Made by a program: the position numbers and the translations under genes
Notes under the pieces: generated by a model
Seen by the model: only the letters and a program-made list of their open reading frames with translations
The model's database searches: none
What the model was told of the DNA's origin: nothing
Shown: piece after piece, positions 1-64,000 of the stretch
Numbering within the stretch: position 1 is the first letter of the stretch
Layout: each line of letters starts with the position of its first letter
DNA from: a bacterium
Lineage (GTDB): Bacteria; Elusimicrobiota; Elusimicrobia; UBA1565; UBA9628
Assembly: GCA_021822495.1 (NCBI GenBank)
Contig: JAKAQO010000005.1
Span: 80,852-144,851, forward strand
Direction: 5' to 3'
DNA: 64,000 bases

Positions 1-3000
1 TATATTTCTACTTATACGTTTGCCAATCTGACCACTTATTATTGGCGCGTAAGAACTATTGATGGGTTCGGCGGAACCAGCCCCTGGTCCACAACCTTTA
101 GTTTTACCACTGATTTCTCAAGTCCAACGGCCGTCGGCGGAAGTTTCGCGACGCTCAACAGTCTCGGGGGGCTTGTTCCAGAAAATCAGGTCACGGTTCT
201 CCAGTCAGGCGTCACTGCTCAGATTAATATTACCGATATCGGTAGCGGGTTCTCCGCCTTTAATTCCTCAAATTATTCCGTCAGGTATTCCACCAACGCC
301 GGCCTCTCCTGGATTTCAGAACCCTTTTCCGCGCTCGCTTTTACGGGCTCTATCGGCCAAACCTCGACTCAAACCTTCACGGCCTACGGTCTTAATCTCG
401 CCGCCTCAACCAATTCTTATGTCTGCGGGGGAATTTCTCCTTGCGGCGCAACCAACCAAGTTGAATTTACTTTTTCCGATCAGGCCCTCAATTTCAGCAC
501 GGCCGGCCCTTTTGCCGTCATTGTAGATACTCATTCAACCGATGTTTTGGTCTCCACGGCCAATGTCGCGCCTTTGGGAATCCCCCAAAACACCTCGGTT
601 GCCTTTATCCGCCTGACCTTGAACAGTCTCACTGGAACCGCACCCTGGACCGGGCTCACGGTTCAAAGGCTCGGCAGTGGAACGGACGCGGATGTTCAAA
701 ACGTCGCCATCTACCGTGATAACGCGGGAACCGGAATATTTTCTCCCTCGGATACTCAAATCACCCAAAATGCGGTCTTTTCGGGGGGAATCGTCAATTT
801 AACAATGACCAATCCCGAGAGTATTACGACCTCGACCAAGACCTATTTCCTTGTCTATACCGCGGCCCCGGGGGCGCTGGTCGGAGATGGGCTCGCGGCG
901 GAAATTACATCAACCGCCTCTTTTACCTTCAGCAACGGATACCAGATGAGTTCGGCCCAGACGACGATTTATCCCTTGATCTCCAGCACCGCCACCGTGG
1001 TCGACGGTCCCAATTATCTCTACATCACTCCGGCGAGCCAAGCCCCCAACGATGCCCCGCCCGGAACAGCCAACATCGAGATGCTTTCTTTAAAAGCCTA
1101 TACGAATACTGGAACAAGCACTCTTTCCAAAATTGTATTTCATCTCCTAGGAACCGGGGCTTCTAATGACATCAGCTCCATCTCCATCTACAGAGACTCA
1201 AACGGCACTGGGGTTTATGCCCCCAATGACAGTTTGGTGACCAGCGGCTCGGACTCCTTTTTTAACGGAGTCTCAACCGTCGCTTTCACGACCACCATCG
1301 CCTCCGAAACCGTGACCACCTCTCCCATTTATTATTTCGTCCTCATCAGCTTGTCTCCGAACGCGCCATTAGGAGATACCTTAGGAATATCTATTTCCAC
1401 TACCTCGGACGTCGAGCTGATAGACGTCTTAGATACGACTACTTTTACGACCAGCCCCGCGGCCTCCTCTCTTTTGACCATTGAATACATCAATACCTTG
1501 AACGTTCAGGGAGTCAACCAAATCCCGTCCTCCCTTTTACAGGGTCAGCAATACGCCATTTTAAAAGCGAGTTTTACGGTTTCGACTGGGGAAACTTCGT
1601 TTAACGGAATCACTATCACGCGCATAGGACTCGGCCATGATTCGGATGTTTCGGCCGTCAGGGTGTGGCAGGACCCCGCTCCACCCGAGACCTTTAACCC
1701 CGCGACCTTTTTGCAGTTGAGTTCAGGAACCTTTGTGAACGGAAACGCGCAGCTAAACTTCCCGCTTCAAACCTTGTCCGCCGGAACCACCTACGTCTAT
1801 TACGTGACCTATAACATTAGTCCCACCGCCCTTCAGGGAGACACCTTGGGCGGAAGAATTACCAGTAATCTCGATATCTCAGACACCAATCCCGGAACGA
1901 CGATTGTCGGCAATTTCTCGATTAATTCGGCCACTTCCCCCGTGGTTCCAACAACCGCAGGGCTTTTTGTCAGCGCTCAAAATGTCGCCCCGAGTGATCT
2001 CTTGCAAGGCGCGACCAATCAACAAATGCTCAATTTGACGATGGATACCACTCAATACTCAGTTCTTTTGGGAGCTTTGACCTTTAATTCCTTGGGAACG
2101 GCTTCTTCTTCCGATATTTCGCGGGTGGAAGTCTACCAAGACCTCGTGGGAAACGGAATTTTAAATACATCGACCGACCCGCTTTTAAGCGCGGTTTCAT
2201 ACCCCTTTATCTCGGGAACCGGCATCATTCCCTTTTCGCCGGGAATCACCATCAGCACTATTCCCATCCGGCTTCTGGTCGCGGTAGACGTTTCAACCGG
2301 AGCCAATTATCTCAACAATGATTTTGGAATCGGAATTTCAACTCCCGCCAATATCTCAATCAACGCGCCCAATTTTGTCGTTCCCTCAACCACCACATTC
2401 CCGGCCGATTCAAGTATTATTCCCATTACGAAAGCCCCGGATGTCATGAGCGTTTTCCCGACTTCCTTGATGGATGTCAACGGCGTCGTTCAAGGCCAAA
2501 ACGCGCCGGCGGCGAAACTGAGTTTAGTCACCCAGCACAGTTCCGTGACCTGGACGACGATTTCCGTTCAAAGAAGCGGCACCCTGCCGGATTCGGGAGT
2601 TGATTCCGTCAATATTTATGACGACGTAGATCAAAATGGTGTTCTTGACTCTTCGGATGTCCTAGTGGGAAGCGCGCCCTTTGTTTCCGGAACAGCCAAT
2701 ATTTCTTTCTCCACCGCGCAACTGGTCAGCCCCGCAGGAGCGGATTATCTCATTACGCTTCAAATTGACCCTAACGCTACTCCGGGAGACACCATTGGAA
2801 TTTCCTTGTCCGGCGTGTCCAACTTTACCGTGTTGCCCCCGGACACCGTCTCGGGTTCAAGCCTTCCGTTTAACTCGGCCTTAGGGCCGGTTCTCAATAT
2901 TAAAACTCCCACTCAACCCATCGTCACTTTCCCGAACGGAGATTATTCCAGCTCCTTTGATTCGGTCGGCTTTATCTGGTATTCAACGGTCGCCGTCGGT

Positions 3001-3855
3001 TCCATTTCCAGCGCGGCCTATGCCGTGGGAACGACTCCCGGGGGAACCGATATCGCGCCGTATACCGCCATTCCTTTTGCGGCGTCTAGTTTCACCGCGA
3101 CCAATCTTCTCCTCTCTAACGGGGCCACTTATTATGTCTCGGTGGAAGCCACCTCTAACTACGGCTTTACCAGCCCGCCGGGAATCAGCCCCGGGTTTTT
3201 GGTTGATTTAATCACCCCAGGGTCGCCGACCAATCTCAGCGCCAATGTCGGCGTAAGCTCGATTTATCTGACCTGGGATCCGGGAACAGTCGGGCCCTCA
3301 GGCGCTTCGGGATATCTTCTCGAATATTCAGACGTCGAACATCCGACCTGGTATAACGCCAAGACCGGAGCGGTCACCGCCCTGGCCGCCGGCCCCCATG
3401 GAACTCTTTCGGCCAATTTCATTCCCTCTTCGCCGTTTTTGTTCAACAATCCGCCGCAAGGAACCCTTCTTTTCCGCGTTAGTTTAGTCAACGGCGCGGG
3501 GGTTCAAAGCGCCCCGTCCAATTCGATCAGGGTTCTCTTTGGAACGCAGTCAAACGCTGGAATATCGAACGTCTCATCCTATCCCAATCCCTTTAACTCA
3601 AATTCCGGAGTCGCGACTATCGTCTACACCTTGGATACTCCGGGGAATGTCTCCATTCAAATCTACAGCGTCTTTGGGAGTCTCGTCAAAAGCCTCTCTT
3701 ATTCTGGTGGAAGCGTGGGGGGGCAAGCCGGCGTCAATACCGTGACCTGGGACGGAACCGACTCAGGCGGACGCAAAGTCTCCAAGGGCATCTACATCGC
3801 CGTCCTCAAAGCCAATGGTATGAGCGTCCAATACAAAATCGGGGTCAATCACTGA
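1..3855 (+). CDS. Large secreted repeat protein with FN3-like and C-terminal FlgD-like domains (5' end outside window)
   Basis: The frame is open from base 1, so the gene is cut by the window edge; at least 1,284 residues are visible. The visible part holds an FN3-like start and then about five related blocks of roughly 155 residues, beginning near nt 560, 1030, 1510, 1980 and 2460. Each block has a 'YRDxxGTGxxSPSD' or 'YDDVDQNGVLDSSDVLV' stretch that resembles a dockerin-type calcium loop. Two FN3-like domains (about nt 2900-3530) follow, then a terminal domain with 'SYPNPFNS', 'VYTLDTPGNVSIQIYSVFG' and 'TWDGTDSGGRKVSKGIYIA'. That terminal pattern is known from FlgD-Ig/type IX-like sorting domains of outer-surface proteins. 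It is probably exported and may be an adhesin or enzyme scaffold; no catalytic domain was seen. It ends 7 bp inside the convergent transposase gene. Confidence 0.85.
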   Translation, partial: YISTYTFANLTTYYWRVRTIDGFGGTSPWSTTFSFTTDFSSPTAVGGSFATLNSLGGLVPENQVTVLQSGVTAQINITDIGSGFSAFNSSNYSVRYSTNAGLSWISEPFSALAFTGSIGQTSTQTFTAYGLNLAASTNSYVCGGISPCGATNQVEFTFSDQALNFSTAGPFAVIVDTHSTDVLVSTANVAPLGIPQNTSVAFIRLTLNSLTGTAPWTGLTVQRLGSGTDADVQNVAIYRDNAGTGIFSPSDTQITQNAVFSGGIVNLTMTNPESITTSTKTYFLVYTAAPGALVGDGLAAEITSTASFTFSNGYQMSSAQTTIYPLISSTATVVDGPNYLYITPASQAPNDAPPGTANIEMLSLKAYTNTGTSTLSKIVFHLLGTGASNDISSISIYRDSNGTGVYAPNDSLVTSGSDSFFNGVSTVAFTTTIASETVTTSPIYYFVLISLSPNAPLGDTLGISISTTSDVELIDVLDTTTFTTSPAASSLLTIEYINTLNVQGVNQIPSSLLQGQQYAILKASFTVSTGETSFNGITITRIGLGHDSDVSAVRVWQDPAPPETFNPATFLQLSSGTFVNGNAQLNFPLQTLSAGTTYVYYVTYNISPTALQGDTLGGRITSNLDISDTNPGTTIVGNFSINSATSPVVPTTAGLFVSAQNVAPSDLLQGATNQQMLNLTMDTTQYSVLLGALTFNSLGTASSSDISRVEVYQDLVGNGILNTSTDPLLSAVSYPFISGTGIIPFSPGITISTIPIRLLVAVDVSTGANYLNNDFGIGISTPANISINAPNFVVPSTTTFPADSSIIPITKAPDVMSVFPTSLMDVNGVVQGQNAPAAKLSLVTQHSSVTWTTISVQRSGTLPDSGVDSVNIYDDVDQNGVLDSSDVLVGSAPFVSGTANISFSTAQLVSPAGADYLITLQIDPNATPGDTIGISLSGVSNFTVLPPDTVSGSSLPFNSALGPVLNIKTPTQPIVTFPNGDYSSSFDSVGFIWYSTVAVGSISSAAYAVGTTPGGTDIAPYTAIPFAASSFTATNLLLSNGATYYVSVEATSNYGFTSPPGISPGFLVDLITPGSPTNLSANVGVSSIYLTWDPGTVGPSGASGYLLEYSDVEHPTWYNAKTGAVTALAAGPHGTLSANFIPSSPFLFNNPPQGTLLFRVSLVNGAGVQSAPSNSIRVLFGTQSNAGISNVSSYPNPFNSNSGVATIVYTLDTPGNVSIQIYSVFGSLVKSLSYSGGSVGGQAGVNTVTWDGTDSGGRKVSKGIYIAVLKANGMSVQYKIGVNH

Positions 3856-4523
3856 TATGAAAAAAAGGGGACAGTCCCCTTTTTGGGGGAAATCTCGAAA
3901 AAGGGGACTGTCCCCTTTTTTGGCCGCCCGATGCGGCGCTCAAGCCCCATTTCCTCTCTTATCTCTTGCTCACGCTCACCACCATACACTATTTCTTTAT
4001 AAAAATAAGCCCTCTCCTGGGCAGAATTTCCAAGAGATAAATAACCTGGGCTTTCCTCCAGAAAAGGGGACTGTCCCCTTTTTCCTGTATAGAATCCATA
4101 GCTGGACCAAGAGTAATCTTCCGGTTTTTTCACGATGGCTGCGCGAACGGGGTTTAACTCAATATAACGGCCACAGAAAAGCAGGCTTCTCTCCGTTGGC
4201 AACAAGACGCTTTTATAACGCCCCTGCCAGAGATGACCCACCAGAGAATTTTTTCCTCGGAAATAATCGGAATATCCCTGCAAAAGTCTTTGCATCGCCT
4301 TACCCAGGTCTTCCGCTTTTTGAACTTGAGCTAAGAAATGAACATGATTTGGCATTAGGACATAATGATACAGGTGAAAAGGATTTTTTTTCTTCGCCCA
4401 TTTCAGAAGAGCTAAGAATTTTTCATAATCTAAATCTTCCTGAAATATCTTCTGTCGGTTATTCCCACGAGCCATCAGATGATAAAACATTCCCTCAAGC
4501 ACATTTCTCCTCTGTCTTGGCAT
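3849..4523 (-). CDS. REP-associated tyrosine transposase (RAYT, Y1_Tnp/IS200-like family)
   Basis: The 224-residue protein has the HUH single-strand nuclease signature 'PNHVHFLA' near residue 60. It also has a downstream 'LLQGYSDYFRGKN' segment with the likely catalytic tyrosine and the family blocks 'HLWQGRYKS' and 'YIELNPVRA'. Members of this family act on REP palindromes. It sits among the GGGGAC(A/T)GTCCCC repeats: one pair lies inside its 3' coding end, another pair lies 70-130 bp upstream of its start, and a single copy lies within the coding sequence. These repeats are translated as 'KRGQSPF' and as two copies of 'KKGTVPFF' at the C-terminus, so the protein tail is made largely of repeat DNA. 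No terminal inverted repeats of an IS are visible. Family call is firm; activity is not known. Confidence 0.93.
   Translation of the reverse strand: MPRQRRNVLEGMFYHLMARGNNRQKIFQEDLDYEKFLALLKWAKKKNPFHLYHYVLMPNHVHFLAQVQKAEDLGKAMQRLLQGYSDYFRGKNSLVGHLWQGRYKSVLLPTERSLLFCGRYIELNPVRAAIVKKPEDYSWSSYGFYTGKRGQSPFLEESPGYLSLGNSAQERAYFYKEIVYGGEREQEIREEMGLERRIGRPKKGTVPFFEISPKKGTVPFFSYQ
3860..3921. repeat. Inverted pair of REP palindromes (REPIN-like)
   Basis: Cores GGGGACAGTCCCC at 3867-3879 and GGGGACTGTCCCC at 3903-3915 have opposite central bases, so they face each other 36 bp apart. Each is flanked by an A-run on the left and a T-run on the right. Both are translated within the C-terminus of the minus-strand transposase. 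Confidence 0.95.
4062..4083. repeat. Single REP palindrome inside the RAYT coding sequence
   Basis: Core GGGGACTGTCCCC (4066-4078) with flanking A4/T5 runs. It is read through in frame as 'KRGQSPF' by the minus-strand transposase gene, between the conserved 'SSYGFYTG' region and the tail. Confidence 0.95.
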
Positions 4524-6181
4524 ATCACCCCTCCTTTCCGCCTAGATTCTCTGCTATATTTCATACGGCAGAAACACAAAAAAAGTTCCCTCAAAAAAAG
4601 GGACAGTCCCTTTCTCGGTTAAAATTCCTAAAAAAAGGGACTGTCCCTTTTTTCTTATTTCTACTTCTCTCTTCCATATCGGCTTCCGCAGCCAGCAGCT
4701 TCTATGCCGGTTCTCCTAACGAAATTTTCCAGTTCGGAGCTGACGCCAGGGCCATGGGAATGGGAAACGCTTATACCGCAATCGCTGGCGGCGCGTCTTC
4801 TCTTTACTACAACCCCGCAGGACTCGGCCTTCTCAATGGTCCCGATATCAGCGCCATGCAGGCCAGTCTCATTGGCGGCGCGGCTTATGAAAATTTATCC
4901 TATGCCCAGAATTTTTCAAAGATGCCTGGAGCTTGGGGAGTTGAAGCCCTCAACATGGGCGTTGGAGGGGCCGAGCAAAGGGACTCTCAAAATAATTTGA
5001 CCGGAAGTTTTGGCTTTCAAGAAACCGGATATGGAGCGGGATTTGGATTGCGAAATGTCGTCATTCCAGGTTTATCATTGGGAGGATCTTTCCAAGGGCT
5101 CAGCCGAAGCTTAGGTGGAAGTTCTTCCGACATGCTCTATGGAGCCAATCTCGGCGCCCAATACGGCCCTTTTTTTGATAATATGGTGACCGCCGGACTC
5201 GTTCTCCAAAACGGCTTTAACGGAGCGCAAAACACCTTTGACCGGTTGCCTACGGTTCTACGCGCGGGCCTGGCCGTCACTCCCATCGACAATCTTCTTA
5301 TCTCCGCGGACTATGGAAACGACGGAGATTATGGAATAGGCGCGGAATATAGAATATGGATGTTCGCCCTGCGAGCCGGATATATGCCGGAAGGCCTCAC
5401 CTTTGGCGCTGGAATCTATTATAAATCAATGGAAGCCGATGTCGCGATGGTCAATGATCCGATTTTTGGAATGGGGGAGCGGTTTTCGATCAACTACCGA
5501 TTCGCGGGGAAGAAAAAAGAAAAGCCTCTCCAGACTTATACCAACAGTTATCTTGACGCCGCGAAAAAAGAACTTAATATTCGCAATTACCTCAGCGCGC
5601 AACTGGCTCTTGAAGAAGCGATGGGGATTGATCCAACCCAGATTCCCCAAATATGGAAGGAAAAACTCAAACTTCTTCAAGCGTTCAATCAATATTTAGA
5701 TCTCAAGAATCGACCGGATGAGGTTAAGACTCTTCTCGCTAATGATCCGGCGGCGATACTCGCCCAAAAATCGATTTTTTCTTATTTAGAGGGGCGTGAC
5801 GGCGATGCGATGATTTGGGCCTCCGTGGCCGCTGGAACGGCTCATAAATCCATGCCCTATATTGACTTTATCAAGACAATGGCTTATCTTACGAGTATGA
5901 AGGTTTCGGAAGGAGATTTGTTGCCGCCGGCCGAATATGTTTCCAAAAAAATGGAGACTGCTCTTCAGGACATTTATCAAAAACGCTTCGCGAATTCAGT
6001 CAGAGATTGCCAACAGGCCATTGTGGTCAACCCGAAAGAATCTTCCGCCTGGACTCGTCTTGGCAGCGCTTATTTTGCCTGGGGACACAAACAAGAAGCC
6101 AAAAAGGCTTATCAAAAAGCCCTGGAGCTCGATCCCAAGGATGAAAATCTTAAGAAATTCATGGAGATCTATATCAAATGA
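4517..6181 (+). CDS. PorV/UPF0164-like outer-membrane beta-barrel protein with C-terminal TPRs
   Basis: The mature part begins after a signal peptide ending 'SSISASAA'. It continues with the PorV/UPF0164 hallmark 'GADARAMGMGNAYTAIAGG' and 'LYYNPAGLG', then alternating barrel strands to about nt 5510, a linker, and TPR-like helices ending 'SAWTRLGSAYFAWGHKQEA' and 'AYQKALELDPKDENL'. The family includes outer-membrane proteins that partner with secretion systems and surface proteins, which suits the neighbouring FlgD-tailed protein. The start is uncertain. The signal peptide 'LKFLKKGTVPFFLFLLLSS' overlaps a REP repeat and has no ATG/GTG/TTG next to it. The only plausible initiator after the RAYT gene is TTG at 4517, which would add about 40 residues ahead of the hydrophobic core. 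The frame stays open back to 3857, antisense to the transposase. Confidence 0.85.
   Translation: MAYHPSFPPRFSAIFHTAETQKKFPQKKGQSLSRLKFLKKGTVPFFLFLLLSSISASAASSFYAGSPNEIFQFGADARAMGMGNAYTAIAGGASSLYYNPAGLGLLNGPDISAMQASLIGGAAYENLSYAQNFSKMPGAWGVEALNMGVGGAEQRDSQNNLTGSFGFQETGYGAGFGLRNVVIPGLSLGGSFQGLSRSLGGSSSDMLYGANLGAQYGPFFDNMVTAGLVLQNGFNGAQNTFDRLPTVLRAGLAVTPIDNLLISADYGNDGDYGIGAEYRIWMFALRAGYMPEGLTFGAGIYYKSMEADVAMVNDPIFGMGERFSINYRFAGKKKEKPLQTYTNSYLDAAKKELNIRNYLSAQLALEEAMGIDPTQIPQIWKEKLKLLQAFNQYLDLKNRPDEVKTLLANDPAAILAQKSIFSYLEGRDGDAMIWASVAAGTAHKSMPYIDFIKTMAYLTSMKVSEGDLLPPAEYVSKKMETALQDIYQKRFANSVRDCQQAIVVNPKESSAWTRLGSAYFAWGHKQEAKKAYQKALELDPKDENLKKFMEIYIK
4593..4653. repeat. Inverted pair of REP palindromes overlapping a signal peptide
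   Basis: Cores GGGACAGTCCC (4600-4610) and GGGACTGTCCC (4637-4647) lie 37 bp apart in opposite orientation. The second copy encodes 'KKGTVPFF', the basic and early hydrophobic part of the downstream PorV-like protein's signal peptide. Confidence 0.92.
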
Positions 6182-6243
6182 AAAAAAGGGGACAGTCCCC
6201 TTTTGGGGACATTTCTTTAAAAAAGGGGACAGTCCCCTTTTTT
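6181..6243. repeat. Direct pair of REP palindromes
   Basis: Two GGGGACAGTCCCC cores (6188-6200 and 6225-6237) lie 37 bp apart in the same orientation. They fill the gap between the PorV-like stop codon and the Shine-Dalgarno of the kinase fusion gene. Confidence 0.95.
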
Positions 6244-6257
6244 CTTTGGAGGTTGTC

Positions 6258-8771
6258 ATGGACATATTAATGATTATTTTTATCCCAAGTCTTTTTCTTG
6301 TGTTGGGAGCCCTGATGTTTATCGTCAGCCGGGTCATGGAGTTTTCACAATCCAACCGTTATTTCGCAAAACAACGAGGAAACAGTCTTATGTTTACACG
6401 TTTCATGACTCAAATCGCCATAGCGAAAAGCCAACTGGGAAAAAGGGCCCAGGAACTGGAAGCCCTCTCCATGCGTCTTCAAATGAACAATGAAGAGCTC
6501 GCGAGGCTCAACAATCTCAAGATGAAATTTCTTTCCATGGCGGTTCATGATATTCGAAACCCCTTGACCGCCATTACCGGCTATAGCGATATCCTGTCTC
6601 GCAACAAAAATATTGGTCCGAAAGAACAAGTCCTCTCGAAAATGATCTTGACCGCGACGCGGCAAATCAACCACCTCATGGGCGACTTGACCGATCTGGC
6701 CGTCATCGAAGCGGGAAAATTCAAGATGGAAATGGCGCCCTTTGATCTGGCCGGACTCATCCAAGAAGTCGGCGCGACGCTGGCTCCTGGAGCCTCTAAC
6801 AAAGGCGTCATTCTTTCTGTTCTGGAACCTCCGTCGGGAATCATCATCACCGCCGACCGCTACCGCATTTGGCGCGTTTTGACGAATCTTTTAGGCAACG
6901 CCGTCAAATTTACTCCCTCGGGCGGCCGCGTTGAACTGAGAGCCGAAGTCGCGGCGGGAATGGCCATGATTTCCGTTCAAGATAATGGTCCCGGAATTCA
7001 TCCCACCGAACGCCGAAAAATTTTTGAAAAATTCTACCAGTCAAAGCACATCAAGGATGAAAAGGCCCGCAAGGGCGGCTGGGGGCTGGGACTCGCCATC
7101 GCCCAAGAAATTGTTCAAGCTCACGGAGGGGAAATTGGGGTTGACAGCCGCGGTCTCGGGCATGGATCCACTTTTTGGGTTCGCATTCCTCTTAAAGCTC
7201 GGCGCCCCATTCGCTCTAGCCCCATGCGCCTTTCTCTTGCTTTAATCGGGTTTTTAGCTCTTTCTTTTATTCCGAAAAAAACTGGGGCTCAAACTGTTCC
7301 CTTTCTTGAAAAATCCAAGTTCGAGAAATCCCTAGAAACCAAGGTGGACGGGGTTCTCCTCAATATCCTGGGGCCCAATCGGGCCAAGGTCATCATCAAC
7401 GCGACCTTAAACTTTACCAAGACGGAAAGTTTTCAAACCGAAGGCGCAAGCGTCACAACCACAAAAACCTCGGGGCTACCTTATCTCTGGCAAGAGCCCA
7501 GCAAAACGGCGCAGCCCGAAGAACTTCTTCCTGGAGTGCCGCTTGATTCCGGAGGCCCTGCTCTTCCCATGCCACCGCCGTCAATTAAGGGATATAAAAA
7601 AGAAGATTCCTTTCCCGCCGAATTTATCAAGAGGTTGGATGTCACTCTCATTTTGGACAATTCCGTTAAGGGAAATCGCAGCGCCGAAATCGGCAAAATT
7701 ACATCCGACCTTCTCAATCTCAATCCCAAACGGGGGGATTCTTTAACCGTGGTCCACACCGAGTTTTCTCCTATTTGGAAAACCGTCTGGTATTCTCCGG
7801 CCACTGCGGGCATGCTTCTTAAATATATTTTGACCGGGTTTCTCTTTTTCATGGCCTTGATCGTCATCGCTATCGGATTCATAAAAATCGCCAACGCCAT
7901 GCGCATGATGGCTAACGCCCAAGCTCAGCAAATTTCCATGGAAATGAAGGGACTCGATGGCGAGGGGGGAAGCGGACCAGGAGGGCTTTTAGGACACAAT
8001 ACGCTCATGATTGGGGATCAAAAATCAGGAGAAAACGTCCCTGAGAATAAAAATGAACCCGTCATGTTCGACGTAGGGATGGATCAGGTAGAAACCCTGG
8101 CTCAAATGCTTCTCCCCGAACCGGCCAATAACATTGCCATTGTCGCGTCCCGCCTAACCCCGGATGTTTCGAAAAGACTCATTGAGGCCCTTCCCCCGGA
8201 ACTGGCGACGCAAGTCATCAGCCAACTCGCTCGTCCGCGCTTTATCGATCCGGAAATTATCGTCAACTTAAAGGAAGAGCTGGAACGGCGTCTTTCCGGC
8301 GCGGTGGGAGGCGTTCATTATCTCTCGGAACTCATGTCGGCCGCCAGCCAAAAGAGGCGCCATGAGATGCTCGAAGCCGTTCGCGCGCAAAACCCGAACC
8401 TCGCGGAAGAACTTAGAAAAAGAGTCTTTTTCATCGAGGATCTTTCAAAGCTGAGCCAACAGGAATGGTCATACCTCTTATCCTTGGTCACCTATCAAGA
8501 ATGGAGTGCGGCCCTTCATGAGGGACCCCAAGTGGTCGTCGAAGCCATTAAGCAAAATCTATCGGAAAAAGCCTGGGGGGTTCTTAGCGAAATGATTGAA
8601 ACGGCTTCTCCCAGCATAGAACAAGCGGAAATAGCGCAAGACAAAATCGGTCAAAGCGTCTCGGAACTCATCAAGGAACAGAGAATCAAGACCATCGCAC
8701 CACAATTGGGACTTCAGGTTCATGAATCTCCAATTGAGGAAGAAAAAGGCGCAGAAAGCAACAAAAAGTAA
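6258..8771 (+). CDS. Histidine kinase fused to FliF-like and FliG-like domains
   Basis: The start is ATG 6258 behind the Shine-Dalgarno GGAGG (837 residues); the frame is open further upstream, but that part overlaps the previous gene. Residues 1-28 are a membrane helix. A HisKA H-box 'SMAVHDIRNPLTAITGYSD' (His about 97) follows, then a HATPase with 'QDNGPGI' and 'GGWGLGLAIAQEIVQAHGG'. From residue about 323 a hydrophobic segment ('MRLSLALIGFLALSF') starts a FliF-like region ('KVDGVLLNILGPNRAKVIIN', 'LNLNPKRGDSLTVV') that ends in a membrane helix ('GFLFFMALIVIAIGF'). The C-terminal part is FliG-like ('LTPDVSKRLIEALPPELA', 'GGVHYLSELMSA', 'LAEELRKRVFFIEDLSKLS'). The implied topology (kinase inside, FliF loop outside, FliG inside) is coherent for one chain. 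An internal ATG at 7224 could also start a separate FliF-FliG protein, but it has no Shine-Dalgarno and there is no stop before it. The motAB genes follow. Confidence 0.85.
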   Translation: MDILMIIFIPSLFLVLGALMFIVSRVMEFSQSNRYFAKQRGNSLMFTRFMTQIAIAKSQLGKRAQELEALSMRLQMNNEELARLNNLKMKFLSMAVHDIRNPLTAITGYSDILSRNKNIGPKEQVLSKMILTATRQINHLMGDLTDLAVIEAGKFKMEMAPFDLAGLIQEVGATLAPGASNKGVILSVLEPPSGIIITADRYRIWRVLTNLLGNAVKFTPSGGRVELRAEVAAGMAMISVQDNGPGIHPTERRKIFEKFYQSKHIKDEKARKGGWGLGLAIAQEIVQAHGGEIGVDSRGLGHGSTFWVRIPLKARRPIRSSPMRLSLALIGFLALSFIPKKTGAQTVPFLEKSKFEKSLETKVDGVLLNILGPNRAKVIINATLNFTKTESFQTEGASVTTTKTSGLPYLWQEPSKTAQPEELLPGVPLDSGGPALPMPPPSIKGYKKEDSFPAEFIKRLDVTLILDNSVKGNRSAEIGKITSDLLNLNPKRGDSLTVVHTEFSPIWKTVWYSPATAGMLLKYILTGFLFFMALIVIAIGFIKIANAMRMMANAQAQQISMEMKGLDGEGGSGPGGLLGHNTLMIGDQKSGENVPENKNEPVMFDVGMDQVETLAQMLLPEPANNIAIVASRLTPDVSKRLIEALPPELATQVISQLARPRFIDPEIIVNLKEELERRLSGAVGGVHYLSELMSAASQKRRHEMLEAVRAQNPNLAEELRKRVFFIEDLSKLSQQEWSYLLSLVTYQEWSAALHEGPQVVVEAIKQNLSEKAWGVLSEMIETASPSIEQAEIAQDKIGQSVSELIKEQRIKTIAPQLGLQVHESPIEEEKGAESNKK

Positions 8772-8776
8772 AAGAA

Positions 8777-8801
8777 GAAAAAAAAGGGGACAGTCCCCTT
8801 T
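8777..8801. repeat. REP palindrome
   Basis: Core GGGGACAGTCCCC (8785-8797) lies just after the kinase-FliF-FliG stop codon, with A- and T-runs on either side. It could form a terminator-like hairpin. Confidence 0.93.
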
Positions 8802-8803
8802 TC

Positions 8804-8866
8804 CTCATAAACTTAAGGTCGGGGACAGTGCCGTCCCTAAGAATTATGAAGAAGAGGCACAGTCCC
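8804..8866. repeat. Longer REP-related hairpin repeat, second family (copy 1)
   Basis: Arms GGGGACAGTGCC (8820-8831) and GGCACAGTCCCC (8855-8866) form a hairpin with one central mismatch. The whole stretch is related to 40172-40226 upstream of ribE, sharing the 'TCATAA-CTTAAGGT' lead-in and a GGGGACA-TGCCGTC core. Confidence 0.7.
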
Positions 8867-8924
8867 CTTTTTTTCTTCGTCATTTCTTCATGATTAAATG
8901 CCGCTTTTGTTCTACCCTATAACT

Positions 8925-9869
8925 ATGAGTGAAAGTCCAAAAGGTTCTATCTTTTCCTCATTAAGGGCATTAGAGGAAGTTCTGGAAGAAACTCCCACTG
9001 CAATACCTACTCCGCAAAACGTTTCTCCCGCTCCTGTTCAAGCCGCACCACCGCCACCCACTCCCACGCCCATGAGTTCAACGCCGCCCGTTGATTCTTC
9101 AAGCGAAGCTCTCAAATCCGTGGAAGCAAAGATTGAAAAAATCGATCAAAAAATTCAGGAATTAGGAAATCTCCCAATCTCGCCAAATCTTGATCGCATT
9201 GAAGCTCTTGAGAAAAACCTACAACAGATGCAGGAGCGGGCCATCCAGGCAGAAGTTGCGCTCAGAGAACGAGAAAAATCCCAAGAAGCCGCAAGACGTG
9301 AGACAGAATCTCTTCTTCAAAATCTAGCATCCCAAAGACGACTCGAAGAATCCGACAGGCAAATGAAGGAGAACCTGTCCTACTGCCGGCACCGCATCGA
9401 GGAATTAGAAGAGCGGCAAGCCTCTCTCAAAATTTCAGATACGCAACAGTCGGAGCATGAGTTTAAATCGCTCTTAAAAAATTTTATGGAACAAATCGAC
9501 CTTAAAACAGCCCCGATTTTAACGTCTCTCCTTGAACTCAAGAAAGAGAATCAAAACCGCGAAAAAGAGAGTCTCAATATGGAAAAAAGGATAGGCCATC
9601 TTGAAACCAAAACCGCTAATAAAAGCCAAGTTGACGCTCTGCGCGAAGACTTCCTCCATTTAAAACAGTCCGTGGAAAAAATTAATTTGGAAACATCGGA
9701 AAAGCTCGATAAAATAACCGCGGCATTAAGCCTATTGTCGCTTAAACTCCACAAAGATAAGGCAACAGAAGAATTAATCATTCTCGATAAAGAGTTTCAA
9801 AAAATACACTCTATTCTCAACGCCAATATTTCCAACTCTCCCAAACAAACAGGAATAGCCCCTGATTGA
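8925..9869 (+). CDS. Proline-rich/coiled-coil protein of the motor-like module
   Basis: The protein (about 314 residues) has a short N-terminus 'MSESPKGSIFSSLRALEEV' and a Pro/Ala/Thr linker rich in PPP and PTPTP (residues about 30-60). Charged heptad-like coiled coil then runs nearly to the end ('VEAKIEKIDQKIQELG', 'LREREKSQEAARRE', 'MEKRIGHLETK'). There is no signal peptide or membrane helix, so it is probably cytoplasmic. It lies between the FliF/FliG fusion and motA, where a structural or linker role for the rotor or stator is possible; this is inference. An in-frame ATG at 8898 would add nine residues. A TATAAC element ends directly before ATG 8925, so the upstream start or an upstream promoter is possible. 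Confidence 0.8.
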   Translation: MSESPKGSIFSSLRALEEVLEETPTAIPTPQNVSPAPVQAAPPPPTPTPMSSTPPVDSSSEALKSVEAKIEKIDQKIQELGNLPISPNLDRIEALEKNLQQMQERAIQAEVALREREKSQEAARRETESLLQNLASQRRLEESDRQMKENLSYCRHRIEELEERQASLKISDTQQSEHEFKSLLKNFMEQIDLKTAPILTSLLELKKENQNREKESLNMEKRIGHLETKTANKSQVDALREDFLHLKQSVEKINLETSEKLDKITAALSLLSLKLHKDKATEELIILDKEFQKIHSILNANISNSPKQTGIAPD

Positions 9870-9870
9870 T

Positions 9871-9907
9871 TTGGAATTCTCTTTTCTTTCCTTATATAAT
9901 AGGCATC
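9871..9907 (+). promoter_or_regulatory. Sigma-70-type promoter giving an apparently leaderless motA mRNA
   Basis: The -35 TTGGAA (9871-9876), 18-bp spacer and perfect -10 TATAAT (9895-9900) are followed after only 7 bp by ATG 9908. Transcription would begin at or next to the start codon, and no Shine-Dalgarno is present. Confidence 0.72.
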
Positions 9908-10645
9908 ATGGAACTGACATCGATTATCGGCCTTGGAGCAATTTTAACTCTAACCGCAATTGGGCTCGCCACGGGAGGGCTCCCGGCGGTTTTCATCAAC
10001 TGGCACGGAATCGGCATCGTCCTGGGCGGCACTTTTTGCGCCTTGATGATTAACACTCCCCTGGATATCTTGCTCAGAACTGGAGCGGCTATAACAGATT
10101 TAGTTTCAGCCGATCCTTACGTCGATCGCATCGCCCTTGTGGACGCGATCATGGCCTTGGCTCAAGAGGTTCAATCCCGAGGAATCAGCGCCTTTAACAA
10201 CGTCAACAAAACGGTTGCCGCTGGGTATCTCGCTTATGCCGCTCAAATTGCCGTCGAATACAATAATCCTGAAACCCTCCGGCAGGTCCTGGAAAATGAG
10301 ATTATTCAAAACTCCGATTTACAAAATGAAGCGGTCAACGTTTTTAGAACCGCAGGAATTTTGGCGCCGATGTTTGGGCTTTTAGGGACCTTGATCGGAA
10401 TTGTCGAAGTTCTGCGCCAAATCGCCAACCCCGCTCAAGTAGGCTCCGCCATGGCAGTCGCCATTACTACCGCTTTTTATGGTATTGCGACGGCTAACGT
10501 TTTTTGCGTGCCAATAGCTGGGAAATTGAGAATCAGGTATTGGAGAGAAACGCAGGCTAAAACCATGGTTTTAGAAGGCGTCTATGAAATTCTTCAACGA
10601 ACGCCCACCGTCATCATCTCCAGGAAACTAAAATCTTATTTATGA
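9908..10645 (+). CDS. motA: MotA-like stator / proton-channel subunit
   Basis: The 245-residue protein has the MotA/TolQ/ExbB architecture. Two N-terminal helices are visible ('ELTSIIGLGAILTLTAIGLA', then 'HGIGIVLGGTFCALMI'). A cytoplasmic loop of about 90 residues leads to the conserved third helix 'AGILAPMFGLLGTLIGIVEV' and a fourth with 'AVAITTAFYGIATANVF'. In MotA-type complexes a pentamer surrounds a MotB dimer and couples ion flow to rotation of FliG. MotB is the next gene and a FliG-like domain lies just upstream, so the natural partner is in the same locus. ATG 9908 is chosen over an upstream ATG at 9866 because the promoter -10 box lies between them. Confidence 0.93.
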   Translation: MELTSIIGLGAILTLTAIGLATGGLPAVFINWHGIGIVLGGTFCALMINTPLDILLRTGAAITDLVSADPYVDRIALVDAIMALAQEVQSRGISAFNNVNKTVAAGYLAYAAQIAVEYNNPETLRQVLENEIIQNSDLQNEAVNVFRTAGILAPMFGLLGTLIGIVEVLRQIANPAQVGSAMAVAITTAFYGIATANVFCVPIAGKLRIRYWRETQAKTMVLEGVYEILQRTPTVIISRKLKSYL

Positions 10646-10646
10646 T

Positions 10647-10669
10647 AAAAAAGGGACAGTCCCCTTTTT
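10647..10669. repeat. REP palindrome between motA and motB
   Basis: A slightly imperfect core, AGGGACAGTCCCC (10652-10664), flanked by A- and T-runs, occupies the whole motA-motB gap. Confidence 0.9.
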
Positions 10670-10676
10670 CTTGATT

Positions 10677-11369
10677 ATGAGACGATCACGGCACGAAGAC
10701 CTCGAAAATCAACTCGCGAAATCCGCCCAATGGGCTATTACCTACGGCGATTTCATGAGCTATCTCATGATTTTCTTTCTCATCATGTTCTCTTTTACGC
10801 TCTCCAAATCCGGAGGGAAAACCACGGAAAACGTTAAATATCAGGAATCCTTGATTAAAATCCAGAAAGTCTTTGGGGGAAAAGGAAGCTCCCTGGATTA
10901 CGATCGCCTCATTAAGCGCGAAAAAGAAGAGTCCATGGTGACCCAACTCAAACAGGCTCTGGACAAGAAAGACTTGTCCAAATACGCGAAAATAGAAACC
11001 TGGGATAAAAAAATTCGATTAATTCTCGCTAGCGCGGTTCTTTTCGATTCAGGGCGAGCGACCTTGGCCCCGCGCTCGGAAAAAATTCTGGCCGCCGTCG
11101 CCCAACAGCTTAAGACTTTGGACAACCCCATTCAAATTGAAGGCCATACCGACAACGTGCCAGTTCGCGGCGGACGTTATAAGTCCAACTGGGAACTTTC
11201 GATGGCGCGGGCTTATTCCGTGCTGGTCTTTTTGGAAAAGCAGGGCATCGCGCCTCAGCGCTTATCCGCGATTGGCTACGGCAAGTATCATCCCATTGCC
11301 GACAACAACACCGCGGAAGGACGCGCTAAAAATCGTAGAATCGAGATAGATTTATTACGGACAGAATGA
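10677..11369 (+). CDS. motB: MotB-like stator subunit with OmpA-type peptidoglycan-binding domain
   Basis: The 230-residue protein has one N-terminal membrane helix with the ion-carrying aspartate ('TYGDFMSYLMIFFLIMFSF', Asp25). A plug/linker region follows, and then an OmpA/MotB C-terminal domain ('SAVLFDSGRATLAP', 'IQIEGHTDNVPVRGG', 'NWELSMARAYSVLVFLEKQG', 'AIGYGKYHPIADN', 'RAKNRRIEI'). It is expected to anchor the stator to peptidoglycan while the helix forms the ion path with MotA. ATG 10677 is preferred over TTG 10671, which overlaps the REP side. It is a complete and canonical protein, so the missing flagellar genes are not explained by decay here. Confidence 0.93.
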   Translation: MRRSRHEDLENQLAKSAQWAITYGDFMSYLMIFFLIMFSFTLSKSGGKTTENVKYQESLIKIQKVFGGKGSSLDYDRLIKREKEESMVTQLKQALDKKDLSKYAKIETWDKKIRLILASAVLFDSGRATLAPRSEKILAAVAQQLKTLDNPIQIEGHTDNVPVRGGRYKSNWELSMARAYSVLVFLEKQGIAPQRLSAIGYGKYHPIADNNTAEGRAKNRRIEIDLLRTE

Positions 11370-11382
11370 GGAGAAATTAAAT

Positions 11383-12402
11383 ATGAAAAAGTCATTTGCG
11401 GTTCTATCTTTGAGCCTAGTTTTGTCGACGCTCGCTTTTTCAGCAGTCTCATCGCAAGCGAATAATTCAACAAGCTCTCCCGCCCAAGGGGCCACGGTCC
11501 CACATCCAAAAATTCCTCAGGATCCTTATCTGACAGCTCTTGACGATATCAAAAGTCCCATTCCCTCGGTTCGCTTAGCAGCCGTTCAAGTCTTGTCCCA
11601 AAACCGCAATCCCGCCTCTATCGCGCCTTTGACAAAAGCCCTTTCCGATAAAAGTCCGGCTGTCTGCGCCGCCGCGATTCACGCCTTGGGCCTTTTGAGG
11701 GTTAAAGCCGTGGCTCCAAAAATCGCGCAACTGCTCGCCACTTCCCCGTCTTCCCAAGTGAGGCAAAATGCGGCCGTCGCCTTGGCTTATCTGGCTGACC
11801 CGGCGGCCATCCCCACTTTAATTTCCGCCATATCCGATTCGCATCAAAGCGTTCGCTATGCGGCAATCAAAACTTTGGGCAGTCTCCACGCCCAGGCCGC
11901 GGTACCCGCCCTCATCAACACGCTCAAAAGTTCCAACGCTAATATTCGAGAGACTGCCGCCGCGGCCTTGGGGCAAATTCAATCTCCTCAAGCCTCCTCC
12001 GCTCTTGCCGGTTTGACGACCAATCCCAACATCCAGGTCCGGGAAGCCGCCGTCATCGCGCTGGGCTCGACCGGAGGCAAGGCCGCTATTTCTCCACTTC
12101 TCAAGGCGCTTAAAGACGCGAATTTTTCCGTCAGCCTTGACGCAGCGCGTTCTCTTTCAAAACTGGGAAATTTTAAGGGAAAAAGCGTCGCTCTCAAAGG
12201 ACTTAGCCAAAAAGATCCCTTTCTTAGGCAAGAAGCCGTTACAATTTTAGGAATGACCGGAGGGAAAAAATCTCTCCGGGCTATTGAAAAGCTCTCTAAA
12301 AAAGAAAAGGATCCCGCGACGATTAGCCTGATTGGCTTTGCCGAAGCCCAGATTAAGGGACGCCTCGGAATCAAACCCGCACCGCAATCGCGTAAGAAAT
12401 GA
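11383..12402 (+). CDS. Exported HEAT-repeat protein
   Basis: The 339-residue protein starts at an ATG behind the Shine-Dalgarno GAGGAG and has a clear signal peptide ('LSLSLVLSTLAFSAVSSQA'). The rest is a row of about seven HEAT/PBS-lyase-type repeats of about 31 residues, such as 'VRLAAVQVLSQNRNPASIAP', 'VRQNAAVALAYLADPAAIPT', 'VRYAAIKTLGSLHAQAAVPA' and 'IRETAAAALGQIQSPQASSA'. The family forms protein-binding solenoids. A periplasmic scaffold next to the MotB peptidoglycan-binding domain is a reasonable inference. It overlaps the following cyclase gene by 4 bp (ATGA), indicating translational coupling. Confidence 0.88.
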   Translation: MKKSFAVLSLSLVLSTLAFSAVSSQANNSTSSPAQGATVPHPKIPQDPYLTALDDIKSPIPSVRLAAVQVLSQNRNPASIAPLTKALSDKSPAVCAAAIHALGLLRVKAVAPKIAQLLATSPSSQVRQNAAVALAYLADPAAIPTLISAISDSHQSVRYAAIKTLGSLHAQAAVPALINTLKSSNANIRETAAAALGQIQSPQASSALAGLTTNPNIQVREAAVIALGSTGGKAAISPLLKALKDANFSVSLDAARSLSKLGNFKGKSVALKGLSQKDPFLRQEAVTILGMTGGKKSLRAIEKLSKKEKDPATISLIGFAEAQIKGRLGIKPAPQSRKK

Positions 12403-14414
12403 GACGCCTCTTTGGCCTTTTCTTTTCGTTGGCCCTGAGTTTCCTTTTTATTTTTCTTTATCGGCCGCCCTTATTTAGAATCCAGGCCAACGATGTCTTC
12501 AATAATTTGGAGAATTCCTGGCAGGATTTTCTTTTTCGCCTTAACAAGGATCATTTAAGACGCGGAGACCCCCGCATTATCATTGCCGCTATTGATGACC
12601 CGACCCTCCATCAGTACGGATATCCTCTCCCTCGAATAGTGTACGCGAAACTCCTAGATCGTCTTCGCGAACTTAAAGTCAAAACCGTGGCCTTTGACGT
12701 TCTTTTTCCCGAGCACAGAAAGGGAGATTTTGAATTCGCTCAAGCTCTAGGAAAATTTAAAGAAAACGTTCTCGCTTATGCTTATGATAAAAATAGTTCC
12801 CAACATTTCGTTTTGCCCGCGCCTCCGCTTTATCAAGCCGCAAAAAGTCTTGGGTATGTCAATGTAGGAGATTCCATAGACCCTGATGGGCATATCCGAC
12901 AGTTTCAGATTTTTCAATCTTCTTTTAAAAACCCGAAAAAAAATTCCATGGGAGAAGCTCTCTCGGTTCCGACGCTCGCCTATTTTACCGGGCAACTCTT
13001 TCAAAAGACGACCGGCATCGCCCCAACGGATGCGCATTTCTATCTTAATGTCAGGCCTCCAACTTATGCCAATGATCAGAACGTGTTTTTTTCTTATCCC
13101 GTTTTTTCCATCGCTAAGATTTTAAACAATAAGCTTCCGCAAAAAGAGAAAGACGCCTTGAAAGGCTCTTTGGTTTTAGTCGGTTCAACCGCTCTTTCCG
13201 CTTTCGATCATTATCCATCTCCCTTTAGCGACGTCAGCCCCGGAGTGGAATATCACGCTAACATTCTGGATAATCTTCTTCATCGCGACTGGATGCGCTT
13301 CTTTTCTCCTTTCTATCAGATTCTCATCATCCTCTTATTTATCTGGATTCCCTTTTTCCTAAGACGCGCGCCAACGCAGTGGGAAACGCTCTCGGTTTTC
13401 GGAGTTTTTCTGGCCTGGACTGGTTTTTGCGAATGGCAATTTCTGAAAGGCGTTCGCGTGGAATTCGTCCTTCCCTCCACAGCTCTTCTAACCTCTTTTA
13501 TCGGCGAAACTATCCATCAGGCCTTGACCGAGGGGCGCGAGAAAAAATTCATCAAGAACTTATTCGCTCAATTTGTTTCTCCCGAAGTAGTCGAGGATCT
13601 CGCAAAGAATCCGGATAAAATCAAGCTAGGGGGAGAGAAAAAAGACATGACGGTTCTTTTTCTCGATATCGCCCATTTTACCAGCATCTCGGAAAAGATG
13701 TCGCCGGAAGAGCTCATCAAATTTCTCAACCGCTATCTTTCGCGTTTAAGCCAGGTCATTCACGATCACGGCGGTGTCGTTGACAAATACATTGGAGATT
13801 CCATCATGGCTTTTTGGAACGCGCCCCTTGAGGTCAAATCCCATCGCGTCAAGGCCTGTCTTGCGGCCCTGTCTCTTCAAGACGCCGTTTTGGAACTCAA
13901 TAAGAACCTTCCTTCAAGCATCCCTCATCCGCCTCAAGTCAGAATTGGAATAAACTCCGGCTTTGTCACCGTGGGCCTCACTGGAAGCGAACACAAACTT
14001 CAATATACCGTTATCGGAGACGAGGTTAATTTAGCCTCTCGCCTTGAAGGAGCCAATAAGTTCTTCAAATCACAGACGATGATCAGCGAAGCCGTTTACG
14101 CCGAAGCCAAAGCAGAAATTGAAGTCCGGGAAATCGGAATTATCCGCGTTCTGGGTAAGGAAACTCCCATCAAGACTTATCAGATTTTAGCTCGAAAAGG
14201 GGCGTTGTCTCGCGCCTGGAAAACAGCTCTTCCTATCTACAATCAAGCGCTTCAGGATGTCCGCAATAAAGAATACGTCAATGCCATCGCCCTCTTTGAG
14301 ACTTTCCTTAAAATTATTCCCAATGATGGGACCGCTTCGTTTTATCTCTCCGCATGTAAAAAAGCTCAAGAGAGCACTCCCTGGGACGGAATTATTCATT
14401 TGACCGCCAAATAA
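12399..14414 (+). CDS. CHASE2-domain class III adenylate/guanylate cyclase
   Basis: The 671-residue membrane protein has an N-terminal helix and a periplasmic CHASE2 sensor (about 30-300, 'RIIIAAIDD', 'VAFDVLFPE', 'LVLVGSTALSAFD', 'SPGVEYHANILDNLL'). Three membrane helices follow (about 302-370). The class III cyclase domain has metal-binding aspartates in 'VLFLDIAHFTSISEKM' and 'VDKYIGDSIMAFWNAP', plus 'YTVIGDEVNLASRLEGANK'. A short TPR-like tail ends the protein. It should make cAMP (or cGMP) in the cytosol in response to an unknown extracytoplasmic signal. Translational coupling to the HEAT gene and position after motB suggest co-regulation with the motor-like module. Confidence 0.92.
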   Translation: MRRLFGLFFSLALSFLFIFLYRPPLFRIQANDVFNNLENSWQDFLFRLNKDHLRRGDPRIIIAAIDDPTLHQYGYPLPRIVYAKLLDRLRELKVKTVAFDVLFPEHRKGDFEFAQALGKFKENVLAYAYDKNSSQHFVLPAPPLYQAAKSLGYVNVGDSIDPDGHIRQFQIFQSSFKNPKKNSMGEALSVPTLAYFTGQLFQKTTGIAPTDAHFYLNVRPPTYANDQNVFFSYPVFSIAKILNNKLPQKEKDALKGSLVLVGSTALSAFDHYPSPFSDVSPGVEYHANILDNLLHRDWMRFFSPFYQILIILLFIWIPFFLRRAPTQWETLSVFGVFLAWTGFCEWQFLKGVRVEFVLPSTALLTSFIGETIHQALTEGREKKFIKNLFAQFVSPEVVEDLAKNPDKIKLGGEKKDMTVLFLDIAHFTSISEKMSPEELIKFLNRYLSRLSQVIHDHGGVVDKYIGDSIMAFWNAPLEVKSHRVKACLAALSLQDAVLELNKNLPSSIPHPPQVRIGINSGFVTVGLTGSEHKLQYTVIGDEVNLASRLEGANKFFKSQTMISEAVYAEAKAEIEVREIGIIRVLGKETPIKTYQILARKGALSRAWKTALPIYNQALQDVRNKEYVNAIALFETFLKIIPNDGTASFYLSACKKAQESTPWDGIIHLTAK

Positions 14415-14415
14415 C

Positions 14416-15129
14416 ATGATTATATTTTGGCGCCTCTTATTTGGGCATTTATTGGCGGATTTTACGCTCCAAACCAATGCCGTCAATCGCTGGAAAAGAA
14501 AAAATATTTTTGGGATGCTGTTTCACTGCGCCATGCACCCCGTTCTCTACGCGCTTTTAACCTATCCCTATCTTTCCCGTCCCTGGATTGAATGGAAAAG
14601 TTTCAGTCTAAACGGATGGGCTTGCGTAATCATTCTTTTTTTAGTTCATTGGCTTGAGGATGAATGGCGGGTTTTCACTATCTTTAAATACCGCACTCCG
14701 GACAATACGCTTTACTTTCTCTGGGATCAAGTCATCCACGTCGCGCTGATTTTCGCGGTAGCGCCTCTTTTGGCCTTTTCCAACCCTTCCCAAGGGTTTA
14801 TCCCCGAGAAATGGCCTATCCTAGGATGCCTGTTTGTTATCGCGACTCATTTCAGCGCCATTCTGATTTATTTCATCGAACAAGATTTTTTCGGGACGCC
14901 CTTTCCAGGAACTTTCAAAAAATATTCCCAGATGGCCGAACGCCTGGGGCTTGTCCTTTGTTTTTTCGCGCCTCATGATCTCTGGCCTGTATTAGCCTCG
15001 GCTTGGATCGGAAGCATGGCTTTTCTCCGCATAAAAAAACGCGATCAATTCTCATGGACCAGCTTCTTGATTGGCGCTCCTCTCGCCGGGATTTGCGGTT
15101 TTCTCTCCAGAATCTTGTATTATCATTAG
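14416..15129 (+). CDS. DUF3307 integral membrane protein
   Basis: The 237-residue polytopic protein starts 2 bp after the cyclase stop. The family pattern is visible as 'LLFGHLLADFTLQTNAVNRWK', then a His in 'FHCAMHPVLYALL', 'VHWLEDEW', and 'FLWDQVIHVALI'. The His/Asp/Gln residues in the helices are typical of DUF3307, whose function is unknown. About six membrane helices are predicted by eye. It is probably transcribed with the cyclase. Confidence 0.8.
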   Translation: MIIFWRLLFGHLLADFTLQTNAVNRWKRKNIFGMLFHCAMHPVLYALLTYPYLSRPWIEWKSFSLNGWACVIILFLVHWLEDEWRVFTIFKYRTPDNTLYFLWDQVIHVALIFAVAPLLAFSNPSQGFIPEKWPILGCLFVIATHFSAILIYFIEQDFFGTPFPGTFKKYSQMAERLGLVLCFFAPHDLWPVLASAWIGSMAFLRIKKRDQFSWTSFLIGAPLAGICGFLSRILYYH

Positions 15130-15133
15130 TAGG

Positions 15134-15156
15134 AAAAAGGGGACAGTCCCCTTTTT
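15134..15156. repeat. REP palindrome upstream of the thiolase gene
   Basis: Core GGGGACAGTCCCC (15139-15151) in A- and T-runs ends 1 bp before the thiolase Shine-Dalgarno AAGGAGG (15158-15164). Confidence 0.93.
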
Positions 15157-15169
15157 CAAGGAGGCATTT

Positions 15170-16315
15170 ATGGAAGATATTTTTATTCTCTCAGCCGCAA
15201 GAACACCGATTGGCTCATTAAACGGTTCTCTCGCCGCCTACAGCGCGCCGCAACTAGGAGGAAAAATTTTAGCTGAGGCGGTCAAACGAGCCGGAATTTC
15301 GCCGGAAGTTTTAAGCGAAGTCGTCATGGGAAACGTATTATCCGGAGGAGTCGGTCAAGCCCCGGCCAGGCAAGCGATGATGGCGGCCCAATTTCCCGTT
15401 TCGGTGGGGGCGACAACTGTCAATAAGGTTTGCGGTTCCGGACTTAAGGCGGTCATGATGGCTGCCCAATCCATCGCCTTGGGCGAAGAAGATTATGCCG
15501 CCGCGGGAGGAATGGAATCCATGTCCCAATCTCCCTTCCTGCTTGAAAAAGCTCGAAGCGGATACCGTTATGGAAACGGGGTTTTGATCGATTCCATTTT
15601 AAAAGACGGTCTCATCGATCCCTATTCCAATTGGCACATGGGGGAATGCGGAGAATTGTGCGCGGAAACCCACTCCATCAGCCGTGAAATGCAGGACGCT
15701 CACGCCGCCGAAAGTTACGCGCGGGCTCTTAAGGCTCAGCAAAGCGGCGCTTTTTCAGAGGAAATTTTCGCCATTGACGGAATCGCCTTGGATGAGGAGC
15801 CGGGCCGGGGAAAGCCGGAAAAAATAGCGCGTCTTAAACCCGCCTTTAAATCCGGCGGAACCATTACCGCGGCTAACGCCTCAAAACTCAACGACGGCGC
15901 CGCGGCTCTCGTTTTGGCCAGCGTCAAAGGCGCCGCCGGGAAAAAACCTTTAGCCCGCATCGCGGGATGGGCCACTTTTTCGCAAGAGCCCAAATGGTTT
16001 ACGACCGCGCCAGCCGGAGCCATCGAAAAACTTCTCAAAAAGACGGGCTGGCCCAAGGAATCAGTTGATCTTTTAGAGGTGAACGAAGCCTTTAGCGTGG
16101 TCGCTTTAGCCGTTCAAAAGCTCGCGGGCCTTCAACCAGAAAAAATCAATGTCAACGGCGGGGCGGTCGCTTTAGGACATCCCCTGGGAGCCAGCGGAGC
16201 GCGAATTTTAGTCACGCTCTTATACGCTTTGAAAGCGCGGCAAGGAAAACGCGGAATTGCGGCCATTTGTCTGGGAGGGGGAGAATCCGTTGCCGTCGCC
16301 ATCGAAAGAATTTAA
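15170..16315 (+). CDS. Acetyl-CoA acetyltransferase (thiolase)
   Basis: The 381-residue protein has all thiolase signatures: the nucleophile 'NKVCGSGLKAVMMAAQSI', 'GGMESMSQSPFLL', 'EVNEAFS', the 'GGAVALGHPLGASGAR' histidine motif and the C-terminal 'CLGGGES' cysteine. ATG 15170 follows a strong AAGGAGG. Thiolases join or cleave acetoacetyl-CoA. With homogentisate-pathway genes a few kb downstream, it could handle the acetoacetate end product once activated, but no CoA-transferase is seen here. Its 3' end overlaps the ammonia-lyase start. Confidence 0.95.
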   Translation: MEDIFILSAARTPIGSLNGSLAAYSAPQLGGKILAEAVKRAGISPEVLSEVVMGNVLSGGVGQAPARQAMMAAQFPVSVGATTVNKVCGSGLKAVMMAAQSIALGEEDYAAAGGMESMSQSPFLLEKARSGYRYGNGVLIDSILKDGLIDPYSNWHMGECGELCAETHSISREMQDAHAAESYARALKAQQSGAFSEEIFAIDGIALDEEPGRGKPEKIARLKPAFKSGGTITAANASKLNDGAAALVLASVKGAAGKKPLARIAGWATFSQEPKWFTTAPAGAIEKLLKKTGWPKESVDLLEVNEAFSVVALAVQKLAGLQPEKINVNGGAVALGHPLGASGARILVTLLYALKARQGKRGIAAICLGGGESVAVAIERI

Positions 16316-17792
16316 GCTTCCAAAAAAACTTTCGCTTTTCGATTTGAGGCTTTTGGACGGTTCGGTTCGGGCCGCCTTAGACCCTTTAAGCGCAAAAAAA
16401 ATCAAAAAATCGCGCGCCATCGTCGAAAAAATTGCCGCTGGCCAAAACCCGGTCTATGGAATAAACACTGGTTTTGGCAGTCTCGCCTCCCAAAAAATCC
16501 CCAAAGAAAACCTCCTCGAACTTCAAAAAAATCTCGTTCTCAGCCACGCCTGCGGGGTTGGGGAAATTTTAAGCGAAAAAGAAGCTAAGGCCATTCTGTT
16601 TTTACGGCTTAACGAGCTTTGCCGGGGTTATTCCGGCGTCAGAATGAATCTTGTCGAACATATGCTTCGAATTTTCAATTCCCCGGCTTCTCCGCGAATT
16701 CCCTCTCAAGGTTCCGTCGGGGCAAGCGGAGATTTGGCTCCTCAGGCGCACATGGCGATTCTTCTTCTTGGAGAGGGAGACGCATTTTTCAATGGGAAAC
16801 TCATGCCCAGTAGGGAAATTTTGCGCGCGCTCAAACTATCGCCGCTCCAACTGGAAGCAAAAGAAGGCCTTTCTTTGATTAACGGAACGCAGGCCATGCA
16901 AGCCGTGGGGGGACTGGCCCTATCCTCCGCCTATCGAATTTTTGAGACCGCGCAAAAAACCGCCGCGCTCAGCCTTGAGGCTCTCACCGGAAGCCCGGTT
17001 CCCTTTGAAGAGAAAATTCAAAAACTCAAACCCCACCCGGGTCAAATTGAAACGGGACGAACACTCACACAACTTTTGAAAGACAGCCCTCTCCGGAAAT
17101 CTCACCTGCTCAACGATCTGCGCGTTCAGGACCCTTACAGTCTTCGTTGTCTTCCTCAAGTCCACGGCGCGGTCTTAGACGCGCTTGAGTTTTCCAGAAA
17201 AACCGTCGAGCGCGAAATGGAGAGCGTGACCGATAATCCTCTCGTCTTTCCTGACGGCAAAATTATTTCCGCCGGAAACTTTCATGGGCAAGCCTTGAGC
17301 TTCGCTTTTGATTTCGCGGCCATGGCCCTGACCTCCCTGGGAAACATCTCCGAACGAAGAACTTTCCAACTAATTTTAGGTCAAGCTCCGCGGCTTAAGC
17401 CTTTTTTGGCCCAAAGACCCGGACTTGAGTCTGGTTGGATGATTGCCCAAGTCGCGGCGGCGGCCCTGGCCTCTGAAAACAAAACCCTCGCCCACCCCGC
17501 CTCCTCCGATTCAATACCGACCTCGGCCAATCAGGAAGACTTTGTCAGCATGGGAATGAACGCGGCGCTCAAACTTAAGCGAATTCTCCAAAACGTTTCC
17601 CGCATCGTCGCTATTGAAATGCTTTGCGCGGCCTGCGCGATGGAATCGCATAAACCCCTCAAGCCCGGAAAAGGAATTCGCGATTTTATCAAGAAACTGA
17701 ACGCTCAAATAGACACCTCGCCCAGAGAGCGCCCTTTATCTCCTGAAATTGAAAAAGCCCATCTTTTAATTTTAGATGGATATTTCGATTGA
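16290..17792 (+). CDS. hutH: Histidine ammonia-lyase
   Basis: The protein (about 500 residues) of the MIO-type lyase family has the cofactor-forming Ala-Ser-Gly in 'GSVGASGDLAPQAHMAILLL'. It also has 'YGINTGFGSLA', 'VTDNPLVF' and 'NFHGQALSFA'. The substrate-selectivity segment 'LVLSHACGVGE' matches histidine rather than tyrosine lyases, so deamination of histidine to urocanate is likely. TTG 16290 is favoured because the purine-rich GGGAGGGGGAG lies just upstream; TTG 16257 is an alternative. Either start overlaps the thiolase gene. No other hut genes are in the window. Confidence 0.92.
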   Translation: MPSPSKEFKLPKKLSLFDLRLLDGSVRAALDPLSAKKIKKSRAIVEKIAAGQNPVYGINTGFGSLASQKIPKENLLELQKNLVLSHACGVGEILSEKEAKAILFLRLNELCRGYSGVRMNLVEHMLRIFNSPASPRIPSQGSVGASGDLAPQAHMAILLLGEGDAFFNGKLMPSREILRALKLSPLQLEAKEGLSLINGTQAMQAVGGLALSSAYRIFETAQKTAALSLEALTGSPVPFEEKIQKLKPHPGQIETGRTLTQLLKDSPLRKSHLLNDLRVQDPYSLRCLPQVHGAVLDALEFSRKTVEREMESVTDNPLVFPDGKIISAGNFHGQALSFAFDFAAMALTSLGNISERRTFQLILGQAPRLKPFLAQRPGLESGWMIAQVAAAALASENKTLAHPASSDSIPTSANQEDFVSMGMNAALKLKRILQNVSRIVAIEMLCAACAMESHKPLKPGKGIRDFIKKLNAQIDTSPRERPLSPEIEKAHLLILDGYFD

Positions 17793-17823
17793 CAAAAGAC
17801 TCAAACTTCTCTAAGATAAAACC
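17789..17823 (+). promoter_or_regulatory. Promoter giving a leaderless transcript for the channel-like gene
   Basis: A perfect -35 TTGACA (17789-17794), 17-bp spacer and -10 TAAGAT (17812-17817) are followed by 6 bp and then ATG 17824. The -35 overlaps the end of hutH. There is no room for a Shine-Dalgarno. Confidence 0.75.
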
Positions 17824-18498
17824 ATGAACGCCTATACAAGCTTGATCCTTGATCCGTTAAGCGACGCCTTAACACGTTTTGCGTCGCATCTGCCGCAGCT
17901 CGCGGCGGCGATTGTCTTATTGATTATCGGAATGTTCGTGGCCAGAGCTTTGCGCACGGTCGTTGACAAGCTCTTTGAGCGCGCTCATCTTGACGAGTAT
18001 ACCAGCAGAATCGGGCTCAACGAGGTTTTCTCGCATTTGGGCTTTGGGAAATCTCCCGCTTATGTGGCCTCGTTTCTGATCTACTGGTTTATTTTGTTTA
18101 TCTTCATTATTTCCGCGGCCAATGCGGTGAACATGACGGTGGTTTCAAATCTCCTTGAGAAATTCGCGCTTTTCCTGCCCACACTGGTCGCAGCCCTTCT
18201 CATTCTGTTTGGAGGACTTTTTTTCGCGCGTTTTCTCTCGACCGTCGTTGAGAACGCGGCAAAGTCAAACGGCATAGCCGGAAGCGCTTTTATCGCTGAG
18301 ATTGCCTATACCTTCGTTCTTGTATTCACGGCGATGACCGCTCTTCAACAGTTGGGATTTAAAATGGAACTCTTAACAGTCGCAATCGAAATTATTTTTG
18401 CCTCGGTAGGCCTGGCTGCGGCCATCGCTTTTGGTTTGGGCGGAAAAGAAGCGGCGGCTGATTTAATCCGCGATTTTGTCAAGAAATCAAAAGGTTAA
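17824..18498 (+). CDS. MscS-like conserved TM-helix membrane protein
   Basis: The 224-residue protein contains two related 'conserved TM helix' units. One is 'LPQLAAAIVLLIIGMFVARA' followed by 'LRTVVDKLFERAHLDEY'; the other is 'LPTLVAALLILFGGLFFAR' followed by 'FLSTVVENAAK'. A final helix has 'GLAAAIAFGLGGKEAAADL', the segment found before the pore of small mechanosensitive channels. It lacks the beta domain of true MscS, so it belongs to the short TM-helix family whose channel function is not proven. It has its own leaderless-type promoter. Confidence 0.85.
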   Translation: MNAYTSLILDPLSDALTRFASHLPQLAAAIVLLIIGMFVARALRTVVDKLFERAHLDEYTSRIGLNEVFSHLGFGKSPAYVASFLIYWFILFIFIISAANAVNMTVVSNLLEKFALFLPTLVAALLILFGGLFFARFLSTVVENAAKSNGIAGSAFIAEIAYTFVLVFTAMTALQQLGFKMELLTVAIEIIFASVGLAAAIAFGLGGKEAAADLIRDFVKKSKG

Positions 18499-18503
18499 AA
18501 GAT

Positions 18504-18575
18504 TGGGCCGTAGAGGATTTGAACCTCTGACATCTGTCGTGTGAGGACAGCGCTCTACCGCTGAGCTAACGGCCC
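18504..18575 (-). tRNA. tRNA-Val (anticodon CAC)
   Basis: The reverse strand folds into a complete cloverleaf: acceptor GGGCCGT/ACGGCCC, D arm GCTC-GAGC, anticodon stem CTGTC/GACAG with loop CTCACAC, and T arm AGAGG-TTCAAAT-CCTCT. Anticodon CAC reads GUG. The 3' CCA is not encoded. Confidence 0.96.
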
Positions 18576-18604
18576 GATTTTCTAATTTTACAAAATTTAG
18601 ATAG

Positions 18605-18621
18605 TTAGGGACAGTCCCTAA
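18605..18621. repeat. REP palindrome in the 5' region of the FAH gene
   Basis: TTAGGGACAGTCCCTAA is a palindrome around one central base, ending 8 bp before ATG 18630. Confidence 0.85.
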
Positions 18622-18629
18622 TTCTCATT

Positions 18630-19667
18630 ATGAAGCTTTTAAGTTTTGAAATTTCAACGCCATTAGGACCTCAGGAGCGCCTCGGGGTTTTATGGGGCGT
18701 TCATATCGTCGATCTCAACCTCGCCGCCCGTCTTAGATTTAAAGCGGAAGAGAAATCCAATCCTGAAAGACTGGCCAATGCCTTCGTTCCGCCGGAAATC
18801 ATCGCTTTTTTAGAGATGGGAAATGAATCTTTCTTGGCCGCAAAGGAAACGCTTAAATTTTTGGAGACTCAATTTTCCCAAAAAACGCCTTTGGGGACGA
18901 AAGGCGAAAAGATATTTTATTTAGAGACGGAAATCCGTTATCTTCCGCCCGTTCCTCATCCCGGCGCGCTAAGAGATTTTTTCGCTTTTGAAGATCACGC
19001 CCTTAAGGCCTCCGAGCGCCGCAACGAGCCCCTGAGCCAATCTTGGTATGATCAACCCATTTATTATAAAGGAAATCACCGGGAAATTTATGGGCATAGG
19101 GCGATGATTCCCTGGCCTAGTTATACCCGGCGTTTTGATTTTGAACTTGAAATCGCCTGCATCATTAAAAAGAAGGGCCGCGACATTCCGGTTGAAAAAG
19201 CGGGCGACTATATCGCCGGATATTCGATTTTAAACGATTTTTCCGCCCGCGATATTCAAAAAAACGAGATGGTTTGCCGCATGGGCCCCGCCAAGGGCAA
19301 AGATTTCGCGACCGGCCTCGGGCCTTATCTGGTGACGCCTGATGAAATCAAAAACCAAAATAATCTCCCGATGTCTGTTTCCATCAACGGGGAAAAATGG
19401 AGCGAGGGAAATTCCGGCGGCCGGTATTGGAGTTTTGAGACCATGATTTCCCACATCTCCCAGGAAGAAACGATTTATCCCGGAGACATTCTGGGATCGG
19501 GCACCTATTACCGCGGTTGCGGGCTGGATTTAGACCGTTGGGTCAAAGCTGGCGACATCATCGAACTTGAAGTCGAAGGCCTTGGAAAACTCATCAACAC
19601 CGTTGGAACGCCCAAAGAGCAAAAACAGCTAAAATACCCGAGAAAAGAACATGCCCTTGATCGTTAA
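18630..19667 (+). CDS. Fumarylacetoacetate hydrolase family protein
   Basis: The 345-residue protein has an N-terminal lid part and the FAH catalytic fold with metal-binding acidic residues in 'FDFELEIACIIKKKGRDI', 'SILNDFSARDIQ', 'GKDFATGLGPYLVTPDEI' and 'GDILGSGTYYRGCGLDLDRW'. The His in 'FFAFEDHAL' is placed as in fumarylacetoacetases. In tyrosine breakdown this enzyme splits fumarylacetoacetate to fumarate and acetoacetate. The gene overlaps the homogentisate dioxygenase gene by 17 bp, which strongly supports that role over other FAH-family activities. Confidence 0.9.
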   Translation: MKLLSFEISTPLGPQERLGVLWGVHIVDLNLAARLRFKAEEKSNPERLANAFVPPEIIAFLEMGNESFLAAKETLKFLETQFSQKTPLGTKGEKIFYLETEIRYLPPVPHPGALRDFFAFEDHALKASERRNEPLSQSWYDQPIYYKGNHREIYGHRAMIPWPSYTRRFDFELEIACIIKKKGRDIPVEKAGDYIAGYSILNDFSARDIQKNEMVCRMGPAKGKDFATGLGPYLVTPDEIKNQNNLPMSVSINGEKWSEGNSGGRYWSFETMISHISQEETIYPGDILGSGTYYRGCGLDLDRWVKAGDIIELEVEGLGKLINTVGTPKEQKQLKYPRKEHALDR

Positions 19668-20859
19668 GCGCGGAGAAGTTCCCAAAACCCCGCACACCGA
19701 ATTTTACGGGCGGAAAAATATTTTATCCCTTGAAGAGATTCATGGAACCTATGGTTTTTCCGGGGCCTTTTCAAGAAAAATGCACTTGCGCCGCTATCCT
19801 ACGGTTCAAACGGAAAGCCCAAAACTTTTGCCTTTAAGTCTCACAAGTCCGCTTCTTCAAAACGCCCCGCTCAGCCCTTATCATCTCCTGACCGGTAAAA
19901 TTCCCTATCAAGAAACTTTCGAGTGTTCAAGGCATTGTCTTCTCAAAGGTCTCACCGCATCAATTTCAGTTTCCAAACCCCTCCTTTCATCCCCAGAAAA
20001 CGAGTTTTTTAGGAACGCGGAAAGACATGAATGTCTTTTCGTCCAGGAGGGAAACGGGATTTTAGCCAGCGAATACGGAGAACTTAAATTTAAAGAAAGA
20101 CAATATCTCGTGATTCCCAAGGGAACGACCTATCAATTCCGCCTTTCAACAAAGCGCGCTTTTTTTCTCATCATCGAATCTCTTTACCCCATTCGGTTCG
20201 CGCCGCACTACCTCAATTCCGACGGTCAGGCGACCTTGATGTCTCCGGTCATTGAAACTGAAATCGGAATTCCCGATTTTAAAGAGCCTTTAGATATCTC
20301 GGGGAAATTTAACATTCTTTCCAAACACAACGATGGGCAAGTCACAAAAATCGTCTTGGGCCATCATCCCTTTGATCTCATCGGCTGGGAAGGGGCGCTT
20401 TACCCCTTTAGCTTTGACTCATCCGATCATCATTCCATCGCCCGGGAAATTCACACCGCGCCTCCAGTTCGGCAAACCTTTCAGGCTGGAAACGCGCCGC
20501 ATAGCGGTTTTTCCATCTGCACCTTCCGAGCTCAAATTGAGGGTTGGAATCCCAAGGACGTGCCTGCGCCCTACGCGCATTATAACGTCGATTCCGATGA
20601 AATGATGTTTTTTTCAAACACGACTTACGAAGCCAGAAAAGGAATTGTTGAACCGGGATCCATTACCTTTCATCCGGCCGGGCTTCCGCACAGCCCGCAT
20701 GGAGACGCCGCCAAAAAATCGTTTAGCTCCCGCGGAAAGCTTTCGAATTATTTAGCCGTCATGTTGGATACTTTTTTTGAATCTCTTCAGCCTACCAAAG
20801 AAGCCCTCAAATACCACGACCCCCAATATCCGCTCAGTTGGGCTAGGGCGCAAATATGA
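19651..20859 (+). CDS. hmgA: Homogentisate 1,2-dioxygenase
   Basis: The 402-residue cupin protein of homogentisate-dioxygenase length has an N-terminal cupin half ('RHECLFVQEGNGILASEYG', 'VIPKGTTYQFR'). The C-terminal half carries the iron ligands: 'HYNVDSDEMMFF' (His and Glu) and 'FHPAGLPHSPHGD' (His). It opens the ring of homogentisate to maleylacetoacetate. The sequence is divergent from proteobacterial HmgA, but FAH- and 4-HPPD-like neighbours fix the pathway. The start overlaps the FAH gene and the stop overlaps the next ORF (ATGA). Confidence 0.92.
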   Translation: MPLIVKRGEVPKTPHTEFYGRKNILSLEEIHGTYGFSGAFSRKMHLRRYPTVQTESPKLLPLSLTSPLLQNAPLSPYHLLTGKIPYQETFECSRHCLLKGLTASISVSKPLLSSPENEFFRNAERHECLFVQEGNGILASEYGELKFKERQYLVIPKGTTYQFRLSTKRAFFLIIESLYPIRFAPHYLNSDGQATLMSPVIETEIGIPDFKEPLDISGKFNILSKHNDGQVTKIVLGHHPFDLIGWEGALYPFSFDSSDHHSIAREIHTAPPVRQTFQAGNAPHSGFSICTFRAQIEGWNPKDVPAPYAHYNVDSDEMMFFSNTTYEARKGIVEPGSITFHPAGLPHSPHGDAAKKSFSSRGKLSNYLAVMLDTFFESLQPTKEALKYHDPQYPLSWARAQI

Positions 20860-21521
20860 AAACAGAAAAAGGGGACAGTCCCCTTTTTAGCAAAAAAAGG
20901 GGACTGTCCCCTTTTTTTCCCGTGGATGTGGACAACTTAAGCGTCCGGGAGCGCTACCATCTTCTGGTTTCAACCGTTATTCCGCGCCCCATCGCCTGGG
21001 TTTCAAGCGTTAATCAAAAGGGGCAAACCAACCTCGCGCCGTTTAGTTTTTTTAATGCCATCGCGGCCAACCCCATGAGCGTCTGTTTTGCTCCCGTCAA
21101 CGATCGGAACGGAAAGCCCAAGGATACGCTTCTCAATATCAAGGAAACCAGACAATTCGTCGTCAATATCGCCAATGAAGATAATGCGGAAAAGATGAAC
21201 GCGACTTCCGAAACCTATCCCTACGGAGTCAGCGAATTTGAAAAGGCGGGACTCACCCCGCTTCCATCTTTAAAGGTTAAGCCGCCGCGTGTTTTGGAAT
21301 CGCCCGTCCAGATGGAATGCGAACTGCTCCAAATTGTCACTTTAAGCGAAGGCCCCTTGGGCGGGAATCTCGTTATCGGCAAAGTCGTTATGTTTCACGC
21401 CGATGAAAAAATATGGAATAATGGGGATATTCGGCATCAAGATTTAAAAGCCGTGGGCCGCATGGCGGGAAATTGGTATGCGAGAACCCGAGACGCTTTT
21501 GAGCTGATAAGGCCCAAATAA
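20856..21521 (+). CDS. Flavin reductase-like FMN-binding protein
   Basis: From 'LSVRERYHLLVSTVIPRPIA' onward this is a DIM6/NTAB flavoprotein with the FMN-binding 'WVSSVNQKGQTNLAPFSFF' and 'GKPKDTLLNIKETRQFVVNI' motifs. Such proteins reduce FMN or act as small flavin oxidoreductases. The first 20 or so residues ('KGDSPLFSKKRGLSPFF') are the translation of two REP palindromes. ATG 20856 overlaps hmgA (ATGA), while in-frame GTGs at about 20922 and 20928, just after the repeats, are alternative starts. It is probably part of the aromatic-degradation operon; its specific role there is unclear. Confidence 0.85.
   Translation: MKTEKGDSPLFSKKRGLSPFFPVDVDNLSVRERYHLLVSTVIPRPIAWVSSVNQKGQTNLAPFSFFNAIAANPMSVCFAPVNDRNGKPKDTLLNIKETRQFVVNIANEDNAEKMNATSETYPYGVSEFEKAGLTPLPSLKVKPPRVLESPVQMECELLQIVTLSEGPLGGNLVIGKVVMFHADEKIWNNGDIRHQDLKAVGRMAGNWYARTRDAFELIRPK
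20866..20918. repeat. Inverted REP pair inside a coding sequence
   Basis: Cores GGGGACAGTCCCC (20871-20883) and GGGGACTGTCCCC (20899-20911) face each other 28 bp apart, within the annotated N-terminus of the flavin reductase gene. Confidence 0.94.
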
Positions 21522-21536
21522 AGAGGAGAAACTTTA

Positions 21537-22295
21537 ATGAAAAAACCATTCATGAATTTTGTCGTGGACCACATGACTTTTCTGGTTGAACCTCGGTTTT
21601 ATCCCGTAACCTACGCCCTCTTTAGAATTATCTTTGGGCTTGGAGATGAGGATATCATCTACAACAAACGCCGCAAATGGCCAGGGGAAAATCAGGAAAA
21701 ATCCATGACCTTTGCCGCGCGCCTGGGGAAATACGAGGGAAAGCCCGGACTCGATCAATCCATCGTCGCCGTCGTTCAGCCTTCCGAGCCTGATTCCCAA
21801 CCTTCTCATGTCCGGGAAATGCTCAAAACTCGGGGAGGCTCGGCCCATTGGCAGCATATCGCGCTCAGAACGCCGGATTTGATGGCCTTTCACAAATACG
21901 CGCTTGAGCGGGGGGTCAATTTCATCACGCCCATTCTCAAGGACGCGGAAGAAGATTTAATTCAGGTTTTTAGCGGAGAGTGGAAGCTCCCCGGAATGCC
22001 GCCGAGCGGCATCTTTTTTGAGTTCGTGCAAAGAAACCCTTCAAAAGAACTTCTTGAAAAGATTTCTTCCAACCGCGAGGCCTTTTTCCGCGATAAAACA
22101 TTTTTGGGACTTTATCAAGAAAAAGAAGCTGAATATCAAAGCAAAAAAGTCCGTCCTTTCATTGACGACGAACTTTTCTTTGAAATCGAGAAATCGCTGG
22201 CGGGAAAACCCATCTGGGAATTGGGCGAAAAAGATTTTCGCGTGGTTGAAGAAAAAATGAAAAACTACGCGCGCGCCCTGCTTGCCCATTCCTAA
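21537..22295 (+). CDS. 4-hydroxyphenylpyruvate dioxygenase-like VOC protein
   Basis: The 252-residue vicinal-oxygen-chelate protein starts behind a good AGAGGAGA Shine-Dalgarno. The three metal ligands expected in 4-HPPD are visible: His in 'FVVDHMTFLVE', His in 'SAHWQHIALRTPD' and Glu in 'GIFFEFVQRN'. The ring-binding 'FVQR' motif is typical of HPPD. It would convert 4-hydroxyphenylpyruvate to homogentisate, feeding hmgA. It is shorter than classic HPPD (about 350 residues) and lacks the usual 'GNF-LF-E' tail, so substrate is inferred mainly from context. Confidence 0.82.
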   Translation: MKKPFMNFVVDHMTFLVEPRFYPVTYALFRIIFGLGDEDIIYNKRRKWPGENQEKSMTFAARLGKYEGKPGLDQSIVAVVQPSEPDSQPSHVREMLKTRGGSAHWQHIALRTPDLMAFHKYALERGVNFITPILKDAEEDLIQVFSGEWKLPGMPPSGIFFEFVQRNPSKELLEKISSNREAFFRDKTFLGLYQEKEAEYQSKKVRPFIDDELFFEIEKSLAGKPIWELGEKDFRVVEEKMKNYARALLAHS

Positions 22296-22307
22296 GAAAA
22301 CCGTCGT

Positions 22308-23078
22308 TTATTTCCGCGGAGAGAGTAGGCCGCGCAAAGAGAACTCAGCGCTCACATCGCCTAAAATAGCGTCTTCTCCAAAGGCGGCCATTTCAAGCCT
22401 GGCCGAATTAAAAGTTTTTTTCCCTGGACGGATATCAAGACCAGCGATATAAATTTTTCCAGAACTCGCATAATTTTCGCCAAAGCTTATTTTTTGCCTA
22501 TCTAGTTGATGAGAATCCAGGAACTTTTCCGCTTGGTTTTTATCGAGAATAGAAACAATGACCGGCTGAACCTTGATTAAGCGCTTTTGGGAAATAAAAA
22601 ATCTCAATTCCAGATGTTTGCGCAATTCTTTCAATGATTTGGGAAACAGCGAAATAATGAGTTCTCCCTTGACTGGATTTCCGTAAAGCGCGGCAAGAAC
22701 CTTGGCGGAAGACTCCTCACCCTTGAGAACCTTTTTAAGCGTCACTTTCTTAGTCTTTTTATTTTTAATTTTCTCAACCACATTTTGAATCTGGCGAATA
22801 AATAGCGCGGATTTAAACTTTTTCTTTTTTTCTTTAAAAACCGAAATAGGCTTCCAATGCGCTGAATCTTTTGGAATAAAAACACCTGAAGACGCTTTGT
22901 GTTTTTTCGCCTTTTTCTTTAATTTTTTTTTATTTTTTTTGTTTGAGCTCTTCGGCAAGGCCTTATGATGGGGTTTTGATTGCAGCGGAGCGTTTTGAGA
23001 GTTTTGAGCCGGCAAATTCATGGAAAACGCAGCCGATAAAAAAAGCCCAAGCGTCAAAAGCGAAAAAAGTTTTTTCAT
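22308..23078 (-). CDS. Lysine-rich exported protein of unknown function
   Basis: The 256-residue protein has a signal peptide ('LFSLLTLGLFLSAAFSMNLP'). A strongly basic low-complexity stretch (residues about 38-65, mostly Lys/Asn/His) follows, then a C-terminal globular part with no motif recognised. Its start overlaps the valS stop (ATGA), so it is translated with valS, an unusual partner for an exported protein. The basic segment could bind nucleic acid or an anionic envelope polymer, but nothing proves it. Confidence 0.75.
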   Translation of the reverse strand: MKKLFSLLTLGLFLSAAFSMNLPAQNSQNAPLQSKPHHKALPKSSNKKNKKKLKKKAKKHKASSGVFIPKDSAHWKPISVFKEKKKKFKSALFIRQIQNVVEKIKNKKTKKVTLKKVLKGEESSAKVLAALYGNPVKGELIISLFPKSLKELRKHLELRFFISQKRLIKVQPVIVSILDKNQAEKFLDSHQLDRQKISFGENYASSGKIYIAGLDIRPGKKTFNSARLEMAAFGEDAILGDVSAEFSLRGLLSPRK

Positions 23079-25789
23079 ACAAGAACCTTAATCAAATCCT
23101 CAAGACGCGCTTTTTTAGACCGCGCCGTATCATAAAGCAAACGAGTTTCAGAGACGTCTTCCGGCGCCGCCTTTGAAAGGTAATTGGAATCGGAAAGCTT
23201 TTGAGACAATTTACTCAAGTCGCTTTCAACTTTTTGAAGCTCTTTTCCCAGGCGTTCGGCTTCTTTTTTAAAATCAATCAAACCCTCAAGCGGGACATAA
23301 AAGCTAAAGCTTGAGGAAACCGCGGAAGCGACCTTGGCGGACAACCCACCATTTGTGGAGTTAAGAAAAGAAACCTCTTTCCCACCGGTTAACGCGACCA
23401 AATAAGAGAGGTTCTGTTTTAGGAATTTCAGCTCCAAGGAATGTTCGCCTTGACAGATGATTGGAATCTTAAGCCCCGGCGAAATCCCAAGTTGAGAGCG
23501 CAAAGATCTTAAAGAGGCAACCGCTTCAATTAAAGCGCTCATTCCTTTTTGAGTTTCTTCCGTAATTTTAGTTTCCGGAACGCTCGGGAAACGGGAATTC
23601 ATCAAAAAATCCGCCGGTTGAATATCCCATCTCTTTAAGACCGAATAAATTTCTTCCGTCACAAAAGGCATCAAGGGATGAAGCATTTTGACCACGCCAA
23701 TCAAAATTGTCACTAAAACGCGAAAGGCCGTTTTTCGAGCGTTTAAATCAGAACCTTGAAGCCTGAGTTTGGCAAGCTCCACATACCAATCGCAGAATTT
23801 ATCCCACAAAAATTCATACATTTGCTCCGCCGCGCCGGCGAGATTGTAAGCTCCCACCTCTTCTCGAACAGAGGCAATCATCTTTTGATACTCCGATAAA
23901 ATCCAAAGATCCGCCGCCTCCAACGGAAAATCCTGGAGATCGCCCAATTCTTCCGGGCTCACCGCGTTCATCAAGGCAAAGCGCGCCGTATTCCACAATT
24001 TGTTGGTGAAATTACGCCCAGCAATCAGCGAATCTTCCGAGAAAATGATGTCTTTCCCGGGACGGGCCTGGGAAATCAAGGAGAAACGAAGAGCATCGGT
24101 TCCGTATTTCTCCATCATTTGGAGGGGATCCACCACATTCCCCAGGGATTTAGACATTTTTTTTCCCTTTTTATCACGGACAATGCCGTGAATAAAGGCT
24201 TCCGAAAAGGGAACCTTCCCGGTAAAATAGAGGCCCATCATCTGCATCCGGGCAACCCACAAATAGATAATTTCATAGCCCGTGACGAGAATTTGAGTCG
24301 GATAATAGCGCGCGAGATCATCAGTCTTATCCGGCCAGCCAAAAACTGAAAAAGGCCAGAGGGCGGAAGAAAACCAGGTGTCTAAAACATCGGGGTCCTG
24401 GATAAACTCAGAGCCTCCGCAAGCAGAACAGGTTTTTGGTTTTTCGCTCGCGACCACTCCCTTGAGATTAGGAATTTGATGGAAAGGAGTATCTTTCGAA
24501 ATAGCGTTACATTTGAGGCAATACCAGACGGGAATTTCATGCCCCCACCAAATCTGGCGGGATACGCACCAATCGCGAATATCAAGCAACCAATCCCGAT
24601 AAGGCTTTTCCCAGGACACAGGATAAATTTTAAATTGCCCGGCGTCCAGCGCCTTTAAAGCCTCTGCGGCCAAGTCCTTGGTTTTGACAAACCACTGCTG
24701 AGAGAGTAACGGCTCTATAATTTCCTGACAACGGTAGCAAACCCCGACCGCGTGGGGGTGGGGTTCGGTTTTTTCCAAAAGACCTTGGGATTCCAAGTCC
24801 TGAAGAATTTTTTTGCGCGCCTCTTCTCTGGATAAACCGGCATAAACACCGCATTCTTCCGTCATCTTTCCCGCGGGAGAAATGACTTTAAGGCGGGGAA
24901 GCTTGTGGCGAAGCCCCATTTCAAAGTCATTGGGATCATGGGCCGGAGTGACTTTAACTGCGCCTGTTCCAAAAGAGGAATCCACAAAACCATCAGCAAT
25001 GACCGGAATTTCCCGGTTGACGAGAGGCAAGCGCAGTTTTTTTCCAATTAAGGCTTGATAGCGCCGATCGTCTGGATGAACGGCAACAGCCACGTCTCCC
25101 AGCATGGTTTCGGGCCGAGTCGTGGCCACGACTAACCCCGCGCCGCCTAAAACCTCCGGGTAGCGGATATGCCAGAGATTTCCCTTTCTTTCCTCATGTT
25201 CTACTTCAATATCGGATAAAGCCGTTCCGCATCTCACGCACCAATTGACCAAACGCTCTCCGCGGTAAAGAAGTCCATCGTCCCACAATTTTTTAAACGC
25301 ATGAAAAACGGACGTTTTCCGTTTTTCATCCATGGTAAAAGCCTCGCGGCTAAAATCAAGCGAACACCCCAGTTTTTTCAGCTGGCCTAAAATTGTTTCT
25401 TTGCAATGAACCGTCCAATCTTCCATGCGACTGGTAAAAGCCTCGCGGCCAAGCCGAATCCGGGAGGTGTTTTCCGTCTTTAAAATTTTTTCCATCACGG
25501 TTTGAGTCGCAATGCCGCCGTGATCGGTTCCGGGAACCCAGCAGAGGTCTTTCCCCGACATTCTCTTTGAGCGAGCCAAAAAATCCTGAATTGTGTTATT
25601 AAGCGCGTGCCCGATATGAAGCGCTCCCGTTACGTTCGGAGGGGGGATGACCAGGGAATACGGCTCTCGATTTAAATCGGAATGAGAGTTAAAAATCCCG
25701 GATTTAGCCCAGTTGAGAACCCAACGAGCTTCGACATCCTTGGGGATATAGGCTTTGTCCCAGGTTTTTATTTCGGTCGTTTCATTCAT
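23075..25789 (-). CDS. valS: Valyl-tRNA synthetase
   Basis: The 904-residue class I synthetase has the HIGH motif as 'PPPNVTGALHIGHALNNTI' and KMSKS as 'KKGKKMSKSLGNVVDP'. Its editing domain has 'ATTRPETMLGDVAVAVHP', and 'CNAISKDT' and 'CSACGGSEF' are Cys pairs of a zinc site. The C-terminal coiled-coil tRNA arm is present ('AERLGKELQKVESDLSKLSQ'). It charges tRNA-Val. It overlaps the response regulator upstream and the exported protein downstream by 4 bp each. Confidence 0.98.
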   Translation of the reverse strand: MNETTEIKTWDKAYIPKDVEARWVLNWAKSGIFNSHSDLNREPYSLVIPPPNVTGALHIGHALNNTIQDFLARSKRMSGKDLCWVPGTDHGGIATQTVMEKILKTENTSRIRLGREAFTSRMEDWTVHCKETILGQLKKLGCSLDFSREAFTMDEKRKTSVFHAFKKLWDDGLLYRGERLVNWCVRCGTALSDIEVEHEERKGNLWHIRYPEVLGGAGLVVATTRPETMLGDVAVAVHPDDRRYQALIGKKLRLPLVNREIPVIADGFVDSSFGTGAVKVTPAHDPNDFEMGLRHKLPRLKVISPAGKMTEECGVYAGLSREEARKKILQDLESQGLLEKTEPHPHAVGVCYRCQEIIEPLLSQQWFVKTKDLAAEALKALDAGQFKIYPVSWEKPYRDWLLDIRDWCVSRQIWWGHEIPVWYCLKCNAISKDTPFHQIPNLKGVVASEKPKTCSACGGSEFIQDPDVLDTWFSSALWPFSVFGWPDKTDDLARYYPTQILVTGYEIIYLWVARMQMMGLYFTGKVPFSEAFIHGIVRDKKGKKMSKSLGNVVDPLQMMEKYGTDALRFSLISQARPGKDIIFSEDSLIAGRNFTNKLWNTARFALMNAVSPEELGDLQDFPLEAADLWILSEYQKMIASVREEVGAYNLAGAAEQMYEFLWDKFCDWYVELAKLRLQGSDLNARKTAFRVLVTILIGVVKMLHPLMPFVTEEIYSVLKRWDIQPADFLMNSRFPSVPETKITEETQKGMSALIEAVASLRSLRSQLGISPGLKIPIICQGEHSLELKFLKQNLSYLVALTGGKEVSFLNSTNGGLSAKVASAVSSSFSFYVPLEGLIDFKKEAERLGKELQKVESDLSKLSQKLSDSNYLSKAAPEDVSETRLLYDTARSKKARLEDLIKVLV

Positions 25790-26163
25790 GGTTTTAGATG
25801 AGATTTAATCTTAGCGATTAAACGGTTGATATCAATAGGTTTGAGCACGTATTCGACCGCGCCCGCGTCAATTCCGGCCAAACGATCAATTTTTTCTGTC
25901 GAAGAAGTAAATAAAATAACGGGAATATCCTTGGTCTTTGGATTTTGCTTGAGTTTTCGGCAAATGTCCAGACCGTTAAAATCCCGGATATAGAGGTCCA
26001 GCAAAATCACGTCGGGTTTGGCCGCTTCGGCTTTTTGAACGAAATCCTCTCCGGGAACCTCAAAAGCCTCAACCTCCATCCCGGCCCAGCCAATCGCGGC
26101 TCCAACCGCTTCGCGTAAAAGCTCGTCATCGTCCACCAAAAGAATTTTGGCTTTCTTTTCCAT
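25786..26163 (-). CDS. Single-domain response regulator (receiver only)
   Basis: The 125-residue CheY-like receiver has an acidic pocket 'LLVDDDELLRE', the phosphoacceptor aspartate in 'DVILLDLYIRDFNG', the 'ILFTSST' threonine/serine switch and the lysine in 'YVLKPIDINRL'. There is no output domain. The cognate kinase is not adjacent; the kinase fusion at 6.3 kb is one candidate in view but far away. Translationally coupled to valS. Confidence 0.94.
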   Translation of the reverse strand: MEKKAKILLVDDDELLREAVGAAIGWAGMEVEAFEVPGEDFVQKAEAAKPDVILLDLYIRDFNGLDICRKLKQNPKTKDIPVILFTSSTEKIDRLAGIDAGAVEYVLKPIDINRLIAKIKSHLKP

Positions 26164-26171
26164 ATTTCACC

Positions 26172-27476
26172 TCACAATAAATCGGAAGCGAGAGCCGCTA
26201 AAAGGCTTCTTTCGCTTTTGGTAAAAGTCACATGCCCGTAAAGCCCTTGCCCTTTAAAACGCTCGACTAAGTAAGTCAAACCGTTGGAGGCGGAATCCAA
26301 ATAATAATTATCTATTTGGTAGGGATCTCCCGTCAAAACGATTTTTGCGCCTTGCCCCGCGCGCGAGATAATTGTTTTTACTTCATGCGGAGTCAAGTTC
26401 TGGGCGTCGTCAATAATGATGAAAAGGTTTGGAAGCGTACGGCCCCTTAGATACGTCACAGCCTCAATTTCAAGCATCCCTTCTTCCATCAGCATTTGAA
26501 TGTCCATATCGGAAGTCTCTAAAGACCCGTGCGGACGCTCCAAAAGATAGCTTAAATTGTCATAAATAGCGCCCATCCAATTGGTCAGTTTCTCTTCCTT
26601 GGTCCCCGGCAAAAAGCCGATGTCATGCCCAACCGCCACGACCGGGCGCCCCACGAATATCCGCCGATAATATTTTTCCTCGAGAGTTTGTTGCAAAGCG
26701 GTCGCCAAGGCCATCAAGGTTTTTCCCGATCCCGCCAGTCCCACCAAGGTCACGAGTTGAATCTCCTTACTCAGCAAAAGCTCCAAGGCGAAGCGCTGTT
26801 CGACATTCAAAGGCTTAATTCCCCAAGGAACCGAATCGGCGTGAGAAAGAGGTAAGAGACTTCCTGTTTTTTTATCAAATCTTGTCAAAGCTGTTTGCGA
26901 TGGGGAAGCTCTCAAAAGAATAAATTCATTGGGCGCCGCTTCGATTTTCAAATCGGAAGCCGGTATTTTCTTTTCTTTATAAAACCGGTCGATGACCGAA
27001 GGTTCAACCGCCTCTTCCCGCCAACCGGAATAAAGCTCGGAGACATCCACTTTTTGCTTCTCATAGTCTTCCGTCTCAAGGCCCAAGGCGTCCGCCTTAA
27101 TGCGAAGATTGATATCCTTAGATATAAAAACGACATGCTCTTCTATCTTGCTGAGATAAAGAGCGGAGCCTAAAATAGCGTTATCTTTATGCTGAATGGG
27201 GAGCTCTTTGGGGAGGTTGGCTACAGTTTTAAGTTCGACTTTGAGCTTACCACCATTTTCCAGATCGACCCAATCGGAAAGCCGCCCGCGCCGGCGAAGT
27301 TCGTCGAGTTTTCTAGCCACCAGCCGCGCGGAACGGCCGCGCTCATCGTTAGAGCGTTTAAAAGAGTCAAGCTCCTCGATAACGCCAAGCGGAATCACGA
27401 CCCTTGAACCCGCAAACGAAAACGGAGCGAGCGGATCATGCAAAATGACGTTGGTGTCTAAAACAAATGTTTTCAT
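26172..27476 (-). CDS. PIN-domain/PhoH-type ATPase
   Basis: The 434-residue protein has an N-terminal PIN nuclease domain ('KTFVLDTNVILHDP', 'GVIEELDSFK', acidic 'KDINLRIKADALG'). The C-terminal PhoH ATPase has Walker A 'GLAGSGKTLMALATALQ' and Walker B 'IIDDAQNLTPHEV'. PhoH2-type proteins couple RNA unwinding with RNase activity. The full two-domain form of the YlaK type is intact. Its start overlaps hemW (ATGA). Confidence 0.95.
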   Translation of the reverse strand: MKTFVLDTNVILHDPLAPFSFAGSRVVIPLGVIEELDSFKRSNDERGRSARLVARKLDELRRRGRLSDWVDLENGGKLKVELKTVANLPKELPIQHKDNAILGSALYLSKIEEHVVFISKDINLRIKADALGLETEDYEKQKVDVSELYSGWREEAVEPSVIDRFYKEKKIPASDLKIEAAPNEFILLRASPSQTALTRFDKKTGSLLPLSHADSVPWGIKPLNVEQRFALELLLSKEIQLVTLVGLAGSGKTLMALATALQQTLEEKYYRRIFVGRPVVAVGHDIGFLPGTKEEKLTNWMGAIYDNLSYLLERPHGSLETSDMDIQMLMEEGMLEIEAVTYLRGRTLPNLFIIIDDAQNLTPHEVKTIISRAGQGAKIVLTGDPYQIDNYYLDSASNGLTYLVERFKGQGLYGHVTFTKSERSLLAALASDLL

Positions 27477-28609
27477 AAAAGGGCCTCGCTTGGACTCCTT
27501 AGTTCTATTCCATCAAAAGGGGGCACAAATTCCATAAATACCTGATTGGCCACAAACACGCCTTCTTTCGTCAATCTAAAAACATCCCCGCGTCTTTCAA
27601 TAAGGCCGCGAGAAATCAAGGAATTCCACTGAGCGTCAAAAACCCGGAGAGATTCCTCGGGCGGAACATATCCTTTAATCATCCGCAACCCTAAAAAAGC
27701 CATTTCACCCAAGCGCTCGACTCCTTTAAGCTTCTCCGAAGAAGACGCGGAGATTTGGCCCGACTCAACTTTCACGCAGTACGGAATCAATCGGTCCTCA
27801 TTGGTCGAGCGAACTCCGTTTAGATGAGAAGCCGCTCCGCACCCAAGCCCCAGATACTCGCCGTTTCCCCAGTAAATCTTATTATGCAAAGATTCTGCCC
27901 CCCGGCGCGCGAAATTCGATATTTCATAATGGATAAAACCCGCTTCTTTTAACATCTCAATAGAACGTTCAAACATCTCTCGAGCCAAATTCTCATCAAT
28001 CTTGACTTCTCTTTTCGAGAACAAAGTCCAATCCTCCACCTGAAGCCCGTAAAGGGAAATATGGTCCGGAGACAAATCAAGAACCCGCTTTAAAGTTTGA
28101 AGATGAGTTTCAAGATTTTGCCCGGGAAGGCCGTACATTAAATCCACGGAAACTGAAAACCCGCCCGCTTCTTTTACATTTGAAAAAACATCGAAAAAAT
28201 CTTTGGAGGAATGTTGGCGCCCAATTAATTTAAGCAGATGGTCATCGAGGGTTTGAAGCCCAAGACTGAGCCGATTGATTCCCGATTCTTTTAGAATTTT
28301 AATTTTATCCGCGTCAAGGCTTTCGGGATTAGCCTCAAACGTCGCTTCTTTAAAATTGGCCAAAGGAAAGCGAGCATGAATAATTTTAAAAAGCGTTTTT
28401 AATTCCTCCGCTGAAAGTTCAGACGGGGTTCCGCCGCCGATGTAAAGAGTCTCCGGATTAAACTCAGGAAAAAAAGAGGCTTCTTGGTCCAAGGCCGCCA
28501 AATAACGAGAAATCGTTTTCTTTTGCCCGGAAAACGCCGTGAAATCGCAATAAAAGCACTTAATGGAACAGAACGGAATATGCAGATAAAGCCCGCGCGA
28601 CAGTTTCAA
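27473..28609 (-). CDS. hemW: HemW-like radical SAM heme chaperone
   Basis: The 378-residue protein begins with the HemW-type cluster motif 'CSIKCFYCDF', followed by 'LYIGGGTPSELS', 'EATFEANPESLD', 'RLSLGLQTLDDHLL' and 'SVDLMYGLPGQNLETHLQTL'. HemW proteins are related to HemN but act as heme chaperones; the Cx3Cx2C form and length favour HemW. A winged-helix C-terminal region follows. It is in the minus-strand run speA-hemW-phoH-response regulator-valS. Confidence 0.92.
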   Translation of the reverse strand: MKLSRGLYLHIPFCSIKCFYCDFTAFSGQKKTISRYLAALDQEASFFPEFNPETLYIGGGTPSELSAEELKTLFKIIHARFPLANFKEATFEANPESLDADKIKILKESGINRLSLGLQTLDDHLLKLIGRQHSSKDFFDVFSNVKEAGGFSVSVDLMYGLPGQNLETHLQTLKRVLDLSPDHISLYGLQVEDWTLFSKREVKIDENLAREMFERSIEMLKEAGFIHYEISNFARRGAESLHNKIYWGNGEYLGLGCGAASHLNGVRSTNEDRLIPYCVKVESGQISASSSEKLKGVERLGEMAFLGLRMIKGYVPPEESLRVFDAQWNSLISRGLIERRGDVFRLTKEGVFVANQVFMEFVPPFDGIELRSPSEALL

Positions 28610-28612
28610 ATC

Positions 28613-30589
28613 TTAAGTCTCAACAAAATTAGATTTTGAAGCGAGATCGGTAGCCCGTCGAGCCCATGTCTTTGGCGCATTCCCATAATCAATATAGGTG
28701 TATTTTTTCATCGCCGCTTCGTATTCATCCAGCAAGTCAACGCCTTCGCGAGGCTTAATCGCGCCCGAGCGAACGCAGGAGTCAATGGCGGATTTGAGCA
28801 TTTTAATGAGTTCAAAGTCGCTGTATTGAATACTCTGAAGAACATCGCGAACATTTTGACCTTGAATCATTTCCTCGATGTAATACCCGGACGGCTCTGT
28901 GGGATCTTCAAAAACGTGGACCTCGCTGACCCTTCCGAACAAATTGTGAATATCTCCCATCGTCGCCTGATAAGCCCCCATCAGAAAAACGCCCAGATAA
29001 TAGGGCTCTCCGGGTTTAATCGGATGGAGGGGAAGCGTTCCGCCCGCTTTTCGGTGACAGGCAAATTGCGAAATTTTTCCGTCTGAATCACAAGTAATAT
29101 CCACCAGAGCCGCGCGGTGGGTCGGCTCTTCGTTTAAGCGCTCAAGCGGCATGATCGGGAAAAGTTGTCCAATGGCCCAGCTGTCCGGAAGAGATTGAAA
29201 AATAGAAAAATTGCATAAATACTGATCGCGCAAGGCCTTTGACATTTCTAAAATATCTTCTGGAACGTCTTTGATTTTAGAAAGGACTCCCCCAATTTCC
29301 CGGCAAAGACTCCAGAAAAGCGTTTCCGCTTTCGCCCGATCCTCAAGGCTTAAATATCCCAAATTAAACAAGGAGAACGCCTCATCCCGCCCTTGAACGG
29401 CCTGGTGATAGCTTTCGACCAGAGTCTTGGGATTTAAGTCCGTAAAAAGAGAACGCAAGGACTTGACGATATCGTGTTCATCTTCAGTGGGAGGAAACTC
29501 AGTGGGGCGAGCCCCGCCCTCGATTAAACCAAAGACGTTTACCGCCAACATCGAATGATGAGCGACCAGTGAACGCCCCGATTCGGTGACGATATTCGGC
29601 TCCGGCACTTTTTCTTGCCGGCAAACTTCCTGAATGGTCATGACTAAAGCACGCGCGTATTCCCTTAAATTATAGTTGACGGAACTGTCCACCGAGGAGT
29701 GAGAGCCGTCATAGTCCACTCCCAAGCCGCCGCCGCAGTCGATATATTCCATCTCAACGCCCATCTTGCGAAGCTTGGCGTAAACCCGCGAGGCCTCTTT
29801 AACCGCGTCTTTAATCGTCTGGATGTTGGTAATTTGAGAGCCGATATGAAAATGAAGAAGCTTCGCGGAAGAACTGAGGCCCGCGGCTCTCAGTTCGGAA
29901 ACGGCCTCTAAAATTTCAGAGGTCGTGAGCCCAAATTTAGCCGAGTGTCCGCTGGAATATTTCCACTTTCCGCTTCCCTCGGTCTGAAGGCGAACGCGAA
30001 TTCCAATCGTCGGAACGACATTGAGATCTTTGGCCGCTTTAATCAGAAGCGCAAGCTCCCCGGGCTTTTCAATGACCACGATGACTTTCTTGCCTATCTT
30101 GGTCCCGATCATGGCCAGGCGCATCATCGTCTCGTCTTTATAACCGTTAAGAATCGTCAAACCTTCCGAATGATTCATCGCTAAAACCGCGACTAATTCT
30201 CCGAGGCTTCCGGCTTCAAGGCCGAACTGATAGGGCGCTCCCGCGTCCAAAATTTCTTCCACCACTTCCCGCAACTGATTGACTTTAATCGGATAGACGC
30301 CGTAATAGCGACCTTTATATTTAAAATCCGAAACCGCCTTTTTAAAAGTTTCGTTTAAAAGCTCGACGCGATGGCGGAGGATGTCCTGAAAGCGAAAAAG
30401 AACCGGCAGGCGCAGGCCGCGGCTTAAAACGTCGTCAATGAGCCCGCGAATTTCAATCGCATGTTCGGCGTCAAAACGCGGGGAGACGGCTAGGCGCCCT
30501 TCCGGATTAATCCCAAAATATTTAAGGCCCCATCCCTTGACATTGTAAATGGAGGCGGAGTCGTCAACAGTCCAAGGGCGGTTGTTCAT
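28613..30589 (-). CDS. speA: Biosynthetic arginine decarboxylase
   Basis: The 658-residue SpeA-family protein has the PLP lysine in 'YYGVYPIKVNQLREVVEEI'. It also has 'FGLEAGSLGELVAVLAM', 'LLHFHIGSQITNIQTIKDA', 'DCGGGLGVDYDGS', 'NIVTESGRSLVAHHSML', 'VDITCDSDGKISQF' and 'YYLGVFLMGAYQATMGDIHN'. It converts arginine to agmatine for polyamine synthesis. An extended -10-like TGATATAAT lies about 12 bp before the ATG on the minus strand, so the leader would be very short. Confidence 0.97.
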   Translation of the reverse strand: MNNRPWTVDDSASIYNVKGWGLKYFGINPEGRLAVSPRFDAEHAIEIRGLIDDVLSRGLRLPVLFRFQDILRHRVELLNETFKKAVSDFKYKGRYYGVYPIKVNQLREVVEEILDAGAPYQFGLEAGSLGELVAVLAMNHSEGLTILNGYKDETMMRLAMIGTKIGKKVIVVIEKPGELALLIKAAKDLNVVPTIGIRVRLQTEGSGKWKYSSGHSAKFGLTTSEILEAVSELRAAGLSSSAKLLHFHIGSQITNIQTIKDAVKEASRVYAKLRKMGVEMEYIDCGGGLGVDYDGSHSSVDSSVNYNLREYARALVMTIQEVCRQEKVPEPNIVTESGRSLVAHHSMLAVNVFGLIEGGARPTEFPPTEDEHDIVKSLRSLFTDLNPKTLVESYHQAVQGRDEAFSLFNLGYLSLEDRAKAETLFWSLCREIGGVLSKIKDVPEDILEMSKALRDQYLCNFSIFQSLPDSWAIGQLFPIMPLERLNEEPTHRAALVDITCDSDGKISQFACHRKAGGTLPLHPIKPGEPYYLGVFLMGAYQATMGDIHNLFGRVSEVHVFEDPTEPSGYYIEEMIQGQNVRDVLQSIQYSDFELIKMLKSAIDSCVRSGAIKPREGVDLLDEYEAAMKKYTYIDYGNAPKTWARRATDLASKSNFVET

Positions 30590-30627
30590 TGATTAATTTT
30601 ATTATATCACGTTCGCGCTTAACAAGA

Positions 30628-30658
30628 ACGGGAATTGGGAAAAATTCCCAATTCCCGT
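30628..30658. repeat. Perfect inverted repeat hairpin upstream of speA
   Basis: Two 14-bp arms (30628-30641 and 30645-30658) flank AAA. It lies between the 3' end of the CDGSH operon and the speA promoter. It has no T-run, so it could be a repeat element or a bidirectional transcription barrier rather than a classic terminator. Confidence 0.75.
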
Positions 30659-30684
30659 CTGATCATTGCTTGTATTAATTTTGT

Positions 30685-30930
30685 TTAAGGAAGATTTTTA
30701 TGGCTTCCATCGCAGTAAGGCTTGGTTTTCGAGTGTTTACATCCGCACCACGCCACCTTCTTAGCCTCGGTCAACTCAACAATGATCGGAGTCATTCCCG
30801 TATTCATTTTAGAATGACTTCCGTCGCAGTAGGGCTGATTCTTTGAATGTCCGCACGCGCACCAGGCATATTTGCCTGGCTTCTCGTCTTTAACATACGG
30901 AGCTTTTTGCGCCACTTTAGGTTCGCTCAT
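30685..30930 (-). CDS. Tandem CDGSH iron-sulfur domain protein
   Basis: The 81-residue protein has two CDGSH motifs, 'CACGHSKNQPYCDGSH' and 'CGCKHSKTKPYCDGSH', each binding one 2Fe-2S cluster through three Cys and one His. Such small proteins act in redox or iron-sulfur handling. It is the last gene of a MarR-YceI-CDGSH run, which suggests a stress- or redox-controlled operon. Confidence 0.95.
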   Translation of the reverse strand: MSEPKVAQKAPYVKDEKPGKYAWCACGHSKNQPYCDGSHSKMNTGMTPIIVELTEAKKVAWCGCKHSKTKPYCDGSHKNLP

Positions 30931-30944
30931 GAGAAGTCTCCTTT

Positions 30945-31538
30945 TTATTTTTTCGCTTTAGGCGGAATAATCGCCTCGACATCCAGCTTGATTTTGATTC
31001 TATTTCCGACTAAAAGGCCGCCGCTTTCCAAGACCTTGTTATACATAAGGCCAAAGTCCTTGCGGTTGATCGTCGTCGTCGCAACGGCTCCCAAACGCTG
31101 ATTGCCCCACGGGTCTTTAACCACTCCTCCGATTTTCATTTTTAAAACCACGGGTTTGGTCACTCCGTGAATGGTGAGGGTTCCCAATAAGTCAGCGGTC
31201 TTGCCTTTCACGCGCTCAACTTTCACGCTTTTAAAGACAATCTCCGGATATTTCTTGACATCCAGGAAATTGGGCGACCGGACGTCATTATCGCGCATCT
31301 GAATGCGGGTATCAATGGAAGCCGCGTCAATATGCGCCTCCGCCTTCCACAGCTTCGGTTTCCCTGGAACATAATCAACTGTCCCCGAGAACTTATCGAA
31401 ACGTCCTTGAACCCGGCTAATGACCATGTGCTTAACGCTAAAACTAATCGTTGTGTGCACAGGATCAATTTGATACGTCGCCGCCCCCGCGGGATACGCC
31501 AAAGCGCTGACTAAAGCCAACGCCAAGTACTTTTTCAT
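30945..31538 (-). CDS. YceI family periplasmic lipid-binding protein
   Basis: The 197-residue protein has a signal peptide ('YLALALVSALAYPAGAA') and the YceI lipocalin-like fold: 'YQIDPVHTTISFSVKHM', 'GRFDKFSGTVDY', 'SPNFLDVKKYPEIVFKS', 'LTIHGVTKPVVLK'. The family binds polyisoprenoid or amphipathic molecules. It overlaps the MarR gene (ATGA) and uses an AAGGAG Shine-Dalgarno inside it. Confidence 0.95.
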   Translation of the reverse strand: MKKYLALALVSALAYPAGAATYQIDPVHTTISFSVKHMVISRVQGRFDKFSGTVDYVPGKPKLWKAEAHIDAASIDTRIQMRDNDVRSPNFLDVKKYPEIVFKSVKVERVKGKTADLLGTLTIHGVTKPVVLKMKIGGVVKDPWGNQRLGAVATTTINRKDFGLMYNKVLESGGLLVGNRIKIKLDVEAIIPPKAKK

Positions 31539-32008
31539 TTTTTTATCTCCTTTTTAGTTATTTCATTTTTACGGCCTAGCTTCCGACACAATCTTCTCAA
31601 GGTTTCCTGTTCAGACGCCGATAATGCCGACATTTCTTCTTGAATGGCCGCGGCATGGCGGGGAAAGATCTTTTGGATTAAAGCTCGCCCTTTGGACGTC
31701 AATTGAACGCTGACATATCGGCGATCTTCTCCCGCCCGAACTCGCCTCGCCAAACCGCGTTTTTCAAGGTGATCAACCACCATCGTCACATTCCCGTCAG
31801 TCTTAAGAAGTTTTTTACCTAACTCCGTTTGACACAAAGGCCCCAAATGGAAAAGGGTCTCAAGAGCCCCAAACTGGCTCGCGGTCAAGCCTTCAGCGCT
31901 CAAACGTTTTTGAAGCCTCGAAATCACCGATTCTGACGCTCGCATCAGATTAATAAAGGCGTTTAAAGACCGGAGGCGATTTAAATCTCCCTTATAATGG
32001 CTTGGCAT
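31535..32008 (-). CDS. MarR family transcriptional regulator
   Basis: The 157-residue winged-helix protein has the MarR pattern 'LTASQFGALETLFHLGPLCQ', 'LKTDGNVTMVVDHLEKRGLA' and the wing 'RRVRAGEDRRYVSVQLTSKG'. It probably controls its own operon (with YceI and CDGSH) and perhaps the divergent membrane-protein gene, since the 76-bp gap between them holds inverted repeats. Confidence 0.94.
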   Translation of the reverse strand: MPSHYKGDLNRLRSLNAFINLMRASESVISRLQKRLSAEGLTASQFGALETLFHLGPLCQTELGKKLLKTDGNVTMVVDHLEKRGLARRVRAGEDRRYVSVQLTSKGRALIQKIFPRHAAAIQEEMSALSASEQETLRRLCRKLGRKNEITKKEIKK

Positions 32009-32084
32009 AGTTTAATATAGAACTATTTAACCATTAACTGTTTTCATTTGTCAACTTAAATAGGCAATATGGTTAAATTCTAGA
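32009..32084. promoter_or_regulatory. Divergent regulatory region with MarR-type inverted repeats
   Basis: The gap contains TAGTT...AACTA (about 32009-32024) and a spaced inverted pair ATTTAACCAT (32025-32034) / ATGGTTAAAT (32069-32078), candidate MarR operators. A minus-strand TATATT lies 5 bp before the marR ATG, which would make marR leaderless. Confidence 0.5.
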
Positions 32085-33716
32085 GTGGAAGAACAGCGAA
32101 ACGTTAAAATCGAAATAGCTGCCGTTCTGTTTTTTTCTCTTCTCATCTCCTTATCCGGTCTCAAAGAAGCCCTTCAAATAGACGAGCCCTTTTTCCTGGC
32201 CGTGGGTTTTCATATTCTCAAGGCCCCCTTGCATCCGTTTAACTTTTCATTTAACTGGTATGGACAAACCGTTTCATACGCGAAACTTAACAACACCCCT
32301 CCTCTCTTTCACTATCTTCTGGCCCTCGGGCTTTACTTCTCCAAGGGAAAAATCTGGCTTCTGCGCGCATTACTTATTCCCTTTGATTTACTGAGCGCGT
32401 TTTTTCTTTATTTAATCGCCGCTCGTTTTCTCAAACGCCCTCTTTGGCCGACTTTAATCGTTCTCGCCTCGCCCGCCTATCTCATCAATCTTCCGCATTT
32501 AATGCCGGAAAAGGTAATGGCGGTCTTTTCCTTTTTATCCCTCTACGCATTGATTCGCTCTTTCGATGAAAAAAACGAGACCTGGTATTGGATTTCGGCC
32601 TTCGCCTTAAACCTGGCCCTTCTCTCAAAATACGCCGCCCTTTTTCTCTTTTTTCCGGCGCTCGCCTACTCCCTAGAACATCAAGTGCCCCTTCGGAAAA
32701 TGCTCCGCTATTTTTTCATTTCCATTTTCGGGCTTCTCCTTTATTTTATCTACGACCGGCTTACCAACCGCGCCGCGCTTACGGCCCTAAGCAGCGTTTT
32801 TGCCGCTCCCAGCATCGCGCTACTTCCTTTATATAGGACTCGCTCTTTTTTCTCTTTCGCCGGTGGTTTGGGAGTCGCGGCGACTCTCTGGCCATCCCTC
32901 TTTCTTAAAAAAAATCTTAAAGCGCAAATTCTGTGTTGGGCGGGCGCAATCCTTCTCTTCCTGCCGTTTTTCGACACGCCCCATGCCTTGACTCCTCTTT
33001 TTCAGCGCGGGATGGGAATCACTTTTTCTTATCTAGCCCTGACGTCTTTTTGGGAATTATTTTCAGCCCGAGCGCTCAAAGGCTGGCCTTTTTGGATGAG
33101 CTGGCTTTTTTCGGCCAGCCTTCTCCAATTTTTTCTTTATTGGAGTATCGCCGCCCGGCTTTTTATCTTCATCCTGCCGCCCCTTATTTTTGGACTGGCG
33201 GAAAAAATGGAAATTCTCTTTGAGAATAACTTCAAAAAAATCATGATTATCTCTTTTCTCTTAACGCTTTCCTTGACTCTTGTTTTAAGAGAGGTTGATT
33301 TTGCCTACGCTTCCTCGCAAAAAAAATTCGCGGAGTGGGTCAAAACCCGCTATCTGGACGCTGGGGAAAAAGTATGGTTTACCGGCCACTGGGGCTTTCA
33401 ATATTACATGGAGAAAGCCGGAGCCGTGGAAGAAAACTGGCCGCCGCAAGAAATGAAGACGGGAGATATTTTCGCCGTTCCGGCCATCAATACCAATTTA
33501 ATATTGCCATCTTATCTAACTACAAAGTTCAAAGAGGTTCATGAAATCACGATCCAAAACCCCTTCCCATTCCGTTTGATGGGTTCTTCCGACATCCCCA
33601 ATGGAGCGGGCTTTTACTCCAGCGTCTTTGGTTTTTTACCTTACGCCTTGAGTTCAGGGCCGCTGGATAAATTTCTCGTATTCCAAATCCAAAAAACTCC
33701 TAAAACCGTTAAATAA
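32085..33716 (+). CDS. Polytopic membrane glycosyltransferase (GT39/ArnT-like)
   Basis: The 543-residue protein has about a dozen membrane helices. The first loop has the acidic motif of C-type glycosyltransferases ('ALQIDEPFFLAVGF') followed by 'LNNTPPLFHYLLALGLYFS'. PMT_2/GT39 enzymes transfer sugars from polyprenyl carriers outside the membrane. The start is GTG 32085, without a Shine-Dalgarno. Its 3' end overlaps the convergent membrane gene by 76 bp. Acceptor and sugar cannot be told. Confidence 0.8.
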   Translation: MEEQRNVKIEIAAVLFFSLLISLSGLKEALQIDEPFFLAVGFHILKAPLHPFNFSFNWYGQTVSYAKLNNTPPLFHYLLALGLYFSKGKIWLLRALLIPFDLLSAFFLYLIAARFLKRPLWPTLIVLASPAYLINLPHLMPEKVMAVFSFLSLYALIRSFDEKNETWYWISAFALNLALLSKYAALFLFFPALAYSLEHQVPLRKMLRYFFISIFGLLLYFIYDRLTNRAALTALSSVFAAPSIALLPLYRTRSFFSFAGGLGVAATLWPSLFLKKNLKAQILCWAGAILLFLPFFDTPHALTPLFQRGMGITFSYLALTSFWELFSARALKGWPFWMSWLFSASLLQFFLYWSIAARLFIFILPPLIFGLAEKMEILFENNFKKIMIISFLLTLSLTLVLREVDFAYASSQKKFAEWVKTRYLDAGEKVWFTGHWGFQYYMEKAGAVEENWPPQEMKTGDIFAVPAINTNLILPSYLTTKFKEVHEITIQNPFPFRLMGSSDIPNGAGFYSSVFGFLPYALSSGPLDKFLVFQIQKTPKTVK

Positions 33717-34858
33717 CCCACGCTCCAATATCCGGACCAAAACCAAAAGTAAGACGGTAACGCCCGGTAATTGGGAATAAGCAAAAGATTCACTGATATG
33801 AGGATAAGCAGGAACCAAAGCGATATTTTTCGATTGCCAATATCCCGCAAAACCGCTAAGAAAAGCGGCAGAATCCAAACTTGATCTCCGCAATGGGAAT
33901 AGAGAGAACCTAAAAGCGCGATGGAAAAAATCAGAGCCAAGCGCTTTTGGGCAGAACCCGGACGCAGGGAAATCCATAGAATAAAAAACCCGCTAAAAAC
34001 TCCGCCTATTTTTCTAAAAAATTGAAGCCAGGGCGAGGGTTCAAAGAGAGAGGCGAAAGAGGCCGCTTTGAGAAAAGAAAAAAAGTGAAGGCTTTTATAA
34101 ATTTGGACGACCAGGCTTTGATCGTCAAAAAAAACAAAGCGACTCCCGTAATGAAAAAGGCTTAAGGCGAAATCTTGCCACAGAACCCAAGAAGCGTTTC
34201 CAATAAGAATCGAAAAAATCCCCAAAGCCATCGGCCAAAGACTGAGAGCGGCCGCGCGCCATTTTCGGTTCATTAAAAGAAAAAGAAATACGCACAAAAA
34301 CCATTGCGGCAAAAGAGAGAGAAACCCCCACGCAAAAGTAGCCAAGGTTTCATATCCTTTTTGCCATAAAATGAGTCCCAGGACAAACGCGGCGAAAACC
34401 ACGACCGCCAAACGATGATAGAAAACGCCGTGAATGAGACCGGGGAAAGAAGCGATAAAGAAAATGGCAAGGTAAGATCGCAATTCTCCAAGAGAAAATT
34501 CCGCCAAATAAAGCGAGGCATAAATCGCAAACGCCAGGGAGAGAAAAATAATAAAAGACCAAAGATAGAAAGCCGTTTTATAAGAGAACCTTGGCAAGAA
34601 TTGGAGGAGAGTGAAATCCCAAGGTGGAAGGGCCGCCGCGTAAAAACGCGACGGATAGGGGTTTCTGCGTCCCAAAAAAGAAGAGAGCGCGTTTTGAAAC
34701 GTTAAGGGGTCATAAGGGTTTTGGCCACGAGCGTAAAGACTGCTTCCCGCGTATAAATAGATGAAATCCTCTCTCGGATTTTGAAGGGAAATCCATGACC
34801 AAAAGGCTGAAACAAGGAGAATGAGAAGAACTCCTAAGGTGCGCCGCTCCGCGCTCAT
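33641..34858 (-). CDS. GT87-like polytopic membrane mannosyltransferase family protein
   Basis: The protein (about 405 residues) has about ten helices and a first loop 'REDFIYLYAGSSLYARGQNP' with 'YDPLTF', the pattern seen in the GT87/DUF2029 family of polyprenol-dependent mannosyltransferases. ATG 34858 overlaps the previous stop as ATGA, so it is preferred to the longer start at 34924. It is the last gene of a three-gene minus-strand operon of large membrane proteins. Confidence 0.78.
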   Translation of the reverse strand: MSAERRTLGVLLILLVSAFWSWISLQNPREDFIYLYAGSSLYARGQNPYDPLTFQNALSSFLGRRNPYPSRFYAAALPPWDFTLLQFLPRFSYKTAFYLWSFIIFLSLAFAIYASLYLAEFSLGELRSYLAIFFIASFPGLIHGVFYHRLAVVVFAAFVLGLILWQKGYETLATFAWGFLSLLPQWFLCVFLFLLMNRKWRAAALSLWPMALGIFSILIGNASWVLWQDFALSLFHYGSRFVFFDDQSLVVQIYKSLHFFSFLKAASFASLFEPSPWLQFFRKIGGVFSGFFILWISLRPGSAQKRLALIFSIALLGSLYSHCGDQVWILPLFLAVLRDIGNRKISLWFLLILISVNLLLIPNYRALPSYFWFWSGYWSVGYLTVLGVFWIWNTRNLSSGPELKA

Positions 34859-37521
34859 GGCGATTTTATTACCGAGGCGTAGAGAAGGCCCACAAACCCC
34901 AAAAGAAAGAGAACCCAGCCCCAATCGGAATAAGGGGGGGAAAAACTCCAGCGCACGGAATTACTACCCGTTTCAAGATCAATGGATTGAAAAATTTCAT
35001 CATAGGAACCAATCTTGGATGGAAAGCCGTTGATTTGAGCCTTCCATCCGGGCATAAAAAGTTCCCGGCGAATTAATTTCGCGGGAGCGGCGCAGTCAGC
35101 TAACGCGAAATCCCGGCGCAAACGGCTCAACTGGCAGGGACCCCCAACGAGCGAATAATAAGGCCGCGGGTTGGGCAATTCCCAAATCTTAACGAGAGAA
35201 TCAGAATAAACCTCGCGAATTCCCTTAAGACTTCCGACATAACGCAAAATTAAGCGCGCGCCTCTTCCGGGAATTTTTCCTTGAGGCCCAAAGAGAACTT
35301 GGTTTTGGCCTGGGGGCAATAGACCCGTCCAGAGAGCAAAGGGTTTTTTACCGCCCTCATTGGAAATATCCAAAGACATCAAAACCCCCGGATGCACCCG
35401 GAGAGGGGGCGACAGCGGCACGTAAAGAAAAGAGTCGTCCTTGGTCCCAATAAGCGAGACCTCCCCCGAGGCACAAGCTCCCTGAGCGCAAAGACGCGCT
35501 TTCATTTTTCCATCCGCGCTATTTCTATAATTTCCCTCAAAAACGCCGACGGAGGATATTTGATTTTTCCCGCCAGGGTAAGACGGAGCGGTCAATACGA
35601 CCCTTGCCGACTGCCCCGTAAAAAGAGTCAACGGCTCGGTCACCTTCCCAACCGCAAAGGCAAAGGAAAAGAGAGAAAGCCCTTCCGGACGCGTGACGAC
35701 ATAACGAACTCCGACTTTTTCGTAATTCTTCAAGAATTTAAGCAGAGAGTCTCTCCCCGCGCTTCTCCCATAGGGAGGCCAATCCGGAAGATAAACGGCG
35801 TTACGGGATTTAAATAGAAGCGGAAAGAGGTTTTTATTTATGAATTCATCCCAATTTCCCGGAGCGGGAACGCCATTGTAATTAAGTTCGGCTATTTTAA
35901 AATAGGATCCATAGTTGGGGTGAATCGGATAAAAGGTATAGAAACGAGAAAGCCCGAGATGAGTTTTTAAAAAATGAATCGCGGGCCAATCAAGGCGCCG
36001 AGGATGAACCGCGCTTAGCTGGGGAACGATGAAAAACACGCAAGACTCTAGTATTAGGAGGCAAAAGAAAACGATTCTGCGGTATTCCCCGCTAAGAAAT
36101 ATCCAGGACGCCGCAAAAACACCAAGTTCGCCTATCGCCCAGGCATTGGATAAAAAAAAGAAACTTTTAAAAAACCCTCCCCAGCTTCCAAAATTATGCC
36201 AAGGCCAAGCCACCGCGGCGGCAAAAAAAATCAGCGCCAATGAAGCGGCAAGCGGTAAAAAAATATTCGACTGATCATTTTTTAAATCATCAATAGCCAA
36301 CGCCGCGAGAATGGAGAGAGACAATTCCCAGGACGGCGGCGAATAGCGGTAAAATTCCGATTGCGAGAGAAAAGGAATATGAGACATCAAAGATAGAATC
36401 GGCGAGAACCCAAAACTTCGAGCCCAACAAAGGAGCGCCCACGAAACGAGCAAAATCCTCAGCCCTTTTTCTCGCTTGCCTCCCGAATAGGGAATCGCAA
36501 ACAGGGCTAAAAAGACCAGCGAAACCCCGGCATAGCCTCCCACGTTATCCCATACTCGCGCGAGGGTTCTATTTCCAAAGCTAAACGCCGTGGGGCCGAA
36601 CACATAAGGCAAAAAAAGGGTCGCAGATCCGGCAAAAGGGAGAGAGACGCGTCCAAAAACATGAAGACGGAACACGTCGGAATTTTGAAGATAATCGCCA
36701 AAAGAGATTAAAAGTGGAGCAGCAAGTAAGAGTCCCAAAACCCCGCCGCCAATAACACGTCCGGCAAAAACCAAAGGACGCTCCGACATTCTTAGGCGAA
36801 GAAGCGCCCACAAAAGAGCCAATAGGCCGTCAATATAAGCGGTTTCCGGGAAACCAGCAAGGAGAGACCAAGCCAGGGCAAACCCAATCCAAAAAACTCC
36901 CGCGTTTTTTCCCTCTTCCGAAAAAGCGGTCTCTATTCCATAGAGGAAAAGAGGCAAAAACGGAATGGGGTGGATGGCCACATAGGAGAACCAGGAAAAA
37001 GTTCCGTTCAATGAATAAGCCATCGCTCCGGCAAGGGCCGCGAATGGGCCAAGACGCAATTTTCGCAACAATCCATAGGAAGCGAGTCCGGAAACAATTT
37101 GAAGGGATATCTTCAGCCACAAAACGCCGTTTCTCAATAAGAGCAGAAACAAAAACGGCCAAAAAAAAGCGGCGGAAGCCGGACCTCCAGCCAAAGGCAT
37201 TCCCACGCCGGAATAGGAATTCCACCAGGGAACGGTCCCGCGCAACCAATCCAGGGCCGCAAGCTTCCCCAGCGCTTGCGTGGTATAGCCAGCATGCGGA
37301 TCCAAATAGGGCGCGCCCGGAAGCGGGTGGAAAGTATGCCCAATCGCCAGGCCCGAGTTAAACCATAGGGGGTTAGGGCTAAGCCCTAAAAGAAGCAGGG
37401 GCAGATGAATCAAAAACGGAAGGAGAAAAATCGCCGCGATGGGCGCCCACGGGAAAGATTCCAGCCATTGGTCCATTGAAACTAAAAAGCCGCTCCTGAC
37501 CCGCTCAGATTGAGAAATCAT
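34855..37521 (-). CDS. YfhO-like large membrane protein
   Basis: The protein has about 888 residues. Its N-terminal two thirds are helices of the YfhO type ('WNSYSGVGMPLAGGPASAAF', 'LGPFAALAGAMAYSLNGTFS', 'GIETAFSEEGK'). The C-terminal part outside the membrane has beta-rich segments and 'RRELFMPGWKAQINGFPSKI'. YfhO proteins act in glycosylation of envelope polymers. ATG 37521 overlaps the upstream stop as ATGA, so it is chosen over 37608. No catalytic residue is claimed. Confidence 0.82.
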   Translation of the reverse strand: MISQSERVRSGFLVSMDQWLESFPWAPIAAIFLLPFLIHLPLLLLGLSPNPLWFNSGLAIGHTFHPLPGAPYLDPHAGYTTQALGKLAALDWLRGTVPWWNSYSGVGMPLAGGPASAAFFWPFLFLLLLRNGVLWLKISLQIVSGLASYGLLRKLRLGPFAALAGAMAYSLNGTFSWFSYVAIHPIPFLPLFLYGIETAFSEEGKNAGVFWIGFALAWSLLAGFPETAYIDGLLALLWALLRLRMSERPLVFAGRVIGGGVLGLLLAAPLLISFGDYLQNSDVFRLHVFGRVSLPFAGSATLFLPYVFGPTAFSFGNRTLARVWDNVGGYAGVSLVFLALFAIPYSGGKREKGLRILLVSWALLCWARSFGFSPILSLMSHIPFLSQSEFYRYSPPSWELSLSILAALAIDDLKNDQSNIFLPLAASLALIFFAAAVAWPWHNFGSWGGFFKSFFFLSNAWAIGELGVFAASWIFLSGEYRRIVFFCLLILESCVFFIVPQLSAVHPRRLDWPAIHFLKTHLGLSRFYTFYPIHPNYGSYFKIAELNYNGVPAPGNWDEFINKNLFPLLFKSRNAVYLPDWPPYGRSAGRDSLLKFLKNYEKVGVRYVVTRPEGLSLFSFAFAVGKVTEPLTLFTGQSARVVLTAPSYPGGKNQISSVGVFEGNYRNSADGKMKARLCAQGACASGEVSLIGTKDDSFLYVPLSPPLRVHPGVLMSLDISNEGGKKPFALWTGLLPPGQNQVLFGPQGKIPGRGARLILRYVGSLKGIREVYSDSLVKIWELPNPRPYYSLVGGPCQLSRLRRDFALADCAAPAKLIRRELFMPGWKAQINGFPSKIGSYDEIFQSIDLETGSNSVRWSFSPPYSDWGWVLFLLGFVGLLYASVIKSP

Positions 37522-39083
37522 TTTTTTGGAAAGAATTGAACAAGGGAAAGCTCCGGATTGTGATAGAGAATTTTGCAGGACGCCGCAGTGGAAGAGCAGG
37601 GATCCCAATTAGACGGAAAAACCGCGTAGTTGGCGTTCAAGACATGAGAAATGCCAAGCAAGGTTTTTAAATCCTTATGGAGATAAGCGGCATTAAGGTC
37701 TTCGTGAAGCGGCCAATAGAATTTTTCAACTTTATCATTAAAGGCGATAAGCATTTCAAGAGCGCGGGAATCCCCAAAAACGGAGCGGACGGATTTTAAA
37801 CGAAAAAAGAAAAGCCCGTCAGGAACGAGAATCAAGGCGTCGCGAGGAGTCATCTCTCTGGTTTTTCGCGACAGGTCCGTTTCATCTTTCCACAATCGCT
37901 CCGGTTCCAAAGGGGCGCTCCAGGCTGAATGAGGGAAAGAATGGAGGAGAATAAAAACCCCTAAGACAAGAATTAAAATATTTTTCTTTCTCTCTTCCAG
38001 GGGGCGCCAAAATTCGGACGCAAGAGGAATTAGCGGGAGAATGGCCGGCATGAAGGATCTAAATTCGGCCATGATTAAAGTCGGAGAAAACGGGAGCGTT
38101 AAAATAAAAAACCGTCCGAGAATCAGAAAACTCAACGGCAAACTCGCGCTTAAGAGAACCTGGCTTTTTTTATCTTGAATACTCCGCCAGGGCCGAGCCA
38201 TGACCCAAAAGGCGAAAACAATCGCGGGATAACGTAAAAGAAAAAAGAAGATAATGATCGCCCGGAAACGGAAAATGGGCCAGCCATTGGCTGGATAAAT
38301 GCCCGGAAAAGCCCAGCCGAAAAAATTCGCGCTGGGAGGGCTCCACCTTCTCAAAAACAATAAAGACGGCAAGACCCCCATAAACATAAAAATGAGAGAA
38401 AGGAAAACCGCCAGAAACGACATTTTATTTTTTGGGGGACGAACAGCGGGAACAAAAAAATAAACGGAAACAAGGGCCAAACTCATCTCAATAGCCGTGG
38501 GAGCGTGAATATTGGCCGCCAAGGCTAAAAGCCCCATTTCCCAAGGGGGCGCGGCGGGATTTTTTATTCTCCGCGCGAGAAAATAGAGAATCCATGGAAA
38601 AAGAGACAAGGCCTGCTCATGAGGGACCGCAAAATTTCCAAGCGCGAGAAAATATTGACCCGCCGGATCGGTTCCGCCGGCTAGAAGAAATAAAACCGCC
38701 AGCGCCATTGAAAGAAAGTTTTCTGAAATCTCATAAGACAGAAGGCCCATCCCTAAAGCCGCCACAAAAAAAGTCAAACAAGAGATAAACCAATTACCCA
38801 CAATCGCGTCGTGAAAGAGACGCAAACTCAAACGAGCCGTCATCTCGCGCCAAAACCAAGGATAAAGAGGCGCGACGCGAGTCACCATATAATCGCGCGC
38901 ATAAAGAGACGGGTTCAGGGTGTGAATTTGAATCGGAATGAGATGGAGATAATCAAGGCTGGCCCCTGTGGCCAACATCGAATTCCAAGACGGTGGAAAA
39001 CCGCTCCACAAAAATGTCCGGAACTGAAAAACAAACGCTAATGTCAACGCGATACAGCCCAGCGAAATTTGAAAGCGTTTCAT
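37518..39083 (-). CDS. Polytopic membrane protein, putative glycosyltransferase-like
   Basis: The 521-residue protein has about eleven helices and a first extracytoplasmic loop 'PIQIHTLNPSLYARDYM'. This is the architecture of membrane glycosyltransferases, but no family motif is certain. 'LNANYAVFPSNWDPC' lies near the C-terminus. It is first in the operon with the YfhO- and GT87-like genes, so a shared role in building an envelope glycan or glycolipid is likely. Confidence 0.7.
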   Translation of the reverse strand: MKRFQISLGCIALTLAFVFQFRTFLWSGFPPSWNSMLATGASLDYLHLIPIQIHTLNPSLYARDYMVTRVAPLYPWFWREMTARLSLRLFHDAIVGNWFISCLTFFVAALGMGLLSYEISENFLSMALAVLFLLAGGTDPAGQYFLALGNFAVPHEQALSLFPWILYFLARRIKNPAAPPWEMGLLALAANIHAPTAIEMSLALVSVYFFVPAVRPPKNKMSFLAVFLSLIFMFMGVLPSLLFLRRWSPPSANFFGWAFPGIYPANGWPIFRFRAIIIFFFLLRYPAIVFAFWVMARPWRSIQDKKSQVLLSASLPLSFLILGRFFILTLPFSPTLIMAEFRSFMPAILPLIPLASEFWRPLEERKKNILILVLGVFILLHSFPHSAWSAPLEPERLWKDETDLSRKTREMTPRDALILVPDGLFFFRLKSVRSVFGDSRALEMLIAFNDKVEKFYWPLHEDLNAAYLHKDLKTLLGISHVLNANYAVFPSNWDPCSSTAASCKILYHNPELSLVQFFPKK

Positions 39084-39085
39084 CT

Positions 39086-39104
39086 ATTATAGAAACACTA
39101 TAAT
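39086..39104. promoter_or_regulatory. Face-to-face -10 elements between divergent genes
   Basis: ATTATAG-AAACA-CTATAAT is a perfect inverted repeat in the 35-bp gap between the minus-strand membrane operon and ribD, so each strand carries a TATAAT box. For ribD the box ends 14 bp before the ATG and there is no Shine-Dalgarno. No FMN riboswitch fits in the gap. Confidence 0.6.
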
Positions 39105-39118
39105 ATCCTATCCCACTT

Positions 39119-40162
39119 ATGAAAGGACCCAGAGAAACAGACGTCTTCTTTATGCGCAAGGCTTTGGAACTGGCCCAACGCGGAGGCGAAAAGACTCGCC
39201 CCAATCCCAAAGTCGGCTGCGTTTTAGTGAAAGACGGAAAAATCATCTCTCAAGCCTGGCATCAGAAATTTGGCGGCCCGCACGCGGAACTCTTAGCTCT
39301 TGAAAAAGCCGGTTCTCAAGCGCACGGGGCCACCGCCTATGTCACCCTTGAACCTTGCGTTTTATTTCGCGGAAAAAAAACTCCTTCCTGCGCCGAGGCT
39401 CTTATCGCCGCCAAAGTAAAAAAGGTCTTCATCTCAAGCCCTGATCCAAACCCTAAAATATCAAACCGCGGAATTGGACTCCTTAAGGCCAATGGAATCA
39501 AGGTTCAAACTGGACTTTTGAAGGAAGAAAATCAGGAGATAAACCGCAGTTTTTTCTGGAGACATCAGCACAAGCGCCCTTATGTGGTTTTAAAACTCGC
39601 TTTAGGCCTTGATGGGAAAGCCTTCGCGCTTGGGGGAAGATCAAAATGGATTACCGGAATAGCCGCGCGAAAAAATGTTCATCGTCTCAGAGCCCGCTTT
39701 GACGCCATCTTAGTGGGAATCGAAACGGTCCTCAAAGATAATCCCAGTTTAACTTCTCACGGACGCGGCGAAAACCCCACTCGCGTTATTTTAGACACCC
39801 GCCTCAGAATTCCGCGAAATTCCAAGGTTTTGGACGGCCAAGCGCGAACCTTGATCCTCACCTCATCCAATCAAAAAATTCCCAATGGGAAAATTCTTCG
39901 CGTCCCCAAAAAGGACGGAAAAATTAATTTAAGGCGCGCCTTGAGGAAATTGGCCGAACTGGGAGTCGGAAGTTTGTTGGTTGAGGGAGGCCCCACGGTC
40001 ATTGCTTCTTTTCTTAAGGAAAATCTGGCCGATGAGGCTTATGTCTTTCTCGCGCCGAAATTTTTGTCTGGAACCCGCAACCCAAACCTTGCGCCGCTCC
40101 TCAAACACCCGGAATTTGAAAAAATTGGAAAAGACTTTCTCATCCATGGTAGAATCTCATAG
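39119..40162 (+). CDS. ribD: Bifunctional riboflavin deaminase/reductase RibD
   Basis: The 347-residue protein has an N-terminal zinc deaminase domain with 'GGPHAELLALEKAG', 'YVTLEPC' and 'TPSCAEAL'. The C-terminal reductase has 'RPYVVLKLALGLDGKAF', 'FDAILVGIETVLKDNPSLTS' and 'LLVEGGPTVIASFL'. It carries out steps two and three of riboflavin synthesis. The usual 'TPPC' is TPSC here, with the zinc Cys kept. First gene of the rib operon. Confidence 0.96.
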   Translation: MKGPRETDVFFMRKALELAQRGGEKTRPNPKVGCVLVKDGKIISQAWHQKFGGPHAELLALEKAGSQAHGATAYVTLEPCVLFRGKKTPSCAEALIAAKVKKVFISSPDPNPKISNRGIGLLKANGIKVQTGLLKEENQEINRSFFWRHQHKRPYVVLKLALGLDGKAFALGGRSKWITGIAARKNVHRLRARFDAILVGIETVLKDNPSLTSHGRGENPTRVILDTRLRIPRNSKVLDGQARTLILTSSNQKIPNGKILRVPKKDGKINLRRALRKLAELGVGSLLVEGGPTVIASFLKENLADEAYVFLAPKFLSGTRNPNLAPLLKHPEFEKIGKDFLIHGRIS

Positions 40163-40171
40163 TCCCTTCTC

Positions 40172-40226
40172 TCATAATCTTAAGGTGGGGACAATGCCGT
40201 CTAAAATCACGAGGAAAAGGCATAGG
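40172..40226. repeat. Copy 2 of the second REP-related repeat, upstream of ribE
   Basis: It is related to 8804-8866: the same 'TCATAA-CTTAAGGT' lead, GGGGACAATGCCGTC core, and a GAGGAAAAGGCATAGG end that here doubles as the ribE ribosome-binding region. Confidence 0.65.
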
Positions 40227-40826
40227 ATGTTTTCCGGGATCATTGAAAAAGAAGGCCGAGTTAAAAAAGCGAGCGGAAGCTCTCTCTGCATTTCCGCGTC
40301 TTTGACCGGAATTAAACCCGGAGACAGCGTCGCGGTCAACGGGACCTGCCTCACTGCGTTAAAATCCCTCAAAAAAAACCTCCTCGCATTCGATTTAAGT
40401 ACGGAAACATTGAAACTTACGACCTTGGGGCGGCTCAAACCCGGCCAAACCGTTAATCTTGAGCGCGCCCTTAAACTCTCAGATGTTATCGGCGGGCACC
40501 TTGTCTCAGGCCATGTTGACGTGACGGCCCGCGTTTTGGAAAAAATAAATTTGCCCAAGGGCTTCGCCAACATCCGCGTTGAAATTCCTAAAGCCCTCAT
40601 CGGCCTCATAGCCAAAAAAGGATCCGTCACCGTTGACGGAGTCAGCTTGACTGTCGCGACTATTGGAAAAAGATATTTTGAGGCGGCGCTGATTCCGTAT
40701 ACGCTTAAACACACCAATCTTGGAAAATTAAAAGAAGGCGATTTCGTCAACCTCGAAGCCGATCTCCTGGCCCGATACGCCGCTCATTACTTATCCAGCG
40801 TAAAATTTGGGAGGACCTCTATTTGA
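40227..40826 (+). CDS. ribE: Riboflavin synthase alpha subunit
   Basis: The 199-residue protein begins with the signature 'MFSGIIEKEGRV' and has the two-fold repeated barrel: 'IKPGDSVAVNGTCLTAL', 'GGHLVSGHVDVTARVL', 'GSVTVDGVSLTVATIG', 'IPYTLKHTNLG'. It dismutates two lumazines to riboflavin. The gene is separated from ribD by a repeat element and overlaps ribBA by 4 bp. Confidence 0.96.
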   Translation: MFSGIIEKEGRVKKASGSSLCISASLTGIKPGDSVAVNGTCLTALKSLKKNLLAFDLSTETLKLTTLGRLKPGQTVNLERALKLSDVIGGHLVSGHVDVTARVLEKINLPKGFANIRVEIPKALIGLIAKKGSVTVDGVSLTVATIGKRYFEAALIPYTLKHTNLGKLKEGDFVNLEADLLARYAAHYLSSVKFGRTSI

Positions 40827-42049
40827 AATTCAATACCATTGAGGATGCGATCAAAGACATCCGCAAAGGGAAAATGATCATCGTCATTGATGATCCCAAA
40901 CGGGAAAACGAAGGCGATCTCATCATCGCAGCGGAAAAATGCACTGAAGCCGCCGTTAATTTTATGGCCAAACACGGGCGGGGTCTTATCTGCGTTCCAA
41001 TGACCAACGAACGGCTTGACGAACTCAATCTGCACCCGATGGTCCACGCCTCTTCCTGGACCCGAGAACCGGGACGGGACACCGCGTTTTCAGTTTCAGT
41101 GGATGTTCGCCAAGGAACGACGACCGGCATTTCCGCTTCAGACCGCACTAAAACAATTCAAGCCCTCATCTCGCCAAAAACAAAACCTGACGATTTAATT
41201 CGCCCAGGACATATCTTTCCCCTGCGCTCTAAAGACGGCGGGGTCTTGGTGAGAGCCGGTCATACCGAGGCCGCTGTCGATTTAGCGCGATTGGCCGGTC
41301 TTAAACCCGCCGGAGTTATCTGCGAAATTTTAAACCAGGACGGCTCCATGGCGCGCACGCCTCAACTCATGCGCTTTGCGAAAAAACACAAGTTCAGCAT
41401 CGTCACCATTCAAGATTTAATCGAGTATCGCAGATCCCGAGAAAGGCTAGTCAAGCGCATGGCCACTGCTCATCTTCCGACGAAGTTTGGAGATTTTTTA
41501 ATTCATCTCTACGAAGAAACGCTAACCGGAAAACAACACCTGGCTCTCACTAAGGGCGTGGTCGAGGGCTCAAAAAAAGTTCTTGTGCGCGTTCACAGCT
41601 CCTGCGTTACTGGAGACGTTTTGTTTTCCGAACGATGCGATTGCGGAAAGCAACTGGCCGCAGCGCTTGAGCGCATCGGCCACGAAAAAATGGGAACTCT
41701 CATTTATCTCTCCCAAGAAGGGCGCGGGATCGGGCTTCTCAACAAGCTCAAATCCTACAATCTTCAAGATCAAGGCCTTGATACAGTGGAAGCCAATCTC
41801 GCCTTGGGGTTTAAGCCGGATTTGCGGGAATACGGAATCGGAGCCCAAATCTTGGCCGATCTCGGGCTTTCGACTATTCGCATTTTGACCAATAACCCGC
41901 GAAAAATCGTCGGCATCGAAGGTTACGGGCTCAAAGTTGTTGAACGCGTGCCTCTTGAAACTCCGGCGACTCCGCATAACGCCCGCTATTTGCAGACTAA
42001 AAAACGAAAACTCGGACATTGGCTGACAGAGGAATCTCTTCTTCCATGA
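40823..42049 (+). CDS. ribBA: Bifunctional DHBP synthase / GTP cyclohydrolase II RibBA
   Basis: The 408-residue protein has a RibB half with 'IVIDDPKRENEGDLIIAAEK', 'FMAKHGRGLICVPM' and 'RAGHTEAAVDLARLAG'. The RibA half has the zinc motif 'CVTGDVLFSERCDCGKQL', 'YLSQEGRGIGLLNKL', and 'ILTNNPRKI'. It makes both riboflavin precursors. The start is TTG 40823 behind GGGAGG, overlapping ribE, and the stop overlaps ribH (ATGA). RibB normally carries 'DDxxRENEGD', which is met. Confidence 0.97.
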   Translation: MKFNTIEDAIKDIRKGKMIIVIDDPKRENEGDLIIAAEKCTEAAVNFMAKHGRGLICVPMTNERLDELNLHPMVHASSWTREPGRDTAFSVSVDVRQGTTTGISASDRTKTIQALISPKTKPDDLIRPGHIFPLRSKDGGVLVRAGHTEAAVDLARLAGLKPAGVICEILNQDGSMARTPQLMRFAKKHKFSIVTIQDLIEYRRSRERLVKRMATAHLPTKFGDFLIHLYEETLTGKQHLALTKGVVEGSKKVLVRVHSSCVTGDVLFSERCDCGKQLAAALERIGHEKMGTLIYLSQEGRGIGLLNKLKSYNLQDQGLDTVEANLALGFKPDLREYGIGAQILADLGLSTIRILTNNPRKIVGIEGYGLKVVERVPLETPATPHNARYLQTKKRKLGHWLTEESLLP

Positions 42050-42491
42050 AAAAATCGAAAATTGGAATTGTCGCCTCGCGTTTTAATGAAAACGTAACGG
42101 AGCGGTTGCTCGCCAACTGCCTTAAGACCTTGGAAGCCGCAAAAATCGCGAAATCAGATATTTTGGTTATTCGCGTTCCCGGCGCTTATGAAATTCCCTG
42201 GACGCTTCAGGAAATGGCGCTAAGCGGAAAATATTCTGTTTTGATTACTCTCGGCTGCATTCTCAAGGGCGAAACCCCTCAAAACGACTACATGGCTAAA
42301 GCCGTCGTGGAAAGCATCCAAAAAATTTCTCTTGAGACCCGCGTCCCCTGCTTGTTGGGAGTCATTACCCCCAACACTGAAAAACAAGCCCTGGCACGAA
42401 CGCGAGGGGAAATGGACCGCGGAAAAGAAGCGGCCCTGGCGGCCCTAGAGATGCTGTGGATTAAATCAACGCTGGGAAAAGGAACCTCTAA

Positions 42492-42495
<4 letters not shown>
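42046..42495 (+). CDS. ribH: Lumazine synthase RibH, divergent at the active site
   Basis: The 149-residue protein has the family's 'IGIVASRFNENVTERLL', 'VPGAYEIPW' and 'LITLGCILKGET'. The usual 'T-H-Y/F-D-Y' segment carrying the catalytic histidine reads 'TPQNDYM', with Gln in the His position, and the late 'GNKG' motif is also altered ('MDRGKEA'). Lumazine synthase catalysis runs slowly without this His in known enzymes, so activity may be reduced. Position in the rib operon with ATGA overlap still supports the assignment. Confidence 0.9.
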
Positions 42496-46498
<4,003 letters not shown>

Positions 46499-46523
46499 AA
46501 ATTTTTCATTTCGCCCTCATTCT

Positions 46524-46532
46524 TGCTAGAAT
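46524..46532 (+). promoter_or_regulatory. Extended -10 promoter of the tRNA operon
   Basis: TGCTAGAAT (TG-n-TAGAAT) lies 10 bp before tRNA-Gly. The same TTTGCTAGAATATA wording occurs in the tuf leader and its copies. Confidence 0.6.
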
Positions 46533-46542
46533 AAGTTTTGTT

Positions 46543-46613
46543 GCGGGCGTAGTTCAATGGTAGAACGTCAGCCTTCCAAGCTGATCACGTGGGTTCGATT
46601 CCCATCGCCCGCT
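46543..46613 (+). tRNA. tRNA-Gly (anticodon TCC)
   Basis: Acceptor GCGGGCG/CGCCCGC, D arm GTTC-GAAC, anticodon stem TCAGC/GCTGA with loop CTTCCAA, and T arm TGGGT-TCGATTC-CCATC. Anticodon TCC. CCA is not encoded. It is followed 9 bp later by the 5' half of tRNA-Thr. Confidence 0.96.
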
Positions 46614-46617
46614 GGTT

Positions 46618-46659
46618 TAAACGCTGGGGTAGCTCAGTGGTAGAGCATCTCCATGGTAA
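46618..46659 (+). repeat. attL: truncated 5' half of tRNA-Thr
   Basis: It matches 60660-60701 exactly over 42 bp, from five bases before the tRNA through the anticodon loop. The remaining tRNA is missing, and the sequence changes directly after 'GGTAA'. Confidence 0.93.
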
Positions 46660-46845
46660 TGGGAAAAACCCGTTTTCGCGGTTTTTTGCCCGGCCTTGTT
46701 TGATTCGGTTTCTCGACGAGAAACGCCCAAAATCCATTTTTTCGGCTTTGCGGGTTTTTTCCCGTTTTTGACCCAAGATGGACACTATATGGACACCAGT
46801 TTTTGGGGCTGTTAAATCGAAATATCTAACCCAACTCGACTTTCT
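46660..46845. other. Left end of the element: no gene, subterminal 25-bp repeat
   Basis: No coding region is supported. Positions 46774-46798 are identical to 60583-60607 near the right end and contain two TGGACAC units with 11-bp period, a pattern suited to integrase arm sites. Confidence 0.6.
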
Positions 46846-47847
46846 TTAGGACTGATTGAACTCTTTTTCGAACTGAACTATGATCCGGAGTATTTCATCG
46901 AAGACCGGCGGAGTGCGAAAGAACATTTCCTTGCGCATGGCGGCGTAATCGCTCCGCCATTCAGCTTCCTGCTGGGGTAGCGGTGCGATACGCAAGCGCC
47001 CTTTTTTAAGAGTGTCGTAATCCATCCAGCCGTAGCGGAAGAAGTTGCGGCGGTGAGTGGCGACGCGCTCAAACAACGCCATATCCTTGACCGCCTCGGC
47101 GGCGATGCCCTTCGTGATGAGGCACCATAGATCGTAATAGTGGCGCGAAAGGCGTGCCTTGCGCCGCTTGCCCTCCGGACGATAAGTCTCCTCATGGAGC
47201 AACATCGCCTTTTCCCAGAACGTTCGACGCGGCGCGACGCTTCGCACCGAAAACGAGCCGTTCATAATTAGATTGTCAAAGACGCCGGCGAGCATGGGCT
47301 CTATATTGGGAGACTCAGCGGGTTCGGTTTCCGAGCGCGCGCCCAATTCGATCTTGACCGCTTGCCGCACATAGCTCTCCGCCTTCGGGAACTCGGTCGG
47401 ATAGTGAAAGAGGAGTGTCTGCATGTCCATGTCCTCATCAGCTCCGGCGGCCTCCAGAACCCATTTCGCATTCCTCGGCAATCGCGCGGTGAAACGCTTT
47501 TGGAGCTCGGGCAACAGCTCCTTGACCACGCGCGCGCTACAAGCTTCCTTGAGCTTCTCGAGTTGTTTATTGCTCAGGCGTTCGCCAGAAAACCCGAGGG
47601 ATTCACGGTCAATCACGATGTCAATGTCCTCGGAAAACCGCTCGATTAACTTCCAGCCCTTGGAAAGAGAGGTTCCGCCCTTGAACGTTAGATGCGCCCC
47701 GAAACCCGGTAGAGCGAAGAGTTCTCGCAGCGTCCAGCAAACCCAGAAATCCTTCTCAATGATCCTGGCCGGAATATTGAGACGAGCCTCGGCTTCCTTG
47801 AAGGCCAGCGTTTTTTCCTCGCCCGGTTTGCGGATGAAAGAGTCCAT
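46846..47847 (-). CDS. AbiEii-like nucleotidyltransferase toxin
   Basis: The 333-residue protein has the AbiEii nucleotidyltransferase core 'FKGGTSLSKGWKLIERFSED' followed directly by 'IDIVI', plus the later helical lysine/arginine-rich part 'ARLSRHYYDLWCLI'. AbiEii-type toxins transfer nucleotides to tRNA acceptor ends or other targets and are held in check by AbiEi. The AbiEi-like antitoxin gene lies 1 bp upstream. It serves in phage abortive infection and element maintenance in known systems. Confidence 0.92.
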   Translation of the reverse strand: MDSFIRKPGEEKTLAFKEAEARLNIPARIIEKDFWVCWTLRELFALPGFGAHLTFKGGTSLSKGWKLIERFSEDIDIVIDRESLGFSGERLSNKQLEKLKEACSARVVKELLPELQKRFTARLPRNAKWVLEAAGADEDMDMQTLLFHYPTEFPKAESYVRQAVKIELGARSETEPAESPNIEPMLAGVFDNLIMNGSFSVRSVAPRRTFWEKAMLLHEETYRPEGKRRKARLSRHYYDLWCLITKGIAAEAVKDMALFERVATHRRNFFRYGWMDYDTLKKGRLRIAPLPQQEAEWRSDYAAMRKEMFFRTPPVFDEILRIIVQFEKEFNQS

Positions 47848-47848
47848 C

Positions 47849-48451
47849 TTATCGGTCCCCGCTCGCGATCCAGCGCATCCACTTGGCGACCCAGGCCGGC
47901 GCGAGACGCGCGTCGGCGAGAAGCCGCTTCTTGTCCTTGGCGTTCAAACGCCGCCTGAGCGGGGCGAGCCTGTCCGCGGAAACGTGCTTCTGGCCCAGCC
48001 AACGCAAGGCGTTGATAACGAGCCCGCTAACCCGCCCAGCCGCCGCCATGCGCTTGGGCGTGGTGTGACGAAGGATGATGCGCCGATCACCCACGCGCAG
48101 GATGCGCGGCGTGCCGTCGGTTAGATAGACGAGCTTCATCGGGACATGATCGGAAAGGCCAAGAAGATTCGCCGCGTAGGCGCCGGTCGGCTGTAAATTG
48201 ATGTGGTCACGGGCGGCCAAAGCTCGGGCGACGGCCTCCGCGTCCGGCGAAAGAGCTCCCAACAAGGAATGTTGTCGCGGCACATCGTAAAGGCCGCGGC
48301 TGACGCGGCGGATAGCCCCGGCGCGCACCAGCCGCGCCAGCGCCATGCCGACAGCGTGGGGCGTTCCCAGATCGGCGAAGTCCGCCGGTGAGAAGACAGC
48401 ACCCGGCTGTAGATGATTGACGCGAAGCAGGATTTGTTTCCTTACAGTCAT
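47849..48451 (-). CDS. AbiEi-like antitoxin (DUF6088 family)
   Basis: The 200-residue protein has an N-terminal winged helix ('GAVFSPADFADLGTPHAVGM', 'LVRAGAIRRVSRGLYDVPR'). The C-terminal antitoxin domain has 'YLTDGTPRILRVGDRRIILR'. The family represses its own promoter and blocks the toxin. A perfect 18-bp-arm inverted repeat lies 15-56 bp upstream of the start, a likely operator. Confidence 0.9.
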   Translation of the reverse strand: MTVRKQILLRVNHLQPGAVFSPADFADLGTPHAVGMALARLVRAGAIRRVSRGLYDVPRQHSLLGALSPDAEAVARALAARDHINLQPTGAYAANLLGLSDHVPMKLVYLTDGTPRILRVGDRRIILRHTTPKRMAAAGRVSGLVINALRWLGQKHVSADRLAPLRRRLNAKDKKRLLADARLAPAWVAKWMRWIASGDR

Positions 48452-48466
48452 AGTGAAAGTATACTA

Positions 48467-48507
48467 TGAAAGTGTTAAAAAAACAAGATGTTTTTTTAAC
48501 ACTTTCA
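48467..48507. promoter_or_regulatory. Inverted-repeat operator of the AbiE-like pair
   Basis: Two perfect 18-bp arms (48467-48484 and 48490-48507) surround a 5-bp loop. A further TGAAAGT unit at 48453-48459 lies between this site and the antitoxin start. This fits negative autoregulation by AbiEi. Confidence 0.75.
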
Positions 48508-48541
48508 TCAAGATTAATGGAGATGGGGCGCTCAAAGCCCC

Positions 48542-48573
48542 TTGACTCTATACCTTGGTATAGGGTTTATACT
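48542..48573 (+). promoter_or_regulatory. MerR-type promoter/operator
   Basis: The -35 TTGACT (48542-48547) and -10 TATACT (48568-48573) are separated by 20 bp, the over-long spacing typical of MerR-activated promoters. The dyad CTATACC-TT-GGTATAG (48548-48563) fills the spacer. It drives merR itself and the following mer genes. Confidence 0.9.
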
Positions 48574-48592
48574 ATGGATAGGAGGATAATGT

Positions 48593-49039
48593 ATGAGCGA
48601 AACATTAACTATCGGCCGGGCGGCTAGACTCGCCAAGGTGAACACCCAGACCCTGCATTACTACGAACGGCGCGGACTATTGCGTCCGGAAAGCCGTCTT
48701 GAATCGGGATACCGGTTGTATGGCGATGAATCTATCAGAAAGATTCGCTTTATCAAAAATGCGCAAGGCCTCGGTTTTTCGCTTGATGAGATCGCGCGGC
48801 TTTTGCGCCTAAGGGTTGGGCGCACGGTTCAATGCCTGAAGGTCCGGCGTCAGGCCCAGATGAAACTTAATCTCGTGCGCCAGAAAATCTTACAACTCAA
48901 TGTCCTCGAAAAGACCCTTCGGCGGTTGATTAAAACCTGTGAGTCCAAGGGAACGACGGATTCCTGCCCCATCCTGGAAGCCGTGGCCGACGCCACTCCA
49001 CTGGGAAAGACCAGAAATCGCTATATAAAGCAGGGATAA
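48593..49039 (+). CDS. merR: Mercury-responsive MerR regulator
   Basis: The 148-residue protein has a MerR helix-turn-helix ('TIGRAARLAKVNTQTLHYYE', 'RRGLLRPESRLESGYRLY'), a dimerisation helix and three cysteines spaced exactly as in Hg(II)-binding MerR: one in 'VQCLKVRR', the next 35 residues later in 'KTCESKG', and the last nine residues after that in 'DSCPIL'. It should repress without Hg(II) and activate with it. Unlike the classic divergent arrangement, it is the first gene of the operon it controls. Confidence 0.96.
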   Translation: MSETLTIGRAARLAKVNTQTLHYYERRGLLRPESRLESGYRLYGDESIRKIRFIKNAQGLGFSLDEIARLLRLRVGRTVQCLKVRRQAQMKLNLVRQKILQLNVLEKTLRRLIKTCESKGTTDSCPILEAVADATPLGKTRNRYIKQG

Positions 49040-49043
49040 CACG

Positions 49044-49637
49044 ATGGAAAACAAGAAATGGAGTCTTGTGGGAGCGTTTTTAGCGGCTATAGCCGCTTCG
49101 GCCTGCTGTCTGGGCCCGCTCATTTTGGCGGCTTTAGGACTAGGAAGCCTGGGCGCCTTCTCAGGTTTTGAAAAATACCGCCCAATCTTTGTGACCGCAA
49201 CGCTGATTCTTCTGGCGGTTGCGTTTTACCGCGTTTACTGGCAACACGAGGAGAAATGCGAAAATGGGAGTTGCCGCGTTTCTTCCTCCGGCCCTAAGGT
49301 CCTTTTGTGGATAACGGCGGTTGCCGCCATCGGCATTCTGTCCTCTCCCCGCTGGTTGCCGGCGCAAATGAAAGGCAAGGCGAACCCCGTTTCCGTTAAG
49401 GACAAAAACCTCGAAACCGTGTTCTTGAAGGTGACGGGAATGGACTGCGCCATGTGCATCCCGCCGATTGAAAGGAATCTCAGGAAGGTTCCGGGCATTT
49501 CCTTCGCCCATGTTGATTTCAAAAAACAAACAGCCGTAGTGCGGGGGATAAAGCTGGACGTAAAAAAGCTTATCGCGGGCGTCAAGGCCGCGGGCTACAA
49601 AGCGGCTCAAATCAAAAATCCAGGAGAAAAACCATGA
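49044..49637 (+). CDS. merTP: MerT-MerP fusion mercury transporter
   Basis: The 197-residue protein has a MerT part of three helices with the vicinal cysteines 'AASACCLGPLILAALGLG' in helix 1 and a second pair 'KCENGSCRV' in the loop. After helix 3 comes a heavy-metal-associated domain with 'VTGMDCAMCIPPIERNL'. The fused MerP domain would catch Hg(II) outside and pass it through the membrane to MerA. Its stop overlaps merA (ATGA). Confidence 0.94.
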   Translation: MENKKWSLVGAFLAAIAASACCLGPLILAALGLGSLGAFSGFEKYRPIFVTATLILLAVAFYRVYWQHEEKCENGSCRVSSSGPKVLLWITAVAAIGILSSPRWLPAQMKGKANPVSVKDKNLETVFLKVTGMDCAMCIPPIERNLRKVPGISFAHVDFKKQTAVVRGIKLDVKKLIAGVKAAGYKAAQIKNPGEKP

Positions 49638-51085
49638 ATCAAAACCACGAACAGGAGACGGAAAATTTCTGGGATGGCCGGACGGACTTTGACCTTATTG
49701 TCGTGGGCGGAGGTTCCGCGGCCTTCGCGGCGGCAATTAAGGGTTCAGAGTTGGGCGCGCGGGTCGCCGTGGTGGAGGAAAACGTTATTGGCGGAACCTG
49801 TCTTAATCGCGGCTGCGTGCCGACCAAGCACTTGATCCGCGCTGCCGAGATTTACCACTTGGCCGAGGCCAATCCCTTCCCCGGATTTTCTCTTAAGCGA
49901 TCTTCACTTGATTTTGCCAAGCTGATTGAGAAAAAAGACGGCCTCATCGGCTGGGCCAGAAACGCCAAGTATTGGGACATCCTCAAACACCACAAAAATA
50001 TCAGCTTCATTCATCGCCGGGCGCGCTTTCTCGCGGCCAACCGTATTCAAATCGGCGATCAAGAACTGCGCGCTCCCAAAATCATCGTGGCAACAGGCTC
50101 TTCGGCCTTTATTCCGCCCATTGAGGGTTTGGACCAGGTTTCCTACCTGACCAGCACGGAAGCCTTAGAACTTAAAAAATTGCCCAAATCCATGATTGTT
50201 TTGGGGGCCAACGCGGTGGGGCTCGAACTGGCTCAAATGTTTTCCCGCTTTGGGGTCAAGGTGACCATTCACGAGATCATGGGCCGATTGGCTCCTCTGG
50301 AAGAACCCGAGCTGTCGGAGGCCTTGGAGACCTATCTTAAAGAAGAAGGCATCGAGGTCTGCACTTGCTCCAAGGTCATCAAGACCCGCGAGAAGCGCAA
50401 CAAAATCATCATCACCACCGAGATGCCTCAAGGCGTGACCAAGGAGTTCCAGTCCGAATCGCTTTTAGTCGCGACCGGCCGAAGACCCCATACGCGCGGC
50501 TTGGGGATTGAAGAGATCGGGGTGGCTCTGGACCCAAGGGGATACGTCAAGACCGACGAGACGATGAAGACCTCGATCGAGGGAATTTTCGCGGCCGGGG
50601 ACTGCGTCGGCCCCTGGCAATTTGTCTACACCGCCGCTCACCAAGGGACGGTGGCGGCTCAAAACGCCTTGGACGGATGCTGCGCTCGAAAGGTCGATCA
50701 AGGTCTTGTGCCCTACGCCATTTTTACGGATCCCGAATTGGCCTCCGTAGGTCTCAAAGAAGAGGAGGCCAAGAAACGGGGGCTGAAGGTCCGCACAAGC
50801 GTGCTGGACCTTCATTGGGTTCCCCGCGCGGAAGTCATGCTTAATGAGCGCGGCCGGGTCAAACTCATAGCCGAGGAAGGAACGCTTAAACTTTTGGGCG
50901 TCCATATTCTCGCGCCACAGGCTGGCGAACTTATCCATGAGGCGATGCTGGCGCTTAAATACGGGGCGACGGCGAAAGATTTGGCGGAGACCCTCCATGT
51001 CTATCCGACGCTGTCGGAGGCTCTCAAAATTTGCGCGCAGGGATTCTTTAAGGATGCAACCAAACTTTCCTGCTGCGCGGAATAA
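49634..51085 (+). CDS. merA: Mercury(II) reductase
   Basis: The 483-residue flavoprotein disulfide reductase has FAD-binding 'DLIVVGGGSAAFAAAIKGSE', the redox-active pair 'GGTCLNRGCVPTKHLI', the NADPH fold ('IVLGANAVGLELAQMFSRFG'), 'GIFAAGDCVGPWQFVYTAA' and the Hg-binding C-terminal 'KLSCCAE'. There is no N-terminal metal domain; that role is filled by the merTP fusion. It reduces Hg(II) to Hg(0) with NADPH. Confidence 0.97.
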   Translation: MNQNHEQETENFWDGRTDFDLIVVGGGSAAFAAAIKGSELGARVAVVEENVIGGTCLNRGCVPTKHLIRAAEIYHLAEANPFPGFSLKRSSLDFAKLIEKKDGLIGWARNAKYWDILKHHKNISFIHRRARFLAANRIQIGDQELRAPKIIVATGSSAFIPPIEGLDQVSYLTSTEALELKKLPKSMIVLGANAVGLELAQMFSRFGVKVTIHEIMGRLAPLEEPELSEALETYLKEEGIEVCTCSKVIKTREKRNKIIITTEMPQGVTKEFQSESLLVATGRRPHTRGLGIEEIGVALDPRGYVKTDETMKTSIEGIFAAGDCVGPWQFVYTAAHQGTVAAQNALDGCCARKVDQGLVPYAIFTDPELASVGLKEEEAKKRGLKVRTSVLDLHWVPRAEVMLNERGRVKLIAEEGTLKLLGVHILAPQAGELIHEAMLALKYGATAKDLAETLHVYPTLSEALKICAQGFFKDATKLSCCAE

Positions 51086-51105
51086 CAAAGAGGAGGAATA
51101 AAACC

Positions 51106-51183
51106 ATGAACGAGGAAAATGCCAAAACCTGCGGTTGCGGCTGTTCGTGTTGCTCCAGCGAGAAATGCTGTTGTTCAAAGTAA
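51106..51183 (+). CDS. 25-residue Cys-rich metallothionein-like peptide in the mer operon
   Basis: An ATG behind a strong AGAGGAGGAAT Shine-Dalgarno, 20 bp after merA, opens a 25-codon frame 'MNEENAKTCGCGCSCCSSEK' ending 'CCCSK'. Eight of 25 residues are Cys, in CxCxCxCC and CCC clusters. It is probably translated and cytosolic, and could buffer Hg(II) or pass it to MerA. No family is recognised. It is too short for most gene callers. Confidence 0.75.
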   Translation: MNEENAKTCGCGCSCCSSEKCCCSK

Positions 51184-51207
51184 AAAAGGAAAACATGGAG
51201 GCGGAAC

Positions 51208-51399
51208 ATGAAGAACATTCGCGTTTATGACGGTTCTTTGTGGTGTTGTGGCGGTAAATGTCCGGTGATCGACTACGCTCCTGAAAAAGGCCAGGTCGTC
51301 ATCCATGACCCGGCCAAGCCCGAGAAGGGGTGGATGGTAATGAGCGTCGAGGAATATAACGCCTTGATCGCGCACGCCAAGCCGATCGGTCGTAAATAA
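51208..51399 (+). CDS. Small protein with a CCGGKC metal-site candidate
   Basis: The 63-residue soluble protein has 'YDGSLWCCGGKCPVIDY' near the N-terminus. The rest ('GQVVIHDPAKPEKGWMVMSV', then 'EEYNALI') reads like a small beta-alpha fold seen in DNA- or antitoxin-like small proteins. GGAGGC lies 9-14 bp before the ATG. Its place right after the Cys-rich peptide suggests the same metal-induced transcript. Function unknown. Confidence 0.7.
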   Translation: MKNIRVYDGSLWCCGGKCPVIDYAPEKGQVVIHDPAKPEKGWMVMSVEEYNALIAHAKPIGRK

Positions 51400-51414
51400 G
51401 CTGGCAAAGCCTTG

Positions 51415-51447
51415 GCGGGCTTCCCTCGCGCCTTGAGGGAAGCCCGC
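51415..51447 (+). terminator. Strong hairpin after the mer operon
   Basis: A 13-bp GC-rich stem (51415-51427 with 51435-51447) closes a 7-base loop. No T-run follows, so it may attenuate, be a repeat, or stabilise the mer mRNA 3' end rather than act as a full intrinsic terminator. Confidence 0.55.
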
Positions 51448-51466
51448 GGGTTAGCGAAAGTTTGAA

Positions 51467-51946
51467 ATGGGAGCGGCTACTTTGCGAGGAATCGTTCGAC
51501 TAATGATCGTCGGTGTCGCATTAGCGGCGCTGATCTTGATTGCCCGCCGCGAATGTTTCGCCGGTTGGGAGACCCGATTCGATATCCAAGATTTCTCGCT
51601 GAGTGCTATCACCATGAGAGACTTCAACCATGGTCATTGGCTCTCCGGAATTTCGAAAACGATCTGGGAACTTGATCAATGCTACTCCGAAGGCTGTCGC
51701 CCCAGACTCACGGTAACGCCGTTTGAGGACTGGGACTTTGAGAGCGCAAAGGCGAGTTTCGGCGCGGCGATTGGCGTTCCGCTTTTGCCGTTCCTTGACT
51801 ACTCTTTGCTGGGACAAGACTTCAAGAGAAATATCAAGAAGCTCGAACAATACGGGGGCCTTCAGTTCGCGGTTTGTCCCTCTCAATATGCCTATGATGA
51901 AATCCAAAAGATGGCTTACGGTCTCATCCTTGGAGTGAAAATATAG
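51467..51946 (+). CDS. Exported or membrane-anchored protein of unknown function
   Basis: The 159-residue protein has an N-terminal hydrophobic helix ('GIVRLMIVGVALAALILIA', then 'RRECFAG'). A polar domain with four more cysteines ('DQCYSEGCRP', 'FAVCPS' and others) follows. No family is recognised. The Shine-Dalgarno is weak. It lies between the mer operon and a group of tiny Cys-containing membrane proteins on the same strand. Confidence 0.6.
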   Translation: MGAATLRGIVRLMIVGVALAALILIARRECFAGWETRFDIQDFSLSAITMRDFNHGHWLSGISKTIWELDQCYSEGCRPRLTVTPFEDWDFESAKASFGAAIGVPLLPFLDYSLLGQDFKRNIKKLEQYGGLQFAVCPSQYAYDEIQKMAYGLILGVKI

Positions 51947-51957
51947 GGGGGCGTAAA

Positions 51958-52044
51958 ATGGGACAAGAAAAAATTTGGACAATCTTAGCCGCGATTGCGC
52001 TTATTGCCCTGTGCTGTTTCGGGCATCTGTTCACGCGGCGATAA
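51958..52044 (+). CDS. 28-residue single-helix membrane peptide with a Cys pair
   Basis: An ATG behind GGGGGGCG opens 'MGQEKIWTILAAIALIAL' followed by 'CCFGHLFTRR'. This is one membrane helix with vicinal cysteines at its end and a basic tail. A CC pair in a helix is the Hg(II) entry site in MerT-like proteins, so metal binding is a fair guess; no family is recognised. Confidence 0.5.
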   Translation: MGQEKIWTILAAIALIALCCFGHLFTRR

Positions 52045-52069
52045 AAAAATAAAGAAAAAGGAGAAAATC

Positions 52070-52186
52070 ATGCGAAAGGGAATCGTCATCGCGATCGTGG
52101 CGGCCATCGTGGGGGCCGGCATTTGGGCCATTTCAAAATGTGGGGGCGTATGTCCGATGCCGTCCTCGCAAGCGCAGGCCAAGTAA
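52070..52186 (+). CDS. 38-residue membrane peptide with CxxxC
   Basis: ATG 52070 follows AAAAAGGAGA. The peptide is one helix ('GIVIAIVAAIVGAGIWAI') and a short tail 'SKCGGVCPMPSSQAQAK'. The CGGVCP pattern resembles that of the small protein encoded at 52248-52415 ('GTCPLSSNP'). Confidence 0.65.
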   Translation: MRKGIVIAIVAAIVGAGIWAISKCGGVCPMPSSQAQAK

Positions 52187-52247
52187 AACGCCGGAGCGCG
52201 CCAGGCAAAAATGATGTCCTTAAAGCCTTATGCGCGCTCCGACAATT

Positions 52248-52415
52248 TCAATTCAAGGCCCACGCGAGGCCCATTACAACGCCAATCGCTGTGCTAACAT
52301 AAGGATTAGACGAAAGCGGACAGGTCCCGGTCTGGCAGCCGACGAGGCGATACCAGATAAACCCAGCCGCTCCCCCAATGACCGCGCCTAAGACGGCTTT
52401 GAGCGCCGCGTTCAT
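52248..52415 (-). CDS. DUF6132-like small membrane protein
   Basis: The 55-residue protein starts at ATG 52415: 'MNAALKAVLGAVIGGAAGF' helix, then 'RLVGCQTGTCPLSSNPYVST' and a second helix 'AIGVVMGLAWAL'. The 'GC-SGTCP-(S/T)SNP' signature is that of the small DUF6132 family often found near thiol/redox genes. A longer start at 52508 would overlap the next small gene. Confidence 0.8.
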   Translation of the reverse strand: MNAALKAVLGAVIGGAAGFIWYRLVGCQTGTCPLSSNPYVSTAIGVVMGLAWALN

Positions 52416-52432
52416 CGCCAGGCCTCGCGCGA

Positions 52433-52555
52433 TCATGCGAAATGGCGGAATAAAAAATAAGCGATGGCCGCCACGACCATGAGACCCATGATGATTTCGT
52501 GCGCGCACATCCCGCCCTTGGCCTTACAAGCTCCCATTCGACACATCAGTGACAT
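52433..52555 (-). CDS. 40-residue Cys-containing membrane peptide
   Basis: ATG 52555 follows AGGAGAAG on the minus strand. The peptide is 'MSLMCRMGACKAKGGMCAHE' and then one helix 'IIMGLMVVAAIAYFLFRHFA'. Three Cys in the N-terminal tail could bind metal or form disulfides. No family recognised. Confidence 0.65.
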   Translation of the reverse strand: MSLMCRMGACKAKGGMCAHEIIMGLMVVAAIAYFLFRHFA

Positions 52556-52640
52556 AATTCTTCTCCTTTGTGGTTTTATTTTTTCCGGCATCCATAGGTA
52601 TGGGAAAACGCTCAAACGTTACAGTTTGAGGAAAAGTGGA

Positions 52641-53156
52641 TCAGCGAAGCAACCACCGCAGCCTCGGCGTGAACGTTTCCGGTTCAAGTTCGCCGGGAAA
52701 CTTGGCCTTAACGCGGCCATCGCGGCCAATGAGAAAGCTCATCGGCAATCCTAGAACGCCGCCGAATTTCTCCGCAATCTCCGCCGTTCCCAGGACAACG
52801 GGGTAATTCATGTGGAACTTGCGGTCAAAGCTGCTTACGTCTTGCGGCCTATCATCAAGAGATATCCCAACGACGCGCAGCCCGCGCCGGCGATATTTCG
52901 TCGAAAGCCGGTTTAAGAAAGGAATCTCGTCTCGGCAGGCAGCGCACCATGTGGCCCAGAAATTGACCAGGATCACTTTTCCGCGCCATTGCGCCAGGTT
53001 CAGCCGCCGGCCATCGAGTTCCGCCATGTCGATGTTGGGCGCTGGCCGCAGAGAATGGGCTGGCGGCGCGACATCGACGTTCCGCCGCCTCAAGGACAAG
53101 AACCCCCATGCCGCGACAACGGCCAGCGCCAGGATCATCGCGTATTTTCTCGACAT
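52641..53156 (-). CDS. TlpA/ResA-like membrane-anchored thioredoxin
   Basis: The 171-residue protein has an N-terminal membrane anchor ('AMILALAVVAAWGFLSL') and the AhpC-TSA/TlpA fold: 'KVILVNFWATWCAACRDEIP' with the CxxC pair, 'VVGISLDDRP', 'GLPMSFLIGRDGRV' with the cis-proline. It would reduce disulfides on the periplasmic side. The following gene ends 3 bp away and is on the same strand. Confidence 0.93.
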   Translation of the reverse strand: MSRKYAMILALAVVAAWGFLSLRRRNVDVAPPAHSLRPAPNIDMAELDGRRLNLAQWRGKVILVNFWATWCAACRDEIPFLNRLSTKYRRRGLRVVGISLDDRPQDVSSFDRKFHMNYPVVLGTAEIAEKFGGVLGLPMSFLIGRDGRVKAKFPGELEPETFTPRLRWLLR

Positions 53157-53159
53157 GGA

Positions 53160-54845
53160 TCAGCGGCTGACGGGGTAGCCTTTCTCGACCCAATCCGCGC
53201 CGAAGTTTTTCGGCAGGATGAGGGCTTTGACGTTCTTAAAACCCATGGCGCGCAATTCCAGCCAAGCGGGCCGGATGTTGGGGCAATGCTCCCATGGACA
53301 GCAACCGCAGTAGATCACTATCGCGGCGCCGCGTGGAAGATTTTTCACGCGCTGCCGCAGGGCAAGCCGCCCTTCTTCCTTGGAAACCGCTCCGACATAT
53401 TCAGAACCGGGGATATGCGCTTGATCATAAAGAACGCGGAAGCCTACTTGCAGGATCAAAGGCCGGCGGCCGCGCGGCGCTTTGAGCTGTTTAATCAGAA
53501 CCTCCGGTTTTATGGTTTGAATGATTGTGGAGGAAGTCTCCGCCGCGGCTGTCTCGGACGAATTCCGCGCGTCTGGCGCGGCGGCGGAACATCTGGCGGA
53601 ACCCGAAAGCGAGAAGAGAACAGCTAGACTCGCGCCGAGGACGACGCCCTTGGTCCTGGCTCCCCATTTAAGAATCATATCCAGCAACTCACGCTTGAGG
53701 CCGAAGGAAGTCAGCCACCATTTTTCAAAAAGGACCTTGCCCGCGTGCCACGATTTCGACGGCTCGTATAAACGCATCCGGGGGGTTTCGCCGAAGAAAT
53801 TTCCGCTCCCGAAGGCCGCGGTACCGCCTCCAAGCTCTATGGCGCACCACCCCTGGCCGTCAAACCGCTTGGTTGGCGCGCGTCCGTCGAAAAAATCCGC
53901 GATGTTTTCGGCCGCGATTTCCGCCTGCGCGTGGGCGAATACGCCGGCCTTCGGCAGGGCCTTGCCCTGCGCAAGCGGGGTGAAGGAGACGTCGCCAACG
54001 GCGAAGATGCCGTCATGTTTGGTTGCCAATGTCTCCCGGTCGACCGGAATCCAGCCCGCCTCGTTGGCGAGCCCGGATTCCCTGACCACGCGCGGAGATT
54101 GATGCGGAGGGACGCCGATCAAAAGGTCGAAAGAAGCGGTCTTGCCGTTGTCGAAAGAGATCGTTTTCGCTTGAACGTCAATCCCAGAAACTTTATGCCC
54201 GGGATTGAAAGCGATGCCCTTCGCCTCAAGCATTCCCCTCAATGCGGCTCCAACCTCGGGTCCGGCTGTCGGCATGGGATAGGGCTCCGGCGTGAACACG
54301 GCGAGCTCGGCCGAGACGCTCCGTTTTTTCAGGAAGTCGCCAACGAGAAACGCCGCCTCATACGGCGCGGCGGGACATTTAAACGGCGAGGATGAGATCA
54401 AAACGGCCACGCGCCCGCCGGAAAACTCTCGCAACCGCTCGGCGATCTTGAGAGATCCTTCCAGGGCGTAGAGATTGAGCGCGGCTTCCTTAAACCCCGG
54501 AATTTTCTCGGGAGCGAGTTCCGCGCCCAGGCTGATGAGGAGGGCGTCGAATTTCAGGGGGCCGGAAGATGTTTCCACGATTCTTTCAGCCGGACGGATG
54601 GCGGTCGCTTCCGCCCGGACAATTTCCACGCCGGGCCTGAGCATCGCCGCCAACGGTTTCTGAACCTGTTCGGGCGTCCTCTCGCCGGTCAGAATCCACA
54701 AAAACGAAGGTGAAAAGGCGAAGGCGGCTTCCTTTTCGACCAGGACGACGCGGTGTCGGCCGTTGAAACGCCGCGCCAGGGCGTTTGCCGCCGTCTGACC
54801 GCCGATGCCGCCGCCCAGTATTAGGACCGTCTTTTTATCGGCCAT
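53160..54845 (-). CDS. Sulfide:quinone reductase-like flavoprotein fused to a rhodanese domain
   Basis: The 561-residue protein has, at residues 1-390, an NAD(P)/FAD oxidoreductase of the SQR/NDH-2 type ('TVLILGGGIGGQTAANALAR', 'FKCPAAPYEAAFLVGDFL', 'GIFAVGDVSFTPLAQGKALP'). A membrane-inserting helix follows ('TKGVVLGASLAVLFSLSG'). The C-terminal rhodanese-like domain has 'IPGSEYVGAVSKEEG' and active loop 'VIYCGCCPWEHCPNIRPA'. It could oxidise sulfide or sulfane sulfur and hand it to the rhodanese. The unusual loop has four Cys and may suit thiol- or metal-bound sulfur. Whether both domains stay in one chain is not tested. Confidence 0.87.
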   Translation of the reverse strand: MADKKTVLILGGGIGGQTAANALARRFNGRHRVVLVEKEAAFAFSPSFLWILTGERTPEQVQKPLAAMLRPGVEIVRAEATAIRPAERIVETSSGPLKFDALLISLGAELAPEKIPGFKEAALNLYALEGSLKIAERLREFSGGRVAVLISSSPFKCPAAPYEAAFLVGDFLKKRSVSAELAVFTPEPYPMPTAGPEVGAALRGMLEAKGIAFNPGHKVSGIDVQAKTISFDNGKTASFDLLIGVPPHQSPRVVRESGLANEAGWIPVDRETLATKHDGIFAVGDVSFTPLAQGKALPKAGVFAHAQAEIAAENIADFFDGRAPTKRFDGQGWCAIELGGGTAAFGSGNFFGETPRMRLYEPSKSWHAGKVLFEKWWLTSFGLKRELLDMILKWGARTKGVVLGASLAVLFSLSGSARCSAAAPDARNSSETAAAETSSTIIQTIKPEVLIKQLKAPRGRRPLILQVGFRVLYDQAHIPGSEYVGAVSKEEGRLALRQRVKNLPRGAAIVIYCGCCPWEHCPNIRPAWLELRAMGFKNVKALILPKNFGADWVEKGYPVSR

Positions 54846-54854
54846 GACTTTACC

Positions 54855-55205
54855 TCAAAAAACCAGGACTTTGTCCGCTTCCATCGTCCAGATCGTCAAC
54901 TCATCGAGCGTGCTTCTATGAGCGCCGTCAAAAAGGTCCGGCTCGTCCAGACCCCGGGCGTCCATGCAGGTTCCGCAGACGCCGATCTTGCCGCCGCGCT
55001 TGGCGATTCCCGAGCCCATCACCTCGATGTTGTAGTAGCCCTGCGGCACCTTTTGGCCCTTCTTGGCGCAGGCCGCGGCGTCCCCGATGAAAAACACCTT
55101 GACCTCCACGCCGTCTTTTTTGGCCATGGAGCCCGCCAGCCGGAGTCCGTTATAAGACCGCTCGCTCCCGTAGGGCCCGTCGTTGAGAATGAAAAGAACT
55201 TTCAT
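54855..55205 (-). CDS. DsrE family sulfur-relay protein
   Basis: The 116-residue protein has the DsrE/F fold: 'MKVLFILNDGPYGSERSYNG', 'VKVFFIGDAAACAKKGQ', and the conserved cysteine in 'GGKIGVCGTCMDARGL'. These proteins carry persulfide sulfur. It is 9 bp upstream of the SQR-rhodanese gene in the same operon, matching a sulfane-sulfur transfer role. Confidence 0.93.
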   Translation of the reverse strand: MKVLFILNDGPYGSERSYNGLRLAGSMAKKDGVEVKVFFIGDAAACAKKGQKVPQGYYNIEVMGSGIAKRGGKIGVCGTCMDARGLDEPDLFDGAHRSTLDELTIWTMEADKVLVF

Positions 55206-55283
55206 GCCTTGCCTCCTTTTTCACGCAATCGTTTCGCCAGTCGATCGACACCAAACGAGCTCGCTGTGAAAACGCGCGTGCCG

Positions 55284-55541
55284 CTATTCCAGGTCCTCTT
55301 TCATCTGCCGGTATTCGTCGCGGCTGATCTTCCCTTCGGCGTAGCGCAGATCGAGGACCTCGCGCGCGCTTTTTTCGCCGCCTGGTTCTCCATGACCGCC
55401 GTTGCCGCCCCCGCAACACTCGCACGGACAGCGGCCGCGGCACTGGCAGGCGGCTTTCTTGCCGGCTCCGGGCTCCGCGTGCGGCGCTTGCCGGGACTCC
55501 GATTCGACGTCAGCAGATTCTTTTCCAGAAGTGTTTTCCAT
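55284..55541 (-). CDS. Cys-rich SHOCT-domain protein
   Basis: The 85-residue protein starts at ATG 55541 ('MENTSGKESADVESESRQ'), has a Cys/Gly-rich middle 'ACQCRGRCPCECCGGG' with seven Cys, and ends in a SHOCT domain 'LRYAEGKISRDEYRQMKEDL'. SHOCT domains are short oligomerisation modules. The Cys cluster suggests metal binding. No function is assigned. Confidence 0.82.
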   Translation of the reverse strand: MENTSGKESADVESESRQAPHAEPGAGKKAACQCRGRCPCECCGGGNGGHGEPGGEKSAREVLDLRYAEGKISRDEYRQMKEDLE

Positions 55542-55600
55542 ATTTCCTCCTCCAACGTAATTGCTCACGCAACGAACCAGCCCCTCGCATGAGGAGCCTC

Positions 55601-55852
55601 TCACGCGAGGATGTCTCGCTTCATGCGTTCGAACTCATCTTTGTTTATCTCGCCTTTTGCGTAGCGCCGCTTGAGGATATCCAGCGGACTGTCTGTATCC
55701 CTGTTCGCGGCCTCATCATCGCGTCCATCCCATCTCCCGCAAGGGGGACGGAATCCGCGCCTCCCAGACATCAGATAAACCATCAACAACATCACGCTGA
55801 GCCCAATCAGCGGAAATATCCACATTCCCGCTCCCGGTCCATATAAACACAT
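55601..55852 (-). CDS. Small membrane SHOCT-domain protein
   Basis: The 83-residue protein has one N-terminal helix ('MWIFPLIGLSVMLLMVYLM') and the SHOCT tail 'DILKRRYAKGEINKDEFERM'. It is a common architecture in metal-resistance islands. It lies between the ArsR-type regulator and the Cys-rich SHOCT gene. Confidence 0.85.
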   Translation of the reverse strand: MCLYGPGAGMWIFPLIGLSVMLLMVYLMSGRRGFRPPCGRWDGRDDEAANRDTDSPLDILKRRYAKGEINKDEFERMKRDILA

Positions 55853-55864
55853 AATTCCCTCCTC

Positions 55865-56245
55865 CTATCGCCGAATCATTCTTGTTTGGCGCAATCGTTT
55901 CGCCAGCGCGCCCCTATCCTCAAGCTGGTCGAGAAGCACCCGGCGCAGCAGATCGTAGGCCTTGAGCATCCCCGGATAGGCCAGCCGGTAATAAATTCTC
56001 CGCCCCTCGCGCCTGGACGCGAGGATTCCCTTCTCCCGCATGACGGCGAGCTGCTGGGAGACATTCGCCTTCGGGATGCCCATGTCACGGGCGAGATCTC
56101 CTGCGGCCTTCTCGCCGCCGCGCAAAAGGTGGATGACCTCCAGGCGCTTGGCATTGGCCAGCACCTTGCACACGTGAGCGTGAAGCTCAAACAACTCTTT
56201 ATTTTCCACGGCTCTCGCTGGCGGCAGGCTTTTATCCCTCGACAT
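55865..56245 (-). CDS. ArsR-type winged-helix regulator
   Basis: The 126-residue protein starts at ATG 56245 (TTG 56263 is possible). It has 'VLANAKRLEVIHLLRGGEKA', the recognition helix 'MGIPKANVSQQLAVMREKGI' and a wing 'ASRREGRRIYYRL'. ArsR proteins sense metals or redox state. Only one Cys ('HAHVCKVLANAK') is at a possible sensor site. It heads the minus-strand SHOCT-DsrE-SQR run and likely controls it. Confidence 0.92.
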   Translation of the reverse strand: MSRDKSLPPARAVENKELFELHAHVCKVLANAKRLEVIHLLRGGEKAAGDLARDMGIPKANVSQQLAVMREKGILASRREGRRIYYRLAYPGMLKAYDLLRRVLLDQLEDRGALAKRLRQTRMIRR

Positions 56246-56333
56246 AGTTTCTCTATTTCGCAACTATATGCTAAATTATTTTTTAGGCAACATCAAGCAA
56301 TCGCGCTCCCCCGGCGGACAGCGATTTTATAGA

Positions 56334-56939
56334 ATGATCTTCGACCCCAAAATTATGGCCGCCGCATCCATCGAAGATCAGGTCAAAGGAATCAAAGAGC
56401 GCCGCGCGGGCGCGCTCGAAGAGCTTGTGAAAACCTATACGCGACCGCTCATGGCCGCAGCTTTCGCCATGGGGTTTTCGGAGACCGACGCCGAGGAACT
56501 CGCCCAGGACAGCTTCGTCTCTTTCCTTGAGGCCGTGGACCGTTTCGAGGGACGCTCACAACTCAAGACCTATCTTTTCGGCATTCTCTACAACAAGGCC
56601 TCGACCCTGCGTCAAAAGCGTTGGCGAGAGGAAGGAGCGGAGGACATCGAAAAAGTTTTCGATCAGAGGTTTAACTCAAACGGGCTATGGTCCGCACCGC
56701 CCCAGGGTCCGGAAGATGCCGCCCTCACGCGGGAAATCAAGAGGGTGATCGAAAAATGCGCCGAGAATTTGCCGGCCCAACAGCGCACGGCTTTTTTCCT
56801 CAAGGAAGCAGAGGGAGAAAGTTCGGAATCCGTGTGTAACATTTTGGGAATTTCCCCTACTCATTTACGGGTGCTATTATTCCGGGCGCGAGTGAAACTT
56901 CGCGAGTGCCTGGAACGCAATTGGAACCAATCCCAATGA
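56334..56939 (+). CDS. ECF-type RNA polymerase sigma factor
   Basis: The protein (about 201 residues) has sigma region 2 ('FAMGFSETDAEELAQDSFVS', 'FEGRSQLKTYLFGILYNKAS') and region 4 ('ENLPAQQRTAFFLKEAEGES', 'ILGISPTHLRVLLFRARVKL'). ATG 56334 is chosen; 56268 would run back to the ArsR promoter and 56355 is another option. It is followed with ATGA overlap by a zinc-finger protein, the usual sigma/anti-sigma pair. Confidence 0.92.
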   Translation: MIFDPKIMAAASIEDQVKGIKERRAGALEELVKTYTRPLMAAAFAMGFSETDAEELAQDSFVSFLEAVDRFEGRSQLKTYLFGILYNKASTLRQKRWREEGAEDIEKVFDQRFNSNGLWSAPPQGPEDAALTREIKRVIEKCAENLPAQQRTAFFLKEAEGESSESVCNILGISPTHLRVLLFRARVKLRECLERNWNQSQ

Positions 56940-57184
56940 TGCCCTCATTCATTCCGTCCTGCCAAGAAGTGTCGTCAAGGCTGGCCTTTGGGGAGTTTAA
57001 GGAGGCTTCCTGGAAGACAAAGACGTTTGTTCGCATTCATCTGTTCATGTGCCGCGATTGCCACCGCTTTGCCCGGCAAATGCGGATTATTTCCGAGGGA
57101 TTGCGGACCAGTTGGAAAGAGAATTTAACCAAGGAACGCCTCAACGCCGTTGAGCGCAGAATTCTGTCCCGCCTTAAAAAATAA
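56936..57184 (+). CDS. Zinc-finger anti-sigma factor-like protein
   Basis: The 82-residue protein has an early Cys ('IPSCQEVS') and the H-x3-C-x2-C motif in 'IHLFMCRDCHRFARQM', as in ZAS anti-sigma domains. There is no membrane helix, so it would be a soluble anti-sigma, perhaps sensing thiols or metal. Coupled by ATGA overlap to the sigma gene. Confidence 0.88.
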   Translation: MMPSFIPSCQEVSSRLAFGEFKEASWKTKTFVRIHLFMCRDCHRFARQMRIISEGLRTSWKENLTKERLNAVERRILSRLKK

Positions 57185-57237
57185 CGCGCGCACCTTCCCT
57201 CTTTGCTAGAAGCCATCGTAGTTCCACCTGCCAAGCA

Positions 57238-57444
57238 TTAAACCCCCAGTTCGCTTCTGTATTGCGCGACGGAGCGCTGGGAGAGATTAACGTCGAGAAG
57301 GTTGGGAAGGGAGCATAGCGCGGAAGCAAAAGCGCGAGTGGCGTTGGAGGCCGGGGGCATCGTCTTAAACGGGGATAGTGTCGGTTCCTGCATCGCGGTC
57401 CCAATCGGCAACCTCTCCGCCACGACGGTCAGGCAGTAGAGCAC
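57238..57444 (-). pseudogene. Possible remnant of an RpoN C-terminus
   Basis: The minus-strand frame ends in 'LSQRSVAQYRSELGV', which resembles the RpoN box (A-R-R-T-V-A-K-Y-R-E-x-L). The upstream part has no clear sigma-54 sequence. The 57185-57648 gap otherwise holds only a palindrome (57445-57480) and no supported gene. Confidence 0.3.
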
Positions 57445-57480
57445 ATTTCTAAATAGAAATAATTATTTCTATTTAGAAAT
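57445..57480. promoter_or_regulatory. Perfect 36-bp AT-rich palindrome
   Basis: The halves 57445-57462 and 57463-57480 are exact reverse complements with no loop. It stands in GC-rich surroundings 170 bp before the ribbon-helix-helix-like gene. A dimer-binding operator or a recombination site is likely. Confidence 0.7.
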
Positions 57481-57648
57481 CACGAAAACCGCGACCTTCC
57501 CCCGATTCTCCTCTTAAAACCGCATCCCGCCTCCGCCCCATCAACCTTGGCATAAAAATCCATACCAAGAGGGCGACGGGCCGATTTCCGGACCCGACAC
57601 CGGTCCGCAAAAACCGGAAGCTAAACACAAAACAAGGAGACAGAAACC

Positions 57649-57930
57649 ATGGAGACGCAGTCAGTTCAGCCGGAGGAAGAAGGGGGGATGGTCGCGGAAA
57701 TTGCGGAACTTTCGGAGGAGTCGCGGGCCGGACTGGCCCGAAACCCGAAGGCTTCCCGCTGCATCAAGATGCAAAGTTTCATCCTGCTTAAGGACATCGT
57801 GAGCCTGGACGAGATTCGGCTTAAGTTCATGCGGCAGGGACAAGACATCAGCCGCGGACGGCTTTTGTCCGAGGCCATCCGCCTGCTCGTCAAGGAAGTT
57901 TCAACCGGGAAACTCGAGATCAAGGGATGA
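57649..57930 (+). CDS. Ribbon-helix-helix-like small DNA-binding protein
   Basis: The 93-residue protein has an acidic N-terminus, and residues about 42-85 ('FILLKDIVSLDEIRLKFM', 'GRLLSEAIRLLVKEV') fit a strand-helix-helix plan like CopG/ParD-type proteins. AACAAGGAGAC precedes the ATG. It is probably a regulator of the element; the upstream palindrome is a candidate site. Confidence 0.6.
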   Translation: METQSVQPEEEGGMVAEIAELSEESRAGLARNPKASRCIKMQSFILLKDIVSLDEIRLKFMRQGQDISRGRLLSEAIRLLVKEVSTGKLEIKG

Positions 57931-58240
57931 GGACTCATGCTTAAACCACAGCGGGACGCTCTCAAATTCCTTCCGGCAATCCTTCCGGCATGCCGGAAGG
58001 ATGGGAAAAAGAGGGAATTAATGAAAAATCCATTATTTTCCTGCCCTTTTTGCCCCGCCTCTTGGCGCGAAAAGCCGCTTAAGCCTCCTGACCACACCCC
58101 CACAACCATATTAAAAAATGATGGTTTTAGTGGTGCTGTGGTCAGGAGGACGGCGGGGGTTGGGGCAGGAAATTAAGGAACAGAAGGCGGGGAGTTGGGA
58201 TGAAAATGGTTAGCGCTGAGCTTAAGAGTGGAAGGAAAGA
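57931..58240. other. Structured non-coding stretch with iterated and inverted repeats
   Basis: CCTTCCGGCA occurs at 57969-57978 and 57981-57990, followed by its inverse at 57991-58000, giving a 20-bp palindrome. Arms 58084-58096 and 58137-58149 (13 bp) enclose a nested AACCAT/ATGGTT hairpin. The open frame across it (57937-58176) has no family and ignores these structures, so it is not called. It may be an origin, a partition site or a small RNA. Confidence 0.5.
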
Positions 58241-58702
58241 GTGGCAGGTTTGGGGTGGAAGGTATGGGAAACAAGGGTTAAGATGAACTGGAAAATGTCA
58301 TCAGGATGGGTCAGTGAATGGTTGAAAATGGGAGAGTCGGGGCGGGAGTTTGAGGCCGAAGGGTTGGGGGGTGGGGGATTTTTGAGTCTGTCACAGATAG
58401 AGGGACTGGCGCTTGGCAAGGCATCGGAAAGGAAAAGATGGGAGCTGTTTTTCAATGGAAGGTTCAAGGATGAGTATCGGGGAGCGGCCTATAAAGTTCT
58501 GGAAAGGCTGGTTAAAAGAGGCTTGGTGATGGGGCAAAGCTATGTCAATTTGACGCGGGTTTACTCATTAACTAGGAAGGGACATGCGGCTTTGGTTGAG
58601 TCTGGACTGGCGGGTCTTGAGGACTACAGGGACACGGTTTCCGACAACATGATCCGGCATGAGCTGTTGGTTTCGGGCATAGGTCTTCCCCTTGGGAGAT
58701 GA
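58241..58702 (+). pseudogene. Truncated replication-relaxation-like winged-helix protein
   Basis: The 153-residue frame from GTG 58241 has a winged-helix region 'YRGAAYKVLERLVKRGLV', 'RVYSLTRKGHAALVESGL' and 'HELLVSGIGLPL', then stops. Plasmid and ICE proteins of the replication-relaxation family carry on well past the 'HE-LV' segment, so this looks 3'-truncated. An ATG at 58283 is an alternative start. Confidence 0.45.
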
Positions 58703-58766
58703 GATCGCCTTGACCGGACTTTAGATTTTCTTGCCCAGAAGAGTCGAGTATTAAAAGGAGAATCAA

Positions 58767-59027
58767 ATGAACTCACAAAACGAGACAACCCCCGCCACGC
58801 GTGGCCTTGCCGTAATCGAAAAGGAACCAGAGGGAAACGTGGAACGACGCTTCCTTAAAATCGAGGAGCTCTCGGAATACATGGGAACCCCCGTCGCCAC
58901 CCTCTACACCTGGACCCATCAGAAAAAAATTCCGCATCTTAAGATGGGACGCTCGGTTCGCTTCGATCTTCGGGAAATAGAGGAGTGGATTAAAAAAAGA
59001 CGGGTCGCGGTCTCCCCGTTTGCCTAA
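58767..59027 (+). CDS. Excisionase-like helix-turn-helix protein
   Basis: The 86-residue protein has the excisionase/HTH_17 pattern 'FLKIEELSEYMGTPVATLYT', 'WTHQKKIPHLKMGRSVRFDL' and 'REIEEWIKKRR'. AAAAGGAGAA precedes the ATG. It lies 70 bp before the integrase and probably sets the direction of recombination. Confidence 0.92.
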   Translation: MNSQNETTPATRGLAVIEKEPEGNVERRFLKIEELSEYMGTPVATLYTWTHQKKIPHLKMGRSVRFDLREIEEWIKKRRVAVSPFA

Positions 59028-59096
59028 ATCATGGATCGGGGCGACAAAAAATGAATCGACAGGGAACATTTTCTGGTTTTGAAGGTAAGACATAGT

Positions 59097-60107
59097 ATGG
59101 GACTCCTTAAAAAAGGCGAGAACTGGTATATCGACTATTACCAAGGAGGCCGCCGCAAGCGCGAGAAAATCGGCCCCTCCAAAAGCTTGGCCAGGGAGGT
59201 CTTACTTAAACGCCAAAACGAGGTCTCTGAAGGAAAGTATTTCCCGGAACGAAGCAAAAATATCCTCTTCCGCGTTTTCGCGGATAAATACTGGAATTTA
59301 GAGGGGCGCCACCTGAAGGCTAAAGGAATCAAGGGGGTTCTCAATACGTTCAAAATCCAGTTCGGGAATAAAACCCTTTCCGAGATAACATCCGCTGATG
59401 TCCAGAATTTTTACAACATGACGGCGGACAGAACCAGCGCGGCAACCGCAAACCGGCAAATCAATTTCCTGTCGCCCTTGTTTAACCGGGCCAAGGAGTG
59501 GGGGGATTTCCACGGAGACAATCCAGTCGCCAAGGCGCGGCGAAGAAGGGAAGAAAATAAAAGACTGCGCTTCTTAAGCGAGGAGGAAATCAAAAACCTT
59601 CTTAATGCCGCCGATGCGCGGCTTCATCCTCTTTTAGCGTGCGCCATCATGACGGGGATGCGAAAAGGAGAAATTCTGGGACTGCGCTGGGAAAACGTGG
59701 ATTTGGAACGTCACATGATATTTATTCTTAAATCAAAATCAGGAAAGGCGAGGGAAATTCCCATTGGCAAGCGGCTGCTGGAGATTTTATCGTCTTTGGT
59801 GCCTAAGGCGAATGGCGCGGTCTTTGAGATTCCGGAAATAACGATGAGAAGAAAATTCGCCCGCGCTCTGGAAGATGCGAATATCATGGGATTTCGTTTC
59901 CATGACCTGCGGCATACCTTCGCCAGCCATTTCGTTATGAGAACGGGAGATTTGCCGGCCTTGCAGAAACTTCTGGGTCATGCCTCGCCTCAAATGACCC
60001 AGCGTTACGCTCATTTGGCCCAGGAACATCTATTCGCAAAAATGGAAAAGTTCGACGCGTCCATGCCCGTTGAACCCCTGAGTTTGCCGCAAAAGGGAAT
60101 TGCATAA
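59097..60107 (+). CDS. int: Tyrosine recombinase (integrase)
   Basis: The 336-residue protein has an N-terminal AP2-like arm-binding region ('NWYIDYYQGGRRKREKIGP'), a core-binding SAM-like domain and a catalytic domain with Arg in 'TGMRKGEILGLRWENVDLE', 'FHDLRHTFASHFV', 'LQKLLGHASPQMTQRYAHLA' (His and the nucleophile Tyr). ATG 59097 starts at 'MGLLKKGENW'; 59079 would add six residues. It is next to attR in tRNA-Thr and should drive integration there. Confidence 0.96.
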   Translation: MGLLKKGENWYIDYYQGGRRKREKIGPSKSLAREVLLKRQNEVSEGKYFPERSKNILFRVFADKYWNLEGRHLKAKGIKGVLNTFKIQFGNKTLSEITSADVQNFYNMTADRTSAATANRQINFLSPLFNRAKEWGDFHGDNPVAKARRRREENKRLRFLSEEEIKNLLNAADARLHPLLACAIMTGMRKGEILGLRWENVDLERHMIFILKSKSGKAREIPIGKRLLEILSSLVPKANGAVFEIPEITMRRKFARALEDANIMGFRFHDLRHTFASHFVMRTGDLPALQKLLGHASPQMTQRYAHLAQEHLFAKMEKFDASMPVEPLSLPQKGIA

Positions 60108-60111
60108 GGTC

Positions 60112-60292
60112 ATCGCATCGTGACCATTTATCCGCGAACCAAAGAGAAGAAATTGCCAAGGCATTGGGGCTCAGTTCCGAATATGTGCGCAAAGACATTC
60201 TTCCAAGGCTGATGCGCTCCGGAAAGATCGCCTATACCCTTCCGGATAAGCCGAGAAGCAAACAGCGGCGCTATGTCACAAAAACTAAGTGA
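60112..60292 (+). pseudogene. Remnant of a winged-helix domain
   Basis: The frame reads 'LSANQREEIAKALGLSSEYV', 'RKDILPRLMRSGKIAYTLPD', 'KPRSKQRRYVTK' and stops. That is the C-terminal winged-helix typical of larger regulators or helicase-like proteins. There is no start codon before it, so it is a fragment left after the integrase. Confidence 0.5.
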
Positions 60293-60395
60293 GCTAAACC
60301 ATCCCTAGCGCTCTTTTTTAATCTTGCATTAAATTCCTCTCGCGCGACTTCTTTTTTTCCAGAGCTCTAAAAAATGTTAATATACAAGGGTTCAG

Positions 60396-60650
60396 GTTTC
60401 ATGATTTTACCTTTGCCAGTCATTTTATTATGAGAATGAGAAATTTGCCAGCCTTGCGGAAACTTCTGGGTCATGCCTCGCCTCAAATGACCCAGCGCTA
60501 TGCGCATTTGGCCCAGGAACATCTGTTCGCTAAAATGGAAAAGTTCGACGCGTCCATGTCCGTTGAATCATTGGATTTATCGCAAGATGGACACTATATG
60601 GACACCAAGGTCCTTGGCGCCTTGCGCAAAAATGGCAATAAATGCTTATA
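60396..60650 (+). pseudogene. Second, broken copy of the integrase C-terminus
   Basis: From about 60396 the sequence repeats the integrase catalytic tail: 'LPALRKLLGHASPQMTQRYA', 'HLAQEHLFAKMEKFDASM', then continues as 'DLSQDGHYMDTKV'. The N-terminal two thirds are missing and 'HDLRHTFASH' is degraded. It suggests an earlier or tandem integration at the same tRNA site. Confidence 0.85.
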
Positions 60651-60659
60651 ATTTCAATA

Positions 60660-60701
60660 TAAACGCTGGGGTAGCTCAGTGGTAGAGCATCTCCATGGTA
60701 A
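60660..60701 (+). repeat. attR: direct repeat within intact tRNA-Thr
   Basis: Identical to 46618-46659 over 42 bp. Because the repeat includes the tRNA 5' half, the element's own end restores a complete tRNA-Thr here. Confidence 0.93.
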
Positions 60702-60736
60702 GGAGAAGGTCGTGGGTTCAATCCCCATCCCCAGCT
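60665..60736 (+). tRNA. tRNA-Thr (anticodon GGT)
   Basis: Acceptor GCTGGGG/CCCCAGC, D arm GCTC-GAGC, anticodon stem TCTCC/GGAGA with loop ATGGTAA, and T arm GTGGG-TTCAATC-CCCAT. Anticodon GGT. CCA is not encoded. Its 5' half is supplied by the integrated element. Confidence 0.96.
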
Positions 60737-60792
60737 AATCTCTCCAACTCAAACCGCCTATTTTCATTTCTAAAGCTAATCGGAGAACTAAT

Positions 60793-60857
60793 TTTGCTAG
60801 AACATAATGACGCTTAAAAAAAGGAGAAAGTAAAAATGTCAAGAGCGAAATTTGATC
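60793..60857 (+). repeat. tuf-leader duplicate, copy 1
   Basis: It matches 63834-63898 almost exactly: TTTGCTAGAA...ATAATGACGC, an AAAGGAG ribosome-binding site, ATG and the first seven EF-Tu codons. After 'MSRAKFDQGRPT' the frame meets TAG. Confidence 0.93.
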
Positions 60858-61373
60858 AGGGGAGGCCGACATAGAAAACCGCAAAAATGAACTTCAGAAT
60901 GACATTGATTCCTACAACGAATCCTGCGGGGGGGAAAACCTTGCCGCCGGGGCCGTACGAGGAATGCGAGTCGGAACGTCAGAATCTGGAATCCCGTGTC
61001 GCGCAAATACAAAATGATATTTCCCAGCATAACGCCAAGGATGAATGACGTCAAAGCCGCGCTCGCCCAAACCGACACCGGGGAATGCACGGACGAACTG
61101 AAGAGTTCCGTTCATGAAATTTGCGATGTGGATCGCAAGTGCCGGGGCGATCAATCTTGTGATGAGTTAAGAGATAATTTGCAAAAAAATTTAGATTGTT
61201 ACAATGTTCGGAAAAAAATTATGGATGTCTGTCCGGATAATTCCGGAAAAGATCATCAGGGACAGCTTCAAGAAGTGCAAAATGCTATCGATACATGTCA
61301 AGGTTGGATCGCCAAGACATGCGAAGTCGGCATTACGGTGTTTCCTCACAATGACAATGATGGTCAGCGCTAA
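60836..61373 (+). pseudogene. Broken Cys-rich coiled-coil gene behind a copied tuf start
   Basis: Starting from the copied EF-Tu codons, coding-like segments appear in changing frames: 'DIENRKNELQNDIDSYNESC', then 'EECESERQNLESRVAQIQND', then (60996-61373) 'CTDELKSSVHEICDVDRKC', 'DELRDNLQKNLDC', 'QEVQNAIDTCQGWIAKTCEV'. Heptads and Cys at regular spacing suggest a disulfide-linked helical protein. At least one stop and two frameshifts break it. No family is recognised. Confidence 0.55.
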
Positions 61374-62043
61374 GAATAATATAAGCGGTAGAGTCAAGTC
61401 TTTTGAGGATTGGATTGACTATGTTTTCAATCATCCCGTTACGGAGCCCGCATGGTATTTCAAGGATATCGAAAAGGACAACTGGGTCCTCTCGGAAGAC
61501 GCGGTTGTGGAATATATGACGCGCCTTTTTGCGAATCCAGCGGCCTTTTTGGAGCCCTTTTCAAACGCCCAAGTCAATCAAGGCCTTCAATATCTTGTCA
61601 GTCCCTCCTGTTCGAGTCAGATGTTCGCGCTTTTAAACGAGTCCGTGAGCTGGGAAAAAAGGAAAGAAGCTCTATTAGCTATTTATGCTCTTTTTGAACG
61701 TTATTTTGTCAAGTATTGCGCGAATGTTCTTGCGCGTGATGAAAAAAGAAAGCCGCTCAATAATGTTTGCTTTATGTGGTGGGATGTCTTTCCATGGCAT
61801 GGGCGCCCCAAGGAACCAAAATACGCCGAGATCGATGGCCTCATTTTATCAGTCATGGAAAAGATTTTATTCATTTCGCATACCGCCTGTCAGGAATCCG
61901 CGTTGCATGGACTGGGGCATTGGCAAATATCTTACCCCGAGCGCGTTAAAAAAATAATTGATGACTTTCTTGCGCGCAATCCCGAAATGCTCCCAGAACT
62001 AAGAGAATACGCCTTGAGGGCGCGAACGGGACGGATACAGTAG
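61357..62043 (+). CDS. Uncharacterised protein, WWDxFP/HGLGHW family (copy A)
   Basis: The protein (about 228 residues) starts at ATG 61357 (or 61360), overlapping the preceding frame. Recognisable blocks: 'SFEDWIDYVFNHPVTEPAWY', 'FLEPFSNAQVNQGLQYLV', 'CFMWWDVFPWHG', and 'HTACQESALHGLGHWQISYP'. The protein looks soluble and helical, with a HEAT-like C-terminus. A second copy at 63116-63798 has the same blocks. No known family is recognised. Confidence 0.75.
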   Translation: MMVSAKNNISGRVKSFEDWIDYVFNHPVTEPAWYFKDIEKDNWVLSEDAVVEYMTRLFANPAAFLEPFSNAQVNQGLQYLVSPSCSSQMFALLNESVSWEKRKEALLAIYALFERYFVKYCANVLARDEKRKPLNNVCFMWWDVFPWHGRPKEPKYAEIDGLILSVMEKILFISHTACQESALHGLGHWQISYPERVKKIIDDFLARNPEMLPELREYALRARTGRIQ

Positions 62044-62077
62044 AAGACTTAAAATCAAGCGCAAATATAAACCACAC

Positions 62078-62105
62078 TTTGCTAGAATATAGTTACACTT
62101 AAAAT
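62078..62105 (+). repeat. Partial tuf-leader duplicate
   Basis: TTTGCTAGAATATAGTTACACTTAAAATG keeps only the promoter half of the tuf leader. It follows the 3' flank shared by both copies of the WWDxFP family gene. Confidence 0.75.
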
Positions 62106-62109
62106 GGGA

Positions 62110-62244
62110 AGAGTTAGACAAGACTTGCTTTGATAATGACGAGGGTGGTGGGGATGCTGGCCATCGACGGCAACGAGAGCAGATTCAAATAACGATTAAT
62201 AACTGCAGAGACTTTATCGCCAAGAATGAATGCGCTCAGGATTG
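62110..62244 (+). pseudogene. Fragment of the Cys-rich coiled-coil gene
   Basis: The reading frame 'DKTCFDNDEGGGDAGHRRQ', 'REQIQITINNCRDFIAKNEC' parallels 'VCPDN...QEVQNAIDTCQGWIAKTC' at 61.2-61.3 kb. There is no start. It is a leftover from a duplicated cassette. Confidence 0.5.
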
Positions 62245-62795
62245 AACTTCCAGTGACAGATAAAGAGGCGGTTAAGGCTCTTATTCGGTCTGCCTTTGTC
62301 CATGTCAAGTATCCGGCGACTGCATGTTTAGTTAACAGCGATCAGGGAGATGAGCCTGAACTTGTGGAAAAAGCATTCAAGGATAAACGGGATTGGACGA
62401 GTCTGTCCCCCGAGTTTTTAAGCAAAGCCCCGGAAGGCACTGAAGCTTCCCCGCTGCATTTTTTTTCTGATGAGGCTTTCCATTTTTTTTTGCCAGCTTA
62501 CCTGATCGCGGACATTGATTTCAGAATGGAAAAAGCTTATCCGGTCTTTAGCCTCACCCATGGATTAACCGAAGAATCAAAAAATAAGGTCATTGGCCCG
62601 GGTGAGCGCACCTGGTGGGACAGCGCGGTCTATCGCTTCTCTATTTTTAACCAAGAGGAATGCCAGGCCATCGTCGCTTATCTTGAGTTCAAGATGGAGA
62701 ATGGAGATAGCCCCGATAAGCCGCGAGTTAAAGAAGCCCTTGAAAATTATTGGTATAAGCGGGCAGGCGAGAAAATGAGTCACAAAGCGGCCTAA
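62226..62795 (+). CDS. DUF6714-like protein
   Basis: The 189-residue soluble protein has 'DWTSLSPEFLSKAP', 'PLHFFSDEAFHFFLPAYLIA', 'DIDFRMEKAYPVFSLTHGL' and 'FSIFNQEECQAIVAYLEFKM', a pattern of the DUF6714 family of unknown function. ATG 62226 has no Shine-Dalgarno; GTG 62253 is an alternative start. It sits inside the duplicated region and could be cargo taken in with a cassette. Confidence 0.75.
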   Translation: MNALRIELPVTDKEAVKALIRSAFVHVKYPATACLVNSDQGDEPELVEKAFKDKRDWTSLSPEFLSKAPEGTEASPLHFFSDEAFHFFLPAYLIADIDFRMEKAYPVFSLTHGLTEESKNKVIGPGERTWWDSAVYRFSIFNQEECQAIVAYLEFKMENGDSPDKPRVKEALENYWYKRAGEKMSHKAA

Positions 62796-62800
62796 ATTTT

Positions 62801-62862
62801 CAGTAGAATATAACGACGCTTAAAAAAAGAGAAAGTAAAAATGTCAAAAGCGAAATTTGATC
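62801..62862 (+). repeat. tuf-leader duplicate, copy 2
   Basis: TAGAATATAACGACGC, a run of A, GAGAAAG ribosome-binding site, ATG and the first seven EF-Tu codons are kept. Both this copy and copy 1 continue with TCAGGGGAGGCCG, which real tuf does not have. Confidence 0.93.
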
Positions 62863-63116
62863 AGGGGAGGCCGCGCGTCGTTAAGACGATTGCCCGCATG
62901 GTTCCGATCATTTTTCTAGGCGCGGCCATTTTGGTTGTTTCGCGTCCCGCTCTTGCCTTATCCGATGATTGGGGGCAAAAGATATCGGATGAGTTTCATA
63001 AGACGTTGGGCCGAGTCAAGAAAAATAATTTGCGTCCCATTCGCGTCCAGTTTTTGCCTGTCGTCAAAACCCAAAAAATAATCCTTCCCAAATTGTCCCT
63101 TGGACAAATTTATTGA
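62841..63116 (+). CDS. EF-Tu N-terminus fused to a signal-anchor peptide: chimeric small protein
   Basis: The 91-residue frame begins 'MSKAKFD', identical to EF-Tu, then diverges to 'QGRPRVVKTIARMVPIIFLG' and a hydrophobic segment 'AAILVVSRPALALSDDW' that looks like a signal peptide. A basic tail follows, ending 'LPKLSLGQIY'. The tuf promoter and ribosome-binding site are copied with it, so it may be strongly expressed. The mature product would be small and exported. Its stop overlaps the next gene. Confidence 0.65.
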   Translation: MSKAKFDQGRPRVVKTIARMVPIIFLGAAILVVSRPALALSDDWGQKISDEFHKTLGRVKKNNLRPIRVQFLPVVKTQKIILPKLSLGQIY

Positions 63117-63798
63117 TGGCACAAGGTCCTCAAAATTTTTCGGATTGGGTTCGGTATGTTTTTGACCGCCCCGTATCCGATCCTCAGTGGTATTTTAATG
63201 AAAAAAATCTTTGGAAACCTTCGCGTGATTTAGCCGTAAATTATCTTGCGACTTTGTTTGAGCGCTCGGGAAATTTTTTAAAGCCCTTTTCCAACGCTCA
63301 GGTTAGTCAAGGACTGTGGTATTTGAATAATGAAATATCATGGGGATATATGGACGTTGTCGTAAGGAGTTATAAATCAGAAGACTCCGAGGCGCCTTGG
63401 CCACTGCGCCGACAGGCGTTACGCTCCATTCAATCTCTTTACATTCAATGTTTCTCGGCCCGTTGTTCCCCGTATCTCAGCCATCATATTGATGAAAAAA
63501 TATAAATCCATTGAACCAGATTTGTTATATGTGGTGGGATGTCTTCCCTTGCGTAGGCGAGCCGGAGAATGAAGAGTTTATTGATAGAGATAGAGAGATT
63601 GTGAACATAATGGAAAAAACCTTGGAGTTGGATCATACCGCCTGTCAGGAATCCGCGTTGCATGGACTGGGGCATTGGCAAATATCTTACCCCGAGCGCG
63701 TCAAAAAAATAATTGATGACTTTCTTGCGCGCAATCCCGAGATGCGTCCAGAACTGAGAGAATACGCCTTGAAGGCGCAAACGGGACGGATACAGTAG
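63116..63798 (+). pseudogene. WWDxFP/HGLGHW family, copy C, frameshifted
   Basis: The first part (63116-63505) has 'NFSDWVRYVFDRPVSDPQWY' and 'FLKPFSNAQVSQGLWYL', then ends at TAA after 'HHIDEKI'. The rest (63511-63798) continues in another frame: 'ICYMWWDVFPCVGEP', 'HTACQESALHGLGHWQISYP'. Adding one A to the A6 run at about 63494-63499 restores one frame. It is a recent one-base loss or an assembly error. Confidence 0.8.
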
Positions 63799-63833
63799 AA
63801 GACTTAAAATCAAGCGCAAAATATAAAGCACAC

Positions 63834-63876
63834 TTTGCTAGAATATAATGACGCTTAAAAAAAGGAGAAAGTAAAA
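63834..63876 (+). promoter_or_regulatory. tuf leader: promoter and RBS (original copy)
   Basis: Extended -10 TGCTAGAAT (63836-63844) and/or TATAAT (63844-63849) lie upstream of AAAGGAGAAAG and ATG 63877. The same TTTGCTAGAATATA segment occurs at 62078 and 60793 and its core before tRNA-Gly. Confidence 0.75.
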
Positions 63877-64000
63877 ATGTCAAAAGCGAAATTTGATCGG
63901 ACGAAGCCTCACGTGAACATCGGGACGATTGGCCACGTGGACCATGGTAAGACGACCTTGACGGCGGCGATTACCCACTATTTATCGAAGAAGGGTTTGG
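63877..64000 (+). CDS. tuf: Elongation factor Tu (5' part only)
   Basis: The first 41 codons are in the window: '[20 protein letters not shown]', then '[20 protein letters not shown]'. The G1 motif '[10 protein letters not shown]' fixes the identity. The rest is outside the window. It follows tRNA-Gly and tRNA-Thr in the ancestral order, now split by insertions. Confidence 0.98.

Follow-up and report, generated by a model that had tools for sequence, protein, structure and literature searches.

The window analysed here, a 64,000-nucleotide stretch of an Elusimicrobiota genome, carries a single frame of 837 codons (6258..8771) in which a histidine kinase is followed by a signal-like segment, the RBM3 domain of FliF, a transmembrane helix and the middle and C-terminal domains of FliG (all features are on the forward strand unless a minus sign is given). 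The frame starts at the ATG at 6258, with a GGAGG ahead of it at 6248-6252, and its stop ends at 8771. The first 27 residues form the N-terminal transmembrane segment of the kinase (6258..6338). Pfam searches, judged by each family's own cut-off, placed a HisKA domain at residues 88-153 (6519..6716; 4.4e-12), with the phospho-acceptor H97 in FLSMAVHDIRNPL, a HATPase_c domain with intact N, G1, F and G2 boxes at residues 200-313 (6855..7196; 3.4e-27), the FliG middle domain at residues 612-682 (8091..8303; FliG_M, 2.1e-10) and the FliG C-terminal, or torque, domain at residues 707-811 (8376..8690; FliG_C, 5e-14). Between kinase and FliG lie a signal-peptide-like segment (residues 323-345, 7224..7292), a periplasmic domain resembling the RBM3/collar of FliF (residues 351-508, 7308..7781), where YscJ_FliF_C matched residues 457-503 with 25.6 bits against a cut-off of 23.8, and a transmembrane helix assigned from hydrophobicity (residues 523-545, 7824..7892). 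FliG_N remained slightly below its cut-off (24.4 vs 25). When a profile made from an alignment of 29 homologs was run against solved structures, it matched FliG (1lkv, 1.7e-36) and FliF (9yh6, 1.5e-6; 8z5s, 1.4e-5; 6scn, 3e-4). Pfam and the solved-structure matches thus agree with the original prediction of one 837-codon frame with HisKA/HATPase, FliF-like and FliG-like parts, and the topology proposed in it, with the kinase inside, the FliF loop outside and FliG inside, works for this chain. Because AlphaFold2 modelling of the whole chain from three near-identical sequences (that of the window and those of two relatives) gave a mean pLDDT of 38, the fold assignments rest on sequence profiles and not on the structure model.

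The share of FliF in the protein comprises only the last periplasmic domain and the membrane helix that follows it. Compared with E. coli FliF, the common part begins at the helix before RBM3, and the ILSPIVGNGNIHAQVTAQLDF pattern of the E. coli protein is kept as LLxLLGPNxAKVVVxATMDF in the 29-row alignment. PF01514, which covers the YscJ-like RBM1/RBM2 domains, had no match in the whole genome to which the window belongs (the control matched in 4), so that of the FliF-type periplasmic region first described, the RBM3/collar is present and is the only part present. In FliG, the position of R281 is occupied by K in 27 of the 29 aligned rotor sequences, and the torque-helix charges K264, the D288/D289 pair and R297 are not kept, Q or E standing in the place of D288. 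A survey of 340 species genomes of the phylum found a FliF-FliG protein in one chain in 153 of them (about 45%), FlhA in 5 and FliM/FliN (FliMN_C) in 6, 4 of these above the cut-off; the window's own genome had neither FlhA nor FliM/FliN. In its full flagellar sense the name rotor does not apply, since the genome is without FlhA, FliM/FliN and a full FliF. This genome contains three FliG clusters, and each of them, whether on contig C7, C11 (the window) or C15, includes a MotA of its own. The cluster on C7 (L040, 4076-12741) encodes a PorV/TPR protein, a FliG-like protein with a C-terminal TPR, a 1080-aa protein without Pfam match, MotA and MotB, and the one on C15 (L041, 3080-14386) carries FliF-FliG together with three kinases, CheY-like and OmpR-like regulators and a divergent MotAB.

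The genes around the fused frame point to a stator and to the cell surface. At the left end lies a large surface protein (1..3855) whose frame runs past the edge of the window and whose C-terminal tail (residues 1012-1098 of the ORF 547-3852) resembles the type A tail of T9SS substrates, the TIGR04183 model scoring 23.9 against a cut-off of 23. It is followed by a PorV/PorQ-like outer-membrane barrel with a C-terminal TPR (4667..6181), which reached 73.4 bits with the PorV family, below the cut-off of 90, whereas its relatives scored 93.9 and 153.6. Downstream of the fused gene come a coiled-coil protein found at the same position in related clusters (8898..9869), a MotA stator with the equivalents of P173 and P222 (9866..10645), the true start of which may be an inner ATG near 9908, and a MotB stator with a plug, an OmpA peptidoglycan-binding domain and the equivalent of D32 (10671..11369). 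Then follow a HEAT-repeat protein (11383..12402), also present after MotB in a near relative (L031), and a protein with CHASE2 and nucleotide cyclase domains (12399..14414), whose position is kept in the same relative and which makes a second-messenger link to the motor genes possible. In the fused clade the order giant surface protein, PorV/TPR, kinase, FliF-FliG, coiled coil, MotA and MotB is constant; in the sister family MotA stands between kinase and FliF-FliG. About 25 loci show this set of neighbours, and some of them are more distant clusters without the kinase. The residues of the ion channel are strictly conserved, MotB D32 in 22/22 readable copies and MotA P173 and P222 in 39/39. 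In contrast, the place of E. coli MotA E98 is K or R in 29 of 39 sequences of the window's MotA and its family, possibly a charge swap at the rotor contact. Together with the loss of D288/D289 from FliG, this indicates that the contact between rotor and stator has charges of its own and does not copy the flagellar one exactly.

We then considered the kinase and its possible partners. There is no sensor domain between its N-terminal transmembrane segment and HisKA, and the H, N, G1, F and G2 boxes are kept in the 28 aligned sequences (one being truncated at the H box), as befits a catalytically complete enzyme that sits at the membrane. With a profile of this kinase group, the kinases of the clusters scored 389-466 bits and other nearby kinases at most about 170. 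Those of the fused and sister clusters are therefore one orthologous group, and the kinase is a dedicated partner of the cluster. No receiver protein was found beside the window's cluster; the nearest, and the sole one found by search in the window, is a stand-alone CheY-like protein at 25789-26166 (-), which is a possible partner. Stand-alone CheY-like genes adjoin the cluster in two other loci (L042 and L043). Winged-helix (Trans_reg_C) proteins with no detectable receiver domain lie beside MotB in relatives (L042 6502-7230 and L052 11532-12254). In Bacteroidota, the phosphorylated CheY domain of PorX binds GldL (PMC10951265), which offers, by analogy, a close working parallel for a kinase that acts on a motor. 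A PglZ protein of the PorX type is absent from the window's genome and was found in one of the 44 genomes of its family. That the kinase exerts control over the motor, instead of just reading its state, we put at even odds.

Next, we examined the joint between kinase and rotor across the fused genes. No start codon with a ribosome site is conserved at this place, and in two loci (L008 and L009) the joint contains no ATG, GTG or TTG at all, so that the rotor part can only arise by reading through; an internal translation start was accordingly rejected. The residue at position -1 of the joint is A in 15/15 fused rows and that at +1 is Q in 14 of them, the exception having A followed by E. The segment begins with basic residues, continues with 10-21 hydrophobic ones and has a polar end. 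It has the same look in separate rotor genes, and its hydrophobicity (19-residue means) is 1.1-2.15, below the 2.2-2.8 of the genuine transmembrane helix in these proteins. Judged from these residues, a putative signal peptidase I cut would fall between A344 (7287-7289) and Q345 (7290-7292). Why a linker that stays uncut should retain A-Q is not obvious, and we therefore lean slightly towards a polyprotein that signal peptidase I cuts into kinase and rotor. A precedent is Bradyrhizobium FbcH, a cytochrome b-c1 polyprotein in which an internal signal peptide marks the place where a single chain is cut into two membrane proteins; its proteins are unrelated, and the cut in the kinase-rotor gene is only predicted. 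The alternative is that the three-part chain stays intact, with the kinase attached covalently to each rotor subunit, the former signal peptide serving as a second membrane helix, and torque or assembly being passed directly to the kinase. A frame open in 15 species with no conserved internal start, the feasible in-out-in topology and a kinase without a sensor of its own are all consistent with it. However, the signal-peptidase-like site weakens the idea, since A and Q are kept at the joint in nearly all fused rows just as in the separate genes, the segment is short and weakly hydrophobic, and the link is missing from the sister family and from one genome of the fused clade (G189, see below). 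We consider the intact chain possible but doubtful. The earlier reading as a single chain thus holds for the conserved open frame, while the cleavable look of the signal peptide makes two mature proteins at least as likely.

To what machine might the products of the cluster belong? Several findings connect it with type IX secretion. A SprA-like protein is encoded elsewhere in the same genome (C4:401115-406796), with 48% identity over nearly the full length to a protein of another genome (G196) that matches SprA_N, and PF14349 had no match in the window's genome. SprA-like proteins were found in 42 of the 44 genomes of the family and also in genomes of the phylum that have no FliF-FliG rotor, so that the tie to T9SS rests on the gene neighbourhood and the shared kinds of protein and not on co-occurrence. 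A search for GldL matched none of the 44 family genomes and no control genome either. On the evidence as a whole, a link between the rotor-stator and a T9SS-like surface system is reasonably probable, and that the cluster encodes a non-flagellar rotor-stator we hold with good confidence. The account of the whole that we would place somewhat above even chances is a rotor-stator that works without a flagellum in the service of a T9SS-like surface system and has an active, dedicated kinase made as part of a polyprotein.

The way in which such a machine could work is suggested by flagellar and T9SS biology. Ion flow through MotAB would push on FliG, and the rotor would form a turning ring whose RBM3 collar lies in the periplasm. 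Across this compartment the motion would be passed on to the PorV-like protein and the surface protein and drive the export or the surface movement of the giant protein, in gliding or adhesin movement, the role that GldLM has in Bacteroidota. Since two adjacent genes have merged in the window's clade, kinase and rotor come in a 1:1 ratio. Signal peptidase I would probably cut the product at A344/Q345 and leave a membrane-held kinase, whose signal could reach the motor by way of a CheY-like receiver, in a manner similar to that of PorX and GldL. In full, this is an ion-driven rotary machine in which peptidoglycan-anchored MotAB turn a minimal, one-chain FliF(RBM3)-FliG ring and power T9SS-type export or adhesin movement without flagella, a picture that we put forward tentatively, a little short of an even chance, and whose putative function would be gliding, secretion or adhesin movement. 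Alternatively, the cluster could be a mechanosensor rather than a mover, the stators and the rotor feeling how strongly the surface protein is loaded and the kinase reporting surface contact, with movement secondary. This proposal fits the constant presence, in this type of cluster, of a kinase that lacks a sensor, beside a giant surface protein and outer-membrane neighbours. Nevertheless, distant FliF-FliG clusters exist without such a kinase (L074, L075; L059, L071, L072), which implies that the core works without it, and we regard a primarily sensory role as unlikely.

A third explanation is that the genes are the relic of a degenerate flagellum, of which FliF, FliG and MotAB have been left over. 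Every part is indeed a flagellar homolog, and a few species of the phylum retain FlhA and FliM/N. A relic would decay, yet about 40 columns are invariant across the 29 rotor sequences, MotB D32 and MotA P173/P222 are intact, the neighbours are constant and new, and there are several paralogous clusters per genome. These results make a relic very improbable.

The fusion itself is a property of the lineage. The same frame is open in three families of one order, the two nearest relatives among public contigs (L031 and L032) having 86-89% identity in the rotor part and the twelve further fused rows mostly 36-41%, plus the divergent L053. The joint at 7190-7240, which had been doubted, is therefore genuine, and an assembly error or a missed stop can be dismissed with near certainty, since 15 species in independent assemblies share the fusion down to 36% identity. 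Mapped on a tree of 45 FliF-FliG proteins, the distribution of the fusion takes two changes, for which a single gain and a single loss are the simplest account. In G189 (L021/L052), which lies inside the fused clade, kinase and rotor are encoded by two genes that overlap at ATGA, as translationally coupled genes usually do, a state most simply explained as loss of the fusion. In the sister family (f8) the orthologous kinase has a gene of its own, after which come MotA and FliF-FliG in that order. Thus, although the fusion is conserved in 15 species, the two separate genes whose existence in relatives was to be looked for also occur, and a covalent link is dispensable. To FliF-FliG the kinase is an addition, which became fused in one clade only, where two adjacent genes became one. 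In two further genomes of the window's genus (G224 and G225, 97% and 94% complete) only weaker paralogs were present and the fused gene was not found, which suggests patchy loss or transfer. The viral contigs scanned contained no relative, and a plasmid search returned ordinary FliG only.

Comparison with known systems shows which part of the cluster is new. With the flagellar motor it shares FliF RBM3 and the C-terminal membrane helix, FliG M/C, and a MotA/MotB pair with ion-channel residues and an OmpA anchor. It differs in that RBM1/RBM2, FliM/FliN and an export apparatus are absent, FliF and FliG form one chain, a kinase stands in front, and PorV-like and T9SS-tail proteins are neighbours. 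A natural fusion of FliF with FliG(M) is known in Chlamydiaceae, bacteria that are not thought to be flagellated; it keeps part of the SctJ-like region, is without the SpoIIIAG-like (RBM3) domain and has FliG M only (PMC4768692). The window's protein is the opposite, with RBM3 kept, FliG M and C, plus MotAB and the kinase. GldLM/PorXY of Bacteroidota (PMC8986121, PMC10951265) resemble the cluster in an ion-driven rotary motor, as proposed here, beside PorV-like and T9SS-tail proteins, and resemble the genome in a SprA-like translocon and a two-component signalling link. In contrast to them, the motor parts of the window are MotAB and FliF-FliG, the kinase is in the rotor's own gene, and the genome has no PorX of the PglZ type. 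The AglRQS gliding motor of Myxococcus also uses MotAB-type proteins without a flagellum, but is not known to have a FliG/FliF rotor. AglRS belong to a generic (TolQR/ExbBD-like) clade (PMC12505986), whereas the stator of the window best fits flagellar MotA/MotB models and has the OmpA anchor. That survey of MotAB relatives makes no mention of Elusimicrobia, FliF or fusions (PMC12505986), and no published account of the kinase-rotor fusion or of the cluster was found in the open literature, bioRxiv preprints and most subscription papers being outside its scope. Since FliF and FliG in one chain are widespread in the phylum and known in Chlamydiaceae (PMC4768692), the novelty claimed at first for the protein narrows to the kinase and the context, and does not extend to FliF-FliG.

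In teaching, FliG and MotAB are presented as flagellar components. In this phylum, where flagella are almost absent, about 45% of the species genomes encode their core, and its company is new and constant. If the proposal is true, the cluster would be a natural minimal motor of one rotor chain and one stator pair, useful for studying the origin of the flagellar motor, what RBM3 rings do alone, and the ways in which a rotary motor may drive gliding or secretion across the outer membrane. Through the fused kinase there would also be a direct handle on whether two-component signalling reads or controls the state of a motor.

Repeated elements also lie among these genes. An IS200-like transposase gene (Y1_Tnp, RAYT-type) occupies 3849-4523 (-), and the palindrome GGGGACAGTCCCC is present in six perfect intergenic copies, at 3867, 6188, 6225, 8786, 15139 and 20871, some copies being read in frames as KKGTVPFF. 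Together, transposase and palindromes look like a REP/RAYT family.
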